Shown here piece after piece: positions 1-64,000 of a DNA stretch of 64,000 nt. This DNA comes from Paenibacillus riograndensis SBR5 (GTDB lineage Bacteria; Bacillota; Bacilli; Paenibacillales; Paenibacillaceae): positions 7,557,903 to 7,621,902 of the forward strand of contig NZ_LN831776.1 of NCBI RefSeq assembly GCF_000981585.1, in the 5' to 3' direction. The translations under genes were made by a program, and so were the position numbers. A model generated the notes under the pieces. That model did not search any database. It worked only from the letters and a program-made list of their open reading frames with translations, and was not told where the DNA came from. Positions within the stretch are counted from its first letter, which is position 1; every line of letters starts with the position of its first letter.

Positions 1-264
1 GCCGGACCGCTGCGGCGGCGGATTGTCGCTTTTCTGCTGGAGCAGTCGGAGCTGCAGTCCTCCGCTCTTGTCCGGCTTCCTTTCAGCAGAAAGGAATGGG
101 CAGAGCATTTAAATACGGCACGGCCCTCGCTTTCCCGTGAAATGGGGAATCTGCGCGACCAGGGCTGGATTCTTTTCAAGGGGAGGGAAATCACCCTGCT
201 GGACGTGGATCAGATGAGGGACTTCATTCACAGTGACGAAGCGGATTCCGGGGGCAAGAGCTGA
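1..264 (+). CDS. Crp/Fnr-family transcriptional regulator, C-terminal part
   Basis: This is the 3' end of a gene that begins before the window; frame 1 is open from base 1 to the TGA at 262-264. The visible 87 residues look like the winged helix-turn-helix of a Crp/Fnr regulator: a helix ending in FSRKEWAEHLNTARPSLSRE, where the RPSLSRE recognition helix is the family hallmark, then a short wing containing LFKGREITLLD. The sensor (cyclic-nucleotide-like) domain is outside the window, so the signal cannot be inferred. It lies 45 bp upstream of the aldehyde dehydrogenase on the same strand and may be co-transcribed with it. Confidence 0.75.
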   Translation, partial: AGPLRRRIVAFLLEQSELQSSALVRLPFSRKEWAEHLNTARPSLSREMGNLRDQGWILFKGREITLLDVDQMRDFIHSDEADSGGKS

Positions 265-309
265 AGCTTGTGCACCAACAGATGACAGATTATGGAGGAA
301 GGGTAGAGA

Positions 310-1701
310 ATGCTCGAAGCAACATCACAGAACGTAGAACAAATGCTAGAGGAAACCCGTGAATTTTTCCACACCGGCGCTACAAGGGCTGTTGCCTTCC
401 GGCTGGAGCAGCTGCAGAAGCTGAAGAATGCCATCAAGCGCTGCGAAACACAGTTGATTACCGCTCTGAAAAAGGATCTGCGCAAAAGCGAGTTCGAAGC
501 CTATGCTACAGAGATCGGCTTCACACTCGATAGCATCGGGTACATGATGAAGCATCTGAAGCGCTGGGCGAAGCCCGTCAAGGTAAAGTCACCGCTGCAT
601 ATGTTTCCGGCCAAAAGCCTGATTCTCAGCGAGCCCTACGGAACTGTACTGGTTATCGGGCCCTTCAATTATCCGTTCCAACTGCTGATTGAACCGCTGA
701 TCGGTGCCATAGCTGCGGGCAATTGTGCCGTTCTGAAGCCTTCGGAGAGTACACCGGCCGTTTCGGGAGTCATAGAAGACATGATTAGGGAGACCTTCGA
801 ACCGGCGTATATCCGTGTGGTTCAAGGCGAAAAAGAAATGACCACGCTGCTGATCCATACCAAGTTCGACTACATTTTCTTTACGGGAAGTGTCCCTGTC
901 GGCAAAATTGTGATGGAGGCCGCCGCCAAAAATCTGGTGCCGGTCACGCTGGAGCTCGGCGGCAAAAGCCCGGTAATCGTCGACAAGACGGCCGATCTGG
1001 AGTCTGCGGCCAAGCGGATCGTCTGGGGCAAACTGATCAACGCCGGGCAAACCTGCATTGCCCCGGATTATTTGCTGGTCCACAGCGAAATTGCAGCAGA
1101 GCTGATCCGCCGGATCAAACATTATGTTACTGTTTTTTACGGCAGTGATAGTCAGCGCAGCCCGGATTACGGCCGGATCGTCAATGAACGGCAGCTGCAG
1201 CGGATTCGCGGAATGCTGGAGAAGGATCAGGCCAAGATTATTCTGGGCGGCCGCGTTCTGGCGGAGGATCTGTACATTGAGCCAACCCTGATTCACCCGG
1301 CTGCCTGGAGCGACGCTTCCATGGCGGATGAGATCTTTGGACCTGTCCTGCCCATTATGGAATACAGCCGCCTGGAAGAGGCCATTCAATCGGTGAATGA
1401 GCACCCCAAACCGCTGGCCCTCTACTTGTTCACAGAGGATAAGCAGGTGGAGCAAGAGGTGCTGGGCCGTGTTTCGTTCGGCGGCGGCTGTGTCAATGAT
1501 ACCATCACTCATGTCGCCAGCACCCATCTGCCGTTCGGCGGCGTCGGCGGCTCCGGGATTGGCGGGTATCACGGCAGGCACAGCTTTGATGTTTTTTCCC
1601 ATCGGAAAAGCATCGTGAAGCGGAGCACCCGAATCGACTTCGGAATTGTCTATCCGCCATACGGCAATAAAGTCAAGCTGGCGCGGAAGCTGTTGAAATA
1701 G
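310..1701 (+). CDS. Aldehyde dehydrogenase, class 3-like (YwdH type)
   Basis: This is a full-length NAD(P)-dependent aldehyde dehydrogenase of 463 residues that oxidises an aldehyde to a carboxylate. The catalytic Cys is in GQTCIAP (about residue 249) and the general-base Glu is in LELGGKSP (about 215). FTGSVPVGK matches the nucleotide-binding turn, and VNDTITHVASTHLPFGGVGGSGIG is split here only by position: the C-terminal PFGGVGGSG motif is near residue 415. The short N-terminus and 460-residue length fit class 3 (fatty or aromatic aldehyde) enzymes rather than the 490-500-residue class 1/2 type. A strong SD (GGAGGAAGG) precedes the ATG. The substrate cannot be told; the downstream RidA-like gene suggests reactive carbonyl or enamine clean-up. 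Confidence 0.9.
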   Translation: MLEATSQNVEQMLEETREFFHTGATRAVAFRLEQLQKLKNAIKRCETQLITALKKDLRKSEFEAYATEIGFTLDSIGYMMKHLKRWAKPVKVKSPLHMFPAKSLILSEPYGTVLVIGPFNYPFQLLIEPLIGAIAAGNCAVLKPSESTPAVSGVIEDMIRETFEPAYIRVVQGEKEMTTLLIHTKFDYIFFTGSVPVGKIVMEAAAKNLVPVTLELGGKSPVIVDKTADLESAAKRIVWGKLINAGQTCIAPDYLLVHSEIAAELIRRIKHYVTVFYGSDSQRSPDYGRIVNERQLQRIRGMLEKDQAKIILGGRVLAEDLYIEPTLIHPAAWSDASMADEIFGPVLPIMEYSRLEEAIQSVNEHPKPLALYLFTEDKQVEQEVLGRVSFGGGCVNDTITHVASTHLPFGGVGGSGIGGYHGRHSFDVFSHRKSIVKRSTRIDFGIVYPPYGNKVKLARKLLK

Positions 1702-1759
1702 CAGCTGGTTACGATTCAGGAACACAAACATAGAGTGGAATAGAATGGAGAGGATTTGT

Positions 1760-2143
1760 GTGGAGCGGAAACAGGTGTTTACAGGCTCCCCTTGGGAGTC
1801 AACCGTGGGATACTGCCGGGCCATCCGCATCGGAGACCGGATTGAAGTGGCAGGAACAACAGCGATAAAGGACGGGAAAGTTTTCGGCAAGGGAAGCCCT
1901 TATGAGCAAACCCGGTTTATTCTGCAAACGATCGAAAAGGCACTTGGGGAACTGGGCGCCGGCCTGGACAATGTTGTCAGAACCCGGATGTTCGTTACGG
2001 ACATCTCCAAATGGGAGGAATTCGGAAAAGCCCATGGGGAGTTTTTCAAGGAGATCCAGCCGGTTGCGACCATGGTTGAGGTAAAAGCGCTGATCGATCC
2101 CGATCTGCTCATTGAAATCGAAGTGGAAGCTGCTGCACCGTAA
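1760..2143 (+). CDS. RidA/YjgF/YER057c-family protein
   Basis: This small RidA-superfamily protein likely belongs to a branch annotated as enamine/imine deaminases or translation-associated proteins. Family features are the FVTDISKWEEFGKAHGEFF helix, the PVATMVEV strand and the C-terminal LIDPDLLIEIEVEA motif. The start is uncertain. An in-frame ATG at 1745 has no good SD, whereas the GTG at 1760 sits 6 nt after GGAGAGG (1747-1753), so I chose GTG, giving about 127 residues. The canonical Arg of active RidA is not clear at this resolution. The gene follows the aldehyde dehydrogenase by about 60 bp without an evident terminator, so the two may form one unit. Confidence 0.8.
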   Translation: MERKQVFTGSPWESTVGYCRAIRIGDRIEVAGTTAIKDGKVFGKGSPYEQTRFILQTIEKALGELGAGLDNVVRTRMFVTDISKWEEFGKAHGEFFKEIQPVATMVEVKALIDPDLLIEIEVEAAAP

Positions 2144-2179
2144 AATTGCTTTTGTACCGTTCAGCACGCTGCAATCACA

Positions 2180-2586
2180 GAGCCATCGGGCCTGCTACGC
2201 TTCAACAACGGCATTTCTGCTGTTGTTTCGGGGCAAGTCGGCCTGTGGTGCTCCAATAACGGCATTTCTGCCGTTGTTTCGGGGCAAACCGGCCTACGGT
2301 GCTTCAACAACGGCATTTCTGCCGTTATTCCGGGGCAAATCGGCCTGCGGTGGTTTAACAACGGTATTTTTGCCGTTGTTTCAGGGCAAACCGGCCTGCG
2401 GCGCTTTAACAACGGTATTTTTGCCGTTGTTTCGGGGCAAACCGGCCTGCGGCGCTTTAACAACGGTATTTTTGCCGTTGTTTCGGGGCAAACCGGCCTG
2501 CGGTGCTTTAACAACGGTATTTCTGCCGTTGTTTCGGGGCAAACCGGCCTGCGGTGCTTTAACAACGGCATTTTTGCCGTTGTTTC
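2180..2586. repeat. Tandem array 1: eight 51-bp units with AACGGCA...TGCCGTT hairpins
   Basis: The core AACGG recurs at 2207, 2258, 2309, 2360, 2411, 2462, 2513 and 2564, exactly 51 bp apart. Each unit carries an inverted repeat AACGGCA-TTTC-TGCCGTT (or its TATT/TTTT variant) and a GC-rich linker containing GGGGCAAACCGGCCTGCGG. Units differ at a few positions; the first is decayed. Because 51 is a multiple of three, several frames stay open across the array, but none has a credible start or composition. A lone copy of the same core occurs near 42757-42790. Confidence 0.95.
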
Positions 2587-2608
2587 ACCAGCACTCAGTT
2601 TGCGCTGG

Positions 2609-3305
2609 AATCAAAGGTACTTTTACCTCTCATTTCACCCAGCGGCCCACCTCTGGACAAATCAAAGGTACTTTTACCTCTCATTTCACCCAGCGGCCCA
2701 CCTCTGGCCAAATCAAAGGTACTTTTACCTCTCATTTCACCCAGCGGCCCACCTCTGGACAAATCAAAGGTACTTTTACCTCTCATTCCACCCAGCAGCC
2801 CACTTCTGGACAAATCAAAGGTACTTTTACCTCTCATTCCACCCAGCAGCCCACTTCTGGCCGAATCAAAGGTACTTTTACCTCTCATTCCACCCAGCGG
2901 CCCACTTCTGGCCAAATCAAAGGTACTTTTACCTCTCATTCCACCCAGCAGCCCACTTCTGGACAAATCAAAGGTACTTTTACCTCTCATTCCACCCAGC
3001 GGCCCACTTCTGGCCAAATCAAAGGTACTTTTACCTCTCATTCCACCCAGCAGCCCACTTCTGGACAAATCAAAGGTACTTTTACCTCTCATTTCACCCA
3101 GCGGCCCACTTCTGGCCAAATCAAAGGTACTTTTACCTCTCATTTCACCCAGCGGCCCACTTCTGGCCGAATCAAAGGTATTTTCACCTCTCATTTCACC
3201 CAGCAGCCCACTTCTGGCCGAATCAAAGGTACTTTTACCTCTCATCTCCCCCAGTGGCCCATCTCTGGCCGAATCAGAGGTACTTTTACCTCTCATTTCG
3301 CCCCA
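2609..3305. repeat. Tandem array 2: fourteen 51-bp units with AGGTACTTTTACCT core
   Basis: The core AATCAAAGGTACTTTTACC begins at 2609 and recurs every 51 bp, up to 3272 (14 copies). Each contains the small inverted repeat AGGTA-CTTT-TACCT. Linkers are close variants of CCCAGCGGCCCACTTCTGG. The array starts 23 bp after array 1 ends and has the same period, although the unit sequences are unrelated by eye. The core closely resembles the dispersed motif CGAATTAGGGGTACTTTTTCC at 20.9-21.1 kb. No spacer-like unique sequence separates the units, so this is not a CRISPR array. Confidence 0.95.
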
Positions 3306-3325
3306 GCCCCAAACTAAACTTCAGC

Positions 3326-6310
3326 TCAGCCCGCCGGTCTGCCGGAAATCCAACCGGCCACCTCTTTTTGCGGGATCGGTCGGCTAATGAAGTAGCCTTG
3401 GATCTTGTCACAGCTTGTCTGCTCCAGAAAGGCCAGTTGTTCCTGCGTCTCTACACCTTCGGCGGTTACGTTCAGTCCCATGTCATGGCCGATCGTGACG
3501 ATGGAGCTGGCCAGCGACATGTTGTTCGGGGTGTCAATACTGTCGATAAAGGATTTATCGATCTTCAGCGTGGTAATTGGCAGCTGCTTCAGATAGCTTA
3601 GCGAAGAGTAGCCTGTCCCGAAATCGTCAAGCGCAATACCGATTCCCCTCTGTTTGAGGGGCTCCAGCTTGGAGCTGACCGCCTCGAAGGATTCCATAAA
3701 AATCGACTCGGTAATCTCCAGCTCCAGATACTCCGGCGCAAGTCCGGTATCCTCCAGTACAGCCAGCACCATATCCGTGAAGTCATCAAGCATCAATTGG
3801 ACCACTGAAATATTGACCGAAATATGGTAGCCTTCATATCCCTGTGCCTGCAACTCCTTCATGAAACGGCAGGCCTTGCGCAGCACCCATTCTCCAATCG
3901 GAACAATCAGGCGGCAATCCTCGGCGATGGTGATGAACGACAGCGGAGACACAATGCCAAGCACCGGGTTGTTCCAGCGGATCAGAGCCTCAAAACCCCA
4001 AATCCGGCCTGTACCGGTATCCACCAGCGGCTGGTATTGCAGCGACAACTCATTGTTTGCAATCGCATTCCGTAAATGATGTTCAACAATCATCCGTTCA
4101 TCAAAATGCTGCTGCATCTCTTCTCCATAGACAACATAGGTGCCTTTCCCCGCCTCCTTCGCCTTATACATCGCAATATCCGCATTTTTCAGCAATTCCC
4201 CGGCATCAGTCCCATTCTCCGGATAACTGGCGATTCCGATACTAATCGAGATATGTACACTGCTGGCATCAAGCTCAAAAGGCGCACTGAAGCCCTGCAC
4301 CAGAGACTCCGCATAATAAATTACCTCAGCATATCTGTCCACCTCCTTAATCAGAATGACAAATTCATCCCCTCCAAAACGGAAATGCCTGCACCGTCCG
4401 TCTGACAATTCCAGCAGCCGTTCACCAGCCTTCACCAGCAGTTCATCCCCAAAGGTATGGCCCATCGTGTCATTAATATATTTGAAGTTATCGATATCGA
4501 GGAAAAAGAGTGCGGCCTGCCCGCCCGGATGCTTTTCAATAAAATCCGTCAGCTCCTCGGACAGCGACAACCGGTTCGGCAGACCGCTAAGAACGTCGTT
4601 ATAGGCCAGCAGCCGGTATTTTTCTTCACTGGCCTGCAGCAGCTCCTGGTTCTCAACAACCTTGTTATACTGCTCCATAAGCTCATCCTGCAGAGCAGTC
4701 AGCTCCTCATAGGTGGACTCCAGTTCCTGGTAGCTGATCTGCAGCTTGCTCTCGTAACCCTTGCGGTCCGTCACATCCACCATCGATCCCGCAAAACGGA
4801 TATACCCTCCGCCTGCACTGCGCAGGACCTTGCCCCGGGCCTGAAACCATATGTATTCCCCCGATTTGCTGCGCATCCGGTACTCTGCATAATAATATGA
4901 AGACCGCCCCTCCAGATGCTGTGTGCGCAGCCTGTCCTCCTGCTCGGCATCCTCCGGATGGACAATTTCCCTCCACCCGCCATGGCTCTCATTCACCTCA
5001 CCCCGTTCGTAGCCCAGCAGCTCATACCAGCTGTCCGAGAAATAGTAGATCATCGTGGACATATCCACATCCCAGATCACTGCATCCGAGCCAAAAGCTG
5101 CCAGACTGAAGCGCTCATTGCTCTTTTCCAGATGGCTTCGCATCCGTTTCACCAGCTGCACATAGAACAGCAAAAGGAGGATGAAGACCACCAGAACGGC
5201 AAAAGCTGCACTAATGCCCAGCACCAGCGTCCTATAGGTTTCGTAAAAAGAAAAGGGCTTGTTGATTATCTCGCTGCCCTCCGGCAGCTTGTTAAGAGGA
5301 ATCCCAAAATGCCGAAGCTCGTTATAGTCATACACAATCCGCATTGTGCTGTCCGTAACGATCGGCAGCTCGTCAGCACGTTCCCCCTGCAGAATACGCA
5401 GTGCCAGTTCCGCTGAGGTCTGGCCCTGGATTTTGCCGCTGATCAGGCTTCCGCCGAAGGCCCCGTGGTTGAGGGCAAAATCATAGAGATGATAGACCGG
5501 CACACTGCTGCTTCGACCCAACTCGCTTGCGAACCGTTCAAATTCGATAATTCTTCCGGTGGAATCACTGTAGTATGTAGTCATGAGCACAATGCTGTCC
5601 GATGAGAGGCCCGAGACGGTGTGAATAATCTGTTCACTGGAGAGACGGTTTAGGGGAATGAGCTCAAGCCCCTGATTCAGCGAGGCAATCTGGTCCATAA
5701 CCAGCCTGCCCGTAGAGAGTCCGCTTTCAGAGTTGTCAAATACAACATACACTTTGCGGATGGAAGGATTAATTTGCAGGGCCATTTGTATGGTGCGGGT
5801 GGGGTCGATCTTTTCGATCACACCGGTTATCTTGCGCTTGTCGGGGATGTTCTCCACACCCAGTTCATTTACTCCGCTGAATATAATAGGCGCGTCGTCC
5901 AGGATTTCCTGCCGGTATTTCAGAGCGAAGCTGAGTGCGGCATCATCCGTGGTAATAATGGCATCAACATGGATGTTGTGATATTTGAGCTTAATCGTCT
6001 GATACAATTGCCGGAGATTCTCCTGGCTGGGATAACGTTTCCAGTCCATATACTCCGTATAAATCACCGGGGCATTCTCAGCGCCTTTGAGACGTTCTTC
6101 AATGCCGCCGCTTTGCTCATCCGTCCACGCAAAACCCTTCTGGTAGGAATGCAGCACCAGCACATTCTGCGGAGGCTGACCCTCGGCCTTGACCGTCAAC
6201 GCCGGAAACAGGAATGCGCTCAGCATCGCAACCAGAAGAAGAGGCATCCGCCAGCTTTGAAACACTTTGAGATAAAATCTCCCTGCAACCATTAGCATAC
6301 CCCCATGCAT
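3326..6310 (-). CDS. Membrane c-di-GMP enzyme: ABC-substrate-binding-like sensor, PAS, GGDEF, EAL
   Basis: This 994-residue protein should make and/or degrade cyclic di-GMP in response to an external ligand. In order it has an N-terminal hydrophobic segment (about 20-42), an extracytoplasmic region resembling the ABC substrate-binding fold (NVLVLHSYQKGF, GVIEKIDPTRT; about 48-345), a second membrane helix (about 366-390), a PAS domain with PAC (SMVDVTDRKGYE), a coiled coil, GGDEF with an intact GGDEF motif at about 646-650, and EAL with EALIRW near 773 and DDFGTGYSSLSYL. Both catalytic signatures appear intact. The usual RxxD product-inhibition site before GGDEF is absent (the region reads GRCRHFRF). 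The start is ambiguous: ATG codons at 6310, 6298 and 6292 are in frame, and a GGGGGT SD best suits the last. It is monocistronic. Confidence 0.93.
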   Translation of the reverse strand: MHGGMLMVAGRFYLKVFQSWRMPLLLVAMLSAFLFPALTVKAEGQPPQNVLVLHSYQKGFAWTDEQSGGIEERLKGAENAPVIYTEYMDWKRYPSQENLRQLYQTIKLKYHNIHVDAIITTDDAALSFALKYRQEILDDAPIIFSGVNELGVENIPDKRKITGVIEKIDPTRTIQMALQINPSIRKVYVVFDNSESGLSTGRLVMDQIASLNQGLELIPLNRLSSEQIIHTVSGLSSDSIVLMTTYYSDSTGRIIEFERFASELGRSSSVPVYHLYDFALNHGAFGGSLISGKIQGQTSAELALRILQGERADELPIVTDSTMRIVYDYNELRHFGIPLNKLPEGSEIINKPFSFYETYRTLVLGISAAFAVLVVFILLLLFYVQLVKRMRSHLEKSNERFSLAAFGSDAVIWDVDMSTMIYYFSDSWYELLGYERGEVNESHGGWREIVHPEDAEQEDRLRTQHLEGRSSYYYAEYRMRSKSGEYIWFQARGKVLRSAGGGYIRFAGSMVDVTDRKGYESKLQISYQELESTYEELTALQDELMEQYNKVVENQELLQASEEKYRLLAYNDVLSGLPNRLSLSEELTDFIEKHPGGQAALFFLDIDNFKYINDTMGHTFGDELLVKAGERLLELSDGRCRHFRFGGDEFVILIKEVDRYAEVIYYAESLVQGFSAPFELDASSVHISISIGIASYPENGTDAGELLKNADIAMYKAKEAGKGTYVVYGEEMQQHFDERMIVEHHLRNAIANNELSLQYQPLVDTGTGRIWGFEALIRWNNPVLGIVSPLSFITIAEDCRLIVPIGEWVLRKACRFMKELQAQGYEGYHISVNISVVQLMLDDFTDMVLAVLEDTGLAPEYLELEITESIFMESFEAVSSKLEPLKQRGIGIALDDFGTGYSSLSYLKQLPITTLKIDKSFIDSIDTPNNMSLASSIVTIGHDMGLNVTAEGVETQEQLAFLEQTSCDKIQGYFISRPIPQKEVAGWISGRPAG

Positions 6311-6662
6311 CTATCTCAAAGTCTGCCCCATCACTCTCAATAGTGAAAACCTTGTATTCATGAGCCATAAAATATACGGGAAGTTTCGACAATATATTAA
6401 TTCGTTGACCGTCTTCCGCTTCCCTCTTTATGGCTCTATTTTCACTGAATTGAGTATTTTGCATTAATTTAAGTCCTTGTTATAATCCGCAGAGATTTTG
6501 TATATATCGTGTTGGAAAATTGTTGATATATTGTAACAATGAGATTGATTAGGTCATTCTCAATTTGATACCATTTACATGAAATGACAATTTATTACTA
6601 AAGAGGTGATTGAATAAAATTCTGTATCTTTTGCCCATTCAGGCGGAGGAAAGTAATAAATA
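6311..6662. other. Divergent intergenic region, AT-rich
   Basis: This 350-bp spacer separates the divergently transcribed GGDEF-EAL gene and the secreted glycosidase. It is strongly AT-rich from about 6460 to 6610 (for example TTGTTATAAT near 6478 and TGATATATTGTAACAATG near 6522), so promoters for both genes are likely here. I cannot assign a confident -35/-10 pair, and I see no operator or conserved RNA. Confidence 0.5.
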
Positions 6663-6680
6663 ATGAGGAGAAGTGAAAAA

Positions 6681-7994
6681 ATGAAACGGAAGATTACGCT
6701 GTTCATAGCAATGCTTATTACCTTGTTTTCTGGTCAAAACGCATTCGGATCAGCCTCCAATCAAGCGATCGGTGCGATCATGGGAGGCGGCAATTTCACC
6801 AATGGCAGCACAACCCAAATGAATTGTTTTCAGGCATTGAATACGATCGGAATTGGAATGACCCGTGTCAACCTGTATCCCCAATATTATTATGCGGACA
6901 ATGCTCCCACACCTGAACGGCTGGACAGTATGATGCTCCAATCCTATCAGCACGGAATAACACCGATGATCCTGTTTGAATACTACGGTTCATATGAGAA
7001 GAACGGACAATTGCTCGGCAACTACGACAAATGGTACAGCATCGGTCAGGCGTTCGCTGATCGTTTCCGTCCCAATGGGAAATGGGCGCAGGCCAATGGT
7101 ATACAGAATTGGGGGGTCACCATTTATACCGCCTTGAATGAGCCCGATGTGGAAAATCTGATTTCCAAGACGGATTATCACAACGCTCTTGAAGGTTTAG
7201 CGGACGGCGTGCATTCAGTCGACAAGTCCCTGAAAGTGAATCCCGGTGGATTTGCGAAGGCGAATTCGAACAGCGACTATACCCTCGGAGGCTACGGACC
7301 GGCCATCGCCGATCTGTATAATTCCGGCAAACTCGACGGGATTGATCTGCATACATATTACGACATCCAATACGCCCCTATGAAGGGAACCTACAAATAT
7401 TCAGCACAGAGCAACTTCGATTCGGTCAAACGGGCCTCCGGCATTACGGCGGACGTCAATTTTTACGCTACAGAATTCAATTTCAAGAAACGCCTGATTA
7501 CCGAAGAAGAAGCGGCCAAAGGCTTCTTTACGGCGATTTGGGACAACCTTGGGGTAGTGAAAAATGACGGTAAAACCCCGGCCACACAATTCGCATTTCC
7601 ATGGAGCCTGTTCAATTCGGCAACCACTGATACTTTTTACGGTTTGAGTTCGAGCCCGGATTCTTGGGTACCAGTAACTCGGGGAAAAACGCTGGAAAAC
7701 GTCATTGAAAAAACCAAAGGAATGTCGTTTGTTTCTCTTGATCCTAAGAAAACCGGCGAGTATGTGCTGAACGGAAGCCGCAAAAAGCTGTGGGTATGGC
7801 AGAACCTGGATTACTGGACCAACCATCCCGGAACATCATATACCATCAACGGCTTGCCTAACGGGACTTATAAGCTGGAAGTGATCGGTTGGAACGGGGT
7901 AAGACAGACGATAGCGATCTCCGGGAAAACCTCATATACCATAAACAACTTGGCCGTAGGGGAGACCTATATGTTTTTGGCTTATACGAAGTAA
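6681..7994 (+). CDS. Secreted glycoside hydrolase-like protein (clan GH-A, GH39/PslG-like)
   Basis: This is a predicted secreted polysaccharide-active enzyme. A Sec signal peptide (MKRKITLFIAMLITLFSGQ, then a cut near AFGSA) leads into a TIM-barrel-like domain. Features are TRVNLYPQYYY, an ALNEPD motif of the clan GH-A acid/base type, DGIDLHTYYD and FYATEFNFK, whose Glu is the likely nucleophile. The last 100 residues are beta-rich (LWVWQNLDYW, YTINGLPNGTYKLEV, AVGETYMFL) and resemble a C-terminal beta-sandwich. ATG 6681 follows GAGGAG by 10 nt; an in-frame ATG at 6663 behind GGAGGA is the alternative. A GH39-like role in cutting exopolysaccharide is inferred from the overall pattern only. 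A terminator follows. Confidence 0.65.
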   Translation: MKRKITLFIAMLITLFSGQNAFGSASNQAIGAIMGGGNFTNGSTTQMNCFQALNTIGIGMTRVNLYPQYYYADNAPTPERLDSMMLQSYQHGITPMILFEYYGSYEKNGQLLGNYDKWYSIGQAFADRFRPNGKWAQANGIQNWGVTIYTALNEPDVENLISKTDYHNALEGLADGVHSVDKSLKVNPGGFAKANSNSDYTLGGYGPAIADLYNSGKLDGIDLHTYYDIQYAPMKGTYKYSAQSNFDSVKRASGITADVNFYATEFNFKKRLITEEEAAKGFFTAIWDNLGVVKNDGKTPATQFAFPWSLFNSATTDTFYGLSSSPDSWVPVTRGKTLENVIEKTKGMSFVSLDPKKTGEYVLNGSRKKLWVWQNLDYWTNHPGTSYTINGLPNGTYKLEVIGWNGVRQTIAISGKTSYTINNLAVGETYMFLAYTK

Positions 7995-8012
7995 ATTGTA
8001 ACGGGTGCAAAA

Positions 8013-8048
8013 TGGAGCAGGGGGATGGTTGCCTCGCTGCTCTTTTTT
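8013..8048 (+). terminator. Rho-independent terminator after the secreted glycosidase
   Basis: GAGCAG (8015-8020) pairs with CTGCTC (8037-8042), with a few further pairs inside, and is followed directly by a run of six T. It starts about 20 bp after the stop codon. Confidence 0.8.
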
Positions 8049-8165
8049 AAAAGATAGGATTTATATGCTTCACGCTATAAAGGGCAAAACCCGGCTTTGT
8101 GGACAGCTCAGGCCAGACGGGATAGAATAAATTTGCAGGAACCGCTTAGACAGGAGAGCTTTATT

Positions 8166-9143
8166 ATGCCTACCATAAAAGACGTAGCACTCAAAGCCGG
8201 CGTTTCGGCCACCACAGTATCCAGAGTGCTGAACAACAGGGGTTATTTAAGCGAAGCGCTGAAGCAAAGGGTCTATTCCGCGATGGAGGAGCTGAACTAC
8301 AGGCCTAATGAGCTGGCCCGCTCACTAAGCCGTTCCAGATCCAATATTATTGGACTGATCATCCCCCTTGTCTCGCTTCCTTTTTTCAGTGAATTAACCA
8401 GCTATATAGAGGAGCATGCCTACCTGAACGGGTACAAGCTGCTGCTCTGCAACTCCCAGCAGGACAAAATCAAAGAGCTGGAATATATCGATATGCTGCG
8501 TTCCAGCCGGGTCGACGGCATCATTATGGGCAGTCACACGCTGGAGGTCGAAGCCTACCGGCAGATGAACCTGCCCCTGGTCACCTTTGACCGGCAAATC
8601 TCCCCCGGTATTCCTTTTGTCTGTTCGGACAACTATACCGGCGGACAGCTGGCTACCACATTATTAATTGAAAAAGGCTGCCGGAAGCTCGCCCATATCG
8701 GCGGTCACCCGGAGCTGAACCTCTTGTCCAACCTCAGGTATGAGGCTTTTGTGGAGACCGCACGGCTGGCGGGTATATGGCACACCTCCCTGCATACGGA
8801 CAATAACAGCTTTGATGTTCTGGCGTATGAACGGCTGCTGGAGCAGCTGTTCCGGGAACATTCCGGGATTGACGGCATCTTCGCCGGCAGTGATCTGATC
8901 GCCGCCTTTGCGCTGAAGGCCTGCCGCGAGCGCGGGCGGCGCGTGCCGGCGGATGTGCGGATTGTCGGCTATGACGGCACCGCACTGTGCAGCCTGAATC
9001 ATCCGTCCATCACCACCATCCGGCAGCCGATGGAAGAGATGGGCCGGCTGGCGGTAGAGCTGATTCTGAAGCAGGTGGAAGGCATGAGCGTCCCCTCTGC
9101 GAATATTTTGCCGGTGAAGCTGCAGGAAGGCTCTACGACTTAA
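8166..9143 (+). CDS. LacI-family transcriptional regulator
   Basis: This 325-residue regulator has a DNA-binding headpiece, TIKDVALKAGVSATTVSRVLNNRG, with a hinge helix (NELARSLSRSRSNIIGL), followed by a periplasmic-binding-protein-like effector domain. SRVDGIIMGSH and GIDGIFAGSDLIAAFALK are typical effector-domain segments. The frame is open from 8097, but the ATG at 8166 preceded by AGGAGAG gives the standard family N-terminus. It follows the secreted glycosidase on the same strand beyond a terminator, so it is probably transcribed separately. A sugar effector is expected for the family; the target genes are not evident. Confidence 0.9.
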   Translation: MPTIKDVALKAGVSATTVSRVLNNRGYLSEALKQRVYSAMEELNYRPNELARSLSRSRSNIIGLIIPLVSLPFFSELTSYIEEHAYLNGYKLLLCNSQQDKIKELEYIDMLRSSRVDGIIMGSHTLEVEAYRQMNLPLVTFDRQISPGIPFVCSDNYTGGQLATTLLIEKGCRKLAHIGGHPELNLLSNLRYEAFVETARLAGIWHTSLHTDNNSFDVLAYERLLEQLFREHSGIDGIFAGSDLIAAFALKACRERGRRVPADVRIVGYDGTALCSLNHPSITTIRQPMEEMGRLAVELILKQVEGMSVPSANILPVKLQEGSTT

Positions 9144-9643
9144 CTCGCGGAGACCCGGAGCGACCGGCGGTACGGTCAATGCGTGGTGCTGCGCGTATGG
9201 CGGCAGCACGAAGTCGCGGCAGAGGCGAGCCGCTCTGTGCGCGGCAACGCAGACAGGCGGCTCCTCCACTCCGCTTATTCCTTTTCCCTTTTCTTTCCTT
9301 GCAGTTACCCAGCCAAATTGGAGAGACATCTCTACGCTAACTGCACTTCCTGCAATTATTCGGAACAAACGAGCTCCAAAATGAGCAATAAGTGTATTTC
9401 GTACAATTATAGATCAGCTTTCCCCTCCAAATCGGCTTTTTCAAAGAAAATAACTGTACTGAATACAATTAAACTAGTAACTAAGAAGAAACCCTGCATT
9501 ATAGTTGTACGAAATACAACTCCCCCTGGCGCAACTGTCATTATGTAAAATCGCCCCCCTTTTTCGGGCGTCCAGGCGTTCAGGCGTTCGGGCGTCCAGG
9601 TGTTTCGGCATTTCTAAATACAATCGAAAGGCGGTGAAGGCGA
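9144..9643. other. Gene-free repeat-bearing stretch between LacI regulator and DinB
   Basis: The first 170 bp are GC-rich without a credible gene. From 9341 to 9519 lie four short hairpin motifs listed as a separate repeat. Around 9565-9604 a GC-rich 24-bp direct repeat beginning CGGGCGTCCAGG occurs about 1.7 times. The DinB SD region follows. I see no terminator with a clear T-run for the LacI gene. Confidence 0.6.
9341..9519. repeat. Four TGYA-hairpin motifs spaced 51, 62 and 51 bp
   Basis: Short inverted repeats TGCA-CTTCC-TGCA (motif start 9341), TGTA-TTTCG-TACA (9392), TGTA-CTGAA-TACA (9454) and TTGTA-CGAAA-TACAA (9505) each end in AATTA or AACT. Spacings between starts are 51, 62 and 51 bp. 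The sequence between motifs is not conserved. Confidence 0.8.
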
Positions 9644-10108
9644 ATGGTACAGACCACAATTTCGGGCCTGCAATCACTCTTGAAGGAGGTCCCTGCGGCG
9701 TTCATCTCTATTTCTCCTGAAGAAGTGGCAGCCCCACGTCCGGGAGGCAAATGGTCCAAGCTCCAGCTGCTTGGACATCTGTGTGACTCTGCTGTGAACA
9801 ATTTGTCGCGCTTCATCAAAGTGCAATACGAACCGCAGCCGCTGCGTCTTGCCCTTTATGACCAGAACGAGTGGATGGCCGCCCAGCAGCACGGCAGCGC
9901 CACCCAAGAGGAAGTATTAGCTCTCTGGGTCAGCCTTAACCAGGCTATCCTGCGGGTCATTTCCGGCCTCACTTCAGACCAGCTCCGGCTTCTCTTCCTG
10001 AAAGAGAGCGGCGAAACCGTGACCCTGCAATGGCTGATCGAAGATTATCTGGAGCACATGAAACATCATTTGGGGCAGATCTTCCCGGACGATTCCCGGA
10101 CGATATAG
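9644..10108 (+). CDS. DinB-family putative metalloprotein
   Basis: This 154-residue four-helix-bundle DinB/YfiT-like protein has KWSKLQLLGHLCDSAVNN with a metal-ligand His (about residue 45), a second helix GLTSDQLRLLF and the C-terminal LIEDYLEHMKHHLGQIF with the other conserved His residues (about 142-146). These three positions form the family's divalent metal site. Members include bacillithiol- or mycothiol-dependent transferases, but the substrate cannot be predicted. The gene stands alone between two repeat-bearing intergenic regions. Confidence 0.85.
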   Translation: MVQTTISGLQSLLKEVPAAFISISPEEVAAPRPGGKWSKLQLLGHLCDSAVNNLSRFIKVQYEPQPLRLALYDQNEWMAAQQHGSATQEEVLALWVSLNQAILRVISGLTSDQLRLLFLKESGETVTLQWLIEDYLEHMKHHLGQIFPDDSRTI

Positions 10109-10230
10109 ATTGAACTTGAAATCCGCAGTCTTCCATTTGGATAACAAAAGTGAATTTTTTTGCATACTGCATTTATTGCATTTGTTTGACTGCACTTCTT
10201 GCAATAGATATACATTCATGCCGCCCATTG

Positions 10231-10340
10231 GCGGCACTTCAGACGATGAAATCTCGGAGAAGGCCCTCAATTTGGCTTCACCAAATTCGAGGCTTCCATA
10301 ACAATGTCGTAAGAATCAGACATCGTTATTTCAGGATAGA
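10231..10340. repeat. Structured intergenic element, copy 1
   Basis: About 110 bp starting GCGGCACTTCAGACG and ending CATCGTTATTTCAGGATAGA. It contains two inverted repeats: AATTTGG (10269-10275) with CCAAATT (10281-10287), and ATAACAATGTC (10298-10308) with GACATCGTTAT (10319-10329, one mismatch). Copy 2 lies at 10524-10635. The stem sequences and flanks are conserved while the loop of the second hairpin differs. Confidence 0.85.
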
Positions 10341-10373
10341 TCACCTATTCATCTCTGTCGAATCGCCTTCTGC

Positions 10374-10499
10374 TGTATTTCGTGCAACAGATTTCCGGTT
10401 TTGGAGTCAAAAACAGCTTTTCCAGGAGATTCTAATGTACAGAGTGTAATAGATTGAGCTTTTCGGCCGATTTATGGGATATCTGCTGCAGAAACTGCA
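10374..10499. repeat. TGYA-hairpin motifs spaced 62 and 51 bp
   Basis: The motifs TGTA-TTTCG-TGCA (10374), TGTA-CAGAG-TGTA (10436, imperfect) and TGCA-GAAAC-TGCA (10487) repeat the 62/51 spacing seen at 9392-9505. The last is followed by ATAGATAT, as is the motif at 10191, and each of these two precedes a copy of the 110-bp element by 37-40 bp. Confidence 0.7.
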
Positions 10500-10523
10500 A
10501 TAGATATCCCATGGCGCTTTTTC

Positions 10524-10635
10524 GCGGCACTTCAGACGGTGAGATTTCGGAGAAGGAGTACCTCAATTCGGCTTTGCCAAATTCGAGGCTTCCATAACAA
10601 TGTACTCCGTTCGGACATCGTTATTTCAGGATAGA
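10524..10635. repeat. Structured intergenic element, copy 2
   Basis: This direct copy of the element at 10231-10340 runs from GCGGCACTTCAGACG to the CATCGTTATTTCAGGATAGA end. Its second hairpin keeps the ATAACAATGT/ACATCGTTAT arms but has a different loop (ACTCCGTTCGG in place of the copy-1 loop). Confidence 0.85.
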
Positions 10636-10763
10636 ATCAAGCTCAAATTATATAGTCTTACTGCAGCGGATGGCCGCAGTGAATATCCAGGCCCGGTCAG
10701 GGTTCGGCCGTACTTCCGCACTGTAGATCTCAGCGGCAGCTCCATGCCGTGGTTCTAAATGCA

Positions 10764-10804
10764 AGCACCCCGGCGCTCCCGCAATGCAGGAGGACCGGGG
10801 TGTT
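10764..10804 (-). terminator. Hairpin ending the phosphorylase operon
   Basis: GCACCCCGG (10765-10773) pairs with CCGGGGTGT (10795-10803), with an inner CTCC/GGAG stem. It lies just downstream of the stop codon of the minus-strand fusion gene. There is no good U-tract on the minus strand, so termination efficiency is uncertain. Confidence 0.55.
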
Positions 10805-10807
10805 GTC

Positions 10808-13800
10808 TTATTGCCGGATCAGCTCCAGCAGCTTCTCCACACTTAGCTCCGCGGCCCGGGGCAGCAGCAGATCGGCATCGCCCAGCTGCGCCGGGCTTCC
10901 GATGCCTACGGCCTTCATGCCCGCGGCCTTGATCGCGGCGATGCCCGCCGCCGCGTCCTCCACGCCGATGCAGTTGCCCGGCGTGACCCCAAGCAGCCCC
11001 GCCGCCTGCAGGAAAATCTCCGGATCGGGCTTGCCCTTCCGGAGACCAGCCGGATCGGCGATCGCCTGGAACCAATGGGCTGCGCCGAGACGCTCCAGAA
11101 TGACCGGAGCGTTCAGGCTCGCCGAGGCCAGCCCCACCAGGATTCCCCGCTCCCGCAGGGAATCCAGCAGCTCCGGGACCCCCGGCAGCAGGTCCGCCGG
11201 GGTGATGCGTCCGATCATTTCCCTGTAATGATCGTTCTTCTGCTCCGCCAGCCGCAGCTTCGCGGCTTCCGGGAGGCTCAGGCCGCTGTCCTCCAGCACG
11301 ATGTCCAGCGACTCCAGGCGGCTGACGCCCTTCAGCCGTTCATTCTTCTCCCGGCTGAAAGGCACGCCCAGCTCATCGGCCAGCGCCTGCCAGGCCAGAT
11401 AGTGATATTCGGCCGTGTCGGTGATCACGCCGTCCAGATCGAAGATCACCGCTTCCAGCCGCTTCGTCAGCGGAACCCGTATCGGCTCCTGCGGAGACAG
11501 GCGCAGCGTCTGCTCCTTGTGCCGGATCTCTAGCCCCTCCCCTTCAAGCAGCGTATATACAGCTGCCTCCCGGCCGACATAAATGTCCAGCAGCTGTCCG
11601 CTGTACGTAATTTTGAAGCGGTAGCTCTCCCACTGCTCCGGCAGCGCCGGGCTAAAGCACAGTTGTCCGTTATATTGGCGCATGCCGCCGAAGCCGTTCA
11701 CAATCGACATCCAGGAGCCTGCCATCGCGGCCATGTGCAGCCCGTCTTTGGCATTGCGGTTGATATCATCCAGATCCATCCGTACCGTCCGGTCGAAGTA
11801 GGCATAGGCTCCGGCCAAATCACCGATTTCGGCGGAGACAATACTGTGAATGCACGGCGACAGGGAAGAATCGTGAGTCGTCAGCGGCTCATAATACTGA
11901 TAATTACGGATTTTATCGGCCAGGCTGAATTGATCGCCGAGCAGGAACAAGGCCATGACCAGATCGGCCTGCTTCAGCACTTGGTGGCGGTAGATGACCA
12001 GCGGGTGATAGTGCAGCAGCAGCGGATATTTATCTGCCGGGGTCCGCCCGAAATCCCATTTCTGCTTGCTCAGGAACGTATCATCCTGCGCGTAAATGCC
12101 CAAAGCCTTGTCAAAAGGAATAAACATCTTCTCCGCAGCTTCCAGCCAGCCGTCTGCCTCCTCCGCACTTAGCCCCATCTCATGCTGCAGCCGTGCATAA
12201 TCACCGGGATATTCGCGGCGGAGCCAGTCCTCCGTCTCATAGGCATACAGAAGCTGATCCCGCACCATAAGGTTCGTATAGGCGTTATTGTTCACAATGG
12301 CCGTATATTCATCGGGCCCGGTTACGGCGTCAATACAGAAGGCTCCGCCGCGTGCCGGATTGTAATGGCCAAGGTCTGCCCAGAAGCGCGACGTTTCGAA
12401 CAGCATTTCCGCACCCTTGGCGGCGAGAAACTCCACGTCCCCGGTCGCCTGTACATACTGCTTGATGCCATAGGCAATATCGGCATTGATATGCGCCTGG
12501 GCCGTGCCTGCCGGAAAATAGGCCGAGTTCTCCGCACCGTCGATCGTGCGCCAGGGGTACAGCGCCCCCTTCTGCGACATGACCGCCGCCCGCTCCCGCG
12601 CTTTGCCGAGCGTGGCATAGCGGAACTCCAGCAGCGCCCGGCTGACTGCAGGCTGGGTGTAGGTAAAGAACGGCAGCATATACATTTCGGTATCCCAGAA
12701 ATAATGGCCCTCATACCCTTCACCGGTCAGGCCTTTGGCGCCGATATTCGTTACCCCGTCACGGCCGGCGGACTGCAGCAGCTGGAAAGCATTGAAGCGG
12801 ATTCCCTGCTGCAGCGCCGGGTCACCGGTAATCTCGACATCCGTATGACTCCAGAAAGTATCCAGGTAGGCCTGCTGTTCAGCGGCCAGCCCGGCAAAAC
12901 CGCATTTCCCCGCCATGTCCAGCACAGAGGCGCTCCGGCTAAGAAGCTCCGCTTCGTCATAATCCTTGGAGGTATGGTACGTAATATATTTGCTCAAAGT
13001 GACGCTCTCCCCGCTGCGGACGGCAGCGGCATAACACACCGAAACCCGTTCCCCTGTCCGTTCGCGGCTTATCTCACGCCCGGACTCCGCCTGCAGCTCA
13101 TGACCCATCGCTGTCACCAGCGCGAACCCTGTATGCCGCGTCCGCTGCTTCATCCATAAAAAGCCGCCGGCCCCCTCATCCCCAGTCTCCTCCAGCAGCA
13201 GGCTGGGCTCCGTACGGCCCGCCCCCAACCGGGGATCATCGCTGGCCTCTGGCCGGGCGATCTCCCCGTCCATGGCGGAATCCAGCTTCAACGTCCCGTC
13301 AAAATTCAGCGCCGTTACCCGGTATTCAATGGCGGCAAGATGCTTATGCTGCAGAGCAACCATCCGCCGGATCTGCAGGAGCACCCGGTGGCCCGCAGGC
13401 GATTCCCACTCCACCTCACGGTGGAGAATACCGCTTTTCATATCCAGCCTGCGCGCGTAGCGGTGTACCGTACCACTGTTCAGATGGAAGGCATGGCCTT
13501 CAACACTCAGCTTAATGATCCGGGCATCGGTCACATTCAGCATCGCCTGATTGCGGCCAGGATACCCGTACGCCCCTTCGGGATATACAATCGGCTCCGA
13601 ATCAAAGAAGCCATTCAGATAATTCCCGGCAACCGCAGTTCCCGCAAGGCCGTGATAGCCTTCCTCGAAATTGCCGCGCATGCCGATATATCCATTGCCC
13701 AGCGCGAACACGCTCTCGCTCCTCTGGTTATATTCATCCTGATAGTAGTCTTCGTCAAGACTCCATTCCCGGTAGGGATACAGCGCCGCCGGATGCTCAT

Positions 13801-13816
13801 AGGGCTTCATCTTCAT
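10808..13816 (-). CDS. Fusion of GH65 disaccharide phosphorylase and beta-phosphoglucomutase
   Basis: This single 1002-residue protein joins two consecutive catabolic steps. The N-terminal 770 or so residues are a GH65 inverting phosphorylase (maltose/kojibiose/trehalose group): WDTEMYMLPFF, the general acid Glu in TGPDEYTAIVNNNAY (Glu near 503), and the phosphate-binding HDSSLSPCIHS. Residues from about 787 are a complete HAD beta-phosphoglucomutase starting VIFDLDGVITDTAEYHY (nucleophile Asp near 793, acid Asp near 795), with SASLNAP and GKPDPEIF. The protein would turn a disaccharide plus Pi into glucose and beta-glucose-1-P, then glucose-6-P. It is last in the LacI-binding protein-permease operon and has a good AAGGAGA SD. 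Which disaccharide is used cannot be read from sequence alone; maltose or kojibiose are plausible. Confidence 0.92.
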   Translation of the reverse strand: MKMKPYEHPAALYPYREWSLDEDYYQDEYNQRSESVFALGNGYIGMRGNFEEGYHGLAGTAVAGNYLNGFFDSEPIVYPEGAYGYPGRNQAMLNVTDARIIKLSVEGHAFHLNSGTVHRYARRLDMKSGILHREVEWESPAGHRVLLQIRRMVALQHKHLAAIEYRVTALNFDGTLKLDSAMDGEIARPEASDDPRLGAGRTEPSLLLEETGDEGAGGFLWMKQRTRHTGFALVTAMGHELQAESGREISRERTGERVSVCYAAAVRSGESVTLSKYITYHTSKDYDEAELLSRSASVLDMAGKCGFAGLAAEQQAYLDTFWSHTDVEITGDPALQQGIRFNAFQLLQSAGRDGVTNIGAKGLTGEGYEGHYFWDTEMYMLPFFTYTQPAVSRALLEFRYATLGKARERAAVMSQKGALYPWRTIDGAENSAYFPAGTAQAHINADIAYGIKQYVQATGDVEFLAAKGAEMLFETSRFWADLGHYNPARGGAFCIDAVTGPDEYTAIVNNNAYTNLMVRDQLLYAYETEDWLRREYPGDYARLQHEMGLSAEEADGWLEAAEKMFIPFDKALGIYAQDDTFLSKQKWDFGRTPADKYPLLLHYHPLVIYRHQVLKQADLVMALFLLGDQFSLADKIRNYQYYEPLTTHDSSLSPCIHSIVSAEIGDLAGAYAYFDRTVRMDLDDINRNAKDGLHMAAMAGSWMSIVNGFGGMRQYNGQLCFSPALPEQWESYRFKITYSGQLLDIYVGREAAVYTLLEGEGLEIRHKEQTLRLSPQEPIRVPLTKRLEAVIFDLDGVITDTAEYHYLAWQALADELGVPFSREKNERLKGVSRLESLDIVLEDSGLSLPEAAKLRLAEQKNDHYREMIGRITPADLLPGVPELLDSLRERGILVGLASASLNAPVILERLGAAHWFQAIADPAGLRKGKPDPEIFLQAAGLLGVTPGNCIGVEDAAAGIAAIKAAGMKAVGIGSPAQLGDADLLLPRAAELSVEKLLELIRQ

Positions 13817-13936
13817 CGCTAAGTCTCCTTCTCATCGCGGACTTCTTCCGGACCGGCCCGCTTTAGCGGTCCAGACCTCCGCTTTATAGATTTGCCGCCG
13901 GAACCGGCATTGCCTGCGCACCAGTCCGGCCAACCG

Positions 13937-15028
13937 TCAACCCTTCACTGAACCGCCCATAAGCCCTCTGACGAAGTACTTTTGCAGCAGGAAAAAAATC
14001 GCCAGCGGCATCAGCATCGAAATAAAAGCCGCGGAGGTCAGCAAATGCCAGTCGTTGCCGCGTGAACCGACCAGGTCGGCGATCTTCATCGACATGACCT
14101 GCACCGAAGGCTGGTTGCCGATAAAAATCAGCGATACCAGATAATCATTCCACACCCAGAGGAACTGGAAGATCCCGATGGAGGCCAGGGCGGGTACAGA
14201 CAGCGGCAGAATCAGCCTGCTGAAGATCGTAAAATGGCTGGCTCCGTCAATAAAAGCTGATTCGAACAAATCCTTGGGCAGCTGGCTGATAAAGTTGTAC
14301 ATGAAGTAGGTGACCAGCGGCAGACCGAAGGCGGTATGCGCCAGCCAGATCCCCAGATAGCTTCCGTTCAGTCCAAGCGAAGTATAGTCCTTAAGCACAG
14401 GAATCAATGCGACTTGAATCGGGATCACGAGCATAGCGATAATGATAACGAACAGGGTTTTGCGGCCCGGGAACCGCAGCCAGGCGAAGGCATAAGCAGC
14501 AAAAGAGGCGATCAGCACCGGAATGACCGTAGCCGGGACCGCAATCGTCAGCGTATTCCAGAAGGCCTGGGACAGCCCCGTACCCTTTTGCACCGTTTCA
14601 CTGCCGTCAGCTTCCGTGAGTTTGTACTCTTTGCCGGACAACACATTATTGTAATTATCCATAGTGAAATCAGGAATTGTCTTCCAGCCTTGCTCCTGGA
14701 CATTAATCGTGCGCGCTCTGCGGTTCTCCCACATCAGACGGCTGTCGTCCACCTTCACGCCCGCCTTCAGCTGGTCGTCCGTGTAGGTCTGGCCGTTCAC
14801 CTCAATCGGCTGGCGCAGATCGGTATCCTTGGACAGCTGCAGCGTCTCGCCCTGCGTCCACTCCTGATGGGGGAATACCTTCCACCAGCCGGTCTGCAGA
14901 ATATCCGCTGCGGGACGGAACGAGGAAATAAAGAGGCCCAGCGTCGGGAGCAGCCAAATGAAGCAAATGACGCCCAGCACGAGATTGACGATGGTTTTGC
15001 TGCCTTTTCTTTTCTTTTTGCCGGCCAT
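13937..15028 (-). CDS. Sugar ABC transporter permease, MalG-like, with enlarged extracytoplasmic loop
   Basis: This is the second membrane subunit of a carbohydrate (CUT1) importer. The first helix is NLVLGVICFIWLLPTLGLF. The EAA loop reads ESAFIDGASHFTIFSRLILPLSVP (split here: it starts at about residue 250). The C-terminus ends KYFVRGLMGGSVKG, as in MalG relatives. Between helices 1 and 2 there is about 100 residues of hydrophilic sequence (WTQGETLQLSKDTDLRQP to FTMDNYNNVL), larger than in the 296-residue E. coli MalG, presumably facing the binding protein. The ATG directly follows the stop of the upstream permease, with GGGGGG as SD. No ATPase is in the operon, so a shared MsmX-type ATPase is expected. 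Confidence 0.92.
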   Translation of the reverse strand: MAGKKKRKGSKTIVNLVLGVICFIWLLPTLGLFISSFRPAADILQTGWWKVFPHQEWTQGETLQLSKDTDLRQPIEVNGQTYTDDQLKAGVKVDDSRLMWENRRARTINVQEQGWKTIPDFTMDNYNNVLSGKEYKLTEADGSETVQKGTGLSQAFWNTLTIAVPATVIPVLIASFAAYAFAWLRFPGRKTLFVIIIAMLVIPIQVALIPVLKDYTSLGLNGSYLGIWLAHTAFGLPLVTYFMYNFISQLPKDLFESAFIDGASHFTIFSRLILPLSVPALASIGIFQFLWVWNDYLVSLIFIGNQPSVQVMSMKIADLVGSRGNDWHLLTSAAFISMLMPLAIFFLLQKYFVRGLMGGSVKG

Positions 15029-16144
15029 TTAGAATCCCCCCTGCTTGCGGAACTGCCGCAGATTAATAAGAATTACAGGCAAGACGGCGATCAGGAGCAC
15101 AATAGCCAGCGTTGAACCGTACCCGAAATTGCGGTACATAAAGAACTGCCGGTAAAACTGTGTCGCTACCACTTCTGTATCGTATTGACCTCCTGTCATT
15201 ACCATGACAACGTCAAATATTTTCAATGTAAAGACAATAATAGTGGTTGTAACCGTCAGAATCGTTGCAGAAATGAACGGAATCATAATGCCGAAGAAAA
15301 TTTTCACCTCACCTGCACCATCCACACGCGCGGCCTCCAGAATATCGTCGGGAACCCCTTTGATCGCTGCGGAGAAGATCACCATTGCAAACCCTGTCTG
15401 CATCCAGATCAGAATCACAATGAGAAAAAAGTTATTCCAGGGCTGCAGCATACTCGTCCAAGCCTGCGGTTCGCCGCCAAAATAGGTCACGATCGCATTC
15501 AGCAGTCCGATTTGCTCGTCGCCCGGCTGATAATAATAGACAAACTTCCAAATTACCCCTGCGGCTACAAAAGAGATGGCCATGGGCATGAAGATGATCG
15601 ACTTGGCGATTTTTTCGTAGCTGCTGCGGTCGGCCAGAATGGCGATAAGCAGCCCGAAGCTGACACAGGCCAGCGTTCCGATGAATACCCATAGCAGATT
15701 GTTGCGCAGTGCGGTCGCCATAAGGTGATCGCTGAAGATCGCGGCATAGTTGCTGAGTCCGACGAACTTCTCCGAGGAAGCATTAAAAAAGCTCAGGTAC
15801 AGCGTCCGCAGCGCCGGCAGCACCAGCAGCCAGCCCAGAATGATTACCGCCGGCCCGATAAAAATATACGGAAGCACCTTCCTGCGGATATGGTCAGGAT
15901 ACTGCTCCACCGCCCAGGTCAGCGTATAATAAATCAGATACACGCCAAGGACGCCCCACAATACGGCAAGAACCGCAGTCAGCAGCGGGTTCAGCGTAGA
16001 ATCCCGGAAAAACATGAAAATCAGGCCATTGATCACGATATTGGCAAGCAGAACCCCAAGGGACAGGAGCACCGCCTTGATACTGATGGACTGTTTCACT
16101 TGTGCACCGGGGTCACTGGATTTCGGCTTCATTTGTGCAACCAT
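15029..16144 (-). CDS. Sugar ABC transporter permease, MalF-like
   Basis: This is the first membrane subunit of the same importer, 371 residues. Several hydrophobic helices are visible (AVLLSLGVLLANIVINGLIF, LPYIFIGPAVIILGWLLVLP), and the EAA loop is LEAARVDGAGEVKIFFGIMIPF. The frame is open to 16240, but the ATG at 16144 has a perfect AGGAGGA SD 6 nt upstream, so the extra 32 residues are rejected. It is separated from the binding-protein gene by a terminator hairpin and a repeat element, which probably lowers permease expression relative to the binding protein. Confidence 0.92.
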   Translation of the reverse strand: MVAQMKPKSSDPGAQVKQSISIKAVLLSLGVLLANIVINGLIFMFFRDSTLNPLLTAVLAVLWGVLGVYLIYYTLTWAVEQYPDHIRRKVLPYIFIGPAVIILGWLLVLPALRTLYLSFFNASSEKFVGLSNYAAIFSDHLMATALRNNLLWVFIGTLACVSFGLLIAILADRSSYEKIAKSIIFMPMAISFVAAGVIWKFVYYYQPGDEQIGLLNAIVTYFGGEPQAWTSMLQPWNNFFLIVILIWMQTGFAMVIFSAAIKGVPDDILEAARVDGAGEVKIFFGIMIPFISATILTVTTTIIVFTLKIFDVVMVMTGGQYDTEVVATQFYRQFFMYRNFGYGSTLAIVLLIAVLPVILINLRQFRKQGGF

Positions 16145-16160
16145 ATTGGCTCCTCCTAAA

Positions 16161-16312
16161 AGCTTTGTGAGCTTAAGCATCCTCCGAACCGCTTCGTACA
16201 AAGCTGGCGTCGGAAGCATGGGCTTAAGTTTTGTACGCAAAACCTTTTTTTCGTACGCATACGCTTAGGTTTTGCGCAGCAAAACCCTTCGTAAGCCTTG
16301 CAAACCGTCCAT
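16161..16312. repeat. Palindrome-rich intergenic element between permease and binding-protein genes
   Basis: This element contains the perfect hairpin GGTTTTGC-GCA-GCAAAACC (16268-16286), a second related one GTTTTG-TACG-CAAAAC (16228-16243), and repeated short words (TCGTACGCAT, CTTCGTA, GCTTAAG/GCTTAGG). It has no coding potential. Its sequence differs from the 51-bp families. It may act as an mRNA stability element in the operon or as a dispersed genomic repeat. Confidence 0.7.
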
Positions 16313-16340
16313 TCGGGCAGCCAGCGCGCCTTTGACAGGC

Positions 16341-16384
16341 AAAAAGCGGGACAGGCTGTACTCGCTGCTCACTGCCCCGCTTTT
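16341..16384 (-). terminator. Intra-operon terminator/attenuator after the binding-protein gene
   Basis: On the minus strand AAAAGCGGGGCAG pairs with CTGTCCCGCTTTT (one mismatch), and the 3' arm ends in a T-rich run. It lies 33 bp after the binding-protein stop and before the permeases. This is the usual arrangement that gives excess binding protein over membrane subunits. Confidence 0.8.
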
Positions 16385-16416
16385 AGATGAATCTTATGAC
16401 TTAAGAAAGTCCAAGC

Positions 16417-17844
16417 TTAATTGTTCCAGCCTGACTGAATCTGCTCCAGGGCCTTATCCAGTGTAGCTGTTCCGCTTACATAGTCGGTCATGCCTTTCCA
16501 GAACGTGCCCGCACCCACTTTGCCCGGCATCAGGTCAGAGCCGTCGAAGCGCAGTGTGGAAGCATCCTGCACCAGCTTCGCCATCCGGCGGTCGGATTCG
16601 GAGGTATACCAATCCAGGGAAGCATCGTTCATTGGGGCAATCACGCCGCCGGACTGTACCCAGGTTTTGATCGATTCACCTGTGGTGAAGAATTCCATTA
16701 CCGCACGCACTTCCGGGCGGTCATTGAACATGGCGTAGATATCGCCCGCTACCAGCACCGGCTTGCCGTATTGCGGATCAATCGGCGGCAGATAGAACCA
16801 GTCGTAATCCTGATCCACCTTAGCCGTTTCCGGGAAGAAGCTGGTAATGAAGTTCCCCATCAGATTGAACCAGGCTTTTGGCGGGTTCTCGAACATCGGT
16901 TTTGGCGCATCCCCAAAGGCTGTAGTTACAATCGATTTGGTTCCGCCATAGACGTAATCCTTATTGAGCCAGATCTTGGACATCACTTCTACGGCATTCT
17001 TCACTTCAGGCGAGGTGAACGGCAGCTCGCCTTTTACCCATTTATCATAGTTTTCAGGTGTAGTAGTACGCAGCATAATGTTCTCTATCCAGTCGGTTGC
17101 CGCCCAGCCCGTTGCCGCACCGCTCTCAATTCCGATGGTCCAGGCCGGGTCGCCGTCCTTGGCGATTTGTTCGGTCAACGCCATCATGTCATCCCAGGTT
17201 TCAGGAACGGTATAGCCAGCAGCGTCAAATTGCTTCTTTGGATACCAGACCAGACTTTTCACATTGCTGCGGTTCCAGATTCCGGCCATGATCTTGCCGT
17301 CTTTCCCGTCCATGGTGGACATATCCAGCCAGCTTTTGTTGTAGTTCGCTTTCAGTTTCTCCTGGTCCAGTACTCCGGTCAGATCGACCACCTTGCCGGT
17401 TTTGGCAATGGAGGCCAGCAGGCCCGGCTGCGGGAAGTCGGCGATGTCCGGCGCATTGCCGCCGTCAACGCGGATGTTGATCGTCGCTTCGAATTCCTTC
17501 GAGCCTTCATATTGGATATCGATGCCGGTTTTTGCCTCAAACTCCTTAATGCTGCTCTCAAACTTCACCTGGTCGGCATCCACAAACGGTCCGAACATGG
17601 TTACCTTAGTGCCTTTATATTCACCTTTCATGGCCAAATCCAGCGGTGAGCCCGCAGCAGCGGCTTCCGAAGCTTCCGGTGAAGCCTGGCTGTTAGATGC
17701 AGCCGGTGCTTCTGTAGCCGCTGGCGGATCGGTCTTGGCCGCATTGTTTGTGTTGTTATTTCCGCCGCATCCGCTAAGCATCATGGTGAAGGATAAGCAC
17801 AGCACCATGGCGAGTGACAGTTTTCGTCCCGTAGCCTTTTTCAT
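16417..17844 (-). CDS. Sugar ABC transporter substrate-binding lipoprotein
   Basis: This CUT1-type extracellular solute-binding protein has a lipoprotein signal (LSLAMVLCLSFTMMLSGC, lipobox LSGC) and a low-complexity Asn/Ala/Pro/Ser linker. Its mature domain contains YEGSKEFEATINIRVDGGNAPDI, a motif typical of MalE-like proteins, and WQ-poor but aromatic-rich binding segments such as WYPKKQFDAAGYTVPETWDD. It would capture the disaccharide for the two permeases downstream. Start: the ATG at 17856 abuts the SD (AAAGGGG), so the in-frame ATG at 17844, giving MKKATGRKLSL, is more likely. Expression is probably controlled by the LacI regulator through the GAAAAGCTTTTC sites upstream. Confidence 0.92.
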   Translation of the reverse strand: MKKATGRKLSLAMVLCLSFTMMLSGCGGNNNTNNAAKTDPPAATEAPAASNSQASPEASEAAAAGSPLDLAMKGEYKGTKVTMFGPFVDADQVKFESSIKEFEAKTGIDIQYEGSKEFEATINIRVDGGNAPDIADFPQPGLLASIAKTGKVVDLTGVLDQEKLKANYNKSWLDMSTMDGKDGKIMAGIWNRSNVKSLVWYPKKQFDAAGYTVPETWDDMMALTEQIAKDGDPAWTIGIESGAATGWAATDWIENIMLRTTTPENYDKWVKGELPFTSPEVKNAVEVMSKIWLNKDYVYGGTKSIVTTAFGDAPKPMFENPPKAWFNLMGNFITSFFPETAKVDQDYDWFYLPPIDPQYGKPVLVAGDIYAMFNDRPEVRAVMEFFTTGESIKTWVQSGGVIAPMNDASLDWYTSESDRRMAKLVQDASTLRFDGSDLMPGKVGAGTFWKGMTDYVSGTATLDKALEQIQSGWNN

Positions 17845-17937
17845 TTTGTCATACATCCCCTTTAATATGGTTTTAGAGACTGCATTCCTTATGTCTTTTT
17901 CCGGGTATTGCCTCCGCTTGCCTGCGGGATCACCTCC

Positions 17938-17951
17938 TTGTAAAGCTTTTC
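17938..17951. promoter_or_regulatory. Candidate LacI operator, weaker copy
   Basis: GTAAAGCTTTTC is a near-perfect match to the operator GAAAAGCTTTTC, one mismatch from symmetry. It lies about 95 bp upstream of the binding-protein start, immediately followed on the minus strand by an unusually complete SD-like AAGGAGGTGATCC. Confidence 0.5.
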
Positions 17952-18104
17952 ATAAAGGGTGGGAATTAGAATCCGGCATCGCTTGTATGCGTTTTCAACA
18001 TTCTAATGGCTATGTCTGCCGGAGGTTATTTATGCTGCTGAATTGTTTGAATGAAGCTTTCCAGCGAATATTCCTAACATTATCAGCGTCGTTGCACAGT
18101 ATTT

Positions 18105-18118
18105 TGAAAAGCTTTTCA
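18105..18118. promoter_or_regulatory. Candidate LacI operator upstream of the sugar operon
   Basis: TGAAAAGCTTTTCA is a perfect 14-bp palindrome, identical in its 12-bp core to the site overlapping the regulator's own transcription start. It lies between the regulator gene and the binding-protein gene. A possible promoter (TTCAAA, 18-bp spacer, GATAAT on the minus strand) would have its -35 inside the palindrome. The centre is GC, whereas most LacI/CcpA-type operators are centred on CG. Confidence 0.7.
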
Positions 18119-18141
18119 GATTGTTGAAAAATAAGCATCGC

Positions 18142-19146
18142 TCATCTTTCCCGTGAGGACTCTCTTACAATCAGCTTATGCTCCATTTTTTCCGTGGGAA
18201 CTTCAACCTTCCCGGTGGTCAGCAGTTCATGCAGTTTTTCCGCTGCCCGATAACCCAGTTGATAAATGGGCTGTGCAATAGTCGTCAGCTTCGGAATGTA
18301 CATGCCTGACATCCGCAGATTGTCGAACCCGATGACGGATACCTGACCCGGTACCAGAATATTGCGGTCCTTCAGATACGAAATGGCTCCCATTGCGAAC
18401 TCATCGGCTACACAGAACAGGGCTGTCACTTGCGGATAATCTGTAAACAGCTCATGCGCTGCCTGATAGGCATGCTCAAAGCGGTGATTGGCGTATCTGA
18501 CCTGCTCTATACTGTGCTCAAGCCCGGCTTCATTCAGCGCTCTGACAAATCCTTCATAACGCGGCGGGCCGGACACGGAGTTGTCATGATTGAACCCGAT
18601 CATCCCGATCTGAGTATGCCCCAGCTCAATCAGGAACTTCACGGCGTCATATGCCGCTCTCTCATCATCAACCTCCACTGATGGCACATCGAATTCTTCC
18701 GAATGGGATGACACCAGTACAAAGGGGATTCTGCAGCCCGTCAGCTTCTCATAACATTCCGGATACAGAACATCACTGGCGTATACAATCCCATCCACCT
18801 GCTTCTCATGAAACGTGTCAATGTAGCTTAGCATCCGTTCCTTGTCGCGGTCTGTATTGCAGATCATCAGACTGTAGCCCAGCTTAATGCAGGCATCCTG
18901 CATCCCCCGGATCACTCCGGCAAAGTAAAGGTTCTCAATATCAGGTATAAGCAGTCCCAGTGTATTGGATTTCTTGTAAATCAACCCCCTGGCAAAAGCA
19001 TTCGGCTGATACTTCAGCTTCTCAATGGCTTCGATTACACGGCTGCGCTTGCTCTCTACTACCGTCTGGGGTGCATTCATTACACGCGACACGGTGCTGA
19101 TCGACACCTCTGCCATTTTGGCGACATCTCTGATTGTTGGCTTCAT
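18142..19146 (-). CDS. LacI-family regulator of the alpha-glucoside operon
   Basis: This 334-residue repressor has the headpiece TIRDVAKMAEVSISTVSRVM and hinge NAFARGLIYKKSNTLGLLIP, then a sugar-binding effector domain (KQVDGIVYASDVLY, LGHTQIGMIGFNHD, VIGFDNLRMSGM). The frame is open to 19182, but the ATG at 19146 has AAGGAAG 7-10 nt upstream and gives the family N-terminus. It lies directly upstream of the binding protein on the same strand. A perfect palindrome overlaps its own transcription start and another sits before the operon, so it likely represses both and responds to the imported sugar. Confidence 0.92.
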   Translation of the reverse strand: MKPTIRDVAKMAEVSISTVSRVMNAPQTVVESKRSRVIEAIEKLKYQPNAFARGLIYKKSNTLGLLIPDIENLYFAGVIRGMQDACIKLGYSLMICNTDRDKERMLSYIDTFHEKQVDGIVYASDVLYPECYEKLTGCRIPFVLVSSHSEEFDVPSVEVDDERAAYDAVKFLIELGHTQIGMIGFNHDNSVSGPPRYEGFVRALNEAGLEHSIEQVRYANHRFEHAYQAAHELFTDYPQVTALFCVADEFAMGAISYLKDRNILVPGQVSVIGFDNLRMSGMYIPKLTTIAQPIYQLGYRAAEKLHELLTTGKVEVPTEKMEHKLIVRESSRER

Positions 19147-19167
19147 TTGGGTGACTTCCTTTGTTTT

Positions 19168-19181
19168 AGAAAAGCTTTTCA
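19168..19181. promoter_or_regulatory. LacI auto-operator at the regulator's transcription start
   Basis: GAAAAGCTTTTC (19169-19180) sits about 6-7 bp after the -10 box of the regulator's promoter, so bound protein would cover the start site. The same core occurs at 18106-18117. Confidence 0.75.
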
Positions 19182-19186
19182 CAGCG

Positions 19187-19215
19187 ATTATAACAAGGGT
19201 TCACAACTTTGACAA
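19187..19215 (-). promoter_or_regulatory. Sigma-A promoter of the LacI regulator gene
   Basis: On the minus strand TTGTCA (19215-19210) and TATAAT (19192-19187) are separated by 17 bp, a near-consensus housekeeping promoter. The predicted start lies inside the GAAAAGCTTTTC operator. Confidence 0.85.
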
Positions 19216-19526
19216 GAGTTTTTTTAAACGCTTACATTGGAAAATTACGGTCAATATACTCCCATCCTGTACCAGCTTATTCTATCCAGATGTTATATGA
19301 TACCGCTGGAGAGTGAAACCGGCAGTTAGCATTGTCCATTTTTGAAAACCTTACCGGCAGCACTCATTCTCCATCTATAATACCTAAAGGAAACTGCCTT
19401 CTCCAAGATATCCGCTTACTTAAAGTGTGTAAATAATAATATTTCATGTTATAATTGCCGGGTAGATTACTTCCGCACTGCAAATACTGGTTATTCATAG
19501 AAATATTTATTCAGGAGGGATTGTTG
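19216..19526. other. Divergent spacer between LacI regulator and LLM oxidoreductase
   Basis: About 310 bp, AT-rich, with no credible gene. It should carry the promoter of the plus-strand oxidoreductase; TATAATTGCC near 19450 is the best -10-like candidate. No operator or RNA structure stands out. Confidence 0.4.
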
Positions 19527-20540
19527 GTGAAAAAACTGCAGGATATTCCGTTTTCCGTACTGGATCTGGCCCCCATTGTGGAGGGGGGAACGGCAGCGGA
19601 CTCTTTTCATAACACGCTGGATCTGGCCCGCCATGCCGAAGCTTGGGGCTATCACCGCTACTGGCTCGCGGAGCATCATAATATGCCGGGTATAGCCAGC
19701 TCAGCCACTTCACTAGTGATTGGCCACGTGGCCGCAGGCACCAAAAGCATCCGTGTTGGATCAGGAGGCATCATGCTCTCCAACCATGCGCCGCTGATGA
19801 TTGCCGAGCAATTCGGCACGCTCGAATCTCTTTATCCCGGCCGTATCGACCTCGGGCTGGGCCGGGCTCCCGGCTCTGACCAGGCTGCGGCCCGGGCCAT
19901 GCGCCGCGGCCTGGGCCAGGACGGCAGCGAATTCCCCGAGCAGCTCAGCGAGCTAAGAGCTTACTTCGATCCGGACGGTGCCGGATCACGTCCGCTCGGG
20001 GTGCGCGCGGTACCCGGTGAAGGGCTGAATGTGCCCATCTGGCTGCTCGGCTCCAGCGGCTTCAGCGCCCAATTGGCGGGGCAGTTGGGTTTGCCCTTCG
20101 CTTTTGCCAGCCATTTCGCACCCGATTATCTGCTGCCTGCCCTGCACCTGTACCGCACCAGCTTCAAGCCGTCGGCAGTGCTCGATAAGCCGCATGTCAT
20201 GGTGGGACTTGGCATTACGGCTGCCGAAACAACTGAGCAGGCCCGCTGGCTGGCCACCTCGCAGCAGCAGCAGTTTCTGAATATTATCCGCGGCCGGACC
20301 GGCAAGCTGCAGCCGCCGGTAGACAGCATGGAGGGACTGTGGTCCCCTCAGGAAAAAGCCATGCTGCTCAGCAAGCAGCTGTACTCCATCGCCGGAGATC
20401 AAGCGGCCATTAAGGAAAGGCTGCTGCAGATCGTGGAAGAAACACAGGCTGACGAATTCATAGTCGCCTCGCAGATTTACGACCATTCTGCACGCCTGCA
20501 TTCCTATGAGCTTGTTGCCGACTTGGTCAAGGGAAGCTAA
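19527..20540 (+). CDS. Luciferase-like (LLM) flavin-dependent oxidoreductase
   Basis: This is a flavin-dependent monooxygenase-like TIM barrel of about 337 residues, in the MsnO8/YwcH-type group. Motifs are [13 protein letters not shown] at the N-terminus, [43 protein letters not shown] (read from about residue 70) and [20 protein letters not shown]. The frame starts earlier, but TTG/TTG/GTG codons at 19521-19527 follow GGAGGG; GTG 19527 has the best 8-nt spacing. The substrate is unknown. It is monocistronic and has a strong terminator. Confidence 0.9.
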
Positions 20541-20567
20541 TCTATGCAAAGTTAGAAATGGAACAAG

Positions 20568-20627
20568 AGAAAGGGATTGCGCCGGTCAGGGAAGCTTTTA
20601 GGCCTGACTGCGCAATCTCTTTTTTGG
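20568..20627 (+). terminator. Strong terminator after the LLM oxidoreductase
   Basis: A long stem pairs AGAGAAAGGGATTGCGC plus GGTCAGG with CCTGAC plus GCGCAATCTCT, followed by TTTTTT. It begins about 28 bp after the stop codon. Confidence 0.9.
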
Positions 20628-21375
20628 CGTCATTACCCAATGTGCAGACAAACGGTTTAGTTAATGAAGCACTTAAAGAAATACTTTAATGAAACACTTT
20701 GTGGAACAAAACAGCTCCGCCTGTACATTCAACCTCCTATCTCCTACCACGCTTTAACCCGCATAAAAACAGGATAAAATCATCACCGGGTATGCTTTTT
20801 TAGCCATACACCTCCACGGCAGCTCAAAGAATCCAGAATATTCCCCCGATGCCGCAATGAAGCTCATCAAAGACTGAAGATAAGTGGAAAAAGTAAAACT
20901 AATTTGCTGAAATCAGGGCTTCCGAAGGTTTTAGTTGGATTTTGTCCACCTAATTCATGCCAATTCGCCCCACACGGCTGCTTTTGGCCGAATTAGGGGT
21001 ACTTTTTCCAACATAAGATACTCCATACGCTGAATGGGTCCGATTAGTGGTACTTTTTCCAACATAGGTTGCTCCATCAGCCAAGTGAGTTCGTTTAGTG
21101 AACCTTTTTCCCGCTAATAGAGACTGCTCTCTTTGTCAATTATTTAAGTTCAATCTATATCGTTGAAAAGTTGACGGCAATACTCCAGGTGAAGTGAAAC
21201 CGGCGCCGGAAGAATGCATGTTTGTTCTTTATAAAATACGTTCTTCTTTTATAATATCGAGAAATAATCAATTATGCGGAGCTATCTATAAATAAATACA
21301 CATTAAGTTATCTATTTGACCCCATATAGTCCCTAAAGTTGATTTTCAGCGTTTTTGTTTATCTTGAAATTTGAT
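20628..21375. other. Long gene-free region with inverted 51-bp repeat cluster
   Basis: About 750 bp without a plausible gene. The section 20886-21111 is the repeat cluster described separately. The part from about 21120 to 21375 is very AT-rich, with TATAAT-like words near 21250, and leads into the promoter of the TasA-like gene. Confidence 0.5.
20886..21111. repeat. Cluster of five 51-bp-spaced motifs in two orientations
   Basis: Two plus-oriented motifs (GGAAAAAGTAAAACTAATTTG at 20886, GGATTTTGTCCACCTAATTC at 20937) are 51 bp apart. Three minus-oriented relatives follow (AATTAGGGGTACTTTTTCC, GATTAGTGGTACTTTTTCC, GTTTAGTGAACCTTTTTCC) whose 3' ends fall at 21009, 21060 and 21111, again 51 bp apart. 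The minus-oriented motif is clearly related to the 14-copy array at 2.6-3.3 kb. Confidence 0.85.
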
Positions 21376-21402
21376 TATACTGAGGTTATTCGTTATAACG
21401 AA
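21376..21402 (+). promoter_or_regulatory. Candidate promoter with 14-bp palindromic operator for the TasA-like/sortase operon
   Basis: A -10-like TATACT (21376-21381) is followed 7 bp later by TTCGTTATAACGAA (21389-21402), a perfect 14-bp palindrome placed where transcription would begin. The -35 is weak (TTTTGT at 17 bp). The implied leader to the GTG at 21576 is about 185 nt. The regulator is unknown. Confidence 0.45.
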
Positions 21403-21575
21403 CATACATAATCCTTCCTCACTTAACTCATTATTAACCGTTCTATTTTATATTTAGTAGTCCTTCAAAAAACCACTCTTTTCGACAAGGTTTGAGCAAA
21501 TCACTGAATAAAGCAGAGATGGTGCCGGATTTCCCCGGTATCAGAATTGATTTCCCATGAGAAAGGAGCGGGCAA

Positions 21576-22613
21576 GTGAAGAAAAAATACCACAAGGCAA
21601 TACTAGGCTTGTATATTCTGATTGTTCTGGCCGGGGTAGTCTGGCATGCCGGGGGAGTAAGTGCAGAGGATACGATAAAGCTTACGGTGAATTCGCATAC
21701 AACCAGTATGGCTAAGATGGCCAACATGCAGCCGGGAGATGTGACCACTTCCGACTATACAGTGATTAATGAGGGCAAGGAACCGTTCAACTACTATGTA
21801 GATTTCAAATTCATGTCCGGAGACCGCGAATTGTACAATATTCTGCAAATGACCCTGCAAAAAGAGGGAGTCATCCTCTATTCCGGAGTGATGAGCGAGG
21901 CAGAGGGGCGAGTGGCTGTGGGAAGACTGGCCGGGGGAGGCCAGGAAGCCATTCAGATGGATGTAACTTTTCCGTATGAGGCGGGCAATGAATATCAGGC
22001 GACAACGGCCAGTGTAGCCTTTGTGTTCTCCGCTTCCGGTGAGCCCGGCCCATCGGCTGAGCCTAGTGCCACACCTTCGGCTTCCGTTACACCGAATCCG
22101 TCGGCTGAGCCGAGCGCCACACCTTCGGCTTCCGTTACGCCGAATCCATCAGCTGAGCCGAGTGCCACGCCTTCGGCTTCCGTTACGCCGAACCCGTCGG
22201 CTGACCCGAGCGATGCACCGAATCCGCCGAGTGGTCCAACGGCCTCACCAGCGGGCAGCTCGGTGCCGGGTACAATCGCCACACCGTCCGCTTCGCCTTC
22301 AGCAGCCGCATCACCGGGCCCGGATGAGGCTGCTGTAACCGATCCGCCGGTTCCGCTCGGAGGCCACAACAGCAGCCGGGGCAATGCACCTTCAGCTTCA
22401 CCGGGTCCCGGCAGCACCGGAGCCGGCACTGAAGCTGCCCCGTCGCCAGACTATGAAACACCGCTGAATGACAATGAGCTTCCGCTTGGAGGACCGGATG
22501 GCGGCGATAAGCTGCCGGACACAGCGGAGCCGTGGTATAACCTGGTTCTGCTCAGTTTGGCCGTAGCGGTTGTGAGTGTAATTATCCTGCGCAGACTAAA
22601 CTCGAAGAAGTAG
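21576..22613 (+). CDS. Cell-wall-anchored TasA/camelysin-like surface protein with LPDTA sorting signal
   Basis: This secreted 345-residue protein likely becomes covalently attached to the cell wall. It has a signal peptide (KAILGLYILIVLAGVVWHAG, cut near VSAE) and an N-terminal beta-domain of the TasA/CalY kind (LTVNSHTTSMAKMANMQPGD, then a SGDRELYNILQMTL strand). A Pro/Ser/Thr stalk follows, holding a 16-residue repeat PSAEPSATPSASVTPN about three times (48-bp DNA repeat near 22060-22200). The C-terminal sorting signal has LPDTA at about 313-317, a hydrophobic helix and an RRLNSKK tail. LPxTA is the recognition motif of class D sortases, and such a sortase is the next gene, 31 bp downstream. 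The start is GTG, with AAAGGAG upstream. Confidence 0.88.
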   Translation: MKKKYHKAILGLYILIVLAGVVWHAGGVSAEDTIKLTVNSHTTSMAKMANMQPGDVTTSDYTVINEGKEPFNYYVDFKFMSGDRELYNILQMTLQKEGVILYSGVMSEAEGRVAVGRLAGGGQEAIQMDVTFPYEAGNEYQATTASVAFVFSASGEPGPSAEPSATPSASVTPNPSAEPSATPSASVTPNPSAEPSATPSASVTPNPSADPSDAPNPPSGPTASPAGSSVPGTIATPSASPSAAASPGPDEAAVTDPPVPLGGHNSSRGNAPSASPGPGSTGAGTEAAPSPDYETPLNDNELPLGGPDGGDKLPDTAEPWYNLVLLSLAVAVVSVIILRRLNSKK

Positions 22614-22644
22614 ACCTATTCCATCACAGGTTGGAGGAGAGAGT

Positions 22645-23310
22645 ATGAAGAAGCGTTCCGGGCTGGTCATCGCCGTGAAGCTGGTCTTCGTACTCTCTTT
22701 GTGTGTCCTGCTCTATTCTGCCTTCCAGATCCTCAAAGCACCGGTTGAAGCGCGCCAAGCTCTGCAGGAATGGGAGAAAAAGAGGGAGGAAGCTCCCAAT
22801 TTATACCATACAGAGGAAGAAGCACCACTGCCTGACGGAATGGCCACTCCATTGGAGGGAACCCCTCCGTCCAAGCCCGCCTACACCATAGGCGACATTA
22901 TTGGGGAAATTTATCTGCCCAGGCTGGATAAGCGGATTGCCATTGTGGAGGGCACAGAACGCCTGCAGCTGAAAAAGGGAGCCGGACATGATCCGGGCAG
23001 TGCCCCAATCGGCGCAGCCGGCAACAGTGTGCTGGCCGGCCACCGTGACACGGTGTTCCGGGGACTCGGTGCTTTGCAGAAAAATGATCTGATCGAGGTG
23101 GAGACTGCCGAAGGCAGGTTCACCTATAGCGTTACAGGCAGCACGATTGTAGACGGGGACGCCAGAGGGGTTATCAAGCAGAGCGATGAGGCAGTACTCA
23201 CGCTGATTACCTGCTATCCGTTTACCTATGTCGGCTCCGCACCGGACCGGTATCTGCTCTCAGCTGTTCTGCTCCGCAAAGAGCCTGTTTCTCTATCCCT
23301 GCAGCCCTAG
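22645..23310 (+). CDS. Class D sortase
   Basis: This membrane-anchored transpeptidase of 221 residues should cleave the LPDTA signal of the preceding gene product and join it to the cell wall. It has an N-terminal membrane helix (LVIAVKLVFVLSLCVLLYSA) and the sortase beta-barrel, IGEIYLPRLDKRIAIVEGT. The catalytic residues are visible: His in LAGHRDTVF (about 133), Cys in LITCYPF (about 190) and Arg in APDRYLLSA (about 202). The GHRDTVFRGL and TCYPF signatures fit class D rather than housekeeping class A. An SD (GGAGGAGAG) precedes the ATG, and the two genes form a dedicated substrate-sortase pair. Confidence 0.93.
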   Translation: MKKRSGLVIAVKLVFVLSLCVLLYSAFQILKAPVEARQALQEWEKKREEAPNLYHTEEEAPLPDGMATPLEGTPPSKPAYTIGDIIGEIYLPRLDKRIAIVEGTERLQLKKGAGHDPGSAPIGAAGNSVLAGHRDTVFRGLGALQKNDLIEVETAEGRFTYSVTGSTIVDGDARGVIKQSDEAVLTLITCYPFTYVGSAPDRYLLSAVLLRKEPVSLSLQP

Positions 23311-23407
23311 AACCGCTGACTTTCCCGGTTCTCCCGCCAAGGGATGAGACATTGAATAGAAAGTGATACTATAGACATATGATGACACAGAGGAGATGAC
23401 CTGTTTA

Positions 23408-24640
23408 ATGAAGGAAAAGCTGATAGAGCGGTTTATTTCATATGCCCAAATGGACACCCAGTCGAATGATGACAATGAAGCCTGCCCTTCCACACCCGGA
23501 CAGATGGAGCTGGCCCGCAAGCTGGCTGCTGAGCTGCAAGAGCTGGGGCTGGTGGAGGTCACCGTAGACGAGCATGCGTATGTCATGGCCACCTTGCCTG
23601 CCAATACGGACAAGGAGGTTCCTGTCATTGGCTTTCTCGCACATCTGGATACCGCGACAGATTTCACCGGTGCGGGGGTGAAGCCGCAGCTTGTCGAGAA
23701 CTATGACGGCAAGGATATTGTCCTCAACAAAGAGCTGGACATTGTACTCTCCACGGAGAGCTTCCCCGAGCTGGCCGGATATAAAGGCCACACGCTGATT
23801 ACTACGGACGGGACAACCCTCCTGGGCGCGGACAACAAAGCGGGAATCGCTGAGATTATGACCGCCATGGCCCATCTGCTGGAGCATCCGGAAATCAAAC
23901 ACGGCAAAATCCGGGTGGCTTTTACCCCCGATGAGGAAATTGGGCGCGGACCCCATAAATTCGATGTTGCGCGCTTCGGTGCTTCCCATGCCTACACCGT
24001 GGACGGCGGACCGCTGGGGGAACTGGAGTACGAAAGCTTCAACGCTGCCGGAGTCAAGATCAGCTTCAAAGGGGTAAATGTGCATCCCGGAACCGCCAAG
24101 GGCAAAATGATCCATTCCGCCAAAATCGCCATGGCGTTCCATCTCAGACTGCCGTCCGGTGAAGCCCCGGAATTCACTGAGGGCTATGAGGGCTTTTACC
24201 ATCTGATCTCCATGCAGGGTACAGCGGAGCAGAGCAAGCTGCAGTATATCATCCGCGATTTTGACCGCGAGGCCTTCGAGAACCGCAAGGCGTATATCGC
24301 TGCTATTGTAGAGGAATTCCAGTCTACCTATGGGGCGGAGAATATCGTGCTGGAAATGAAGGATCAATACTATAATATGCGTGAAAAAATCGAGCCGGTG
24401 CGCCACATCGTCGACATCGCCCAGGAGGCCATGGAAAACCTCGGCATTACACCGGTGATCCGCCCGATCCGCGGCGGTACAGACGGTTCGCAGCTGTCGT
24501 ATATGGGGCTGCCTACGCCGAACATTTTCACTGGTGGCGAGAACTTCCACGGCAAATTCGAGTATGCCTCGGTAGATGTCATGCTGAAGGCCGTTCAGGT
24601 TATTGTCGAGATTGCCAAGCTGACTGAACAGAAGGCCTAG
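23408..24640 (+). CDS. pepT: Peptidase T (tripeptide aminopeptidase)
   Basis: This cytoplasmic M20B zinc exopeptidase of 410 residues removes the N-terminal residue from tripeptides. The metal-binding and catalytic motifs are present: [12 protein letters not shown], the bridging Asp in [12 protein letters not shown], the general-base Glu pair in [10 protein letters not shown], the Asp in [10 protein letters not shown], and the last His in [12 protein letters not shown]. The length is that of the family. The frame allows an upstream ATG at 23396, but ATG 23408 gives the conserved [19 protein letters not shown] start. Confidence 0.95.
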
Positions 24641-24679
24641 CTGCTGCGGATTCCGTGTTGCACAGGCCCGCAGAAGACA

Positions 24680-24726
24680 ACAAATATCCCCGGCTAGGAG
24701 CAGAAGCCCTAGCCGGGGATATTTGT
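24680..24726. terminator. Bidirectional 19-bp hairpin between pepT and an HxlR-type gene
   Basis: ACAAATATCCCCGGCTAGG (24680-24698) pairs perfectly with 24708-24726. It serves pepT (plus) and the convergent HxlR-type gene (minus). The last codons and the TAG stop of the minus-strand gene form one arm of the stem. Confidence 0.85.
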
Positions 24727-25140
24727 GTCCGTTTTACACGCCGGGTCTGCGGCTGGAGAAGGAGCCTGGTACCCGGGAAGCTGGGGATGCGCCTTGCCGA
24801 ATTCCTCGCGGTAGGCCTCGCCCCAGCTTTTGATGCTCAGAATGGCTGCTTCCAGACCTCTGCCCCACTCTGTCAACGAGTACTCCACCTTCCGGGGAGC
24901 CTGCGGATACACCTTGCGGTGAACCAGGCCGCTCCGTTCCAGATCTCTGAGCTGAAGCGTCAGCATCCGTTGGGTGATCTCCGGGCACAGCCTGCGGATT
25001 TCATTGAACCGCTTCGTGCCGCTGATTAGATGATAGAGCAGAACCCCCTTCCACTTGCCGCCGATCAGATCAAGTGTGCTCTGGAGTGATTCCTGGCTGT
25101 CCTTTGAGTTGGCTGCTCCGCGGCTCCGCTGTACGTTCAT
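24709..25140 (-). CDS. HxlR-family transcriptional regulator (no N-terminal Cys)
   Basis: This 143-residue winged helix-turn-helix protein has the family core: LIGGKWKGVLLYHLISGTKR, FNEIRRLCPEITQRMLTLQL, RDLERSGLVHRKVYPQAPRK and VEYSLTEWG. The N-terminal Cys typical of redox-sensing YodB/HypR relatives is missing; the only Cys residues are in the recognition helix (RLCPEIT) and near the C-terminus. The C-terminal extension (PAADPACKTDTNIPG) is unusual and is encoded within the terminator hairpin. It is one of two HxlR-type genes within 4 kb of hxlAB and is a candidate regulator of that operon. Confidence 0.88.
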   Translation of the reverse strand: MNVQRSRGAANSKDSQESLQSTLDLIGGKWKGVLLYHLISGTKRFNEIRRLCPEITQRMLTLQLRDLERSGLVHRKVYPQAPRKVEYSLTEWGRGLEAAILSIKSWGEAYREEFGKAHPQLPGYQAPSPAADPACKTDTNIPG

Positions 25141-25292
25141 AAGCTGTGGTCTCCTTCGCCCAAATTATGTATATCGCTATTAACACGATTGTATCACATA
25201 TCCCTTGGAAACTAAGCAAATAACCTCTCACTGCCGGAATAGGCGGCAGCGGGAGGTTATGAACAGACAAGTATTTCAGGCCAGTGTCCGGG

Positions 25293-26429
25293 TTAAGACT
25301 TCACCGGAAGCCAGCCCGGCGTATGAATCAGCGCTCTCCAGAGCGGATCGGGGATGACGAGAGCATCTTGGGCAGCAGGGTCCAGTTCTGTATCTATTTC
25401 ATCGGCACGGCCTTCCGCCACCTTCTGCACCCAATCCGGTTCAATCAGCAGCGGACGGCCCAGCGCCACCAGACTGATTCCGCTGGACAGGCTCTTCAGT
25501 GCATCATCAGCACTGTACAGAGAACCGACACCGATTACCGGCAGTCCGCTGCCTGCACGGTCAACAATCTGCTCAATCCGCGGACGGCTGTCCCCGGTCC
25601 CACGGTGCGGCCGCGACCACAGATCCATCTGCGAGACGTGCAGATAGTCCAGTCCCTCTTCCTTCAGCGCATCGATAAGCGCGAAGGTCTCAGACATTGT
25701 AATCCCCGGTGTTTCCGGTTCTTCGGGGGAGAAGCGGTAGCCGACAAGGAACGGCGACGATGCATGTTTCTTCACCGCGCTTTTTACCGCGCGCAGAACA
25801 GCCAGCGGAAAAGCCAGGCGTTTCTGAAGATCTCCGCCCCAGCGGTCGCTGCGCGTATTGGAATGCGGCGAGAAAAACTGCTGCAGCAGATATCCGTTCG
25901 CACCGTGAATCTCCACGCCGTCGAATCCGGCTTCAATGGCCCGGCGCGCAGCTGCACCGAAATCGGCGATGATGCCTTCAATTTCATCGTCGGCCAGCGC
26001 ACGCGGCACAGGCCCATGGCCGCCGCCCGGAAGCTCTGACGGCACATTGCTTGCGCCGACGGGTTGTCCGTCCAGCAGCTGCTCCGGCGGGCATTGGCGT
26101 CCGCCGTGGAAAATCTGCAGAACCGCCTTCGCGCCTTCTCCCTTAATGGCTTCCGCCAGTCGGCGCAGACTCGGGATCAGCTCATCCCGGTCAGCACCAA
26201 ATTCGCCTGCGAAGCCTTTGCCTCCGCGCGATACGTATACACAGGCGGTGATGACCATCCCTGCACCCTTGGAGCGGCGGACATAATAATCAATTTCCGG
26301 CCCGGATACCGTCCCATCCTCATTCGAGGAGAGGTTGGTCATAGGCGCCATAACTACACGGTTTTTCAAGGAAATACTGCTTGCGAACTGGAAAGGCTCC
26401 AGCAGTGGACTGTAATCTGTTGTAGACAT
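25293..26429 (-). CDS. NADH:flavin oxidoreductase, old yellow enzyme family
   Basis: This is an FMN-dependent ene-reductase of 378 residues. It contains LKNRVVMAPMTNLSSNEDG, LQIFHGGRQCPPEQL (substrate/FMN region with HGGR), EIHGANGYLLQQFFSPHSN and TRSDRWGGDLQKR, all standard for OYE proteins of the YqiG/YqjM branch. C-terminal VIGVGSLYSADDAL and SLVALGRPLLIEPDW complete the phosphate-binding site. It probably reduces electrophilic alpha,beta-unsaturated compounds. It lies 64 bp downstream of, and on the same strand as, an HxlR-type regulator with an N-terminal Cys, a pairing known for electrophile-inducible reductases. Confidence 0.93.
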   Translation of the reverse strand: MSTTDYSPLLEPFQFASSISLKNRVVMAPMTNLSSNEDGTVSGPEIDYYVRRSKGAGMVITACVYVSRGGKGFAGEFGADRDELIPSLRRLAEAIKGEGAKAVLQIFHGGRQCPPEQLLDGQPVGASNVPSELPGGGHGPVPRALADDEIEGIIADFGAAARRAIEAGFDGVEIHGANGYLLQQFFSPHSNTRSDRWGGDLQKRLAFPLAVLRAVKSAVKKHASSPFLVGYRFSPEEPETPGITMSETFALIDALKEEGLDYLHVSQMDLWSRPHRGTGDSRPRIEQIVDRAGSGLPVIGVGSLYSADDALKSLSSGISLVALGRPLLIEPDWVQKVAEGRADEIDTELDPAAQDALVIPDPLWRALIHTPGWLPVKS

Positions 26430-26493
26430 GGCTAATAGATACCTCCATTATTTGATGTTTTATTGAAAGGGCTGTTTAGTATTCAGCAGGGTG

Positions 26494-26868
26494 CTACCGG
26501 TCACCGGGAGGGATGTCCTTCCAGATTACATTCTCGCCATAGTTTTTGCCCCAGTCATACATCATGCGCAGCACTGGCAGCAGACTTTGGCCATATTCCG
26601 TCAATGAGTATTCTACTCTCGGGGGAACCTCCGCATACACTTGCCTGAATACAAGCTGGTCTTCCTCCAGTTCGCGGAGCTGGTTGGTCAGCATTTTTTG
26701 GGTGATATGGGGAATCAGCTTTTTCAGCTCACTGAAGCGTTTCGTCCCTTCCAAGCCCAGATGCCACAGAATAATCAGCTTCCACTTCCCGCCGATGACA
26801 GCAAGCGTAAGTTCCTTCTCACAGTTGATTTCCTTCAGGTTAATGCGGTCCTTAATCTCCGTTGCCAA
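26494..26868 (-). CDS. HxlR-family regulator with N-terminal Cys (YodB/HypR-like)
   Basis: This 124-residue MarR/DUF24-type winged-helix protein has [20 protein letters not shown], with Cys near residue 16 in the position used for thiol redox sensing in YodB and HypR. The rest of the fold is present ([37 protein letters not shown]). It is transcribed toward the OYE reductase gene and likely controls it in response to quinones, aldehydes or disulfide stress. That assignment is by analogy; no binding site was identified with confidence in the 280-bp upstream spacer. Confidence 0.9.
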
Positions 26869-27151
26869 TCTGAATCGGCCCCCTTCCCTCCTTAATCATA
26901 CTACAGAACACCGGCGAAACGCACATGGCAGGCGGAGCCGAAGAACTCACCGTTGGGGGAGAATTTCAGCTTTTCAGTTGATTTGTCCCCTTTCTTCCCT
27001 TGGTTTATCTATCCCACCCTTCGTGGAAGCAAGGTTATACTATTAAATGAAAGGTATCCCGGCAAAACATGACAACTTTACAAGGAGGTCCGAACGGCTG
27101 ATCAAGTCCCGGGTATTACAACACACTATATAGATGGAGGCAGATTAGAAC

Positions 27152-27472
27152 ATGGGCAAATTGGGAGTATGGGAACCCGCAGAACCGGGAGTCAAACGCT
27201 GTATCCTGAATGCGGCAGGCAGTCTGATGATGATGGAGGTTCATTTCGAAGAGGGAGCCGAGGGGTATGAGCACAGCCATCCCCATGAGCAGATGAGCTA
27301 CTGTCTGCGCGGAAGTTTCGAATTCCGCATTGACGGCAAGAAGCATAAGGTAAGCGCAGGCCAGAGTATTGCCATACCGCCAAACGCCAAACATGGCGTA
27401 ACCGCACTGGAAGCAGACTCAGCACTGCTCGATGCCTTCACGCCTATCCGTGAAGATTTGCTTAAGCGCTAG
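27152..27472 (+). CDS. Small cupin-domain protein
   Basis: This single-domain cupin of 106 residues has YEHSHPHEQMSYCLRGSFEF with the paired metal-ligand His and Glu of cupin motif 1, and PPNAKHGVTALEADSALLDAF supplying the motif-2 His. The fold binds a metal and usually acts as a small dioxygenase, isomerase or sensor, so the function is undetermined. GGAGG lies about 12 nt upstream of the ATG. A possible -10 TATACT is near 27037. It converges on hxlAB through a shared hairpin. Confidence 0.85.
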   Translation: MGKLGVWEPAEPGVKRCILNAAGSLMMMEVHFEEGAEGYEHSHPHEQMSYCLRGSFEFRIDGKKHKVSAGQSIAIPPNAKHGVTALEADSALLDAFTPIREDLLKR

Positions 27473-27518
27473 AACCGCTGATCTCAGGATTTATGACGAA
27501 TCCCGCCAACCGCTGCAC

Positions 27519-27564
27519 AACCAAGCACCGCCTGTCCGGTCTCCCGGGCAGGCGGTGCTTGGTT
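27519..27564. terminator. Bidirectional terminator between cupin gene and hxlB
   Basis: AACCAAGCACCGCCTG (27519-27534) pairs perfectly with 27549-27564. The TAA stop of hxlB (27563-27565) lies at the edge of this stem, the same design as at the pepT/HxlR junction. Confidence 0.85.
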
Positions 27565-28120
27565 ATTCCAGATTCGCATGGTTGCCGAACATCCGCGTGG
27601 AGGTCTGGCCGGTCTCTTCCATCATCCGCAGAATCACGGCATCATAGAAGAGCAGCAGAGTCTGCTCAAACAGCGAGGCCATTGGCTGGATGGTAATCCG
27701 GCCTCCATCCGCCTGCTCCTTGGGCGCACCCGGCAGCTTGACGACATGATCAGCCAGCAGTCCGATGGACGACTCCGGGGAGAGGGTCACCGCCACAACG
27801 GCGGCCCCCACAGCCCGGGCCTTCACTGCCATGGACAGCAGGCTAGCCGTCTCGCCGGACCCGGTGCCCAGCACCAGCACATCGCCCGGTCCAATCCCCG
27901 GCGTTACCGTTTCGCCGACTACGTAGGCATCCTTTCCGGCATGCATCAGCCGCATGGCGAAGGCCCGGCCCATGAGCCCGGAGCGGCCGGCGCCGGCGAC
28001 AAAAACCCGGCCGGAGCGCAGCAGCAGCTCCGCCATCTGCTCAGCCTCCGCTGCTCCGAGCTGCGCAACCGACCGCTGCAGCTCATTCACAATTTCCTGC
28101 GCATAGCTGAATGTATTCAT
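27563..28120 (-). CDS. hxlB: 6-phospho-3-hexuloisomerase
   Basis: This SIS-domain isomerase of 185 residues converts hexulose-6-phosphate to fructose-6-phosphate in the ribulose monophosphate formaldehyde-fixation pathway. The sugar-isomerase motifs VFVAGAGRSGLMGRAFAMRL, DVLVLGTGSGETASLL and VAVTLSPESSIGLLADHVV are present. The gene starts 7 bp after the hxlA stop, so the two are translated as an operon. It acts in the cytoplasm, mainly for formaldehyde detoxification in non-methylotrophs. Confidence 0.95.
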   Translation of the reverse strand: MNTFSYAQEIVNELQRSVAQLGAAEAEQMAELLLRSGRVFVAGAGRSGLMGRAFAMRLMHAGKDAYVVGETVTPGIGPGDVLVLGTGSGETASLLSMAVKARAVGAAVVAVTLSPESSIGLLADHVVKLPGAPKEQADGGRITIQPMASLFEQTLLLFYDAVILRMMEETGQTSTRMFGNHANLE

Positions 28121-28127
28121 AAGCGGC

Positions 28128-28760
28128 TCAGGCTTGGCTGACCAGGCGCTTCATTTCCGCCGCCGCTGCCTTCTGATCGCTTTCGCCGGTAATCCCGCCG
28201 CCAACGATGACCAGATCAGGACCGGCTGCAATCACTTCAGGCAATGTGTTCAGCTTGATGCCGCCGGCAATCGCTGTTTTGGCCTGTTTCACTACACTTT
28301 TGATTGCCTGCAAATCAGCAAAAGAGTTTTTCCCCTCCGCCTGATGGTCATAACCGGAATGCACGCAGACATAATCCACACCGAGCGCGTCTACTTCGGC
28401 AGCTCTGGCCGCAATGTCCTTGACGTTGATCAGGTCCACCAGAATCTCCCGGCCGCTTTTCTTCGCTTCCTCAACGGCCCCTTTAATCGTCGAGTCATCG
28501 GACACACCGAGTACGGTTACGATGTCTGCGCCTGCTTCAGCCGCCTTCATCACCTCGTACCCGCCGGCATCCATTATTTTCAGGTCAGCCAGCACGGTCA
28601 GGGCCGGAAAGGCTTCCTTAATTGCCTTCACAGCATGCAGGCCTTCATTAATGACAATCGGTGTGCCGATCTCCACGATATCAATAAATCCGGCGACTTC
28701 CGAGACAATTTCCTTGGCTCCATCAATATTTACAAGGTCCAGCGCTAATTGCAGCTTCAT
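28128..28760 (-). CDS. hxlA: 3-hexulose-6-phosphate synthase
   Basis: This TIM-barrel aldolase of the OMP-decarboxylase suprafamily (210 residues) condenses formaldehyde with ribulose-5-phosphate. Key segments are LQLALDLVNIDGAKEIV, VLADLKIMDAGGYEVMKAAE with the catalytic DxKxxD-like pattern, VCVHSGYDHQAEGKNSF and the phosphate loop AIAGGIKLNTLPEVIAAGPD. It is the first gene of hxlAB. An inverted repeat of HxlR type lies upstream, and its -10 box TACAAT (28810-28805) has a poor -35, as expected for an activated promoter. Confidence 0.95.
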   Translation of the reverse strand: MKLQLALDLVNIDGAKEIVSEVAGFIDIVEIGTPIVINEGLHAVKAIKEAFPALTVLADLKIMDAGGYEVMKAAEAGADIVTVLGVSDDSTIKGAVEEAKKSGREILVDLINVKDIAARAAEVDALGVDYVCVHSGYDHQAEGKNSFADLQAIKSVVKQAKTAIAGGIKLNTLPEVIAAGPDLVIVGGGITGESDQKAAAAEMKRLVSQA

Positions 28761-28853
28761 CTATTCAAGCCCCTTTTCAATAGTTTTAAGTAAGTGCTTC
28801 ACCTATTGTAGGTTCATAACTTCAGCAAGGGAAGTAGGCACTTTGCCGTATTG

Positions 28854-28873
28854 TAGTTACCTGAAGGATACTA
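28854..28873. promoter_or_regulatory. Candidate HxlR-type operator upstream of hxlAB
   Basis: TAGTTACC-TGAA-GGATACTA is an inverted repeat with one mismatch, resembling known DUF24/HxlR-family sites. It is centred roughly 55 bp upstream of the -10 box TACAAT, a position that fits activation, as reported for HxlR in Bacillus subtilis. A second related half-site occurs near 28806-28830 (TATTGTAGGTTCATAAC). Confidence 0.55.
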
Positions 28874-29031
28874 TTGTGCGGGTACGGGACTGCCTAAGGG
28901 GTAGGCATTCAGAAAGTCATGTACATTTTTTTCAGAATCTTCGTAAAAACACTGCATTTTCATTAAAGCTGTGCTAACATACACCTTGTTTACAGATTGG
29001 AGCAACATGAAATCAGTAAAAGAGGTGTGTA

Positions 29032-30417
29032 ATGAACCAAACGAAACACCAGGAGTTTAATTTGGTTAAGCTGACCTGGCCTATTTTTCTGGAGCTGTTT
29101 CTCTTCATGCTGATGGGAAGTGTGGATACGTTCATGATCAGCTCCGTGTCTGATGATGCGGTGTCCGGCGTGGGCGCTGCCAATCAGATTATAAGTATCG
29201 CTATACTCGTGCTTAGCGTGATCGGCAACGGGGCGGCCATTGTCGTTTCGCAATATCTCGGATCCAGGAAGCCCAAAGAGGCGGCGGAGGTCACAGGCAA
29301 TGCCGTTACACTCAATCTGGCCGTAGGCATTATTTTTAGTACAGCCATACTGGTCTTCGGGGAAGCGCTGCTGAGAGCGCTGAATGTGACAGGGGATATT
29401 CTCATCCATGCCAAGGTTTATATTCATATTGTCGGTGGCGGAATTTTCCTGCAGGCGCTGATCAATGCCCTGGCTACGACCATACGCACCTACGGATTCA
29501 CCAAACAGACGATGATGGTCTCCCTGCTGATGAATCTTATTCACGTAGCCGGCAACTATTTGCTGATCTTCGGTCATTTCGGTTTGCCTGCGCTGGGTGT
29601 ACAGGGAGCGGCAATTTCTACAGTAGCCAGCCGTTTGATCTGCCTCGTTATTTTTTTCCTGCTGCTCTATAGAATTATGGAAGTGCGGGTGAAACTGGCG
29701 TATTACATTCATCTTTCCAAAAAATATGTGCTGCAAATTCTCAAGATCGGCATCCCGTCGGCTTTTGAATCGGTGATTTATCAATCCTGCCAGCTGATTT
29801 TCACCTTATATATTACGTATCTGGGCGCAGAGGCTATGGCCACCCGCCAGTATGCACTGAATATTTCCAACTATATTTATCTTTTCAGCGTAGCGGTAGC
29901 TATGGGGACCTCGATTATCGTGGGGCATCTCGTGGGGGCAAGACGGCCGGAGGAGGCCTACAAGCGGGTATTCAAGAGTGTGAAGTGGGCGCTGCTTGTC
30001 ACGGTCATCATTGATGTTGCCGTCATTTTCTTCCGCGTGCCGCTGATGGGGCTGTTCACGGATAATCTGGAGATTATCGCTTTGGGCGCACAGGTGATTC
30101 TGCTCAGTATTTTTCTGGAGACGGGCCGCACCTGCAACCTGGTCATTATCAACTCGCTGCGCGCTTCGGGCGATGCCAAGTTCCCTGTCTATATGGGCTT
30201 CATTTCGATGGTCTGCATCAGTCTGCCGCTCGGCTATGTGCTGGTGTTCCAGCTTCATCTGGGCCTGGCCGGAGTCTGGCTGGCTACCGCTGCTGACGAA
30301 TGGCTCCGGGCGGTGATCATGTTTTTCCGCTGGAAGAGCCGGGCTTGGGTGAAGCATCGCCTGATTGAACACGAGACGGCAGAGCCTGCTGCCCCAACTG
30401 CCGCATCGTCGCATTGA
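29032..30417 (+). CDS. MATE-family multidrug efflux transporter
   Basis: This is an integral membrane antiporter of 461 residues with about 12 helices in two halves. Helix 1 holds FLELFLFMLMGSVDTFMISS, followed by VSGVGAANQIISIAILVLSVIGNG, a MATE-type pattern. The second half starts LKIGIPSAFESVIYQSCQLIF. It likely exports a cationic drug or metabolite using Na+ or H+. An SD (AAAGAGGTG) precedes the ATG. It is divergent from hxlAB and followed by a terminator. Confidence 0.92.
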   Translation: MNQTKHQEFNLVKLTWPIFLELFLFMLMGSVDTFMISSVSDDAVSGVGAANQIISIAILVLSVIGNGAAIVVSQYLGSRKPKEAAEVTGNAVTLNLAVGIIFSTAILVFGEALLRALNVTGDILIHAKVYIHIVGGGIFLQALINALATTIRTYGFTKQTMMVSLLMNLIHVAGNYLLIFGHFGLPALGVQGAAISTVASRLICLVIFFLLLYRIMEVRVKLAYYIHLSKKYVLQILKIGIPSAFESVIYQSCQLIFTLYITYLGAEAMATRQYALNISNYIYLFSVAVAMGTSIIVGHLVGARRPEEAYKRVFKSVKWALLVTVIIDVAVIFFRVPLMGLFTDNLEIIALGAQVILLSIFLETGRTCNLVIINSLRASGDAKFPVYMGFISMVCISLPLGYVLVFQLHLGLAGVWLATAADEWLRAVIMFFRWKSRAWVKHRLIEHETAEPAAPTAASSH

Positions 30418-30430
30418 TCTACGGAAACGA

Positions 30431-30480
30431 AAAAGCGGTTCAACCTGATCTCTCCAGATCCGGTGAGCCGCTCTTTTTTA
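30431..30480 (+). terminator. Terminator after the MATE transporter
   Basis: GCGGTTCAACCTGATCT pairs imperfectly with AGATCCGGTGAGCCGC around a 4-nt loop, followed by TTTTTT (30474-30479). Confidence 0.85.
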
Positions 30481-30523
30481 CATAACATGTTCCAATTTAT
30501 AACCGAGAAGGGTGAAGGTCACG

Positions 30524-31126
30524 ATGACAATGAATGAAGCGAAAAAAATACAGTCTGAGCGGTTCAATAGCCTCGCTTCCGACTGGAGCAACAGTGATGA
30601 GGCGATACGGCAGGCGGAAAAAGCTGTCAACGTCCTTGGTATACAAAGCGGACAGAGCCTCCTGGACGTAGCTTCCGGCACCGGTGTGATTCTCCACGCG
30701 CTTAAGCAGCTTCAGATTTCCCCCGGCCATTACCTGGCAATGGATATCTCTTCAGCCATGCTGGAGAAGCTGCATTCCGCCTTCCCCGAGGCTGAGACAG
30801 CCTGCGCCGATTTCGAGCAGCCCTTCACCTGTCAGCGGGGCTTTGACTATGTGCTGATCTATAACAGCATCCCCCATTTTTCCGATCTGGACATGCTGTT
30901 CACCAACGCGAAGCGCAGCCTGCTGCCGGGCGGCACTTTTATGATTGCCCATTCCAGAACACGGCAAGGCCTGAAGGAGCATCATCAGCGCATCGGCTAC
31001 AAAAGTGAGCGTGCACCGATTCCTGCCGATGAAGAGCTGGCTCTTCTGGCTGAAAATTATGATTTTGACCAGATTTCCTTTGCCGATGAGGAATTCTTCT
31101 GCTTCACCTGCCACAGGAAGGGCTAG
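30524..31126 (+). CDS. Class I SAM-dependent methyltransferase
   Basis: This protein of about 200 residues has the Rossmann methyltransferase fold. Motif I is LLDVASGTGVILHAL, the acidic residue of motif II is in YLAMDISSAMLEKL, ETACADFEQPF is motif III, and YVLIYNSIPHFSDLDMLF is motif IV. It resembles UbiE/MenG-like enzymes, but the substrate is unknown. The frame extends to a GTG at 30512; ATG 30524 or 30530 behind the GAAGGGTGAAGG region is more plausible. It lies just after the MATE terminator and is probably an independent unit. Confidence 0.88.
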   Translation: MTMNEAKKIQSERFNSLASDWSNSDEAIRQAEKAVNVLGIQSGQSLLDVASGTGVILHALKQLQISPGHYLAMDISSAMLEKLHSAFPEAETACADFEQPFTCQRGFDYVLIYNSIPHFSDLDMLFTNAKRSLLPGGTFMIAHSRTRQGLKEHHQRIGYKSERAPIPADEELALLAENYDFDQISFADEEFFCFTCHRKG

Positions 31127-31189
31127 GCCCCTTCTCTGGTGCAGCGCACACTTGCAGGAGGCTTCCATATCATCAATCGCCTGAACCCC

Positions 31190-32527
31190 TCAGTTTTGTT
31201 TGTCTACCGCTTCTTTATGCTTGGCGGCAAACTGCTCCGGTGTCACCGCTTTGCCGAACAGCGCCTGAATCATATCGAGGTGGACCTGTGCGGCGCCTGG
31301 CTTCATCTGTACATCCGCAAACAGGGTGAGGCTGCTGGCATGATTGAGTTCGTTAAGCAGATCCACGTAGAGGTGCGGCAGCTCGGAATTTGAAGTATCG
31401 ACTTTCGTTGCCGGAATAACGCCTGCGGTGGTTACAGAATCCTGTCCCCATTTGGTTACAAAGTACTCGACAAATGCTTTGGCTTCTTCCTTGACCTTGG
31501 AGGATTCCGCTACGAACAGTCCCACACCGGGTCCGCCCACCCAACTGTTGATGTCCCCTTTGCCGCCGTCTACAGTAGGGAACTTGAAGAATTTAACCTT
31601 GTCTTTGAACTCCTGCCGGATATCCGGGTTGGTGGTAAAGTTAGGAAGCTCCCATGTTCCCGTCAGGTACATAGCCGCTTTTTCATTCACGAACTCCGAC
31701 TTGCCTTCATCGTTGGACAAGCCGTTAAAGCCCTTATTGAAGGCGTTCATATCCACCAGCGTCTGCACCTCAACCGCCGCCCGGATCAGCCCCGGATCAT
31801 CAAATGAGCCTGTCCCATTCGTCGCTCTCTTCAAGGTATCGCTTCCCGCGATCCGGTCAGCCAGATACATGTACCACAGCGAGCCGGTCCAGCGGTCTTT
31901 GTTGCCCAAGGCGATCGGGGCTACACCGTTATCGGAGAGTTTTTTCACAACATGCTTGAATTCATTATAGGTTGCCGGAACCTGCAGATTGTATTTAGCA
32001 AAAATATCTTTGTTATAATAAACCGGCGAGATATTCAGCTCGATGGGCAGGGCGTAGGTCTTGCCATCCACCACAAAAGCTTCGGTAGTACCGGGAACGA
32101 ATTTATCCTTAAGCTGTTCACCGTCCAGGACATCATCCAGCGGGGCGAACAATCCGCCTTTTACATAAGGCTCCATGAAGCCCGCCGCCCAGGTGATGCC
32201 TACATCCGGCAGCTCGTTGGAGGCCGACAGCACCTTCAGCTTGCTCTTGTACTGCTCGTTTTCTAATACTTCCTGCTTGATCGTAACGTTCGGATAATCC
32301 TTTTGGTAATCGTCAATGATCTGTCCGACCAGTTTATTCTGCTGGGCCGAGATTCCCGCCGGCCATAAATGCATCATTGTGATGGTAACTTTCTGTGCCT
32401 GTGTACCAGTGGATGCCAAGGCATTGGCCGGGGAGCCTGTGCTGATCCCAGCCCCGCTGCAGCCTGACAGAACGAGTCCCAGCATAGACATCAATACCAG
32501 GTTTTTGATTATCTTGTTCCTTGGCAT
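31190..32527 (-). CDS. Extracellular sugar-binding lipoprotein, not linked to permease genes
   Basis: This CUT1-type solute-binding protein (445 residues) has a lipoprotein signal peptide with lipobox LSGC (LVLMSMLGLVLSGCSG). The mature part contains LPDVGITWAAGFMEPYVKGG, ALPIELNISPVYYNKDIFAK and MYLTGTWELPNF, all normal for sugar binders. ATG 32527 has GGAGG upstream; the five extra codons to 32542 are rejected. No permease is adjacent. It lies immediately downstream of a YesMN-type kinase/regulator pair on the same strand, so it may deliver a ligand signal to that kinase or serve a distant transporter. Confidence 0.9.
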   Translation of the reverse strand: MPRNKIIKNLVLMSMLGLVLSGCSGAGISTGSPANALASTGTQAQKVTITMMHLWPAGISAQQNKLVGQIIDDYQKDYPNVTIKQEVLENEQYKSKLKVLSASNELPDVGITWAAGFMEPYVKGGLFAPLDDVLDGEQLKDKFVPGTTEAFVVDGKTYALPIELNISPVYYNKDIFAKYNLQVPATYNEFKHVVKKLSDNGVAPIALGNKDRWTGSLWYMYLADRIAGSDTLKRATNGTGSFDDPGLIRAAVEVQTLVDMNAFNKGFNGLSNDEGKSEFVNEKAAMYLTGTWELPNFTTNPDIRQEFKDKVKFFKFPTVDGGKGDINSWVGGPGVGLFVAESSKVKEEAKAFVEYFVTKWGQDSVTTAGVIPATKVDTSNSELPHLYVDLLNELNHASSLTLFADVQMKPGAAQVHLDMIQALFGKAVTPEQFAAKHKEAVDKQN

Positions 32528-32642
32528 TCCAACAACCTCCATAATTTTTGTTATACGGTTAATGTAAACGCCATCATTTACATTTTAGCATCGCGGCCGG
32601 AGGGCTATAAGATCACGATTATTGGTTATAATTCCACTTTTA

Positions 32643-33440
32643 TTAGATTTCGCCGCGCCCATCCTTCATTTGATGGCGGTAGCGGCTAGGACTCATGTCT
32701 TCCAGGGACTTAAATACCTTGATAAAATATTTATCCGTACGGTAGCCCACCCGTTCACCGATCTCTATAATCGGCAAGCTGGTCTGCAGCAGCAGCTCCT
32801 TGGCCCGCTGAATTCTCAGGCGGGATAAATATTCGCTGAACGGCACTCCGGTCTGCTCCTTGAAAAGCACGCTGAAGTAGCTCGCATTCAAGTGAATCCT
32901 TCCGGCCACCTCAGCCATGGTCAGCTGCTCATGCAGATGCTGCTCCACATAGGCCAGGGCTTCTTTTACCGGCTCACCCATCCCCGCTGTATCGGGATCG
33001 ATCTCCAGCAGCTTATGGTCAACCAGCTTTTCCAGCTTCTCGCGGCGCTGCTGCTCTTCTTCCTGTTTCAGAGCAGCTTCGACCACCTGCACCAGCTCCT
33101 CTTTGTCCAGCGGCTTCAGCAGATAATTGACTGCCCCCAGCCTAAGCGCCTGCTGCACATAATCGAATTCGGCATAGCCGGAAATAACAATAATGACCGG
33201 CTTCCGCACTTGCCCCTCCAGCGAGCGGATCAGATCCAGTCCACTGACCTCAGGCATGCGGACATCTGTAATCAGCAGATGCACCCGCCCATTCAGCAGC
33301 CGCTCACGCGCATCAATTCCATTCTCCGCCGTTTCTACGATATACCGGCCAGCCGCCCACACCTCCAGTGTCTGCCTGATGCCCTGCCGCGTTCTCGGCT
33401 CATCGTCCACGACCAGAATCGTTCTGTTGCCCAGATTCAT
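32643..33440 (-). CDS. Response regulator with AraC-type DNA-binding domain (YesN-like)
   Basis: The receiver domain (ILVVDDEPRTRQGI, phospho-acceptor Asp in LLITDVRMPEVSGLDL, Lys in NYLLKPLDKEEL) is followed by a linker helix and two AraC-type helix-turn-helix units (AEVAGRIHLNASYFSVLFKE and IIEIGERVGYRTDKYFIKVF). It would be phosphorylated by the kinase encoded just upstream and activate carbohydrate-use genes, probably including the adjacent binding protein. ATG 33440 has GGAGGG and overlaps the kinase's 3' end by 41 bp, implying translational coupling; ten residues upstream in the open frame are not used. Confidence 0.93.
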   Translation of the reverse strand: MNLGNRTILVVDDEPRTRQGIRQTLEVWAAGRYIVETAENGIDARERLLNGRVHLLITDVRMPEVSGLDLIRSLEGQVRKPVIIVISGYAEFDYVQQALRLGAVNYLLKPLDKEELVQVVEAALKQEEEQQRREKLEKLVDHKLLEIDPDTAGMGEPVKEALAYVEQHLHEQLTMAEVAGRIHLNASYFSVLFKEQTGVPFSEYLSRLRIQRAKELLLQTSLPIIEIGERVGYRTDKYFIKVFKSLEDMSPSRYRHQMKDGRGEI

Positions 33441-35196
33441 AGGTATGCCCTCCATTGTTTGGAATTTCAAAAGTAATTACGGTCCCCTCGGACAGCTTGC
33501 TCTCAATATTCAACCCTTTCACACCTGTTCCTTCCGCTTCATAGTACAGCCTGATCCGTCGCTGCACATTCACAAGCCCTATTCCTGTTCCCTTAGCGGA
33601 GATGGATGGACCGCCTTCAAGCGCACTGTACAGTGACTGCAGGGTATCGGCATCCATCCCTGGCCCGTTGTCCTGTACGGTGATTTGCGTCCAGCCTTTA
33701 CGCTGGGCCGGAGCAACAATGACACTGACCGTTCCGCTGCCCACCCGGCTCTCCACCCCATGGAGAATGGCGTTCTCGACGATGGGCTGAATAAGCAGCT
33801 TAGGCACCGGTACAGCAGCCTCCTCCGGACCAAGCTGAATAGTCCAGGATAAGCGGTCCCCCATCCGCATCTCCATAATTTTCAGATACCGCTGAACCTG
33901 CTCCATTTCCTCCCCTAGCGTAACCCACTCATCCTTGTTCGGATTTCCGATAATGTACCGGAACAGCCTTGACATGACAACAACAAGCCCGGCCAGCTCC
34001 TCTTCGCCCTTCTCCTCAAGCGACCAGTTGAAGGCCTCCAGCGTATTGAACAGGAAATGGGGATTGATCTGCGCCTGCAGCGCCTTAAGCTCCGTCCGGC
34101 TCTGGAGCACTTCTTTTTCATACACGACCCGGATCAGATCATTCATATTGGCTATCATGCCATTATAGGTATTATTCAGCTCTCTAAGCTCTATCGTGGA
34201 TACCGACTCCGGGTTAGGCGTGAGCACCCCAAGCCTGGACTTGCGCATCGCCCGGATCAGTTGGATAATCGGCCTCGTGATCATCGTGGACAGCACAAAA
34301 GACATAATCAAAAAGAGCAAGGTTCCGAACCCCCCTGAGACGAGCAGCACCGTTCTCAACACAGAGAGTCCTCTGGTAACATAACTTACCGGAGTGAGCA
34401 CCAGCAGTGTCCAGTTTGTCTTGTCTGAGCGCAGCTTCACCTGCACATATTCCTTGCCCCGGAAGCTGACCGTCTGGTCCTTGCTGGCAAGCAGCGGCAA
34501 CAGCTCCGCCTGCGGTTCCTCACTGCTGCCGAGCAGCTCGCCTTCGTCATTCACCAGCAGCACAGACTCGCCCCCGTCGCTGCCGGACAGCGGATCATCG
34601 AGCTGGAAATAGCTGCGTTGGATCCGGGCCATCAAATAGCCGCCCCGTGAGAACCAGCGGTCCATCAGACTGACCTGGCGGATGGCCAGCAGGCTCTCTT
34701 CGTCCTTAGGGTCGACACCGATCCACACCAGTCTGCCCTTTTTGGTATTGGCTGAGGTGATATAGGCACTATTGATCCTTGTCTCCAGGCTGCCGTCCCT
34801 GATAGGGAACAGCAGCCGGTAATCCGCTGTGTACAGCTCCAGAGAACCCACGCTTGGCATGTATGCCTGATAGCTGGAGATAATCTGCAGCAGCGACTGC
34901 CGCTGGTTGAACGTAACGGATTTGCCGTCAAGCTCTTCCGTCAGCAGTTGTTGAATGGTCGGATGATTCGCCACCTGCTCCATCAGGCTGTCGATCTGGC
35001 CGATCAATGCATCGAGCCTCCCGTTTGCTTGCACCGCAGTCTGCTGGATATGCCGTTCCGCATTATTTTTCAGCAAATAGGAGACCCTGTTGTACACGAA
35101 TGCACCGGACACAGCAATAATAATCAGCATGACAAGCAGGAAGCCAATGAATATTTGATTGCGCAGCGTATTCAATTCTTTGATTTTCCCATACAC
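33400..35196 (-). CDS. Sensor histidine kinase, YesM/LytS-like (His_kinase family)
   Basis: This membrane kinase of about 598 residues has a first membrane helix (IFIGFLLVMLIIIAVSGAFV), a large extracytoplasmic Cache-like domain, a second helix (VLLVSGGFGTLLFLIMSFVL) and a HAMP segment. The His_kinase domain reads LKALQAQINPHFLFNTLEAF, with the phospho-acceptor His in NPHFLFN, and is followed by an HATPase (LLIQPIVENAILHG, VQDNGPGMD, GTGIGLVNVQRR). The frame opens with a TTG at 35244; the GTG at 35196 behind AAAGGGAG is a better start. It forms an operon with the AraC-type regulator and probably the binding protein. Confidence 0.93.
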   Translation of the reverse strand: MYGKIKELNTLRNQIFIGFLLVMLIIIAVSGAFVYNRVSYLLKNNAERHIQQTAVQANGRLDALIGQIDSLMEQVANHPTIQQLLTEELDGKSVTFNQRQSLLQIISSYQAYMPSVGSLELYTADYRLLFPIRDGSLETRINSAYITSANTKKGRLVWIGVDPKDEESLLAIRQVSLMDRWFSRGGYLMARIQRSYFQLDDPLSGSDGGESVLLVNDEGELLGSSEEPQAELLPLLASKDQTVSFRGKEYVQVKLRSDKTNWTLLVLTPVSYVTRGLSVLRTVLLVSGGFGTLLFLIMSFVLSTMITRPIIQLIRAMRKSRLGVLTPNPESVSTIELRELNNTYNGMIANMNDLIRVVYEKEVLQSRTELKALQAQINPHFLFNTLEAFNWSLEEKGEEELAGLVVVMSRLFRYIIGNPNKDEWVTLGEEMEQVQRYLKIMEMRMGDRLSWTIQLGPEEAAVPVPKLLIQPIVENAILHGVESRVGSGTVSVIVAPAQRKGWTQITVQDNGPGMDADTLQSLYSALEGGPSISAKGTGIGLVNVQRRIRLYYEAEGTGVKGLNIESKLSEGTVITFEIPNNGGHTYESGQQNDSGRGR

Positions 35197-35244
35197 TTCG
35201 GATACTCCCTTTCCCGTGGCAGCGTTTCCAATCTTATTCTCCAA

Positions 35245-35447
35245 AAGTTCCGCCGATTGTCAAGACGAATCATTCCCCTTAGCCCGGCATGGTAAAAAGC
35301 CCCTAAGCCGTTCCCCTTGTATGGGTTACGTTAAGGGCCATCTCTTGGATCAGATGAACATGAAGCGGTGTGATCCACTCTTTATCCAGAGCCACGAATC
35401 ATGAATATAATATCTGCTTCTTCAGGATATTTGTCAATCCGCAAAGC
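35245..35447. other. Upstream region of the YesMN-type operon
   Basis: No gene. On the minus strand TTGACA near 35265 is a possible -35 element, but the matching -10 is poor. If real, it would place transcription start close to the TTG at 35244 and favour the GTG at 35196. Nothing else is recognisable. Confidence 0.35.
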
Positions 35448-35483
35448 ACAAAAAAAATAGCCCGCTCCGCAATAGAAGCCGAC
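35448..35483 (-). terminator. Terminator downstream of the YdjO-like gene
   Basis: On the minus strand GTCGGCTTC and GGAGCGGGC pair (one mismatch, some G-U) around TATTGC, followed by TATTTTTTTT. It lies about 60 bp after the stop codon. Confidence 0.65.
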
Positions 35484-35544
35484 TGTTAAAGGATGTTCGC
35501 TAGTGCAGGCCTAGATCTACAGGGTGGCTTTCAGAAACGGCGGA

Positions 35545-35775
35545 TTACGTAATGGTGATCCCCTTTTTGATCGCCTTCATGTCCAAATTCGTGTTCACAA
35601 GCATAGGCAGTATCTTCATGCTTCTAGTCATCGGAGAGTTGCATTGCCAGCAGGTAGGCACATGCTGAAAGGCAAAATTATCGCGCATCCATCCTGTGCA
35701 ACCCTCTTTGGTGCAAGACCAAATAGCTGTGTCTTCCTGGGGGAGATCCTCCAGCGCTTTTTTACGAAAATACAT
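35545..35775 (-). CDS. Cold-inducible YdjO-like zinc-ribbon protein
   Basis: This small 76-residue protein resembles Bacillus YdjO: MYFRKKALEDLPQEDTAIWS, then CTKEGCTGWMRDNFAF and CWQCNSPM. The CxxxxC and CxxC pairs form a probable zinc ribbon. The frame is open to 35907, but ATG 35775 has a strong AAGGAGGGG SD and gives the family length. It lies just downstream of a cold-shock protein gene with a terminator between them, a common neighbour in Bacillaceae. The molecular role is unknown. Confidence 0.85.
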   Translation of the reverse strand: MYFRKKALEDLPQEDTAIWSCTKEGCTGWMRDNFAFQHVPTCWQCNSPMTRSMKILPMLVNTNLDMKAIKKGITIT

Positions 35776-35859
35776 AAGTACCCCTCCTTGGTTCGAATTG
35801 AGATGATTTACACACCCTAAAGAAGCGTTGTGGCGGGCTGCGGCGGCTTGTTCGAGGTC

Positions 35860-35900
35860 AAAAAAAAAGCTGCCCTCAACTTGTGTTAAGGGCAGCTTTG
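35860..35900 (-). terminator. Terminator of the cold-shock gene
   Basis: On the minus strand AAGCTGCCCT pairs with AGGGCAGCTT perfectly, followed by a run of eight or nine T. It begins about 10 bp after the csp stop codon. Confidence 0.92.
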
Positions 35901-35908
35901 ATTTCACA

Positions 35909-36109
35909 TTACAGTTTTACAACGTTTTCGGCTTGTGGTCCACGAGCGCCTTCAGTTACGTTGAACTCAACGCGTTGGCCTTCGTCCAAAGACTTGAAAC
36001 CGTCGCCAGTGATTGCGGAGAAATGTACGAATACGTCACTTCCGCCTTCAACCTCGATAAAACCGAAACCTTTGTCTGCGTTGAACCATTTAACTGTACC
36101 TGTTTGCAT
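35909..36109 (-). CDS. Cold-shock protein (CspA/CspB family)
   Basis: This 66-residue single cold-shock domain binds single-stranded RNA or DNA. RNP1 is KGFGFIEV and RNP2 is DVFVHFSAI; the surface aromatics FGFIEV, VFVHF and W in VKWFNADKG are present. It probably melts mRNA secondary structure in the cold and more generally acts as an RNA chaperone. Its SD is TTGGAGG. A near-consensus promoter and a long leader carrying a stable hairpin lie upstream, consistent with post-transcriptional temperature control. Confidence 0.95.
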
Positions 36110-36171
36110 GATATTACCTCCAAAATTTTATTTAACACATGTCCTTTTATTCCTACGTATTGTACGAACAA

Positions 36172-36236
36172 ATAAAAATTCACACATTGTAAAAGGATTC
36201 ATACGCACAAATGATAACCCTTTACAATATGTGAAT
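36172..36236 (-). promoter_or_regulatory. Stable hairpin in the csp leader
   Basis: On the minus strand AATTCACATATTGTAAAGG pairs with a nearly perfect complement ending ACAATGTGTGAATT, leaving a loop of about 20 nt. It starts some 20 nt downstream of the predicted transcription start and ends about 60 nt before the ATG. Long structured leaders are typical of cold-shock mRNAs. A T-run after the stem could alternatively make it a terminator or attenuator. Confidence 0.65.
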
Positions 36237-36262
36237 TAAGGTTTAACTTTATGTTTAAATTT

Positions 36263-36291
36263 ATTATAGCACATTAATTCTTCGAAAGCAA
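36263..36291 (-). promoter_or_regulatory. Sigma-A promoter of the csp gene
   Basis: TTGCTT (36291-36286) and TATAAT (36268-36263) on the minus strand are separated by 17 bp. The predicted leader is about 145 nt. Confidence 0.8.
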
Positions 36292-36367
36292 AGAAATAAC
36301 TAAAAATAAAAATATTCTGCCCGGTCCGTGCACCTCCGTAAAGGTCCTAACCGGGCAGCCGCAAGGT

Positions 36368-36646
36368 TCAGTCGATATAACCAGCCAGCCCTTTATCCAT
36401 TAAATAATCCATTTCCGCATCGAGAATGCTCTCCACGGTCAGTTCATCCAGCTTCACATCACGCTGGGCGACGACGTAGTCCACCAGATCATCATTGTCG
36501 ATGTCCACCTCGCCTTTGGCATTTGCCTTGGCCTTATTAATAAAGGTCTGCTCATGCTTCAGTACCAGCCGGATCAGCTTCGGGTCCACCTTCGTCTGCG
36601 CGGCCAATACATCCACTAATTCCTGCTCGTTTACTTCATCACTCAT
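36368..36646 (-). CDS. Conserved hypothetical acidic protein
   Basis: This 92-residue soluble protein is rich in Asp, Glu and Val, with a predicted helical make-up (ELVDVLAAQTKVDPKLIRLV, DIDNDDLVDYVVAQRDVKLD, ESILDAEMDYLMDKG). I do not recognise a named family. AAGGA precedes the ATG, and composition is like its neighbours, so it is likely a real gene. It stands alone upstream of the cold-shock gene and downstream of the MBL-fold hydrolase. Confidence 0.7.
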   Translation of the reverse strand: MSDEVNEQELVDVLAAQTKVDPKLIRLVLKHEQTFINKAKANAKGEVDIDNDDLVDYVVAQRDVKLDELTVESILDAEMDYLMDKGLAGYID

Positions 36647-36750
36647 ACTATTCCTTCAGCTCCTCGGCATTTATGCTCAGCTAACCTGAAATAACGGTCT
36701 CCGATTCTTACGGCATTATTGTACCCTAACTCCCCGCTCAGCCGCGCCCC

Positions 36751-37854
36751 TCATTTCCACCATGCAAGTGAGGGGACCTCTGCCGAACCGGTATAAACCG
36801 GCTCGCCAATGCGCGGTGTAGCCAGCCGGACGCCGTGCGCCTTAGCCGCTGCGAAGACACGCTCCACCGGATCGGTCCAGTCATGCATCGACAGGGTAAA
36901 CGCCGCCCAATGGATGGGAATCATCAGTGCCCCGCGGACATCCAGATGCGCCTGAACCGTCTGCTCCGGGAGCATATGAATATCCGCCCAGCGGGGATCG
37001 TATTGGCCGCATTCCATCAGCGTCAGATCAAAAGGGCCATATTTCTCGCCAATTTCGGCAAAATGGGGGCCATACCCGCTGTCGCCGCTGAAAAAGATCT
37101 TCGTCTCTGCCCCCCGGATAATCCAGGAGCACCAGAGCGTGGAGTTGCGGTCCAGCAGGCTGCGTCCGGAGAAGTGCCGTGCCGGAGCACTGGTCAGCGT
37201 AAGCCCCGCATACCGGAACTCATCCCACCAGTCCTTTTCGCGGATCTTCTCCCGGCTCACTCCCCAGCGCTGCAGATGAGCGCCGACGCCCAGCGGCACA
37301 ATGAACATGCCTACCTTGTCCTTTAACTGCCTGATCGAGCCGTAATCGAGGTGGTCATAATGGTCATGGGAGAGCAGCACAGCATCTATGCGGGGAAGCT
37401 CCGAAATCTCAATCGGCAGCTGCTTGCTGTAACGCCGGCCGCCAACGAACGGAAACGGGGAAGGCGAGCGGCCCAGCATAGGGTCCAGGAACAACGTCAC
37501 TCCGTCCATCTCCAGCAGCACAGCAGAATGCCCGAACCAGGTCACGCGGGTATCCCCGCTCTCCTGAATCGAACCGGGCAGCAGCTTCTCAGGAATCAGG
37601 GGCTGCGGAGGCCGCGAGCGGGGGTTGCCTTTGATGAAGTCCTTGAGAATGGAAAGGCTGCTTCCCGCGCTGTTCTCCATCATCACGGTTGCAGCCGGAT
37701 AGACAAACTTGCCGTCCTTATAGTTCAGGGAGCGGCTTATGATTTGCTTCTCCTTCCTGGAAGCCCGTCGTCCAAAAGCGGGATAAAAGGTCATTACAAT
37801 GTAAGCCACTGCAGCCAGCACCACAAGGGATACAGCGATGATTATTAAGGTCAT
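36751..37854 (-). CDS. MBL-fold metal-dependent hydrolase (UlaG/NAPE-PLD-like)
   Basis: This 367-residue protein has an N-terminal membrane anchor (LIIIAVSLVVLAAVAYIVMT) and a metallo-beta-lactamase domain. TWFGHSAVLLEMDGVTLFLD opens the fold, and the metal motif is LLSHDHYDHLDYG (HxHxDH). FSGDSGYGPHFAEIG supplies the bridging Asp, and MIPIHWAAFTLSMHDW the last His. The order matches NAPE-hydrolysing phospholipase D-like proteins, which suggests a lipid or phosphodiester substrate at the membrane. It is monocistronic, with a GAGAAGGG SD. Confidence 0.9.
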   Translation of the reverse strand: MTLIIIAVSLVVLAAVAYIVMTFYPAFGRRASRKEKQIISRSLNYKDGKFVYPAATVMMENSAGSSLSILKDFIKGNPRSRPPQPLIPEKLLPGSIQESGDTRVTWFGHSAVLLEMDGVTLFLDPMLGRSPSPFPFVGGRRYSKQLPIEISELPRIDAVLLSHDHYDHLDYGSIRQLKDKVGMFIVPLGVGAHLQRWGVSREKIREKDWWDEFRYAGLTLTSAPARHFSGRSLLDRNSTLWCSWIIRGAETKIFFSGDSGYGPHFAEIGEKYGPFDLTLMECGQYDPRWADIHMLPEQTVQAHLDVRGALMIPIHWAAFTLSMHDWTDPVERVFAAAKAHGVRLATPRIGEPVYTGSAEVPSLAWWK

Positions 37855-37951
37855 GGTCCAGCCCTTCTCTCCAGCATAGTCATTCTATGGACATATTATA
37901 AGGCGGTCCAGGCCAGCGGGGCAAATGTTGCGCGGGAGCCCACTGTGAAAG

Positions 37952-38665
37952 CTACAAATTCCAGCCGGGAATTTTGCGCAAATCGCCATCCCAGATCTGG
38001 ACGGTGCTCTGTACCGGCACATCAGCCGGAGAAGAAGCGGTGCGGATATAACAGGAGTCTATTCCCACCGCCGCCGCACCGGCCATATCGGTACGCGGAT
38101 CGTTGCCGATCATGATCGCCGAGCTTAGATCCGCCCCGTATTTCTCCGTCAGGTAACGGTAGAACAGCGGGTCCGGCTTGCTGATCCCTGCCTCTGACGA
38201 AATCGCCACACCGTCGAATAAATGCAGGATGCCCAGCATGGTGAGTTCGGCTTCAATGAAGGTTTTCTGCCCGTTGGAGAGCAGAAATACTTTTTTGCCG
38301 CGTGATCTTAAGCCCCGGAGAATTTCCTCCACCCCGCTGTATAAGGAGATCTTAATCATCGACAAGGTACGCAGCCATCTCACTGTTTCATGCAGCCAGG
38401 CCTGCCCCGGATTGCCGCCCAAATCGCGGGCCACCGCGCGGAACACCTCCTCCATCACGAAGTCCGGATACGCACAGTGCTGCCCAGCGGCAGCCAGCTG
38501 CCCGTCCCGCTCCCGCAAAAAACGCTGCTGCAGTTCCACTCCGGAAATATTCAGCCCATGATAACTGAAATGGAGCGACAGCCGCTCCCAGAGTTCAGGC
38601 CGCTCCTCATCTGTCTCAATGTCAATCAGCGTGCCATACAGATCAAAAATGTAAGTCTGATACAT
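37952..38665 (-). CDS. HAD-superfamily hydrolase (YjjG-like)
   Basis: This HAD-IA phosphatase of about 237 residues has motif I in YIFDLYGTLIDIETDEERPE, with Tyr in place of the usual second Asp-adjacent residue (DLYGT is common in the YjjG/haloacid group). Motif II is VFLLSNGQKTFIEAELT, and motifs III-IV are GISKPDPLFYRY and MIGNDPRTDMAGAAAVG. It likely dephosphorylates nucleotides or sugar phosphates. ATG 38665 sits after AGGAGGAGAAGT; the upstream 15 codons are not needed. Confidence 0.9.
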   Translation of the reverse strand: MYQTYIFDLYGTLIDIETDEERPELWERLSLHFSYHGLNISGVELQQRFLRERDGQLAAAGQHCAYPDFVMEEVFRAVARDLGGNPGQAWLHETVRWLRTLSMIKISLYSGVEEILRGLRSRGKKVFLLSNGQKTFIEAELTMLGILHLFDGVAISSEAGISKPDPLFYRYLTEKYGADLSSAIMIGNDPRTDMAGAAAVGIDSCYIRTASSPADVPVQSTVQIWDGDLRKIPGWNL

Positions 38666-38810
38666 ACTTCTCCTCCTGACCATTTCTGAAGCGATTGTTA
38701 ATATTTTCATTTTAAACCGATCCGGAGTTTATGCAACATATTCGCAGGCCATAACGTTTAGAAGTTTAATAGAATCGGCAACCGGAAAACTAAATCAAAG
38801 GAGCATATCC

Positions 38811-39845
38811 ATGAACGCTGCCCTGAAAACAAGTGCAATCTTGCTAACCTTATCACTCGCTCTTACAACCGGAGGGGTCTCGGCAGCCCCCAGCGCTGCG
38901 TCCACCCCCAATCACAGCACTATACAAACCCCCTCAGCCGGGGCTGCAACATTCTCCATATCTGTAAATGGTTCTGCTCTTTCCGAGCCCGGCTTCCAGT
39001 CCCCCGGCAGCAAAGAGCCGCTGCTTCCTCTGCGCGCCGTTGCCGGTGCACTCGGCTTCACTGTGGCCTGGAATGCGCAGACGAAGGCCGTAGACCTGAA
39101 TAAAGGCAGCATCTTTACCTCTGTAAAAAGCGGCAAGGACCGCTATGCCGTCAATAAGATGTATATCCAGCTCGGAACAGCTCCGCAAACGAAGCAGAAC
39201 AAGCTGTATGTCCCTGCATCTTTTGTAAGCAAAGTGCTGCGTCAATCGGTTAGCGCGGAGGGACAGCGGATCGAGATCAATCCGGCAGCAGAGCATATCA
39301 GCGAGACCGGTGTCATCACAGCCATTACCGATGCGGACAGCTACCAGTCGGTACGTATCCGGGGCATCGGCACCGAAGGAATGATTCTGAATGTGGGGAA
39401 GGATACCAGGCTTAACCGTCAAGACGGCTCTGAGCTGGCCTTCAGCGAGCTTCATATCGGCATGACCGTGGAAGCGCAGCACTCCCTGATCTCCACCCGC
39501 AGTCTGCCCCCGCAAACACCGGCCTACCAGATCACAGTACTGGACGGGGAGACACAGGATGACCTGCTTGGCACGGCAGGCACGGTCCAGCAAGTCACTA
39601 CAGCGGAGGATGGCACGGTCAGCTTTCGCATCCGCGGCAGTGCACTGAGCGAGAAATCGCAAAACGAGGTTGTCCTTCGCCTGGCAAAGGACACGGTAGT
39701 CATTAATGAGAACGGTGAGACTGCGTCGCCCGCCGATGTGATCCAGGGAGCCGAAGTGATCAGCTTCTATAGCCCCTTGCTGACCCGCAGCCTGCCTCCA
39801 TCAGGCACAGCTTTGAAGGTGGTTTTGAAGGCGGACAAGCTGTAG
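38811..39845 (+). CDS. Secreted copper-amine-oxidase N-terminal-like domain protein
   Basis: This exported 344-residue protein has a signal peptide (LKTSAILLTLSLALTTGGVS, cut near AAP). It is followed by a Cu_amine_oxidN1-type domain: LLPLRAVAGALGFTVAWNAQ, TKAVDLNKGS and KLYVPASFVSKVL. This domain is common in Paenibacillus wall-associated proteins. The C-terminal half has repeated beta-rich segments (GVITAITDADSYQSVRIRGI, GTAGTVQQVTTAEDGTVSFR) with no recognised catalytic motif. The domain does not itself imply amine oxidase activity. SD AAAGGAG. A GC-rich hairpin without a T-run (39862-39903) follows. Confidence 0.85.
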   Translation: MNAALKTSAILLTLSLALTTGGVSAAPSAASTPNHSTIQTPSAGAATFSISVNGSALSEPGFQSPGSKEPLLPLRAVAGALGFTVAWNAQTKAVDLNKGSIFTSVKSGKDRYAVNKMYIQLGTAPQTKQNKLYVPASFVSKVLRQSVSAEGQRIEINPAAEHISETGVITAITDADSYQSVRIRGIGTEGMILNVGKDTRLNRQDGSELAFSELHIGMTVEAQHSLISTRSLPPQTPAYQITVLDGETQDDLLGTAGTVQQVTTAEDGTVSFRIRGSALSEKSQNEVVLRLAKDTVVINENGETASPADVIQGAEVISFYSPLLTRSLPPSGTALKVVLKADKL

Positions 39846-40215
39846 TAAAGGCTTCCGACTTATACAACAGCCGCGACCCTGCAAATAGAGGGCCGCGGCT
39901 GTCGTACTGTGTGAACCGCACTTGGCCTGGCTCCATCCTGGCGCCAACACAGCGAAGACCCTGCAGGCAGCCCGCAGAGTCTTCAAAAGGTGAGAAGTGA
40001 ATATTTAGTTATGCCAGGTTCCACAGGCTAGGGTACTTTTCCGGTAAACAATCGACGCCATCTCGATTTGTTTTTGCCTTTCAGATAGTACATGGGTGAA
40101 ATCAACTACCTTTCGGAATACACATTACATGCCGTTCCAATCGCTATAATTGACACCTTCCACTTCCCACCTACTTATTAATACCCATTATCCTTGCGCG
40201 ATAAGCAGCCTGTGC
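39846..40215. other. Intergenic region between the copper-amine-oxidase-like gene and rpmE2
   Basis: No gene. It contains the hairpin ACAGCCGCG...CGCGGCTGT (about 39866-39901), a second one (AAGACCCTGC with GCAGAGTCTT near 39956-39985), and one GGGTACTTTTCC (40031-40042) that may be a decayed copy of the 51-bp-family core. The rest is unremarkable. Confidence 0.45.
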
Positions 40216-40268
40216 AAAAAAAAGAGGACTTCCCGTATACCATCTGCATGGCTGCGGAATATCCTCTG
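40216..40268 (-). terminator. Terminator of the L31 gene
   Basis: On the minus strand AGAGGATATTCC pairs imperfectly with GGGAAGTCCTCT, followed by eight T residues. Confidence 0.8.
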
Positions 40269-40281
40269 TGCGGTAAAACTA

Positions 40282-40530
40282 TTATTTCTTCTGCGCCAAC
40301 CGTTGTTTGAACTTGTCCACACGGCCGCCAGTTTCGGTATCTCTTTGTTTACCAGTGTAGAACGGGTGGGATGCGGAGCTGGAGTCCACACGGATCACCG
40401 GATAAGTGTTGCCGTCTTCCCATTCCATAGTTTCATTGGACGATTTGGTGGACGAGCTCAGGAATTTGAAACCTACGCTGGCATCCAGAAAAATCACCTG
40501 GTTGAATTTAGGGTGTATGCCTTCTTTCAT
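40282..40530 (-). CDS. rpmE2: 50S ribosomal protein L31, type B (zinc-independent)
   Basis: This is L31 type B, 82 residues: [40 protein letters not shown] and [20 protein letters not shown]. It lacks the CxxC zinc motif, as in forms made during zinc starvation. Such genes are often Zur-controlled, but I see no clear Zur box in the short upstream spacer, so the paralogue may be constitutive. ATG 40530 has AAGGAGG; the frame extension to 40560 is rejected. Confidence 0.95.
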
Positions 40531-40663
40531 TGTAGTAACCTCCTTCCCGTACATATACAATCTCTATGGCAAAATGAAGCGATCTCTTGGGAGATAACTA
40601 AATCCACAGATTTACACGCCATACTATCATACGCTATCGGGGGCGTTGAGTCAATCACCTAAA

Positions 40664-41560
40664 TTAATCCAACACCCGCTCCATGTGTACAAGCTCACTC
40701 CGCACGCTGAATCCGGCGGCTTCCAGCCAGCTCCGCATTCCAGAGTCGGCAGCCGGGGTATGCACCGTGCTCAGGCTGACCCCGCTTCCGCTATAGCTGA
40801 AGATACGGCTAAGCAGCAGATGGATAAGCGTCCCCCTATCAGGGAGGTCATCGCGCAGCCTGCCGGGATACAGCTGAATCCCGCTGAGCTGCCCCGTCCC
40901 CGCATATACCCGCCGGAACTGGACATACCCCAGTGCGGCTCCGTTCTGCTCGGCGATCAGACAGCGTCCGTCCTTGAGGCTGGGCCAGTGGGTCTGCCAG
41001 GGACCGGAATAGTCGTAGAACGGCAGCACCGCCGCTTCTGCAGCCGCACACTCACGAATCTGCAGACCGGCTTCTTCACCGCTCCTCCAGACTTGTTCCG
41101 GCGCCGCCGGGAATGAAGGCTCTCCGTCCAATGTGTAGAACAGCGTAGTTCCTTGCCCACGGTAGCCGTGCTTTTCATATAGGGCAATCGCAGGCTCGTT
41201 CTGTACAAAGGCTTCCAGCCGGGCTGTCTGCGCTCCGGCGAGCTTGTATCTGCGGATGTTCTCTTCCAGCAGACGTCCGCCCATTCCCTGGCCCCTGTAG
41301 GCCGGAAGGACGGCAGTCCCTCCGTTCCAGGCCATGGTTTCCCCGTTCACCGTACGCAGCCCGTTCAGTGTAAAGCCCACCGCCTGCCCGTCTGCATAGA
41401 GCATGACGGATTCTTCCGGCAGCAGATCCTCGCGGTGGAACCTGCCCAGAAACGTCCGGCAGTCCATCTGCAAATTCGCATAGTAATCCTGAAACCCTGC
41501 ATTCCAGGCAGCGAGTGCGTCCTGCAGCGGGATTTCGCTGAATGTTCTGAACGTAAACAT
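40664..41560 (-). CDS. GNAT-family N-acetyltransferase, tandem domain
   Basis: This 298-residue protein has an N-terminal GNAT fold: AWNGGTAVLPAYRGQGMGGR contains the acetyl-CoA loop RGQGMGG, followed by LLEENIRRYKLAGAQTARLE and AIALYEKHGYRGQGTTLFY. The C-terminal half (ECAAAEAAVLPFYDYSGPWQ, CLIAEQNGAALGYVQFRRV) resembles a second, degenerate GNAT domain. The substrate is unknown. Its ATG overlaps the stop of the upstream SDR gene by one base (TAATG), so the two are translated together. Confidence 0.87.
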   Translation of the reverse strand: MFTFRTFSEIPLQDALAAWNAGFQDYYANLQMDCRTFLGRFHREDLLPEESVMLYADGQAVGFTLNGLRTVNGETMAWNGGTAVLPAYRGQGMGGRLLEENIRRYKLAGAQTARLEAFVQNEPAIALYEKHGYRGQGTTLFYTLDGEPSFPAAPEQVWRSGEEAGLQIRECAAAEAAVLPFYDYSGPWQTHWPSLKDGRCLIAEQNGAALGYVQFRRVYAGTGQLSGIQLYPGRLRDDLPDRGTLIHLLLSRIFSYSGSGVSLSTVHTPAADSGMRSWLEAAGFSVRSELVHMERVLD

Positions 41561-42348
41561 TACAGTGACTTCACCATCCCGCCGTCGATCAGCAGAGACT
41601 GGCCGGTAATATAGGTATTGGCAAAAGACCCCAGGAACACGGCTGCTTTGCCGAACTCCTCCGGCGTTCCGCTTCGTCCGGCCGGAATCTGGGCCAGCGC
41701 CTCCTGCTCAACCTGCTCACGGGAGATGCCGCGGGCATCCGCCCGCTTGCTGTCCAGCTGCAGAATCCGGTCGGTTCCGATGCGCCCGGGAGCAAGCGAA
41801 TTAATCAGGATGCCCTCGGGGGCAAGCTCCGACGCAAGCGTCTTGAACAGCGCGCTCACGCCCGCCCGGAAAACATTCGAGAGGATCAGGCCGCCAATCG
41901 GCTGCTTGATCGAAACCGAGCTGACGCCCACGATGCGGCCCCCGCCGCTTGAACGCAAATAAGGCAGCGCCTCGCGGATCATACGCACCGTGCCCATCAG
42001 CGTAAGCTCATAGCCGCCGCTCCAGTCCGCGTCGGTCATCTCCTCAAAGCCGCCGCCCGGAGGGCCTCCGGCATTGGTGACCAGCACATCCAGCCCGCCT
42101 CCGTAGTCGGCGGCGGCTTCAATCGCCCGCCCGATCTCCTCCGGGCGGTTCACATCCATCTGCACCACGGCCACCTCACGCCCGGTTGCCTCAGCAATGG
42201 CCCGCCGGGCCGCTTCAAGCTGCTCCAGGTTCCGGCTGGCGATGGTCACCTTCGCACCTTCGCGTGCGAATTCCAGCGCAGTAGCTAGTCCCAGCCCCTT
42301 GCTGGCTGCTGCGACAAATACCGATTTCCCTGTAAGACCCAAATCCAT
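41560..42348 (-). CDS. SDR-family oxidoreductase with non-canonical catalytic motif
   Basis: This 262-residue Rossmann-fold protein has a glycine-rich AAASKGLGLATALEFAREG and TNAGGPPGGGFEEM (NAGG cofactor motif). It carries the catalytic-type Ser in GVSSVSIKQP (about 144), but the expected YxxxK reads SNVFR (Ser 157, Arg 161). It belongs to a recognisable SDR subgroup whose members carry SNxxR there. Reductase activity by the usual mechanism is therefore doubtful, though NAD(P) binding should be intact. It is coupled to the acetyltransferase gene by a TAATG overlap. Confidence 0.88.
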   Translation of the reverse strand: MDLGLTGKSVFVAAASKGLGLATALEFAREGAKVTIASRNLEQLEAARRAIAEATGREVAVVQMDVNRPEEIGRAIEAAADYGGGLDVLVTNAGGPPGGGFEEMTDADWSGGYELTLMGTVRMIREALPYLRSSGGGRIVGVSSVSIKQPIGGLILSNVFRAGVSALFKTLASELAPEGILINSLAPGRIGTDRILQLDSKRADARGISREQVEQEALAQIPAGRSGTPEEFGKAAVFLGSFANTYITGQSLLIDGGMVKSL

Positions 42349-42863
42349 TCTCTCCGCCTCCTTGTTCCGGTACCCCGGGGGCCGGTTGCCTGAATAAAGC
42401 CCAGCACAGCCGAGGCTCAGTTTCCGTACCGGTGGTTTCTGTAAAGCTGGTTTCCGTGCTGCCAGTAACCGGCAGCGGATAAACTAATTGTAGTATAGCC
42501 CGGACCCCGGGTCCAGACTCGCACCTTTATCCGGGACAGCGGCATGTAGCTGCTACATCGCTCCAGCCCGGTCAAGAACAAGATTACCCTGGCGCGTAAA
42601 TAACAACACGGGACTTACAGCCGCAGGGATTCCCCACCGCTCCCAAATCAACGGGAGCATGCTGAAGACGGATCGTTGTATGTTTAGCGGCAAGCTTAAG
42701 TGTACTGTTTCCACTTCACCTCCTGCTCAGCGGAACACGCAGATTCAGCCCACGGACCCTCAACAACGGCATTTCTGCCGTTATTTCCGGGCACACCAAA
42801 TGGCGATGAGCCCGCCAGCGCGCTCATCGCCATCTACACAACAGCCCTTCCATGGATATTAGG
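42349..42863. other. Intergenic region between SDR gene and the exopolysaccharide operon
   Basis: No gene. It contains one lone copy of the array-1 repeat (core AACGGCATTTCTGCCGTT near 42764-42781, flanked by CAAC and ATTTCCGGGCA). The region around 42500-42700 is unremarkable. A terminator for the downstream end of the minus-strand operon is not obvious. Confidence 0.5.
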
Positions 42864-43718
42864 CTACACGTCGTATTCCAACTGCTTCTTGGCCTGCAAT
42901 ATGAAATCGAACGGGTTCTCTATCGTTTCCGCCTCATATTGTACAGCCCCGATTTTCAGCCCCAGATTCACCTTGTATTTGGCCGAGAACTCGGTGTCAT
43001 TCAATTCCTGCAGCTTGAATTTGATCCGCTCAATGACAATCTTGGCCCCCTCGCGGTCCGTGAACAGCAGCAGCCCCCAAGTAGCTTCCTCCTTGTCCAG
43101 CAGATACAGCGCGTCATTGGTCCGGATACTGGACTGGCTGAGCTGCGACACATCGTAGATCGCCTCGGACAGTTGCTCCTCCGGGATCAGACGGCGGATT
43201 TCACTCCAGTATTTTACTTTGACCACCAGGAGGGTCAGCGGAATGCTGTAGCGTGTAGAGATTCCCGTGAACAAGCTGGCATCCTTCTGAAAAGAAATGA
43301 TGTTCCGCAGATCGGTGTTCTCGTCGACGGCGGCGAGGTTCGCCGTTTTTTTCTCCAGCAGCTCATTCTCGGCCTGAAGCTCCCGGGTTCTGGATGTAAA
43401 CACCCAGATTACTACTGTAAGCAGCGGAGTCATAATCAGCCAGAAGTAAGTATTGACGCCGATAGTCCCGCCCTCCGACACCGTCTGGTAGAGGACGAAG
43501 AAGCCGTAACCGAAAATAAACGCCAGATTCAGCACCAGCCCCGCAGTCACGGTAGTGAAATAGGTAACCAGCGCCAGCAGAAAAGCAATATTTAAAATAA
43601 TAATGTTCTGGATGTAATGATCGGGCGAACCTGCGATAAAGACGATACATATGAAGTTCAGCACCAGGAACACCAGAAAAGCGAGATCGGAAAAAAGGCT
43701 GCTGCGGTTACGTCTCAC
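42864..43718 (-). CDS. Membrane protein with degenerate GGDEF domain and intact c-di-GMP I-site (PssE-like)
   Basis: This 284-residue protein is probably the c-di-GMP receptor of the exopolysaccharide operon. It has four membrane helices (about 9-108), a short coiled coil (TRELQAENELLEKKTANLAA) and a GGDEF-like domain. The active-site motif is replaced by DKEEA (208-212), so it should not make c-di-GMP, but RTND (199-202) lies exactly five residues before it, the position of the RxxD I-site that binds c-di-GMP in cyclases. This matches what I recall of Listeria PssE; PelD is a functional analogue. The GTG start overlaps the BcsB-like gene by 11 bp and has a GGGGGG SD. It is last in the operon. 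Confidence 0.82.
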   Translation of the reverse strand: MRRNRSSLFSDLAFLVFLVLNFICIVFIAGSPDHYIQNIIILNIAFLLALVTYFTTVTAGLVLNLAFIFGYGFFVLYQTVSEGGTIGVNTYFWLIMTPLLTVVIWVFTSRTRELQAENELLEKKTANLAAVDENTDLRNIISFQKDASLFTGISTRYSIPLTLLVVKVKYWSEIRRLIPEEQLSEAIYDVSQLSQSSIRTNDALYLLDKEEATWGLLLFTDREGAKIVIERIKFKLQELNDTEFSAKYKVNLGLKIGAVQYEAETIENPFDFILQAKKQLEYDV

Positions 43719-45807
43719 GCTTATCCCCCCGTTTCTTCATATGTTTGCGGAACAGCAGAAGCAGCGAGACAAGCACCAGCGTGACCGCAAGCACAACCGC
43801 CACCACGAAGCCCAGCACCTCGCTGCGTTCCGTGATTTGCGAAATCACAGAGTCCTTGCCGGCTCCTGTAATCGTTTTGAAGCGGTATGCGCTGACGTTG
43901 CCGTCCTTGTCGGCGGTCACCCCGTCGCCATATACCTTCCATTTGTCCTTATCGCTCGCGATCAGCTTAGAGACAAGATACATATCCTCCGTGCTGACTC
44001 CGGTTACTGCCATGAAGCCCCGCCCGTTCTCATACGGGGATTCCAGCAGCTGCAGCGTACCGATCTCCGCCCCGTACTGTTCATCGATGCTGATCTTCTC
44101 ATTGGAGAGAATCGTGGACCCATCCTTGCTGTACCGGAAATACAGCTTGTCATTGTTGTCACGGATCACCTTGTTGTCTTTATAGGAGCCGATGGCGATT
44201 ATATTGTTGTTCTTCAGATTCTCTGCACTGACAGCATCCGTGTAATAGTGGACATCCCCTGTATTGCCGCCTGCATATTGACCCAACAGGTTGAAAATAT
44301 TCGCCAGGCTCCGGTACGTGTAGTTGTCCATTTTCTGCGGAAGCACCACCGCCACATGGTTGTAGATCTCATCCCGCAGGAACGGATACGGATAATTGTT
44401 GAACAGCAAATCCGTGCGGTCCTTGGTGTTCAATTGCATCGCAGTTTCCTTGCTGATGTAGGCCCAGGGCATTTCCCCCGTATTCGGGGTGCAGATGGCA
44501 TTGTTCATTTCCAGATCAAATGCCACGGTCACCGAAAAGTTGCCGGAGATATTCAGGCTCTGCGGAATCGCCAGATTCAGTATATCGCCGTTTGCCAGCT
44601 CCTTGGTCAGCCTCTTGCTGCCGATCGGTGTATCGTTGATGCTTACCGTCACCAGCGAGCGGCCGAAGTCCAGATTCTCCGCATAGCGGAAATCAAGGCT
44701 GATTTTGCCGGAATCGGCAATCGAACGATTCGAAGGCAGCGTGATGAAGTAGGTCTGTTCCTGATGGTTCGGACCGGTCAGCTTATCTCCGGTTTCGGTA
44801 AAGGTCACATTGGAGCTGATGGCCAAAGCCGGTGATGACACATCGGTGGCATCATCGATGACCTTCTTGTCGCTGCTGATCTGGCTGACCAGCTGACGGT
44901 TCGCGAGCAGCCGTCCGGCCTTGATCAGCAGGCTCTCATCTTTGGAAGTGACGACCAGCGTAGGCCGGCTATCCTTGTCCAGCAATTGGATAAGGGCATG
45001 CTCTTCCAGGTCTACGGAAGCATCGAGCTGCTGCTTCAGCCCACCCGGTACACGGTCCGCCAGGGCCAGCAGCACCACAAGCCCCCTGTCCCTGACGGCT
45101 TCTTCAGTGTAAGGCAGCAGCGGAAGCGTTTGGTCAGCTAAGGTATTGGCCTTGGCGAAGCCCGATAAGGCATAGGTAGCCGCCTCCAGTTCAGAACCGC
45201 TGGCATGGTCGGGCACACTCAGGAGGCTTTGGCCTCTTTTTACATAATCCATTCCGGAGAACCGCTCGCTGAAATCGCTGATTCCCCCATCCAGGACTTT
45301 GGGCATATAGGCTACCGCAACACTGGAGGTGTTGAACAGATGCAGCCAATTATCCGGTGTGTTGTCCACGTAGCAGACCTGGTTATTCTCTGCGGCTGTC
45401 CGCAGGTAGCCCTGAATGCTTAACGTATTCACTCCTTGCTTCAAAAAGCTCTTTGGTGCCGGAATGGTCACACTCTGCTCCCCGTTGTTTTGCAAAGAAG
45501 GCCTGAAGGAGTAGAAAGGACTGCCGTTCAGGGACAGTGTGACACTGGAAATCTGGTCTTCGGTGATTTGCGAAACCTGAAAATGCAGATTGACCTTAAG
45601 GTCCTGCACATTCCAGTAATCCATTACTGTGAAATACTGCTGCTGCTGCGAGCTTGTTCCCGTAAGTGAACTGTCGCTGCCGGTAAACATTGTCTCGTAC
45701 GTCAGCCTTCCGTCGCCCGGGACCGCCGCTGCTGCGGAAGCCGCCTGGAGCGGGATCAGGAAAAGGGAGAGGCAGAGCGCCCACATCATGATCTGTTTTT
45801 TGTTCAT
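43708..45807 (-). CDS. BcsB-like exopolysaccharide synthase accessory protein (PssD-like)
   Basis: This extracytoplasmic protein of 699 residues has a signal peptide (MMWALCLSLFLIPLQAASAA) and one C-terminal membrane helix (VLGFVVAVVLAVTLVLVSLL) with a basic tail. The middle resembles BcsB: FTVMDYWNVQDLKVNLHFQV, INDTPIGSKRL, SVTVAFDLEM and repeated jelly-roll-like beta segments. BcsB pairs with the GT2 synthase and guides the nascent polymer across the envelope. The frame is open to 45963, but ATG 45807 has AGGAG and starts the signal peptide. It lies 43 bp downstream of the GT2 gene. Confidence 0.85.
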   Translation of the reverse strand: MNKKQIMMWALCLSLFLIPLQAASAAAAVPGDGRLTYETMFTGSDSSLTGTSSQQQQYFTVMDYWNVQDLKVNLHFQVSQITEDQISSVTLSLNGSPFYSFRPSLQNNGEQSVTIPAPKSFLKQGVNTLSIQGYLRTAAENNQVCYVDNTPDNWLHLFNTSSVAVAYMPKVLDGGISDFSERFSGMDYVKRGQSLLSVPDHASGSELEAATYALSGFAKANTLADQTLPLLPYTEEAVRDRGLVVLLALADRVPGGLKQQLDASVDLEEHALIQLLDKDSRPTLVVTSKDESLLIKAGRLLANRQLVSQISSDKKVIDDATDVSSPALAISSNVTFTETGDKLTGPNHQEQTYFITLPSNRSIADSGKISLDFRYAENLDFGRSLVTVSINDTPIGSKRLTKELANGDILNLAIPQSLNISGNFSVTVAFDLEMNNAICTPNTGEMPWAYISKETAMQLNTKDRTDLLFNNYPYPFLRDEIYNHVAVVLPQKMDNYTYRSLANIFNLLGQYAGGNTGDVHYYTDAVSAENLKNNNIIAIGSYKDNKVIRDNNDKLYFRYSKDGSTILSNEKISIDEQYGAEIGTLQLLESPYENGRGFMAVTGVSTEDMYLVSKLIASDKDKWKVYGDGVTADKDGNVSAYRFKTITGAGKDSVISQITERSEVLGFVVAVVLAVTLVLVSLLLLFRKHMKKRGDKRET

Positions 45808-45850
45808 AGTCCGTATCTCCTGTTTCACTGATTTCTTGGCCTGCAGAGGC

Positions 45851-47101
45851 CTAGTAGCGTTCCGTCTTGTACCATTTGGCTTCCCGTTTGAAGATGACGT
45901 CTTTGAGATAGTTGTATAGCCCGTAAGCGGCAACGACCATCCACAGCTGGCAGTAGGATACATACATCAGCAGAATGATCCAGAGATTGGACAGGCTCAT
46001 CTCGCCCTTTTCTGTCGTCAGCGTGACGAAGATGCCCACTACAAACAGGATGATCGCAAGCAGCCACAAGAAGCTGCTGAGTCCGGCAATGGTCGTATGC
46101 ACATAGCCCATCGCATGCAGCACAAGCAGCAGGTCCGAGGTGACCAGCGAGATCAGCAGCAGGAAGTAGATGGACAGATAGTACAGGATATCGAAGCGGA
46201 TTTTGGCCGCCGAGCGGTCGAACAGCAGCGGAATGTTTTTGACAATGACATAGATATTCCCCTTGGCCCAGCGCGTTCGCTGTTTGAACCAGACCTTCAC
46301 GGTCTGCGGCTCCTGCTCCCAGGTGACGGATTTCGGCTGGAATTTGATCCGGTAGCCCATCATGTAAATGCGGAAACTGATCTCAGTGTCTTCAGCGATC
46401 GCTTTGACATCCCAGCCGCCGATGCTCTCCACAATCGACCTGCGCATAATGAAGTTGGTGCCGGGGATCGTGCACAGCTTGAACAGCTTCCAGCGCCCGG
46501 CCTGGGCCATCCATTGAAACGACAGCGTCTCAATATTAATAAACCGGGTGAGCAGGCTCGCATCACGGTTGCGGGTCCGGAACTTGCCGATCACCGCACC
46601 GAGCGTGGCATCATTCATGATCTCGGCGACCAGATACCTCAGCGCGGTCCGCTCCGGCGTATTGTCCGCATCATAGATTGCAATCAATTCTCCCCGGCTG
46701 CGGGTGAAGCCGATGTTCAGCGCATTGGACTTTCCTTTGCCTCCCGTGACCGCATCCGTGTTGATGATAATCAGATTGCGCTCCGGCTGGCGGCTCTGAA
46801 TGCGGCCCAGCAGCTCAGCGCTGTTGTCGGAGGAGTTGTCATTGATCACAATAATCTCGTACCGGTCATGCGGGTAATCCAGCGCCAGCAGGGATTCGAC
46901 GGTTTTGCTGATCACAACGCCCTCATTGTGTGCAGGCACCATAATCGTAACAAACGGATACTCGCCCTTAATCTCCGGGACATCCTCATTTTCGGTTTTA
47001 ATATAATAGAGATAGCCCGCTATAATCAGAGCCACGTTGACCAGCAGCAGGGACCAGATGCAGATCACCGCAATCACCATCAGCACATCTGAGATCGTCA
47101 T
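45851..47101 (-). CDS. Processive family-2 glycosyltransferase (BcsA/PssC-like, no PilZ)
   Basis: This membrane polysaccharide synthase of 416 residues has an N-terminal helix and a GT2 domain with FVTIMVPAHNEGVVISKTVE, IVINDNSSDN, AIYDADNTPE (DxD), AIAEDTEISFRIY (TED-like base) and QRTRW (QxxRW, the processive signature). Four or so C-terminal helices form the export channel. It lacks the C-terminal PilZ domain of BcsA, so it cannot bind c-di-GMP directly. The polymer may be a beta-1,4-linked hexosamine or hexose as in related systems, but the sugar cannot be read from this sequence. SD AGGAG. Confidence 0.9.
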   Translation of the reverse strand: MTISDVLMVIAVICIWSLLLVNVALIIAGYLYYIKTENEDVPEIKGEYPFVTIMVPAHNEGVVISKTVESLLALDYPHDRYEIIVINDNSSDNSAELLGRIQSRQPERNLIIINTDAVTGGKGKSNALNIGFTRSRGELIAIYDADNTPERTALRYLVAEIMNDATLGAVIGKFRTRNRDASLLTRFINIETLSFQWMAQAGRWKLFKLCTIPGTNFIMRRSIVESIGGWDVKAIAEDTEISFRIYMMGYRIKFQPKSVTWEQEPQTVKVWFKQRTRWAKGNIYVIVKNIPLLFDRSAAKIRFDILYYLSIYFLLLISLVTSDLLLVLHAMGYVHTTIAGLSSFLWLLAIILFVVGIFVTLTTEKGEMSLSNLWIILLMYVSYCQLWMVVAAYGLYNYLKDVIFKREAKWYKTERY

Positions 47102-47169
47102 TTTGTTCTCCTACATAAACTGAAATTTGAGATCCTTATATTTTGGTTATAGTCATCACTACAGGGAAT

Positions 47170-47286
47170 GTTTGGACTTCCGGCCGCTGTTGTCTGCAGA
47201 TTTCTTGATTGTTACCGCTCTTCGCGGTGGAAATCCGCAGACAAAGGCGGTCGCTATCGCTCCTCCAGTTCCAAACTTCCCTTCCG
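47170..47286. repeat. Long imperfect hairpin element inside the exopolysaccharide operon
   Basis: Outer arms GTTTGGA (47170-47176) and TCCAAAC (47280-47286) enclose TTGTCTGC/GCAGACAA (47190-47197 with 47237-47244), GATTTC/GAAATC (47199-47204 with 47230-47235) and an inner ACCGC-TCTTC-GCGGT loop (47214-47228). It fills half of the 240-bp gap between the DUF2334 gene and the GT2 gene. It has no coding potential. It may be a mobile or dispersed repeat (MITE-like) or an mRNA-processing signal. Confidence 0.75.
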
Positions 47287-47341
47287 TCATTCCAACCTTT
47301 ATATTCCTTTTCAATTTCACATTATTTACATCCAATTTTCA

Positions 47342-48907
47342 TTATTTCAAATATTTCTTCCGGTACAGCCTGTACCCGATAGAGAGCAGGCCTCCGAACA
47401 GCAGCAGGGTCACAATAATCACTATGATAAAAAATTTGCTCTGCACACTGAACAGCTTCGTGAAGCTGCGGACCTGCTCTTCCTTGTATTGATAATCACT
47501 GCTTATGGCCTCCGGGGCATAACCGACATTCAGAGGGGTGCCGTTCACCAGAACCACCCCATCCTCCGAGACCACCGTATTCTCATCTGTAACGGTTTGG
47601 TGCCGTCCCTGCTTATAATCGGCAAAAGAGATCCACTGCCGTTCCAGTGTCTGCAGCAGCGCATCCAGGCCGGCTTCATCTTCGGGAAGCTCTGCGGTTA
47701 CTGCTGTATTCAGCGGCAGCTGCGGCATGGCATGGCCGTGGTGCTCCAGCCGCTGCAGGTACTCCGGTGTCAGACTGTAGAGAGAGGAGGCGAATGCCTT
47801 CGAGACATTCGTCTGTTCCATGTGCAGGACAGTCTCGTCCGGGAACAGCACGGCAGAGTCGAAAAAGCCCATGCCCGCTTCCGCATACTCCCTGTCATAC
47901 GCCCAATATAGGTTCGCACCGATGCCAAGCGGCGCAATGCCGTTCTTCACCAGCAGATTCACAAATCCGCTCATCTTCTTCCCGAGCGTATGATCACTGC
48001 TGTTAATGGAGGGCATTACCTCCGGCGCATTCACCAGAATGCTGCCATTCCGCGACTGAACCACCTTCAGGGCGTCCAGGTAGCGCTGCATCGCCGGAAA
48101 ATCAGTGTTGCTGAACACCGGGCGGATACTGGCGATAAACGGAATCCCCGCCTTGTATAGACGGTCTGCCGTCTCCTCCAGCAGGTCAAGGTCGGAGAAC
48201 GGATAGATCTCTCTCAGGACAAGAAGGGTCTGCGGTACAGTCTTGTTCCCCAGCCATTCCCTAAGCACATAGGCCATGCCCACGACACTGGCATTGTCCC
48301 GCTCCAGATAAGGGACATACGTATAGCTTCCGGCCGAGGCCGCAAAAGGCAGCTTCCGGCCGCTGCTCTTCAGGGTAAAGCTGCCATAGGTTCGCTCCGC
48401 CTTCACGGCCGCAATATAAGCCATACCTCTTACCTGAAGATTAGAAGCCGTGAACTCCCCAACCGTGAGATCGGCAAGGTCTTCATCTGCAGTTCCTGCA
48501 GTCAGCTGCATGTCCTTCAACAGCCTGGCGGGCGGATGATAGCCTACATGCAGTGCCTGCCCCGTATAGCGCTCCGCATCCTCAAGATAACTCCGGTCCG
48601 CAGGAGCAAGATCCGCAGCATTCATTACTGTGATGACCCGGGTAAAAGAATCCATAGTCCCCGGCTCGTAATGATCGAGGCTGAGAAGTGTCACCTGGCG
48701 GCCCATGGCGGACAGCAGCCGCTGCAGCTCACTTACATTGCCTTCCCGGACAGTGCCTTTGCCCAGGCTGTCGTATAGAAGCAGCACCCTTTGCGGAGCG
48801 GAGGCGTCCTGCACCGCCCGGGCCTGTACCGGCGGAACGGCAGACAGCAGTACAAGAACAGTAACGATCAGCGGCAGCAGCAGACGGGCAATCCTCCGTT
48901 GGTTCAA
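47342..48907 (-). CDS. DUF2334-type exported protein (PssB-like)
   Basis: This 521-residue extracytoplasmic protein has a signal peptide (LLLPLIVTVLVLLSAVPPVQ) and a C-terminal membrane helix (FFIIVIIVTLLLFGGLLSIG). The central TLLVLREIYPFSDLDLLEET plus LYKAGIPFIASIRPVF matches DUF2334, which is related to polysaccharide deacetylases. The acidic pair expected of a metal-binding deacetylase after the LR is not clear here (REIYPF), so activity is uncertain. The TTG start overlaps the stop of the upstream membrane-protein gene (TTGA), with AAGGGTG as SD. Confidence 0.82.
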   Translation of the reverse strand: MNQRRIARLLLPLIVTVLVLLSAVPPVQARAVQDASAPQRVLLLYDSLGKGTVREGNVSELQRLLSAMGRQVTLLSLDHYEPGTMDSFTRVITVMNAADLAPADRSYLEDAERYTGQALHVGYHPPARLLKDMQLTAGTADEDLADLTVGEFTASNLQVRGMAYIAAVKAERTYGSFTLKSSGRKLPFAASAGSYTYVPYLERDNASVVGMAYVLREWLGNKTVPQTLLVLREIYPFSDLDLLEETADRLYKAGIPFIASIRPVFSNTDFPAMQRYLDALKVVQSRNGSILVNAPEVMPSINSSDHTLGKKMSGFVNLLVKNGIAPLGIGANLYWAYDREYAEAGMGFFDSAVLFPDETVLHMEQTNVSKAFASSLYSLTPEYLQRLEHHGHAMPQLPLNTAVTAELPEDEAGLDALLQTLERQWISFADYKQGRHQTVTDENTVVSEDGVVLVNGTPLNVGYAPEAISSDYQYKEEQVRSFTKLFSVQSKFFIIVIIVTLLLFGGLLSIGYRLYRKKYLK

Positions 48908-50442
48908 GCGCTCACACCCTTCTGCACCTCAGGATATTGCCCTGCCTTGCGGGCCGCAGGATGCCGGCCGGCCGACACCCTGCGGCCAATCACATCAGCC
49001 GCCAGCATGAAGGTGACCAAATCGAAGCATAAAGTGAACAGGAATTCATGCTTCGAAATGTCGGCGTCCCCCGCTCCGATAATCGAGACGAAAATCCCCG
49101 ACAGGCCGACCCCCATGCTGGCCAGAATCAGCACCATCCGCTGGAAGGCCCGCATATTCCGGGCTTTGACGGCCTTCACGCAGGAAGGCATATAGAGGCC
49201 AATAACCAGCGCCATCCAGAGCAGGATGAAGCCGAAGGTTTTGGGCGCAAGCTTTTGCTTAAGCAGGCTGTAGGCCGTAAAAAAGTGGCTCTGGGCCCGG
49301 AAAGCCTTGCCTTCCGACTCTTCATAATTGCCCATCGCCGCAGGCTTGATCGAAAAAGCGCTGCGGGCCGCCACATTCAGAATGGAACCAAGCTGGCCGG
49401 GATTCGTCGCATAGTATTTGAGGATAGAGCCAAACCCGTAGCGGCTGTAGAAATCCTTTTCCAGCATTGGCGAATTCACATCCACCGTCCCATATTGCTC
49501 ATAATAGATGCTGCCCTTCAGAATGGCGTACTGCTCATCGATTCCGAATGATTTCAGCGTTGTTTCCGGATTGGAGGATTCCTTCAGCACCCCGCGGGTC
49601 ATGGCATGATATTGGTTGATATTCACAAATTCTTTGGAGATGTTCAGGTAGGTAGCTATTCCGGCCAACATCAGCAGCGCCATGGAGACAAGTGTCAGGC
49701 TGCGGAACAGACGGTCCCGCCGGATCCAGACGAGCGATATTCCGAGCACAGCAATAATCATCCCCACCGGGGCATTCTGCTGCTTCGAGGTCGTCAAAAT
49801 GATGCTGCTGAGGACGAACAGGCCGAGAAGAGCATAGTCGTTGTATCTTTTGCGGTAGAGCAGCAGCCAGGAGGCGAAAACGAAGATCATCATGATCATG
49901 ACGACACTTTCACTGTAAAAAGAGTTGAAATAGGCGGTGTATCCGGTATCTCCGAACACCAAAATAGCAATAACGGCAATAATCATGCCTTGCTTGCGCG
50001 ACATTTTACAGGTAACCGCCTCGATTAAAAGATAAATGGCAGCAACATAAAGCACCGTGTAAATGGCTGCCTGAAAACGGATGTCAAACACGGTGCTGCT
50101 GAAGACCAGCTTATTCAGACCCATAGACAGCTTGATGAACAAAGACTGGGAGGAATCCAGGGTCGCGCCATTCTCGTTATAGTACTGATAGATTCCAAAA
50201 TGCTTCACGAAATAGCCAAAATACTTGCTGTCATAGTCAGGCAGGTTGAAATAGAGGCCATTGCTATAAATGTTGCGGAAAAAGTCGCCGTTGTCGGCCA
50301 TTCCTATGTAGGGAGCCGTAAACAAAGCAATAACCGTAACCAGCAGTACACCGAAGGCTGCAGCAAAAGCGGGCGAGACCCGCAGTCCGGCGGGCATGAT
50401 CCGCTGCCGCAGCGTTGTTTTTACAAGGTTGTCTTCAATCAT
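48904..50442 (-). CDS. Multi-pass membrane protein, GT-C-like (PssA-like)
   Basis: This 512-residue protein has about ten membrane helices (for example AAAFGVLLVTVIALFTAPYI, FQAAIYTVLYVAAIYLLIEA). The first extracytoplasmic loop carries MADNGDFFRNIY, an acidic pair placed as in GT-C glycosyltransferases that use polyprenyl-phosphate sugars. It could add side-chain sugars to the polymer. I do not recognise a named family with certainty; position in the operon corresponds to Listeria pssA. SD AAGGTGAG. It is coupled to the DUF2334 gene by overlap. Confidence 0.72.
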   Translation of the reverse strand: MIEDNLVKTTLRQRIMPAGLRVSPAFAAAFGVLLVTVIALFTAPYIGMADNGDFFRNIYSNGLYFNLPDYDSKYFGYFVKHFGIYQYYNENGATLDSSQSLFIKLSMGLNKLVFSSTVFDIRFQAAIYTVLYVAAIYLLIEAVTCKMSRKQGMIIAVIAILVFGDTGYTAYFNSFYSESVVMIMMIFVFASWLLLYRKRYNDYALLGLFVLSSIILTTSKQQNAPVGMIIAVLGISLVWIRRDRLFRSLTLVSMALLMLAGIATYLNISKEFVNINQYHAMTRGVLKESSNPETTLKSFGIDEQYAILKGSIYYEQYGTVDVNSPMLEKDFYSRYGFGSILKYYATNPGQLGSILNVAARSAFSIKPAAMGNYEESEGKAFRAQSHFFTAYSLLKQKLAPKTFGFILLWMALVIGLYMPSCVKAVKARNMRAFQRMVLILASMGVGLSGIFVSIIGAGDADISKHEFLFTLCFDLVTFMLAADVIGRRVSAGRHPAARKAGQYPEVQKGVSA

Positions 50443-50467
50443 GCGGGCTCACCTTCGTTACTGTGGT

Positions 50468-51619
50468 TTAGAGTGAATAAGAATAGGCCAATAAAGCCAT
50501 GAGATTGTCAAAAGAGTATGCCTGTCCGGTATCCGTATTGCCGAATCCCCCGGACAGCGGACTGTCCGCATCCCGAATCTGGAATTCATTCATTCTCGCA
50601 ATCGCTGCTTGATAGAGTGAATCGTCTCCGGCCTCAGTGCCGATCATGGCCGCCAGGGCGTAAATCGCGGTGGAACGGATATCGTTCAGCGGCTTCCCGT
50701 CACGGGAGTATTGCCCGTACAGCGTTCCGGCCGCGACCTGTTCCTTGATATAGCGGATACTCGCAGGCTTCTGCTGGCCCGTCTCGGTCAAATGCAGAAT
50801 GCTCAGCAGGGATTCCACCGTATTGATATGATCAGAGCTGTAAGCCCCCGTATGATAATCGAATCTTGTCTCATAGAAAGGGAATGCATCCGAGAGGTAG
50901 CCTTCCTCCAGAATTCCATCCATGTTATGCATTAATATACCGCGTAATTCGCTGGATATCGATAGTTTTCGAAAGATGCCCAAATCAATATAACACAAAG
51001 TTACGAAGTTGTTCGTAGTTTTGTAAACATTGTCGTAAAAATCATACATATATCCTTCTTTTACATTATTGTCATAGAACCGCTGGCCGTATTTATCTGC
51101 CTGCTCTGTATAGGCCGGCTCATCAAAAACTTCCCCCGCCTCATACAGGGCGCCAATCAGCCGCAGGTCATCCACCGCAGCATTCACAGGATACCGCTTC
51201 TGCTGTTTGGGGCTGTAGCGGTAGCTGAAGCCACCTTCCATGTCAAAGGTTTGCTGCGCCAAAGCCCACTGGCCGGCAAACTGCTCCTTATCACCGGCAA
51301 GCGCAGCTGCGCTCATCAGGAGTGAGGCAGACTCGCTCAGCACCTCATGACCGGTGGCCGCTTCCCCGGACTGGTCTGTCTCCAGCAGGTTCGTATACAC
51401 GCCGTAGGGACCGGTAAGCTGTTTCGCAATAAATGTGCTCAGCTCCTGCCGCTCTTTCCGGTGATCCATACTCCGGCTGGTAACGGCCGATGGCGATGGC
51501 GATGCGGTTACCGTCTCACCCGCTGTGGCGGCGGGTCCGGTAGCAGCTTCTTTGCCGCTGCAGGAAGCCAGCAGAAGAGAGAGTACAAGTAAGGTTGCTG
51601 CGCTACGTTTGCTTGTCAA
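50468..51619 (-). CDS. GH8-like glycoside hydrolase lipoprotein (PssZ/BcsZ-like)
   Basis: This 383-residue surface lipoprotein has a signal (TLLVLSLLLASC, lipobox LASC) and a Pro/Ser/Thr linker. The (alpha/alpha)6-type domain has GHEVLSESASLLMSAAALAG, with the GH8-type acid Glu, and YPVNAAVDDLRLIGALYEAG, with the likely base Asp. C-terminal DIRSTAIYALAAMIG and DNLMALLAYSYSL finish the toroid. GH8 enzymes linked to cellulose or Pss operons trim the polymer. It is the first gene here, at the promoter end, whereas in Listeria pssZ is separate from pssA-E. The start is TTG, with AAGGA upstream. Confidence 0.82.
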   Translation of the reverse strand: MTSKRSAATLLVLSLLLASCSGKEAATGPAATAGETVTASPSPSAVTSRSMDHRKERQELSTFIAKQLTGPYGVYTNLLETDQSGEAATGHEVLSESASLLMSAAALAGDKEQFAGQWALAQQTFDMEGGFSYRYSPKQQKRYPVNAAVDDLRLIGALYEAGEVFDEPAYTEQADKYGQRFYDNNVKEGYMYDFYDNVYKTTNNFVTLCYIDLGIFRKLSISSELRGILMHNMDGILEEGYLSDAFPFYETRFDYHTGAYSSDHINTVESLLSILHLTETGQQKPASIRYIKEQVAAGTLYGQYSRDGKPLNDIRSTAIYALAAMIGTEAGDDSLYQAAIARMNEFQIRDADSPLSGGFGNTDTGQAYSFDNLMALLAYSYSL

Positions 51620-51745
51620 TCCATCACATCCTTAAGAAAACCATATGTTTTCTATATAATATAACGGTAATATAAGTCACAGAATTAACCATACAATTGA
51701 TCATTATGTGTCAAATTCAATGAAAGATGCAATTTTTTCTGGAAT

Positions 51746-51785
51746 AAACGGCTGCACCGTGCTTCACTGGACGGTGCAGCCGTTT
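51746..51785. promoter_or_regulatory. Perfect 15-bp hairpin upstream of the exopolysaccharide operon
   Basis: AAACGGCTGCACCGT (51746-51760) pairs perfectly with 51771-51785 around a 10-nt loop. It is not at the end of any plus-strand gene and is followed on neither strand by a good T-run, so it is not an obvious terminator. It lies about 130-165 bp upstream of the first gene. Confidence 0.6.
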
Positions 51786-51899
51786 CAGATTCTAGGTTTA
51801 GATTTAGGCTCCCTGCTTGGATTGTAACAAACTCATGTGGAAGTATTGTAAAAAAGTGAACTTAAATTCTCCCTTCCTGCTCCCCCGCAAACGCTAGTT

Positions 51900-52075
51900 G
51901 GAAAAAGGTTAACTAATTCGCCCCAGCGCACCTATTCTCCGGTAATGAAGTGGAAAAAGGTACACTAATTCAGCTCATTTCGCCCCAGACGGAGAAAACC
52001 AGCACAATTAAGTTCCCTTTTTCCACTTAACTCTCACAATTGTTGATTTTTCACAAAAATAAGTTCCCTTTTTCC
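51900..52075. repeat. Cluster of four motifs in facing pairs, 51-52 bp spacing
   Basis: Plus-oriented GGAAAAAGGTTAACTAATTC (51900) and GGAAAAAGGTACACTAATTC (51952) are 52 bp apart. Minus-oriented AATTAAGTTCCCTTTTTCC and AAATAAGTTCCCTTTTTCC end at 52024 and 52075, 51 bp apart. The same plan occurs at 20886-21111. Confidence 0.85.
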
Positions 52076-52177
52076 AACTATCAACAGAAAACGCTTGGAA
52101 CTCCGGTCACTGCCCACCCTGCAATTTTCATGTTTGTATCACCGTTCCGATTGAAATCCGCATAGTTTCCCAGATAA

Positions 52178-52220
52178 CAAGAAAGAGCTGCCCGGGCCAG
52201 CCCGACCCGTACAGCTCTCT
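52178..52220 (-). terminator. Terminator of the ATP-grasp/K+ channel operon
   Basis: On the minus strand AGAGCTG and CAGCTCT pair, with an inner GGG/CCC-type stem, followed by TTCTTG. It lies about 30 bp after the channel gene's stop codon. Confidence 0.7.
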
Positions 52221-52251
52221 GGTTAAAGTATTAAAATTTGAGGCCTGTCTG

Positions 52252-53265
52252 CTAACCCTTGATCTGCCGGTAAGTCTCCTCATCCGAGACGATATAGAGC
52301 CTGGCGTCCTGCGGGATCGGCTGATCCAGCTTGCGGTTGATGCCCAGATCTCCCCGGTCTGACAGCAGCGTCGCCCCCCGGCGCAGCAGGGCCTGAAAAG
52401 CATCGCCGTAGGTATGCCAGGCGGCATCCCGCGGAATTTCATAGATGTCATCCCCATGCTCCCGGCTGAGCAGCTGGGTGATGACCTCGGAGTTCCCTTC
52501 CTGCAGCGCGGAGCGGACAGCCAGTCTTGAAATGGCATCATGCGACAGCACGAATTCATTGACATGGACATGGCGGAAGTTTTGGATGTTCTTCTCCTGC
52601 ATAATCTCAACAGTGGTATGTACCTGCGGGGCAATCCGCTCAATACTGGAGGCGATCAGCAGGGTTTTGCCGTCCGTCAGGGAAGCCTCGTCGATCCGCG
52701 TATCCCCGAATACAATGGCAGCCTTGGCTCCTTCAATACCAGCCTTCAGCAGGATGTCGTCGCTGGAAGGGTCACCGCTGATGAAGTGCACATGCTCCAT
52801 CTGCTGCAGCGGATGCTGGCCGCTCTCGTCAATAATGACAATCCGGCAGTCCGGCGTATAGCAGAGAATCTCGTCAACAGCGGCTTGCGTTTTGCGGTTC
52901 CAATTGATCAGTACCACATGGTCTTTCCCGTGAAAGCTCAACGTCCCGGCTCCTCTCCTTCTTTGCAGTTCCCCCATGGCATCAATAATCTTCCCGATAA
53001 CCAAACTGAGCAGCCCTATGCCAAAAATATACAGAAATATGGTAAACAGCTTACCCGCCACCGTGCCGGCAAAAAAGTCGCCGTAGCCCACGGTGGACAT
53101 CGTTGTCATAACCCAATAAAAAGCATTAAACCAGTTACTAAAGGTTCCCGGCTCCAACAAAAAGGCAATAGTTGCGCTAATTACAATAAAAGCCAGGATA
53201 ATCAGCCCAATGGACTTTTTCTTCAGACGCATCAGCTTGCCGGACAAACGCAGCAGAAAATGCAT
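52252..53265 (-). CDS. Two-helix potassium channel with RCK (TrkA-N) domain
   Basis: This 337-residue channel subunit has a first helix IGLIILAFIVISATIAFLLE, a pore helix and the filter TMSTVGYGDFFAGTVAGKLF (TVGYGD). A second helix (FLYIFGIGLLSLVIGKIIDA) and a cytosolic RCK/TrkA-N domain follow (HVVLINWNRKTQAAVDEILC, FISGDPSSDDILLKAGIEGA). It resembles MthK and Bacillus YugO and should pass K+ under ligand or redox control. It is the last gene of an operon with DUF350, a lipoprotein, an ATP-grasp ligase and a Gly/Ser-tailed protein, suggesting that channel activity is tied to whatever the ligase makes. Confidence 0.92.
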   Translation of the reverse strand: MHFLLRLSGKLMRLKKKSIGLIILAFIVISATIAFLLEPGTFSNWFNAFYWVMTTMSTVGYGDFFAGTVAGKLFTIFLYIFGIGLLSLVIGKIIDAMGELQRRRGAGTLSFHGKDHVVLINWNRKTQAAVDEILCYTPDCRIVIIDESGQHPLQQMEHVHFISGDPSSDDILLKAGIEGAKAAIVFGDTRIDEASLTDGKTLLIASSIERIAPQVHTTVEIMQEKNIQNFRHVHVNEFVLSHDAISRLAVRSALQEGNSEVITQLLSREHGDDIYEIPRDAAWHTYGDAFQALLRRGATLLSDRGDLGINRKLDQPIPQDARLYIVSDEETYRQIKG

Positions 53266-53269
53266 CAGC

Positions 53270-53671
53270 TTAAATGATCAGACTGCTGACGGCAAAGGCC
53301 GTGCCGACGAACACCAGGCAGAGCATCACGCCTACGGCGACATTCCCCTGCTTCAGATGATCCGAGATCTTGAAGCCCGGCGTGAACAGCTCGAAGATCC
53401 AGTAGGCGGCAATCAGGCAGACATAGCCTACCGCGAACCAGAGCATCATGAACCAGATCGAGGTATTTGTATATGCCGCCACACCAAGGATAATCGCCGT
53501 AGCCAGAAATTTGCCCCCAAGAGCCAGGGCTACAGCCACATTGCCTTTCTTCAACTCGTCCATATCCTTGAACGGAGTCATCAGGGTGAATACAACCATC
53601 CCGAGCACCTGCAGCAGAATAATCGTCAACACACTCACTACCAGATTAATAACAATCGTCAATTTGCCCAC
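53270..53671 (-). CDS. DUF350 (YjfL/YshE-type) membrane protein
   Basis: This 133-residue protein has four hydrophobic helices in two similar halves, each with a Lys-Gly-Asn-Val-Ala motif (ELKKGNVAVALALGGKFLA and HLKQGNVAVGVMLCLVFVG), the DUF350 internal duplication. E. coli yjfL, a DUF350 gene, lies in an operon with yjfM (DUF1190) and yjfC (ATP-grasp ligase), the same partners as here. The biochemical role is unknown. The start is GTG at 53671, or TTG at 53662 behind GGGGGTGGG. It overlaps the lipoprotein gene slightly. Confidence 0.88.
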   Translation of the reverse strand: MGKLTIVINLVVSVLTIILLQVLGMVVFTLMTPFKDMDELKKGNVAVALALGGKFLATAIILGVAAYTNTSIWFMMLWFAVGYVCLIAAYWIFELFTPGFKISDHLKQGNVAVGVMLCLVFVGTAFAVSSLII

Positions 53672-54315
53672 CCCCGGAATTTTGCGTAGGCCGAATCATA
53701 ATCGGCGAAATCATGCACTTCCTCCAGCACCACGGAGGCTTTCTTTTGTTTCTCCAGCGCTTTATACCGCTTATCGTCGATCGGCTGCTTGATCCGGTTG
53801 CCGGAAGGCAGCTCAACCACGGCAAAATTTCTGGTTTTGTTTTTGTACTCTGTCTTGTAGACGCCGACAAGATCCACATCCGTCGTAATGGACACCTTCA
53901 GACGGGTCAAATCCTCGGCAGCCGTCTTCTGGTCGGCATACGATTTGATCGTGGTCCAGGAGGACAGGCGGATATCGTTCTTCTGATCCGCATCCGTTAC
54001 CAGTTCGGCATCCATAAACTGCAGGGTCCATATCTTATCGCCGGTGGCATAATTGCCGTCGTTCGGAAGCATCTCATTATCCGGAAGTACCGTCATATCA
54101 CTGCCGATAAGGTCGCCCACCGTGCCTTCCACCACCCGGTAGTCCCACGGCACGCGCGATACGCTGTCGGTCGACTCCGTATCCGTATGAAATACACTGC
54201 CCGTGTTGCCGGAACATGCGCCAAGCAGCAGCACTGCCATCAACAGCATGCCAAGCATTGCTCCAGCACGAACTTTGCTGTACCTCCCGCTCCAGCGGTT
54301 TCTATCCTTATTCAT
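53659..54315 (-). CDS. Lipoprotein of unknown function in the ATP-grasp operon
   Basis: This 218-residue predicted lipoprotein has the signal AGAMLGMLLMAVLLLGACSG with lipobox LGAC. The mature part is mixed alpha/beta (VPWDYRVVEGTVGDLIGSDM, IWTLQFMDAELVTDADQKND, TRNFAVVELPSGNRIKQPID). I cannot place it in a family. It may be a divergent analogue of the extra envelope proteins seen near yjfC or of DUF4178-type proteins, but that is a guess. ATG 54315 is preferred over TTG 54321 because GGGAG is 8 nt upstream. It overlaps the ligase gene by 8 bp. Confidence 0.75.
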   Translation of the reverse strand: MNKDRNRWSGRYSKVRAGAMLGMLLMAVLLLGACSGNTGSVFHTDTESTDSVSRVPWDYRVVEGTVGDLIGSDMTVLPDNEMLPNDGNYATGDKIWTLQFMDAELVTDADQKNDIRLSSWTTIKSYADQKTAAEDLTRLKVSITTDVDLVGVYKTEYKNKTRNFAVVELPSGNRIKQPIDDKRYKALEKQKKASVVLEEVHDFADYDSAYAKFRGWAN

Positions 54316-55525
54316 CTTCAAGCTCCCTCACTCCTAGCGCGATAAAATGGCTGGCGTTGCCTGTAATCGGTCCGCCTGCGCGGCCCAAAAGCCCGCAAGG
54401 CACGCCGTTGATCACGAACATGCCGGTCAGCAGGTGAAGCTCCCCTTCCGGGGTCTGGATACGGGCCAGCTCCGCCCGCTTCTGATATACCGTCGGGAAC
54501 AGCACGCTGCTGTCGAAGCCGTCCTCATCGGCAAGCTCCAGCGCCCCGCTGTCATCGAAAATCCGCACCGAGCCGCCTTCACGGCCGAAGACGGATTTGG
54601 ATACAAAGCTGCCGGAGAATACCGGCTTGTTGTAGGTCGGAAGAATGTAACTGGCTATCGCCTGGCGTTCGTCCTCGCTGAAGAGCAGCCCCAGCTCATA
54701 CATCCCCCATACGGCGGCGATCAGCCCCTTGGACTGCAGCAGGATGCTGTGCGGACCGTTGAACAGCTGAAGCTGTCCGCTCTCAATGGCATAGGCAAGC
54801 GCCTCTCCGCCATCGTCCACCGCCATCCATTCCTTCGGATAGAGGGCGAACATCCGCTTGATGATCCGGTTCTCCGCATCCCTGACCGTCCCTTCGTCGA
54901 TCCACAGATCCAGACAGTCGACGCAGCGGATGTCCAGACCGCTGTGCGCCACCAGCGCCTCAATCGTTCCGGAATCCTCCTGATGGGTTCCGTAAGCGAC
55001 ACAAGCCGCCGTATCCGGCTGTTCGATGCTCCAGGCAGCGGCCAACCGTTCCTTCATGCCGTTGTTCCGGCTTGAAATACCGGCTTGCCCGCAAATCCAC
55101 GGCGTAGCAACCGATGCTTCCACATAGCCGGTTGGTGTATCCGCATTCAGCTCCAGCAGCTTGATCGTGCCGTCGCCGGCTATGGCGAAATCGAATCTGG
55201 CGTACCGGCTGATCAGCCCCGGCTCCGGCAGCGGAGTGTCATCCAGCATCTGCCACAGCACCGGAGGAATGCCAAGCAAATCATACAAATCATGCCGCCT
55301 GTGCACATAGCGGACAGCCTTGTCGAGGATGCTCCAGAGCTTAACGGAAGCCTCCTCCAGCTCTTTGTAGGTCTCACCGCGCATCACGGCAACCGCGTCG
55401 AGCCAGTACTCCTCATCTTCCAGGTCAGCCCAGGTAAATCCGAGCTTATGCAGCTGTTCTACACGGGGTGCCCGTTCCAGCCCCGACTGGTCAAGGTATT
55501 CAAAGACGCTGTCTGCAGGGCTCAT
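54308..55525 (-). CDS. Glutathionylspermidine synthase-like ATP-grasp ligase (YjfC/YgiC family)
   Basis: This 405-residue carbon-nitrogen ligase is of the Gsp-synthase fold. The family pattern is visible: RYARFDFAIAGDGTIKLLEL, NADTPTGYVEASVATPWICG (NADTPT is the conserved metal/ATP signature), YNKPVFSGSFVSKSVFGREG with the phosphate loop FGREGG, and the C-terminal TGMFVINGVPCGLLGRAGGP. It lacks the amidase half of true GspS, so it should only form amide bonds, possibly between a polyamine or amine and a peptide or protein tail. It is coupled to the upstream Gly/Ser-tailed protein gene by a 4-bp overlap. Confidence 0.9.
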   Translation of the reverse strand: MSPADSVFEYLDQSGLERAPRVEQLHKLGFTWADLEDEEYWLDAVAVMRGETYKELEEASVKLWSILDKAVRYVHRRHDLYDLLGIPPVLWQMLDDTPLPEPGLISRYARFDFAIAGDGTIKLLELNADTPTGYVEASVATPWICGQAGISSRNNGMKERLAAAWSIEQPDTAACVAYGTHQEDSGTIEALVAHSGLDIRCVDCLDLWIDEGTVRDAENRIIKRMFALYPKEWMAVDDGGEALAYAIESGQLQLFNGPHSILLQSKGLIAAVWGMYELGLLFSEDERQAIASYILPTYNKPVFSGSFVSKSVFGREGGSVRIFDDSGALELADEDGFDSSVLFPTVYQKRAELARIQTPEGELHLLTGMFVINGVPCGLLGRAGGPITGNASHFIALGVRELEDE

Positions 55526-56274
55526 CCGCCAAAACCGCTTTTGCCGGAGCTGCTCTTGCCGGCACTTGATCTTGAGGTAGAGCCTGATTTGCTGCTGGAA
55601 CTGCCGCTCTTGGACGAGCCCAGACCGCTGGATTTGCCGCCGACTCCGCCTGCCTTGCTCGAAGTATTCCTTCTGGTGATCGAGCCGGTGGACGAGGTGG
55701 AGGTACGGGGCTTAACCACTGAACCGGCTACAGGCTTGTTCTGAAAGCTGCCGCTGTTATAGCTTGGAGCCTTGTACTTAGTCCGTGTTCCGCCATAATA
55801 AGTTGGACGGTCGTTGTACCAGCCTCTTGATGAATAAAATGAGCCGCTGTTGAACAGCATGTGGTACAGCAGCAGATCATCCCAGCCGAAGCCGGAATTA
55901 TAGCCGCCGTAATTGTTAATAACCGTTGTTCCGCCTGAGGTGACTACTCCTTGTCCTTCCTGCAGCACCTCTCCGGCATTTTCTTCCGGGTAAGGGATGT
56001 TCCAGTCTACATTTTTGTCAAAATAGGCTTTGACTTCCTCCGTGGACCAGGATACCAGCTTCGGTTCCTCAGAGCTGCCGCTTGCCGCGCCGGTTCCCCC
56101 CGGAATAAATAAGGCATTGGCCAGCAGGGCAATGCCCAGCGACGTAGACAATACCCGGAGCGGTTTGCCGTCCGGGGTGAATAGTCTGGATGCCGCCGAT
56201 TCCTTCACTGGTGCTTTGGCTGGTTCCTTTGCTTGTTCATCTTGCGCCAATTTGAGATCCTCCTCTTCTGACAT
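55522..56274 (-). CDS. Membrane-anchored Gly/Ser-tailed protein, YgiB/YjfM (DUF1190)-like
   Basis: This 250-residue protein has a charged N-terminus and one membrane helix (LSTSLGIALLANALFIPGGT). A short folded part (VSWSTEEVKAYFDKNVDWNI) is followed by a low-complexity Gly/Tyr/Asn then Ser/Lys/Gly tail (about 105-250) ending SSAGKSSSGKSGFGG. E. coli YgiB, partner of the ATP-grasp protein YgiC, also ends in a low-complexity RGGFG/SSRSMGG-type tail. By position and composition this is a candidate acceptor or scaffold for the ligase. Assignment to DUF1190 is by resemblance only. Its ATG overlaps the preceding stop (TAATG). Confidence 0.7.
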   Translation of the reverse strand: MSEEEDLKLAQDEQAKEPAKAPVKESAASRLFTPDGKPLRVLSTSLGIALLANALFIPGGTGAASGSSEEPKLVSWSTEEVKAYFDKNVDWNIPYPEENAGEVLQEGQGVVTSGGTTVINNYGGYNSGFGWDDLLLYHMLFNSGSFYSSRGWYNDRPTYYGGTRTKYKAPSYNSGSFQNKPVAGSVVKPRTSTSSTGSITRRNTSSKAGGVGGKSSGLGSSKSGSSSSKSGSTSRSSAGKSSSGKSGFGG

Positions 56275-56492
56275 TATTCTTCTGTCCGCATGGGAACGAG
56301 CAGGAGCTCAAGCTTTCCCGCATCCACATTCAGCCGTCCTTCCACAGCTTCATACTCCCGGCTGCCGACCACAATATAATTGACATGCTCCAGAGCCGCA
56401 ACCATGTTCATGCTCCAGGTGCGCTCCTCAATCACACGCAATTCGCCTTCCGGCATCTTTTCAAACAGGATGACATTCATGCCATTATCCAC
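56274..56492 (-). CDS. Small hypothetical protein, first gene of the ATP-grasp operon
   Basis: This is a predicted cytoplasmic protein of about 72 residues (MDNGMNVILFEKMPEGELRV, SMNMVAALEHVNYIVVGSRE, LNVDAGKLELLLVPM), probably a small alpha/beta fold. No family is recognised; DUF2170-like proteins occur at the same place in the E. coli yjf operon, but I cannot confirm homology. The GTG at 56492 after AGGATGAGG is preferred over the GTG at 56516, which lacks an SD. It is coupled to the next gene by TAATG. Confidence 0.6.
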   Translation of the reverse strand: MDNGMNVILFEKMPEGELRVIEERTWSMNMVAALEHVNYIVVGSREYEAVEGRLNVDAGKLELLLVPMRTEE

Positions 56493-56518
56493 TTTTTCCT
56501 CATCCTTCCTGATCACTA

Positions 56519-57868
56519 TTATGCTTCTGATACGCTCTTAGCGCCATTTCGTTTCATTTCCATCCCCCGGGAACGCCGATATAAAAGCACCAGGCTCAGA
56601 GAGCACAGACTCACCGCAAGCAGAATTCCATAGACATTTCGGTAAGCGCCCGAAGGTGCAAGAGTCCGCTGGGCATGCAGCAGCAATCCGCAGACGGCAA
56701 CGGAGACCGACCCGCCAAAGAACTGGATCAGCTGCAGCAGCCCCATCCCCGACCCGATCCAGGTGCGCGGCAATATGCCGGAGGCCTCATTATTCAGAGA
56801 AGCCATGGTTGCCGAAAAAGCCGGCGAGAAGCACAGATACCCGAACAGGAGCACGAGCGGGGATACCTGCAGCCCCAGTGCAAAGACGGCCAAGACAGTG
56901 GCCAGTATCCCGTGGCCAATCAGCAGGAAGCGCAAATTGCCGTACCGGTCGATCCAGCGGCCGACAAAACGGGTCAGAAATGCCGATAAAATGGCACCGG
57001 GCGCAATATACAGGCCGATCATCAGCGCAGATTGATGGAATAGATTGGACAGCGCAAGCGGCATCAGGAATAAATTCCCGAGATTCAGCACCAAAATACT
57101 GAAGCCGATGGCTGTCAGCTTCAGATACCCGGGCATTTGGAGCAGCTTGGGATTAATAAAGGAATCCCGGGCTCTGCGGAGATGGATGGCATGAACCGCA
57201 AAGGACGCGACACTCACCGCAAGCCATATGTAGGATTGACTGGTTACAGCCACGAGCAGGCTCCCGGCATTGATAACCGTCAGTGCTGCTCCGTACAGAT
57301 CAAAGACCGCCGCCTGGGGCTGTTCTTTGGGCAGCAAATACAGCAGCACAGGCAGAACCAGCAACACCAGACATGTAACGCCAAACAACCCGTTCCAGCC
57401 AAAATATTGGCTGATAAGGCCGCCTACGATCGGTCCCAGGCCGAAAGCCATAGCGCTTCCGACAGAGATCATGGCGATGGTGGCACCGCGTCTGGCCACG
57501 GGCACATACCGGCTGGCGAGCACCAGCCCCAGGCCCGCCATGACTCCGGCGCCTGCGGATTGCAGAATCCGCGTGATAAGCAGAACATTGAAGCTGTGCG
57601 CAAATAGTCCGATTACCGAAGCGAGGCCCAGCGTAGTCAGGCCAACCGTCAGCAGCCTGCGGAGGGGCACGAGATCCGACAGCCTGCTGTAGATCACTGT
57701 AGACAGCGCATAGCCGATGGAATAGCTGGAGATCACCCACGATCCCAGATCGGCGGAAATATGCAAATCCTGAATAATTGTGGGCAGCGAGACATTGAAC
57801 ATAGTGGTGTTCATCACAACGATAAAGAGGCAGAAGGTCCATAGCGGCATTACGACTTTGTCATTCAC
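56519..57868 (-). CDS. MFS multidrug efflux transporter (DHA2-like)
   Basis: This 449-residue transporter has 12-14 helices. Family motifs are VMNTTMFNVSLPTIIQDLHI in helix 1 (motif D1-like), YSRLSDLVPLRRLLTVGLTT (motif A) and LGPIVGGLISQYFGWNGLF (motif C, antiporter). It probably exports drugs or metabolites using H+. It lies 26 bp upstream of the small hypothetical gene and may be read together with the ATP-grasp operon, though no functional link is evident. Start GTG with GGAG upstream. Confidence 0.9.
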   Translation of the reverse strand: MNDKVVMPLWTFCLFIVVMNTTMFNVSLPTIIQDLHISADLGSWVISSYSIGYALSTVIYSRLSDLVPLRRLLTVGLTTLGLASVIGLFAHSFNVLLITRILQSAGAGVMAGLGLVLASRYVPVARRGATIAMISVGSAMAFGLGPIVGGLISQYFGWNGLFGVTCLVLLVLPVLLYLLPKEQPQAAVFDLYGAALTVINAGSLLVAVTSQSYIWLAVSVASFAVHAIHLRRARDSFINPKLLQMPGYLKLTAIGFSILVLNLGNLFLMPLALSNLFHQSALMIGLYIAPGAILSAFLTRFVGRWIDRYGNLRFLLIGHGILATVLAVFALGLQVSPLVLLFGYLCFSPAFSATMASLNNEASGILPRTWIGSGMGLLQLIQFFGGSVSVAVCGLLLHAQRTLAPSGAYRNVYGILLAVSLCSLSLVLLYRRSRGMEMKRNGAKSVSEA

Positions 57869-57947
57869 TCTTACTCCATCCCTATCTATATTATCTGGTA
57901 CAGCCCCACTAAATTCTATGCTCTTGCCATATTATCGGCAATATATT

Positions 57948-59072
57948 TTACAATACTCTCTGAACCCAGCTGTCCATGAGGCTGCCGGGATGGATGCCCA
58001 GTTCATTATGCAGAAGCGCTTTGAATTTCTCGTAGTGTTTCCTGAATCCGACAAAATCACCCAGATCGGCATAGCTCCGGAGCGCCAGCCGGCAAATCTC
58101 CTCCGAATACGGGTCGACCTCCTGCAGGGACAGCAGCCGGGTCAAAGCCTCACGCGGCCGTGCCGAACCCAGTTCATATTCGGCAGACCGGAGAGCCATC
58201 TGCACATAGGCGGTCTGCAGCTCCTTGCGCTTCGGCTCGGCCCAGTCATAGTGATGCTCGTCCAGATAATCTCCCCGGTACAAGGACAGCACTTTATCCC
58301 GGCTGGCCCACTCCTGATCCGTCTCCACAGGAGTTCCGCACCAGCCCCGTACGAAGTCCTCCACATCAAAGGACACGTCCTCATAGGTTAGACGGTAACG
58401 CTCCTGAGAGAACTCGACAAGCACGTTCATCCCCCAGGTCTTCAGCAGTTTGCGGATGTGGTAGACCGTTGTGTGCAGATTGGTAACCGCTTTCTCCGGC
58501 TTGAAGTCCGGCCAGACCAGATCCACAATGGTATCCTTGAGTATCCATTGCCCGCGGTTATGGAGCAACAGGGCAAATACCTCCTGCGCTTTGCTGGTCC
58601 GCCACTGCAGCTTCCTTCCAGGTTCGCTGGTGTCCAGAAATTCCAGCCGCCTGAAGCCGAGAATGGAGAGGGCCCGTGCTTCTGCAGCGGACTCCGCCTC
58701 CCGCGCTGACTGCTTCTCACGGCTCTGCAGCCGCTCCAGCGTTTTGCCTAGCCGCTGCGAGGTTACCGGCTTCAGCAGGTAATCAATCGCGTTCAGCTCA
58801 AAAGCCTCAATGGCATACTCGCTGTAGGCTGTAATGTAGACGATACGGATGCTGCGGTCCAGGACCGCGATATGTTCCGCTGCCTCAAGCCCGTTCATCT
58901 CCGGCATGCCGATATCGAGAAAGACAATATCAGCCCGCTCCTGCTGCAGGTGCTGGAGGCCCAGCCGTGCCGAGGTATACTTTCCGCTGATCTCCAGCCG
59001 TCCATCCTTGGCCAGCAGGCGTTCAAGGTGCTGAAGCGCAGGTTTCTCATCGTCGATCAATATTGCCTTCAT
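57948..59072 (-). CDS. Response regulator with OmpR-type wing and BTAD domain (SARP-like)
   Basis: This 374-residue regulator has a receiver (MKAILIDDEKPALQHLERLL, phospho-Asp in DIVFLDIGMPEMNGLEA, Lys in DYLLKPVTSQRL), a linker, a Trans_reg_C-type winged helix (LLHNRGQWILKDTIVDLVWP, NLHTTVYHIRKLLKTWGMNV) and a C-terminal bacterial transcriptional activator domain of TPR-like helices (YRGDYLDEHHYDWAEPKRKE, LLSLQEVDPYSEEICRLALR). It is encoded 30 bp after the hybrid kinase and should receive its phosphate. ATG 59072 has GAGGTG at good spacing; GTG 59084 lacks an SD. Targets are unknown. Confidence 0.92.
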   Translation of the reverse strand: MKAILIDDEKPALQHLERLLAKDGRLEISGKYTSARLGLQHLQQERADIVFLDIGMPEMNGLEAAEHIAVLDRSIRIVYITAYSEYAIEAFELNAIDYLLKPVTSQRLGKTLERLQSREKQSAREAESAAEARALSILGFRRLEFLDTSEPGRKLQWRTSKAQEVFALLLHNRGQWILKDTIVDLVWPDFKPEKAVTNLHTTVYHIRKLLKTWGMNVLVEFSQERYRLTYEDVSFDVEDFVRGWCGTPVETDQEWASRDKVLSLYRGDYLDEHHYDWAEPKRKELQTAYVQMALRSAEYELGSARPREALTRLLSLQEVDPYSEEICRLALRSYADLGDFVGFRKHYEKFKALLHNELGIHPGSLMDSWVQRVL

Positions 59073-59102
59073 GGGCCAGATCACCTCTTGTTTCCTAGTT
59101 CT

Positions 59103-62100
59103 TCAGGGTGTTCCCGTTCTCGGTATGGTATAAGAAATCGTCGTCCCCTGGTCCGGCATGCTTATGACAGACAGGCCTGCTCCGTACATTTTGAGCAGCC
59201 GGCGCTGAATGTTGCGGAGGCCGATGCCTCCTTCGGTCCGCTCATCCGACAGAATATCAGCGATCCGCTCCTGCGTCATGCCAATGCCATCATCCGTTAC
59301 GGCAACAACCAGATGACCGGGAAGCTGTCTGATGGACAAGGTTACGGTACCGCCGGATTCCTTCTGCATCAGCCCGTGGTTCACGGCATTCTCAACAATC
59401 GGTTGAATGGAGAGCGGCGGCACCAGCGCCATCGTATCCTGCGGCAGATCAAAAACAATGTTGAGACGGTCATCAAAGCGTGCTTTTTCCAGGGCAAGAT
59501 ACGATCTTACCAGCTCCAGCTCTTTCTCGATTGGCACAGTCTGTCCGCGGTTCTGGAAGTCGAAGCTGCTGCGCAGATACTGGCTTAGATCCAAAAGCAG
59601 CTCCGTAGCCATATCAGGATCATCGGGGCAGACCGAGATAATGGCATTCAGCGCATTGTACAGAAAATGCGGTTTGATCTGGGCCTGCAAAAAGGCGATT
59701 TCCGTCTGTACCGAGGTGCGGATGGATTTGCGCATATCCAGCAGCGTACGCACACGCGCCTTGAATTCACGGAGATCTACCGGTGTACTCAGGTAATCAT
59801 TGGCACCCGCCTCAAAGGCAGCCTGGATATCCTCCGGCCGGTTGCTGGCTGTAAGCACCAGAATAGGCAGCTCTGAAAGGACAAACCGTTCGCGGATCGC
59901 TTTGCATAAAACAAAGCCGGACATACCGGGCATGACCCAATCGGTAATAATCAGATCCAGTTCAGGAAAGTCCCGCATTTGCAAAAGCGCCTCGGGACCG
60001 CTCTCCGCTGTGATGACCGTATGATTCTCCAGACGCAGCGCATTGGCCAGCACCTGGCGGTTGACGGGATCATTATCCACGATCAGAATGAAGCAGCATT
60101 CTTCTCCGCCAAGGAGATGGGGCGGCAGCCCGCCTTCCATTTCCATAGCGGCTGCAGTCTCCCATCCCGTAGGCTCCAGAACCTCCTGATCCGTAAAGGC
60201 TGTTTTCTCCTTTAATATCGGCAGTGTAAAGGTAAATTCCGAGCCTTCCCCCGGGGTAGATTGCACTTCAATCCTTCCGCCGTTCAGCTCCACCAGCTTC
60301 TGGGTAATGCTGAGGCCCAAACCGAGCTCATGATAGATTTTTTTGGCATCCGCAGCATCCGGATCATAGGCGTCAAAAATCGTTCCCAGACGCTCAGGCG
60401 CAATCCCCTGTCCGGTATCCGCCACGATGACGGCCACATACTCTTCTATAACCTTGGCAGAGAGCGTTATCACACCTTTATGGGTATGATTCACGGCATT
60501 TGCCAGCAAATTGAACAGAATCTGGGACAGGCGTTCCTCGTCCGTCTCCAGCAGCGGCAGCGGCTCCGGCAGCTCCAGCCTGAACTCCAGGCCCCTCCTT
60601 GCGGATATGTGGCTGGTAACCTCCATGACAGAGGAAGCAACCATACGCAAGTCCACTGCCTGCCGCTTCAGAAACAAATCCCCGTGGTTCAGCTTGGCGA
60701 AATCCGCCATGTCGTTGATTAACGAGCCCAGGCGTTTGCCCGTCGAGACAATCATGGACAGCTGTCCCTTTTGCTGCGGACTTAATGATCCTGAAGCGCC
60801 TTCAGCCAATGTCTGGGCCATATTCACAATGCCCTGCAGCGGCTTGCGCAGTTCATATGAGGTATCCGCCATGAAATCGTCCTTCAGGCCATCCAGGGTT
60901 ACCAAACGGCGGGACAGCTGCTCTACCTCAAGAAACGAGGACTTGTATTTGCGGGTCATCACTATGGCTTGAACGAACCCGAACAGGACAATCTCGTAAG
61001 AAACCACATTATAGCTGAGGTGCACACGGGATATGCTGATCAGATAATACAGAATCACTACACTCAGGCTCTCAATGCTGACCATCATGAGAAACATATT
61101 TTTGGGTTGCTGCTTGGTGCCCTTGACCATGACATAGAGCACAAAGCTGAGGCTGACAGAACCCCAGGTGAGCAGCAGAGTCTCCAGGAAGCTGAAATAA
61201 TAGGCAGGTACGCATACCGCGATAACCAGCAGCAGGGAAGTAATGAACTTGGAAGCCTTCATCACAGCCTGGGGCATCGGATAATTAATGGAGTTGGCCA
61301 CGTACCGGAGCAGATAATAGTAGACCAGCGTGGAAGAGATTAGCTGCAGCTTTAGTACGATTTCATAAGGCAGGCCGGGCAGGCCGCTGGCAATCAGCTT
61401 TTCTCCGTGGGTCAGAATATACACGAACGCCGACATGCAGAACAGGCCCAGATGCAGCGTGATCCCCCGGCCTTCCCTGACTCTGGAGAACATCAGAAGA
61501 AATATGGATAGAATGAAAAAGCCGCACATCGCCGCGCCATCCGCAATCAGCGCAAATTCCCGGTGCTTCAGAATGGCGGTCTGGTCTCCAATGATGACCG
61601 GCTGGACAATCCCGCCCGAAGAGTAGCTGTAATTGGACACTTGCACAATGATCTCCAGCCTGTCCCCGGCGACAGACGCAAAGCCCATATAAGGAATGTT
61701 ATTCTGCTTGCCGGCTGAGACAGAACTGGACGGAATACCGCTATTCCCAATCTCCTGACCGTTCATAAACACTTTGCTTGCCGTACGGATATTGCTCGTC
61801 CTCAGGCCGTAAACGGCGGTTTCTCCTGGCGTGATCAAGGCCTGCATCCGGTATGTGGCGTAGCCTTTAGCCGTCCTTTTGCCGCTCGCGGAAATATAAC
61901 CATTCCATTTATCCGGGACATTGATCATTGTGGAGGCAGCAGGCGGCGGCCCATCCCCCGGCTGGAAATCTTCGGGGTCAAGCAGCATATTGCGGTAGAA
62001 CTCCCACTCCCCGTCAAGCCTGACCAGACCATCCGATCCGAAGTCCCAATCGCGCAAATCCATAAGTCCATGCCGCAAAACCGGCTTATTCTGTGCATCC

Positions 62101-62183
62101 GTTATCAGTTGAACGGTTGAGAACAGCGGAAGAATGAGAACCAGCAGCAGACTGCCTGCAATACTCAGCCAATATTTCTTCAT
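59103..62183 (-). CDS. 7TM hybrid kinase: Tyr-substituted HisKA, HATPase, receiver, LytS-type kinase
   Basis: This 1026-residue sensor has an extracytoplasmic N-terminal domain (DLRDWDFGSDGLVRLDGEWE) and seven membrane helices (7TMR-DISM type, about 205-400). A HisKA-like helix follows, DDFMADTSYELRKPLQGIV, where Tyr 443 stands at the phospho-acceptor His position. Next come HATPase_c (LFNLLANAVNHTHKG), a receiver (LILIVDNDPVNRQVL to LIITDWVMPGMSGF), and a His_kinase domain with intact His 839 (AQIKPHFLYNALNAI), then a second HATPase (LSIQPIVENAVNHG). The first kinase module probably acts as sensor or ATPase only, and the second phosphorylates. ATG 62183 has GGAGGGGAG; it pairs with the BTAD regulator. 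Confidence 0.92.
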   Translation of the reverse strand: MKKYWLSIAGSLLLVLILPLFSTVQLITDAQNKPVLRHGLMDLRDWDFGSDGLVRLDGEWEFYRNMLLDPEDFQPGDGPPPAASTMINVPDKWNGYISASGKRTAKGYATYRMQALITPGETAVYGLRTSNIRTASKVFMNGQEIGNSGIPSSSVSAGKQNNIPYMGFASVAGDRLEIIVQVSNYSYSSGGIVQPVIIGDQTAILKHREFALIADGAAMCGFFILSIFLLMFSRVREGRGITLHLGLFCMSAFVYILTHGEKLIASGLPGLPYEIVLKLQLISSTLVYYYLLRYVANSINYPMPQAVMKASKFITSLLLVIAVCVPAYYFSFLETLLLTWGSVSLSFVLYVMVKGTKQQPKNMFLMMVSIESLSVVILYYLISISRVHLSYNVVSYEIVLFGFVQAIVMTRKYKSSFLEVEQLSRRLVTLDGLKDDFMADTSYELRKPLQGIVNMAQTLAEGASGSLSPQQKGQLSMIVSTGKRLGSLINDMADFAKLNHGDLFLKRQAVDLRMVASSVMEVTSHISARRGLEFRLELPEPLPLLETDEERLSQILFNLLANAVNHTHKGVITLSAKVIEEYVAVIVADTGQGIAPERLGTIFDAYDPDAADAKKIYHELGLGLSITQKLVELNGGRIEVQSTPGEGSEFTFTLPILKEKTAFTDQEVLEPTGWETAAAMEMEGGLPPHLLGGEECCFILIVDNDPVNRQVLANALRLENHTVITAESGPEALLQMRDFPELDLIITDWVMPGMSGFVLCKAIRERFVLSELPILVLTASNRPEDIQAAFEAGANDYLSTPVDLREFKARVRTLLDMRKSIRTSVQTEIAFLQAQIKPHFLYNALNAIISVCPDDPDMATELLLDLSQYLRSSFDFQNRGQTVPIEKELELVRSYLALEKARFDDRLNIVFDLPQDTMALVPPLSIQPIVENAVNHGLMQKESGGTVTLSIRQLPGHLVVAVTDDGIGMTQERIADILSDERTEGGIGLRNIQRRLLKMYGAGLSVISMPDQGTTISYTIPRTGTP

Positions 62184-62243
62184 CCTCTCTCCCCTCCCAT
62201 CCGCGATTAGCAAATTATACCGTGGAACACTTTAATAGATAAA

Positions 62244-62280
62244 GCAAAAAAGCCGATTCCAATTATATTTCGGAATCGGC
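62244..62280 (-). terminator. Terminator of the xpt-pbuX operon
   Basis: On the minus strand GCCGATTCC pairs with GGAATCGGC around an 11-nt AT-rich loop, followed by TTTTTTGCTTT. Confidence 0.9.
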
Positions 62281-62315
62281 CGATGGACTTTTTAGCGTTC
62301 AGGACTTGCAATATT

Positions 62316-63620
62316 TTACTTCACATGGACCTCGGGTACAGTGGCAGCCGGGGCTGCGTTCTCCTGAGTTCTGGAGAGGAAGATATTCAGGATAATGGCC
62401 GTCAGCGAGCCGGAGACAATTCCGTTCTGAAGCAGCATTCTGGCGAATTCAGGCAGCTGGTCGAACATGGAGGGCAGCACTGCTGACCCCAGCCCCACAG
62501 CGATACTGCAAGCCGCAATCAGCAGGTTGCCGTCCTTGCGCAGATCGACCTCAGAGAGGATCGACATCCCGGACGCCGCCACCGAACCGAACATAACAAT
62601 CATCGCGCCGCCAAGTACGGCATTCGGCACCACGGTCGTCAACGCCGCCAGCTTGGGCAGCAGGCCGAGCACAACCATAATTCCGCCTGCTGCAAAAATA
62701 ACATTGCGCGTCTTGACGCGGGTCAGCGACAGCAGGCCGACATTCTGGGAAAACGCCGTATACGGGAAGGCGTTGAACAGACCGCCCAGCATGATCGCAA
62801 GCCCTTCGGAGCGCAGGCCGTTCACGACTTGCTTCTGCTCAACCTGCTGGTCCGTAGCCTTGCCTACGGCAAAATACACACCCGTTGATTCCACCATAGA
62901 GACGATGTTGACGATAATCATCGTGAAGATGGCGGTAATGCTGAATTCAGGCCACCCGAAATAGAATGGCTGGGCAATGCTGACCCACGAGGCGCTGCCC
63001 ACGGTAGAGAAATGAACGATACCCATCGCATAACCGATCACGGTTCCGGCCACGAGCCCGACCAGGACCGATACCGAGCGCATGAAGCCTGTCGTGAACC
63101 GGTTCACGGCCAGAATCACAAGCAGCGTGATGAGGCCCAGCAGCAGATTCCGGGGCGCTCCGAAATCGGCGCTGCCCTGGCCTCCCGCCACATTATTCAT
63201 GGCTACCGGAATCAATGACAAGCCGATGATCGTGACTACAGAGCCGGTAACTACTGTAGGGAAGAACTTCAGCAGCTTTCCGTAGACCGGGGCTGCCAGA
63301 ACGACGAACAAGCCGGAGATAATAATCGCGCCGTAGGCCGTCGCCAGATTAGAGCCTGAAGCGATGGCGATGATCGGGCTGACCGCAGTAAATGTGCAGC
63401 CCAGCACCACCGGAAGCCCGCTGCCGAAATGCTTGCTGCTGATAATCTGCAGCAGGGTAGCCAGGCCGCAGGTGAACAGATCCGCCGCGATCAGGTAGGC
63501 CATTTGTGTTCCGCTTAGATTCAGCGCCCCACCGACAACAAGCGGCACAATGACCGCCCCGGCATACATCGCCAGCACATGCTGCAGCCCGAGGGCCAAT
63601 ATTTTCTGTTTGCTTAACAT
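62316..63620 (-). CDS. pbuX: Xanthine permease (NCS2 family)
   Basis: This 434-residue nucleobase:cation symporter has the N-terminal LALGLQHVLAMYAGAVIVPL typical of NCS2/UraA proteins, PVVLGCTFTAVSPIIAIASG, the transport motif IVSMVESTGVYFAVGKATDQ and AFPYTAFSQNVGLLSLTRVK. About 14 helices are expected. Its start overlaps the 3' end of xpt by 7 bp, the standard xpt-pbuX operon, which in relatives is controlled by PurR and a guanine riboswitch; any such leader lies beyond the window edge. Confidence 0.95.
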   Translation of the reverse strand: MLSKQKILALGLQHVLAMYAGAVIVPLVVGGALNLSGTQMAYLIAADLFTCGLATLLQIISSKHFGSGLPVVLGCTFTAVSPIIAIASGSNLATAYGAIIISGLFVVLAAPVYGKLLKFFPTVVTGSVVTIIGLSLIPVAMNNVAGGQGSADFGAPRNLLLGLITLLVILAVNRFTTGFMRSVSVLVGLVAGTVIGYAMGIVHFSTVGSASWVSIAQPFYFGWPEFSITAIFTMIIVNIVSMVESTGVYFAVGKATDQQVEQKQVVNGLRSEGLAIMLGGLFNAFPYTAFSQNVGLLSLTRVKTRNVIFAAGGIMVVLGLLPKLAALTTVVPNAVLGGAMIVMFGSVAASGMSILSEVDLRKDGNLLIAACSIAVGLGSAVLPSMFDQLPEFARMLLQNGIVSGSLTAIILNIFLSRTQENAAPAATVPEVHVK

Positions 63621-64000
63621 TCTACACTCTCCTTGATCATTTCTGCTGTATTCGGATTTCCGATGAAATGGATTTCCCCCGGCGACATCGACGAGATTCT
63701 GGCCAGTGCATGGACAGCAATACCCCTGTCTTCAAGCAGGCTCCGGCCTTCCTGAAAGCTTTTCTCGATTACACAGCCCACGCCCAGCAGCTCTGCTCCC
63801 GATTCGTTCACAATATCCGCCAGTCCCACCAGCGCTGCCCCCGTAGCCAGAAAGTCATCGACAATCAGCACTTTATCCCCCGGACCCAGGTACTTCCGCG
63901 AGATGCTGATCCGGTAATCCTCCTGACGGGTGAAGGAATGCACCGGTGCCGAATAGACGCCTTCGGACTGGGTAACAGCTTTCTTTTTCTTGGCATAAAT
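63614..64000 (-). CDS. xpt: Xanthine phosphoribosyltransferase, C-terminal part
   Basis: The gene runs off the right edge; 128 residues plus stop are visible, of about 190 in the family. The PRPP-binding motif VLIVDDFLATGAALVGLADI, upstream YAKKKKAVTQ and the later GVGCVIEKSFQEGRSLLEDR match Xpt. It converts xanthine and PRPP to XMP. The frame is open to base 64000, and the GTG/Val at 63943 is internal, not a start. Confidence 0.93.
   Translation of the reverse strand: MYAKKKKAVTQSEGVYSAPVHSFTRQEDYRISISRKYLGPGDKVLIVDDFLATGAALVGLADIVNESGAELLGVGCVIEKSFQEGRSLLEDRGIAVHALARISSMSPGEIHFIGNPNTAEMIKESVEC

Follow-up and report, generated by a model that had tools for sequence, protein, structure and literature searches.

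Proteins encoded beside YgiC/YjfC-type ATP-grasp ligases, here called tail proteins, mostly end in Gly-Gly in the loci examined, although their bodies fall into several dissimilar groups. Because of this recurrent end, we lean towards the view that the ligase of a conserved operon in Paenibacillus riograndensis SBR5, located in a 64,000-nucleotide stretch of the genome (the window), uses ATP to cap the C-terminal Gly-Gly carboxylate of its tail protein with a polyamine, a prediction drawn from sequence comparisons. A broader proposition, which we advance tentatively, is that bacteria and phages might share a one-enzyme ATP-grasp system, analogous to SUMO-spermidine conjugation, that links spermidine or a similar amine to the Gly-Gly end of dedicated envelope proteins, with YgiB and YjfM of E. 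coli and the Paenibacillus tail protein as native substrates. The association of the genes is already published (Ravi 2024), and what is new here is the Gly-Gly end of the tail. Our literature search, within the accessible parts of its sources, yielded no printed description of this end or of tail-ligase pairs, and a prior mention is possible. The 2009 survey of amidoligases that Iyer and colleagues reportedly made could hold one.

Organization and conservation of the operon

The operon comprises six abutting minus-strand genes (Table 1). Successive genes overlap by 1 bp (small ORF and tail gene, TAATG), 4 bp (tail and ligase genes, with the tail stop overlapping the ligase start, ATGA), 14 bp (ligase and lipoprotein genes) and 13 bp (lipoprotein and DUF350 genes), while the DUF350 gene and the K+ channel gene are 4 bp apart. 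These coordinates bear out the compact run described in an earlier note on this DNA, as does its conservation: among the best 80 of 93 ligase-matched loci, nearly all of them Paenibacillus by title, the five genes from the small ORF to DUF350 co-occur in 78, and 79 have the small ORF upstream of the tail gene. The claim that the ligase/DUF350 association crosses phyla also holds, as 22 genomes from the window's phylum gave a ligase match (E 1e-20 or better), 20 of them with DUF350 no more than about 3 kb from the ligase (hand-counted from match tables), and E. coli has yjfL-yjfM-yjfC.

Table 1. Features of the Paenibacillus operon, in positions of the window
Feature	Coordinates	Strand	Remarks
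Small ORF, 80 aa	56274-56516	-	No known family; operon-conserved
Tail protein, 250 aa	55522-56274	-	N-terminal hydrophobic segment, conserved body, basic Ser/Gly/Lys tail
Last tail-protein codons, Phe-Gly-Gly-stop	55522..55533	-	Proposed acceptor end
YgiC/YjfC-family ATP-grasp ligase, 405 aa	54308-55525	-	PF03738
Lipoprotein, 220 aa	53659-54321	-	Lipobox LGAC
DUF350 membrane protein, 133 aa	53270-53671	-	PF03994
K+ channel, MthK-like	52252-53265	-	TVGYGD filter + RCK domain

Neither Pfam (E up to 1) nor NCBIfam gave a match for the small ORF, and it could not be aligned to a protein of 153 aa from a different operon in the phylum. The lipoprotein is likewise unmatched in Pfam to the same E limit; its predicted structure is beta-rich, and a fold search with it showed no more than weak similarity to small beta domains. 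Its identification as DUF4247, the lipoprotein of a variant operon described by Ravi, was rejected, there being no DUF4247 match at the lipoprotein locus. The DUF350 protein (PF03994, E 1.1e-29) is modelled by AlphaFold2 as four long helices forming two similar halves (mean pLDDT 83.2), with no sequence match in the PDB and no Foldseek match at E 0.001.

The channel combines Ion_trans_2 (E 6.2e-18) with TrkA_N/RCK domains in Pfam, matches MthK in the PDB (1lnq, E 2.5e-20), and has the two-helix pore, T-V-G-Y-G filter and RCK domain of MthK-like channels. Its inclusion in the operon by the earlier note stands in part: it is common in the window clade, where 53 of the 79 related loci carry it (at most 150 bp from DUF350 in 45 of the 53), but it is not obligatory, as it was not found in the other 26 stretches, and it is rare elsewhere (3 of 48 other ligase loci, many with short flanks).

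The ligase and the polyamine supply of the host

The ligase covers the whole PF03738 domain (residues 23-396; E 5.7e-56; 190.7 bits against a cut-off of 29.3), and the nearest solved structures in the PDB are YjfC (7uk6, E 4.3e-27) and YgiC (7uk8, E 1.5e-16). Its residues R110, D112, E125, N127, K266, K310 and R382 align with R316, D318, E330, N332, K498, K533 and R598 of E. coli Gss, which have ATP/Mg and reaction-centre roles. Gss joins spermidine to the C-terminal glycine carboxylate of its substrate, a tripeptide. The biochemistry of these enzymes, called unsettled in the earlier note, is less so, given that RefSeq names both YgiC and YjfC of E. coli peptide--spermidine ligases, an annotation that reportedly goes back to Pederick 2023. 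E. coli YgiC is said in the available portion of another article to be without Gss-type activity (PMC12506659). Peptide-spermidine ligase activity is predicted for the window ligase from its family; its N-terminus is not hydrophobic, and the enzyme looks cytosolic.

In the host genome, nspC (carboxynorspermidine decarboxylase, 510 bits against a cut-off of 409) adjoins a carboxynorspermidine-synthase-like gene, the match of which (432 bits) lies below the model cut-off of 800. A classical spermidine route was rejected for this host since the genome has no AdoMet decarboxylase match and only below-cut-off matches to the spermine synthase family; genes of a carboxyspermidine-type route were found instead.

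The tail protein of the window clade

The tail protein ends in GKSGFGG, as the earlier note had read it, after a long basic low-complexity stretch of Ser, Gly and Lys. Across its clade, Gly-Gly is C-terminal in 75 of 79 relatives, the FGG ends (also 75 of 79; the FGG-ending tail of L068 was added to the clade count by hand) stand behind a variable linker, and Phe occupies position -3 in 76 of 79. Among homologues of the window tail, 119 of the 120 listed of 326, which are close relatives, end in Gly-Gly. These tails have one hydrophobic segment, and in 78 of 79 the flank N-terminal to it is the more positive one. Tails are basic, with a median net charge of +4 over the last 40 residues. The lipobox pattern occurs in none of the 79, and YgiB has LAGC.

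The protein was proposed to be a relative of YgiB, but this kinship is not supported: Pfam, searched up to E 1, returns nothing for it (neither DUF1190 nor a beta-grasp domain before the Gly-Gly), the Pfam DUF1190 profile has no match in the whole genome, and profile-profile comparison by hhalign gives a probability of 4.8%. The tail design is shared nonetheless. The earlier note had itself named lack of kinship with YgiB as a refuting outcome, and on that point the comparison went against it. The candidacy of the tail as an acceptor is supported, being narrowed by comparison of C-termini from the low-complexity tail to the terminal Gly-Gly.

Gly-Gly ends across other ligase loci

Several loci were dropped before counting, namely L001 (the window), L082 and L083 (ligase absent or represented only by its end), L086-L114 (weakly matching loci or shorter versions of L115-L134, the Paenibacillus loci L087 and L091 among them) and the duplicates L153 (of L152) and L161 (of L149). 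L028 is without a tail, and its contig begins inside the ligase. From 76, 72, 158 and 148 matching records, only a small selection of phage and plasmid loci entered the analysis.

Outside the window clade, 29 of 45 ligase-linked tails end in Gly-Gly, against 1.8 expected from their own composition; four of the 45 (L085, L136, L145 and L159, all Gly-Gly) were added by hand, and the count is 25 of 41 without them. The tail of L145 adjoins a ligase gene in pieces. When thinned by hand to one per lineage, 25 of 35 tails have this end (1.2 expected), and among other ORFs of at least 120 aa in the same loci only 8 of 1599 do. Glycine frequencies at positions -1, -2 and -3 are 0.74, 0.83 and 0.06. 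The bodies of 34 lineages, grouped by hand in the same way without L125, fall into 12 similarity groups, in 8 of which Gly-Gly is the majority end. Both YgiB and YjfM of E. coli end in Gly-Gly, as do 117 of 120 YgiB homologues, close relatives listed out of a total of 1008. An alignment of 15 DUF1190-type proteins (from phages, enterobacteria and other Proteobacteria), picked after their ends were seen, has 7 invariant columns, and the two terminal glycines are among them.

We considered whether the Gly-Gly might be a by-product of the ribosome-binding site of the ligase or of the ATGA overlap, and rejected this on three grounds: tails located downstream of the ligase end in Gly-Gly (4 of 4), the last 9 nt contain GGAGG or AGGAG in 17 of 101 Gly-Gly-ending tail-ligase pairs (a few of them duplicates), and the tail and ligase genes of E. 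coli do not overlap. The end is not obligatory, because 16 of the 45 tails outside the clade (14 ending in Ser, one in Ser-Gly, one in Met) and 4 of the 79 inside it terminate otherwise. No tail was found in 3 of the 48 other ligase loci (L132, L135 and L147).

All ten phage-type loci read (eight phages, one IMG/VR contig and one plasmid, with the Bacillus phage locus read via a plasmid copy whose ligase is identical) have a tail protein near the ligase. DUF350 lies within the examined stretch in only one, that of Achromobacter phage Motura, where a gene annotated as homospermidine synthase (saccharopine-dehydrogenase-type) is just upstream and the DUF350 gene downstream. A scan of viral sequences that took the ligase of the Bacillus phage as query found no relative.

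Proposed mechanism and alternatives

Under the proposed mechanism, the ligase would join a polyamine, probably spermidine or norspermidine, to the Gly-Gly carboxylate of the tail protein, whose gene immediately precedes that of the ligase, in an ATP-driven step, and the product would be an envelope protein with a predicted polycation at its end. The tails look exported, both in the window clade and outside it, where the lipobox pattern occurs in 31 of 45. A return of the tail end to the cytosol across a second membrane segment seems less likely: a mid segment with a mean hydropathy of at least 1.2 was present in only 10 of 45 tails, and the window-clade median is 0.43. As the ligase lacks a hydrophobic N-terminus, the ATP-dependent step would have to precede translocation; capping may occur before or along with export. 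The capped tail would then alter the charge of the envelope, which DUF350 and, where present, a cation channel or antiporter might sense or use.

Against this mechanism weigh the tails with other ends, the three loci where no tail was found, the want of an AdoMet decarboxylase match in the host, and the pairing of an exported-looking tail with a cytosolic-looking ligase. That pairing favours an unlikely but serious alternative, in which the ligase makes a small peptidyl-polyamine and the tail is a separate, co-expressed envelope partner, for instance a binder or carrier of the conjugate. Also in its favour are the tripeptide substrate of Gss, the relative studied best, and the name of peptide ligase borne by the E. 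coli enzymes; it leaves unexplained, however, both the recurrence of a C-terminal Gly-Gly on unlike bodies and the tail and ligase as a recurrent unit of phage-type loci.

The internal motif [GSAN]G[FYILVW]G, present in 36 of 45 other tails (shuffled mean 6.8) and in 73 of 79 clade tails (shuffled mean 11.5), is over-represented, so that recognition could centre on it. Several tails bearing it end in Ser, which would suit a ligase that modifies the tail at an internal G-G-[FYILV]-G or at nearby side chains, the Gly-Gly end serving in folding, export or docking to DUF350. We regard this as somewhat less likely again, since the reactions known for this family take place at a C-terminal carboxylate and the tails are nearly devoid of acidic side chains (on average 0.03 in the final 40 residues within the clade and 0.56 elsewhere), leaving few alternative carboxylates.

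Least probable is a PSP-linked envelope-stress operon, in which the basic tail would be a cationic surface protein, the ligase would act on other substrates, and the channel and DUF350 would set the membrane potential: the accessible part of Ravi 2024 (PMC11237479) does group such genes with PspA, polyamine genes, K+ channel, DUF350 and DUF1190, but none of the eight neighbouring proteins scanned (50468-57868; Pfam, NCBIfam) gives a PspA-type match, and the channel is not a constant member of the related stretches. The same neighbours contain no Pfam match to DUF2170 or DUF2491 and no CesT/Tir or polyamine oxidase genes.

If capping of the Gly-Gly end is correct, bacteria would possess a polyamine modification of protein C-termini, one that ties polyamine supply to the envelope and, in the Paenibacillus operon, possibly to K+ flow, and the purpose of a widespread enzyme family, carried also by many phages, would be shown. 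Our literature search found no native protein substrate named for YgiC/YjfC-type ligases in the accessible parts of its sources, and an earlier naming is possible. The recurrent -GG-COOH on a neighbouring protein makes the substrate question a single mass measurement in E. coli K-12.

Comparison with known systems

The operons of Ravi 2024 (PMC11237479), in the portion available, are PspA-linked and combine ATP-grasp, DUF350, DUF1190 and K+ channel genes; the Paenibacillus operon resembles them in its ligase, its DUF350, its K+ channel with an intracellular sensing domain and its exported protein, and differs in being without the PspA-CesT/Tir pair, AdoMet decarboxylase and DUF1190. No mention of a C-terminal Gly-Gly was found in that portion. 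The E. coli YgiB-YgiC and YjfL-YjfM-YjfC loci share with the Paenibacillus run the ligase family, its catalytic residues and an adjoining Gly-Gly-ended tail protein, and the yjf operon also DUF350. In contrast, the Paenibacillus tail is not DUF1190 by test and has no lipobox, and the run additionally has a lipoprotein gene, the small ORF at its start and, in many loci, a K+ channel gene.

According to the accessible part of a recent article, SUMO and ubiquitin are conjugated to spermidine at their -GG carboxylates in an ATP-dependent manner (PMC12270671). The resulting cap resembles that proposed for the tail, whereas the system is eukaryotic, uses E1 and E2 enzymes on a beta-grasp protein, and involves no ATP-grasp ligase (PMC12270671). 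No homology to SUMO or ubiquitin is seen in the tail protein, the likeness being confined to the C-terminus.

E. coli Gss/GspSA shares with the window ligase the ATP-grasp family, the catalytic set and chemistry at a C-terminal glycine carboxylate, and differs in acting on a tripeptide and in having an amidase domain, which the window ligase lacks. The proposed reaction would amount to the C-terminal step of glutathionylspermidine synthesis moved onto a protein.

Recurrence of the Gly-Gly end on dissimilar tail proteins

Tail length and tail sequence vary among the 79 relatives of the window's 250-residue Ser/Gly/Lys-tailed protein (the window clade), and their end is nearly constant: 75 of them terminate in FGG, the exceptions (ligase loci L070, L071, L074 and L075) being accompanied by ligases only 59-61% identical to that of the window. 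A wider sample of 48 further ligase loci, from Bacillota, Proteobacteria, Actinobacteria, one cyanobacterium and phages, yielded 45 tails. These were picked by the low-complexity composition of residues -43 to -4 together with a hydrophobic segment, a procedure blind to the last three residues, and include four added by hand on annotation or position (L085, L136, L145 and L159). Gly-Gly forms the end of 29 of the 45, as against 1.8 expected from composition, and the others end in Ser (14), Ser-Gly (1) and Met (1). With one tail per lineage it is found in 25/35 (1.2 expected), and glycine frequency in this thinned set falls from 0.83 at -2 to 0.06 at -3; the background among other ORFs of at least 120 aa in the same loci is 8/1599. 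Compared by their bodies, the tail proteins of 34 lineages sort into 12 similarity groups, and Gly-Gly is the majority end in 8 of these. A motif of the G-G-[FYILV]-G type ahead of the end is a second common element, found in 36/45 of these tails and 73/79 of the clade. The possibility that Gly-Gly is a by-product of a ribosome-binding site or start-codon overlap is excluded by four loci with the ligase first and the tail gene downstream (those of Sulfitobacter, Rhodobacter, Paraburkholderia and Roseomonas), since all four tails end in Gly-Gly. The literature searched, in its accessible portions, holds no mention of this end or of its recurrence on dissimilar partners.

Phage-type loci

With two ligase queries, tblastn hit 76 and 72 of the 50,697 phage records searched; some of these hits are duplicates, and a few come from bacterial contigs. 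Of the ten phage-type loci examined, seven come from phage records (one phage each of Aeromonas, Achromobacter, Delftia, Vibrio and Sinorhizobium and two of Pseudomonas). The tail-ligase pair of a Bacillus phage is represented by a B. subtilis plasmid that encodes the same ligase, and the last two loci are a Pseudomonas plasmid and an IMG/VR contig, L152, of which L153 is a near-identical second copy. All ten encode a tail protein close to the ligase (in the Aeromonas phage, ~0.5 kb with small ORFs separates the two); eight of the tails end in Gly-Gly, the other two in GS and GGGGM. In a PHROG scan, 6/7 phage-type tails matched one of two families of unknown function. With flanks of only ~2.5 kb in the seven phage records, DUF350 turned up in a single one of the ten stretches, that of Achromobacter phage Motura. 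Here the annotated homospermidine synthase gene lies directly upstream of the tail gene, whose lipoprotein product shows a weak DUF1190 match, and the run possibly brings together donor enzyme, candidate acceptor, ligase and membrane partner.

Organization and conservation of the operon

The gene association itself is prior knowledge, having been described, with DUF350, the K+ channel, DUF1190 and polyamine genes, in the available part of Ravi 2024 (PMC11237479). The compact gene run of the earlier note is borne out by overlaps of 1, 4, 14 and 13 bp and one 4-bp gap among the six genes. The ligase, the only PF03738 match in the host genome (7.92 Mb, single contig), shares 98% identity with its Paenibacillus jilunlii counterpart. 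Among the best 80 of 93 loci returned with it as query, 78 have all of the first five genes, from small ORF to DUF350. The suggested co-conservation of the channel with the ligase is weak: the channel is present in 53 of the 79 DUF350-holding loci drawn from these best 80 of 93, at most 150 bp from DUF350 in 45 of the 53, and was not found in the other 26 stretches, some of which are short contigs. The ligase-DUF350 association proposed alongside it holds across 398 genomes drawn from the window's phylum, where in 20 of the 22 with a ligase match (E <= 1e-20) a DUF350 gene lies on the contig of the ligase, at a distance of ~3 kb at most; among the remaining 376, ~20 have a DUF350 match anywhere (E 1e-17 or better). 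The DUF350 model has four helices and no PDB match, and that of the lipoprotein is beta-rich with weak structural matches only.

Features of the window, the host contig and individual ligase loci (L-numbers)
Source	Coordinates	Feature
Window	52252-56516	Operon, minus strand: small ORF, Ser/Gly/Lys-tailed protein, PF03738 ligase, lipoprotein, DUF350, K+ channel with RCK domain
Window	51890-52090	Between operon and next gene: short imperfect repeats GTGGAAAAAGG...ACTAATTC, inverted AAGTTCCCTTTTTCCAC (by eye)
Window	50468-51619	Downstream lipoprotein-type gene, adjoining the operon only in closer relatives; weak pectate-lyase-like match below cut-off
Host contig	2512481; 4412139	Two further DUF350 genes
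L155, Achromobacter phage Motura	668-4261	Annotated homospermidine synthase, tail lipoprotein, ligase, small ORF, DUF350
L159, Vibrio phage VPMCC14	3655-4311	K+ channel (TVGFG filter) directly 3' of ligase
L156, Pseudomonas phage SYP	3767-5023	Na+/H+ exchanger near ligase
L150, Pseudomonas plasmid	1941-3230	Na+/H+ exchanger near ligase
L149; L161, Bacillus plasmids, phage-type ligase	7105-7725; 5213-5833	Annotated poly-gamma-glutamate hydrolase after tail-ligase pair
L146, Roseomonas plasmid	5926-8276	Two tandem ligases
L143, Arthrobacter plasmid	7170-8654	AA_permease_2 amino-acid permease family gene after ligase, 4-bp overlap
L145, Curtobacterium plasmid	5887-7070	Fragmented ligase gene beside DUF1190-annotated gene

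The ligase and its putative donor

The solved structures closest in sequence to the window ligase are those of E. coli YjfC (7uk6, E 4.3e-27) and YgiC (7uk8, E 1.5e-16), whose RefSeq product name, peptide--spermidine ligase, reportedly goes back to Pederick 2023. When 16 diverse ligases are aligned with E. coli glutathionylspermidine synthetase (Gss), Gss residues R316, D318, K498, K533 and R598 are invariant, and E330 and N332 are kept in all except a second Roseomonas copy; the window ligase has equivalents of all seven, which in the Gss structure are ATP/Mg and reaction-centre residues. The second Roseomonas ligase may be a pseudoenzyme, because D and E replace E330 and N332. Gss itself joins a glycine carboxylate to spermidine. 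YgiC is described as devoid of glutathionylspermidine synthase activity in the accessible part of PMC12506659.

The host genome contains no match to AdoMet decarboxylase and only a sub-threshold one to spermine synthase. It encodes nspC (510 bits, cut-off 409), adjoining a carboxynorspermidine-synthase-like gene that scores 432 bits, below the 800-bit cut-off of its model. The Orn/Lys/Arg decarboxylase family is matched twice, and this gene set makes spermidine or norspermidine a plausible donor.

Proposed mechanism and comparison with known systems

Taken together, the family chemistry seen in Gss, the tail end and the gene pairing make polyamine capping of the tail C-terminus by the ligase the simplest reading, whereby the ligase would join a polyamine to the C-terminal Gly-Gly. 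The main difficulty is location: the tails carry predicted export signals whereas the ligase has none, so that capping would need to take place before or during export. In the part of PMC4858940 available, a proteomic study, YgiC is listed as cytoplasmic and is among the proteins whose inner-membrane levels are raised in a min mutant, which would fit such timing but is no proof of it.

The earlier note presumed kinship between the window tail protein and YgiB, a view abandoned here as every similarity test run was negative. Despite this lack of detectable kinship, E. coli YgiB (SMGG) and YjfM (HWGG) have the same Gly-Gly end. A chemical precedent is offered by SUMO and ubiquitin, which, according to the accessible portion of PMC12270671, are conjugated to spermidine at their -GG ends.
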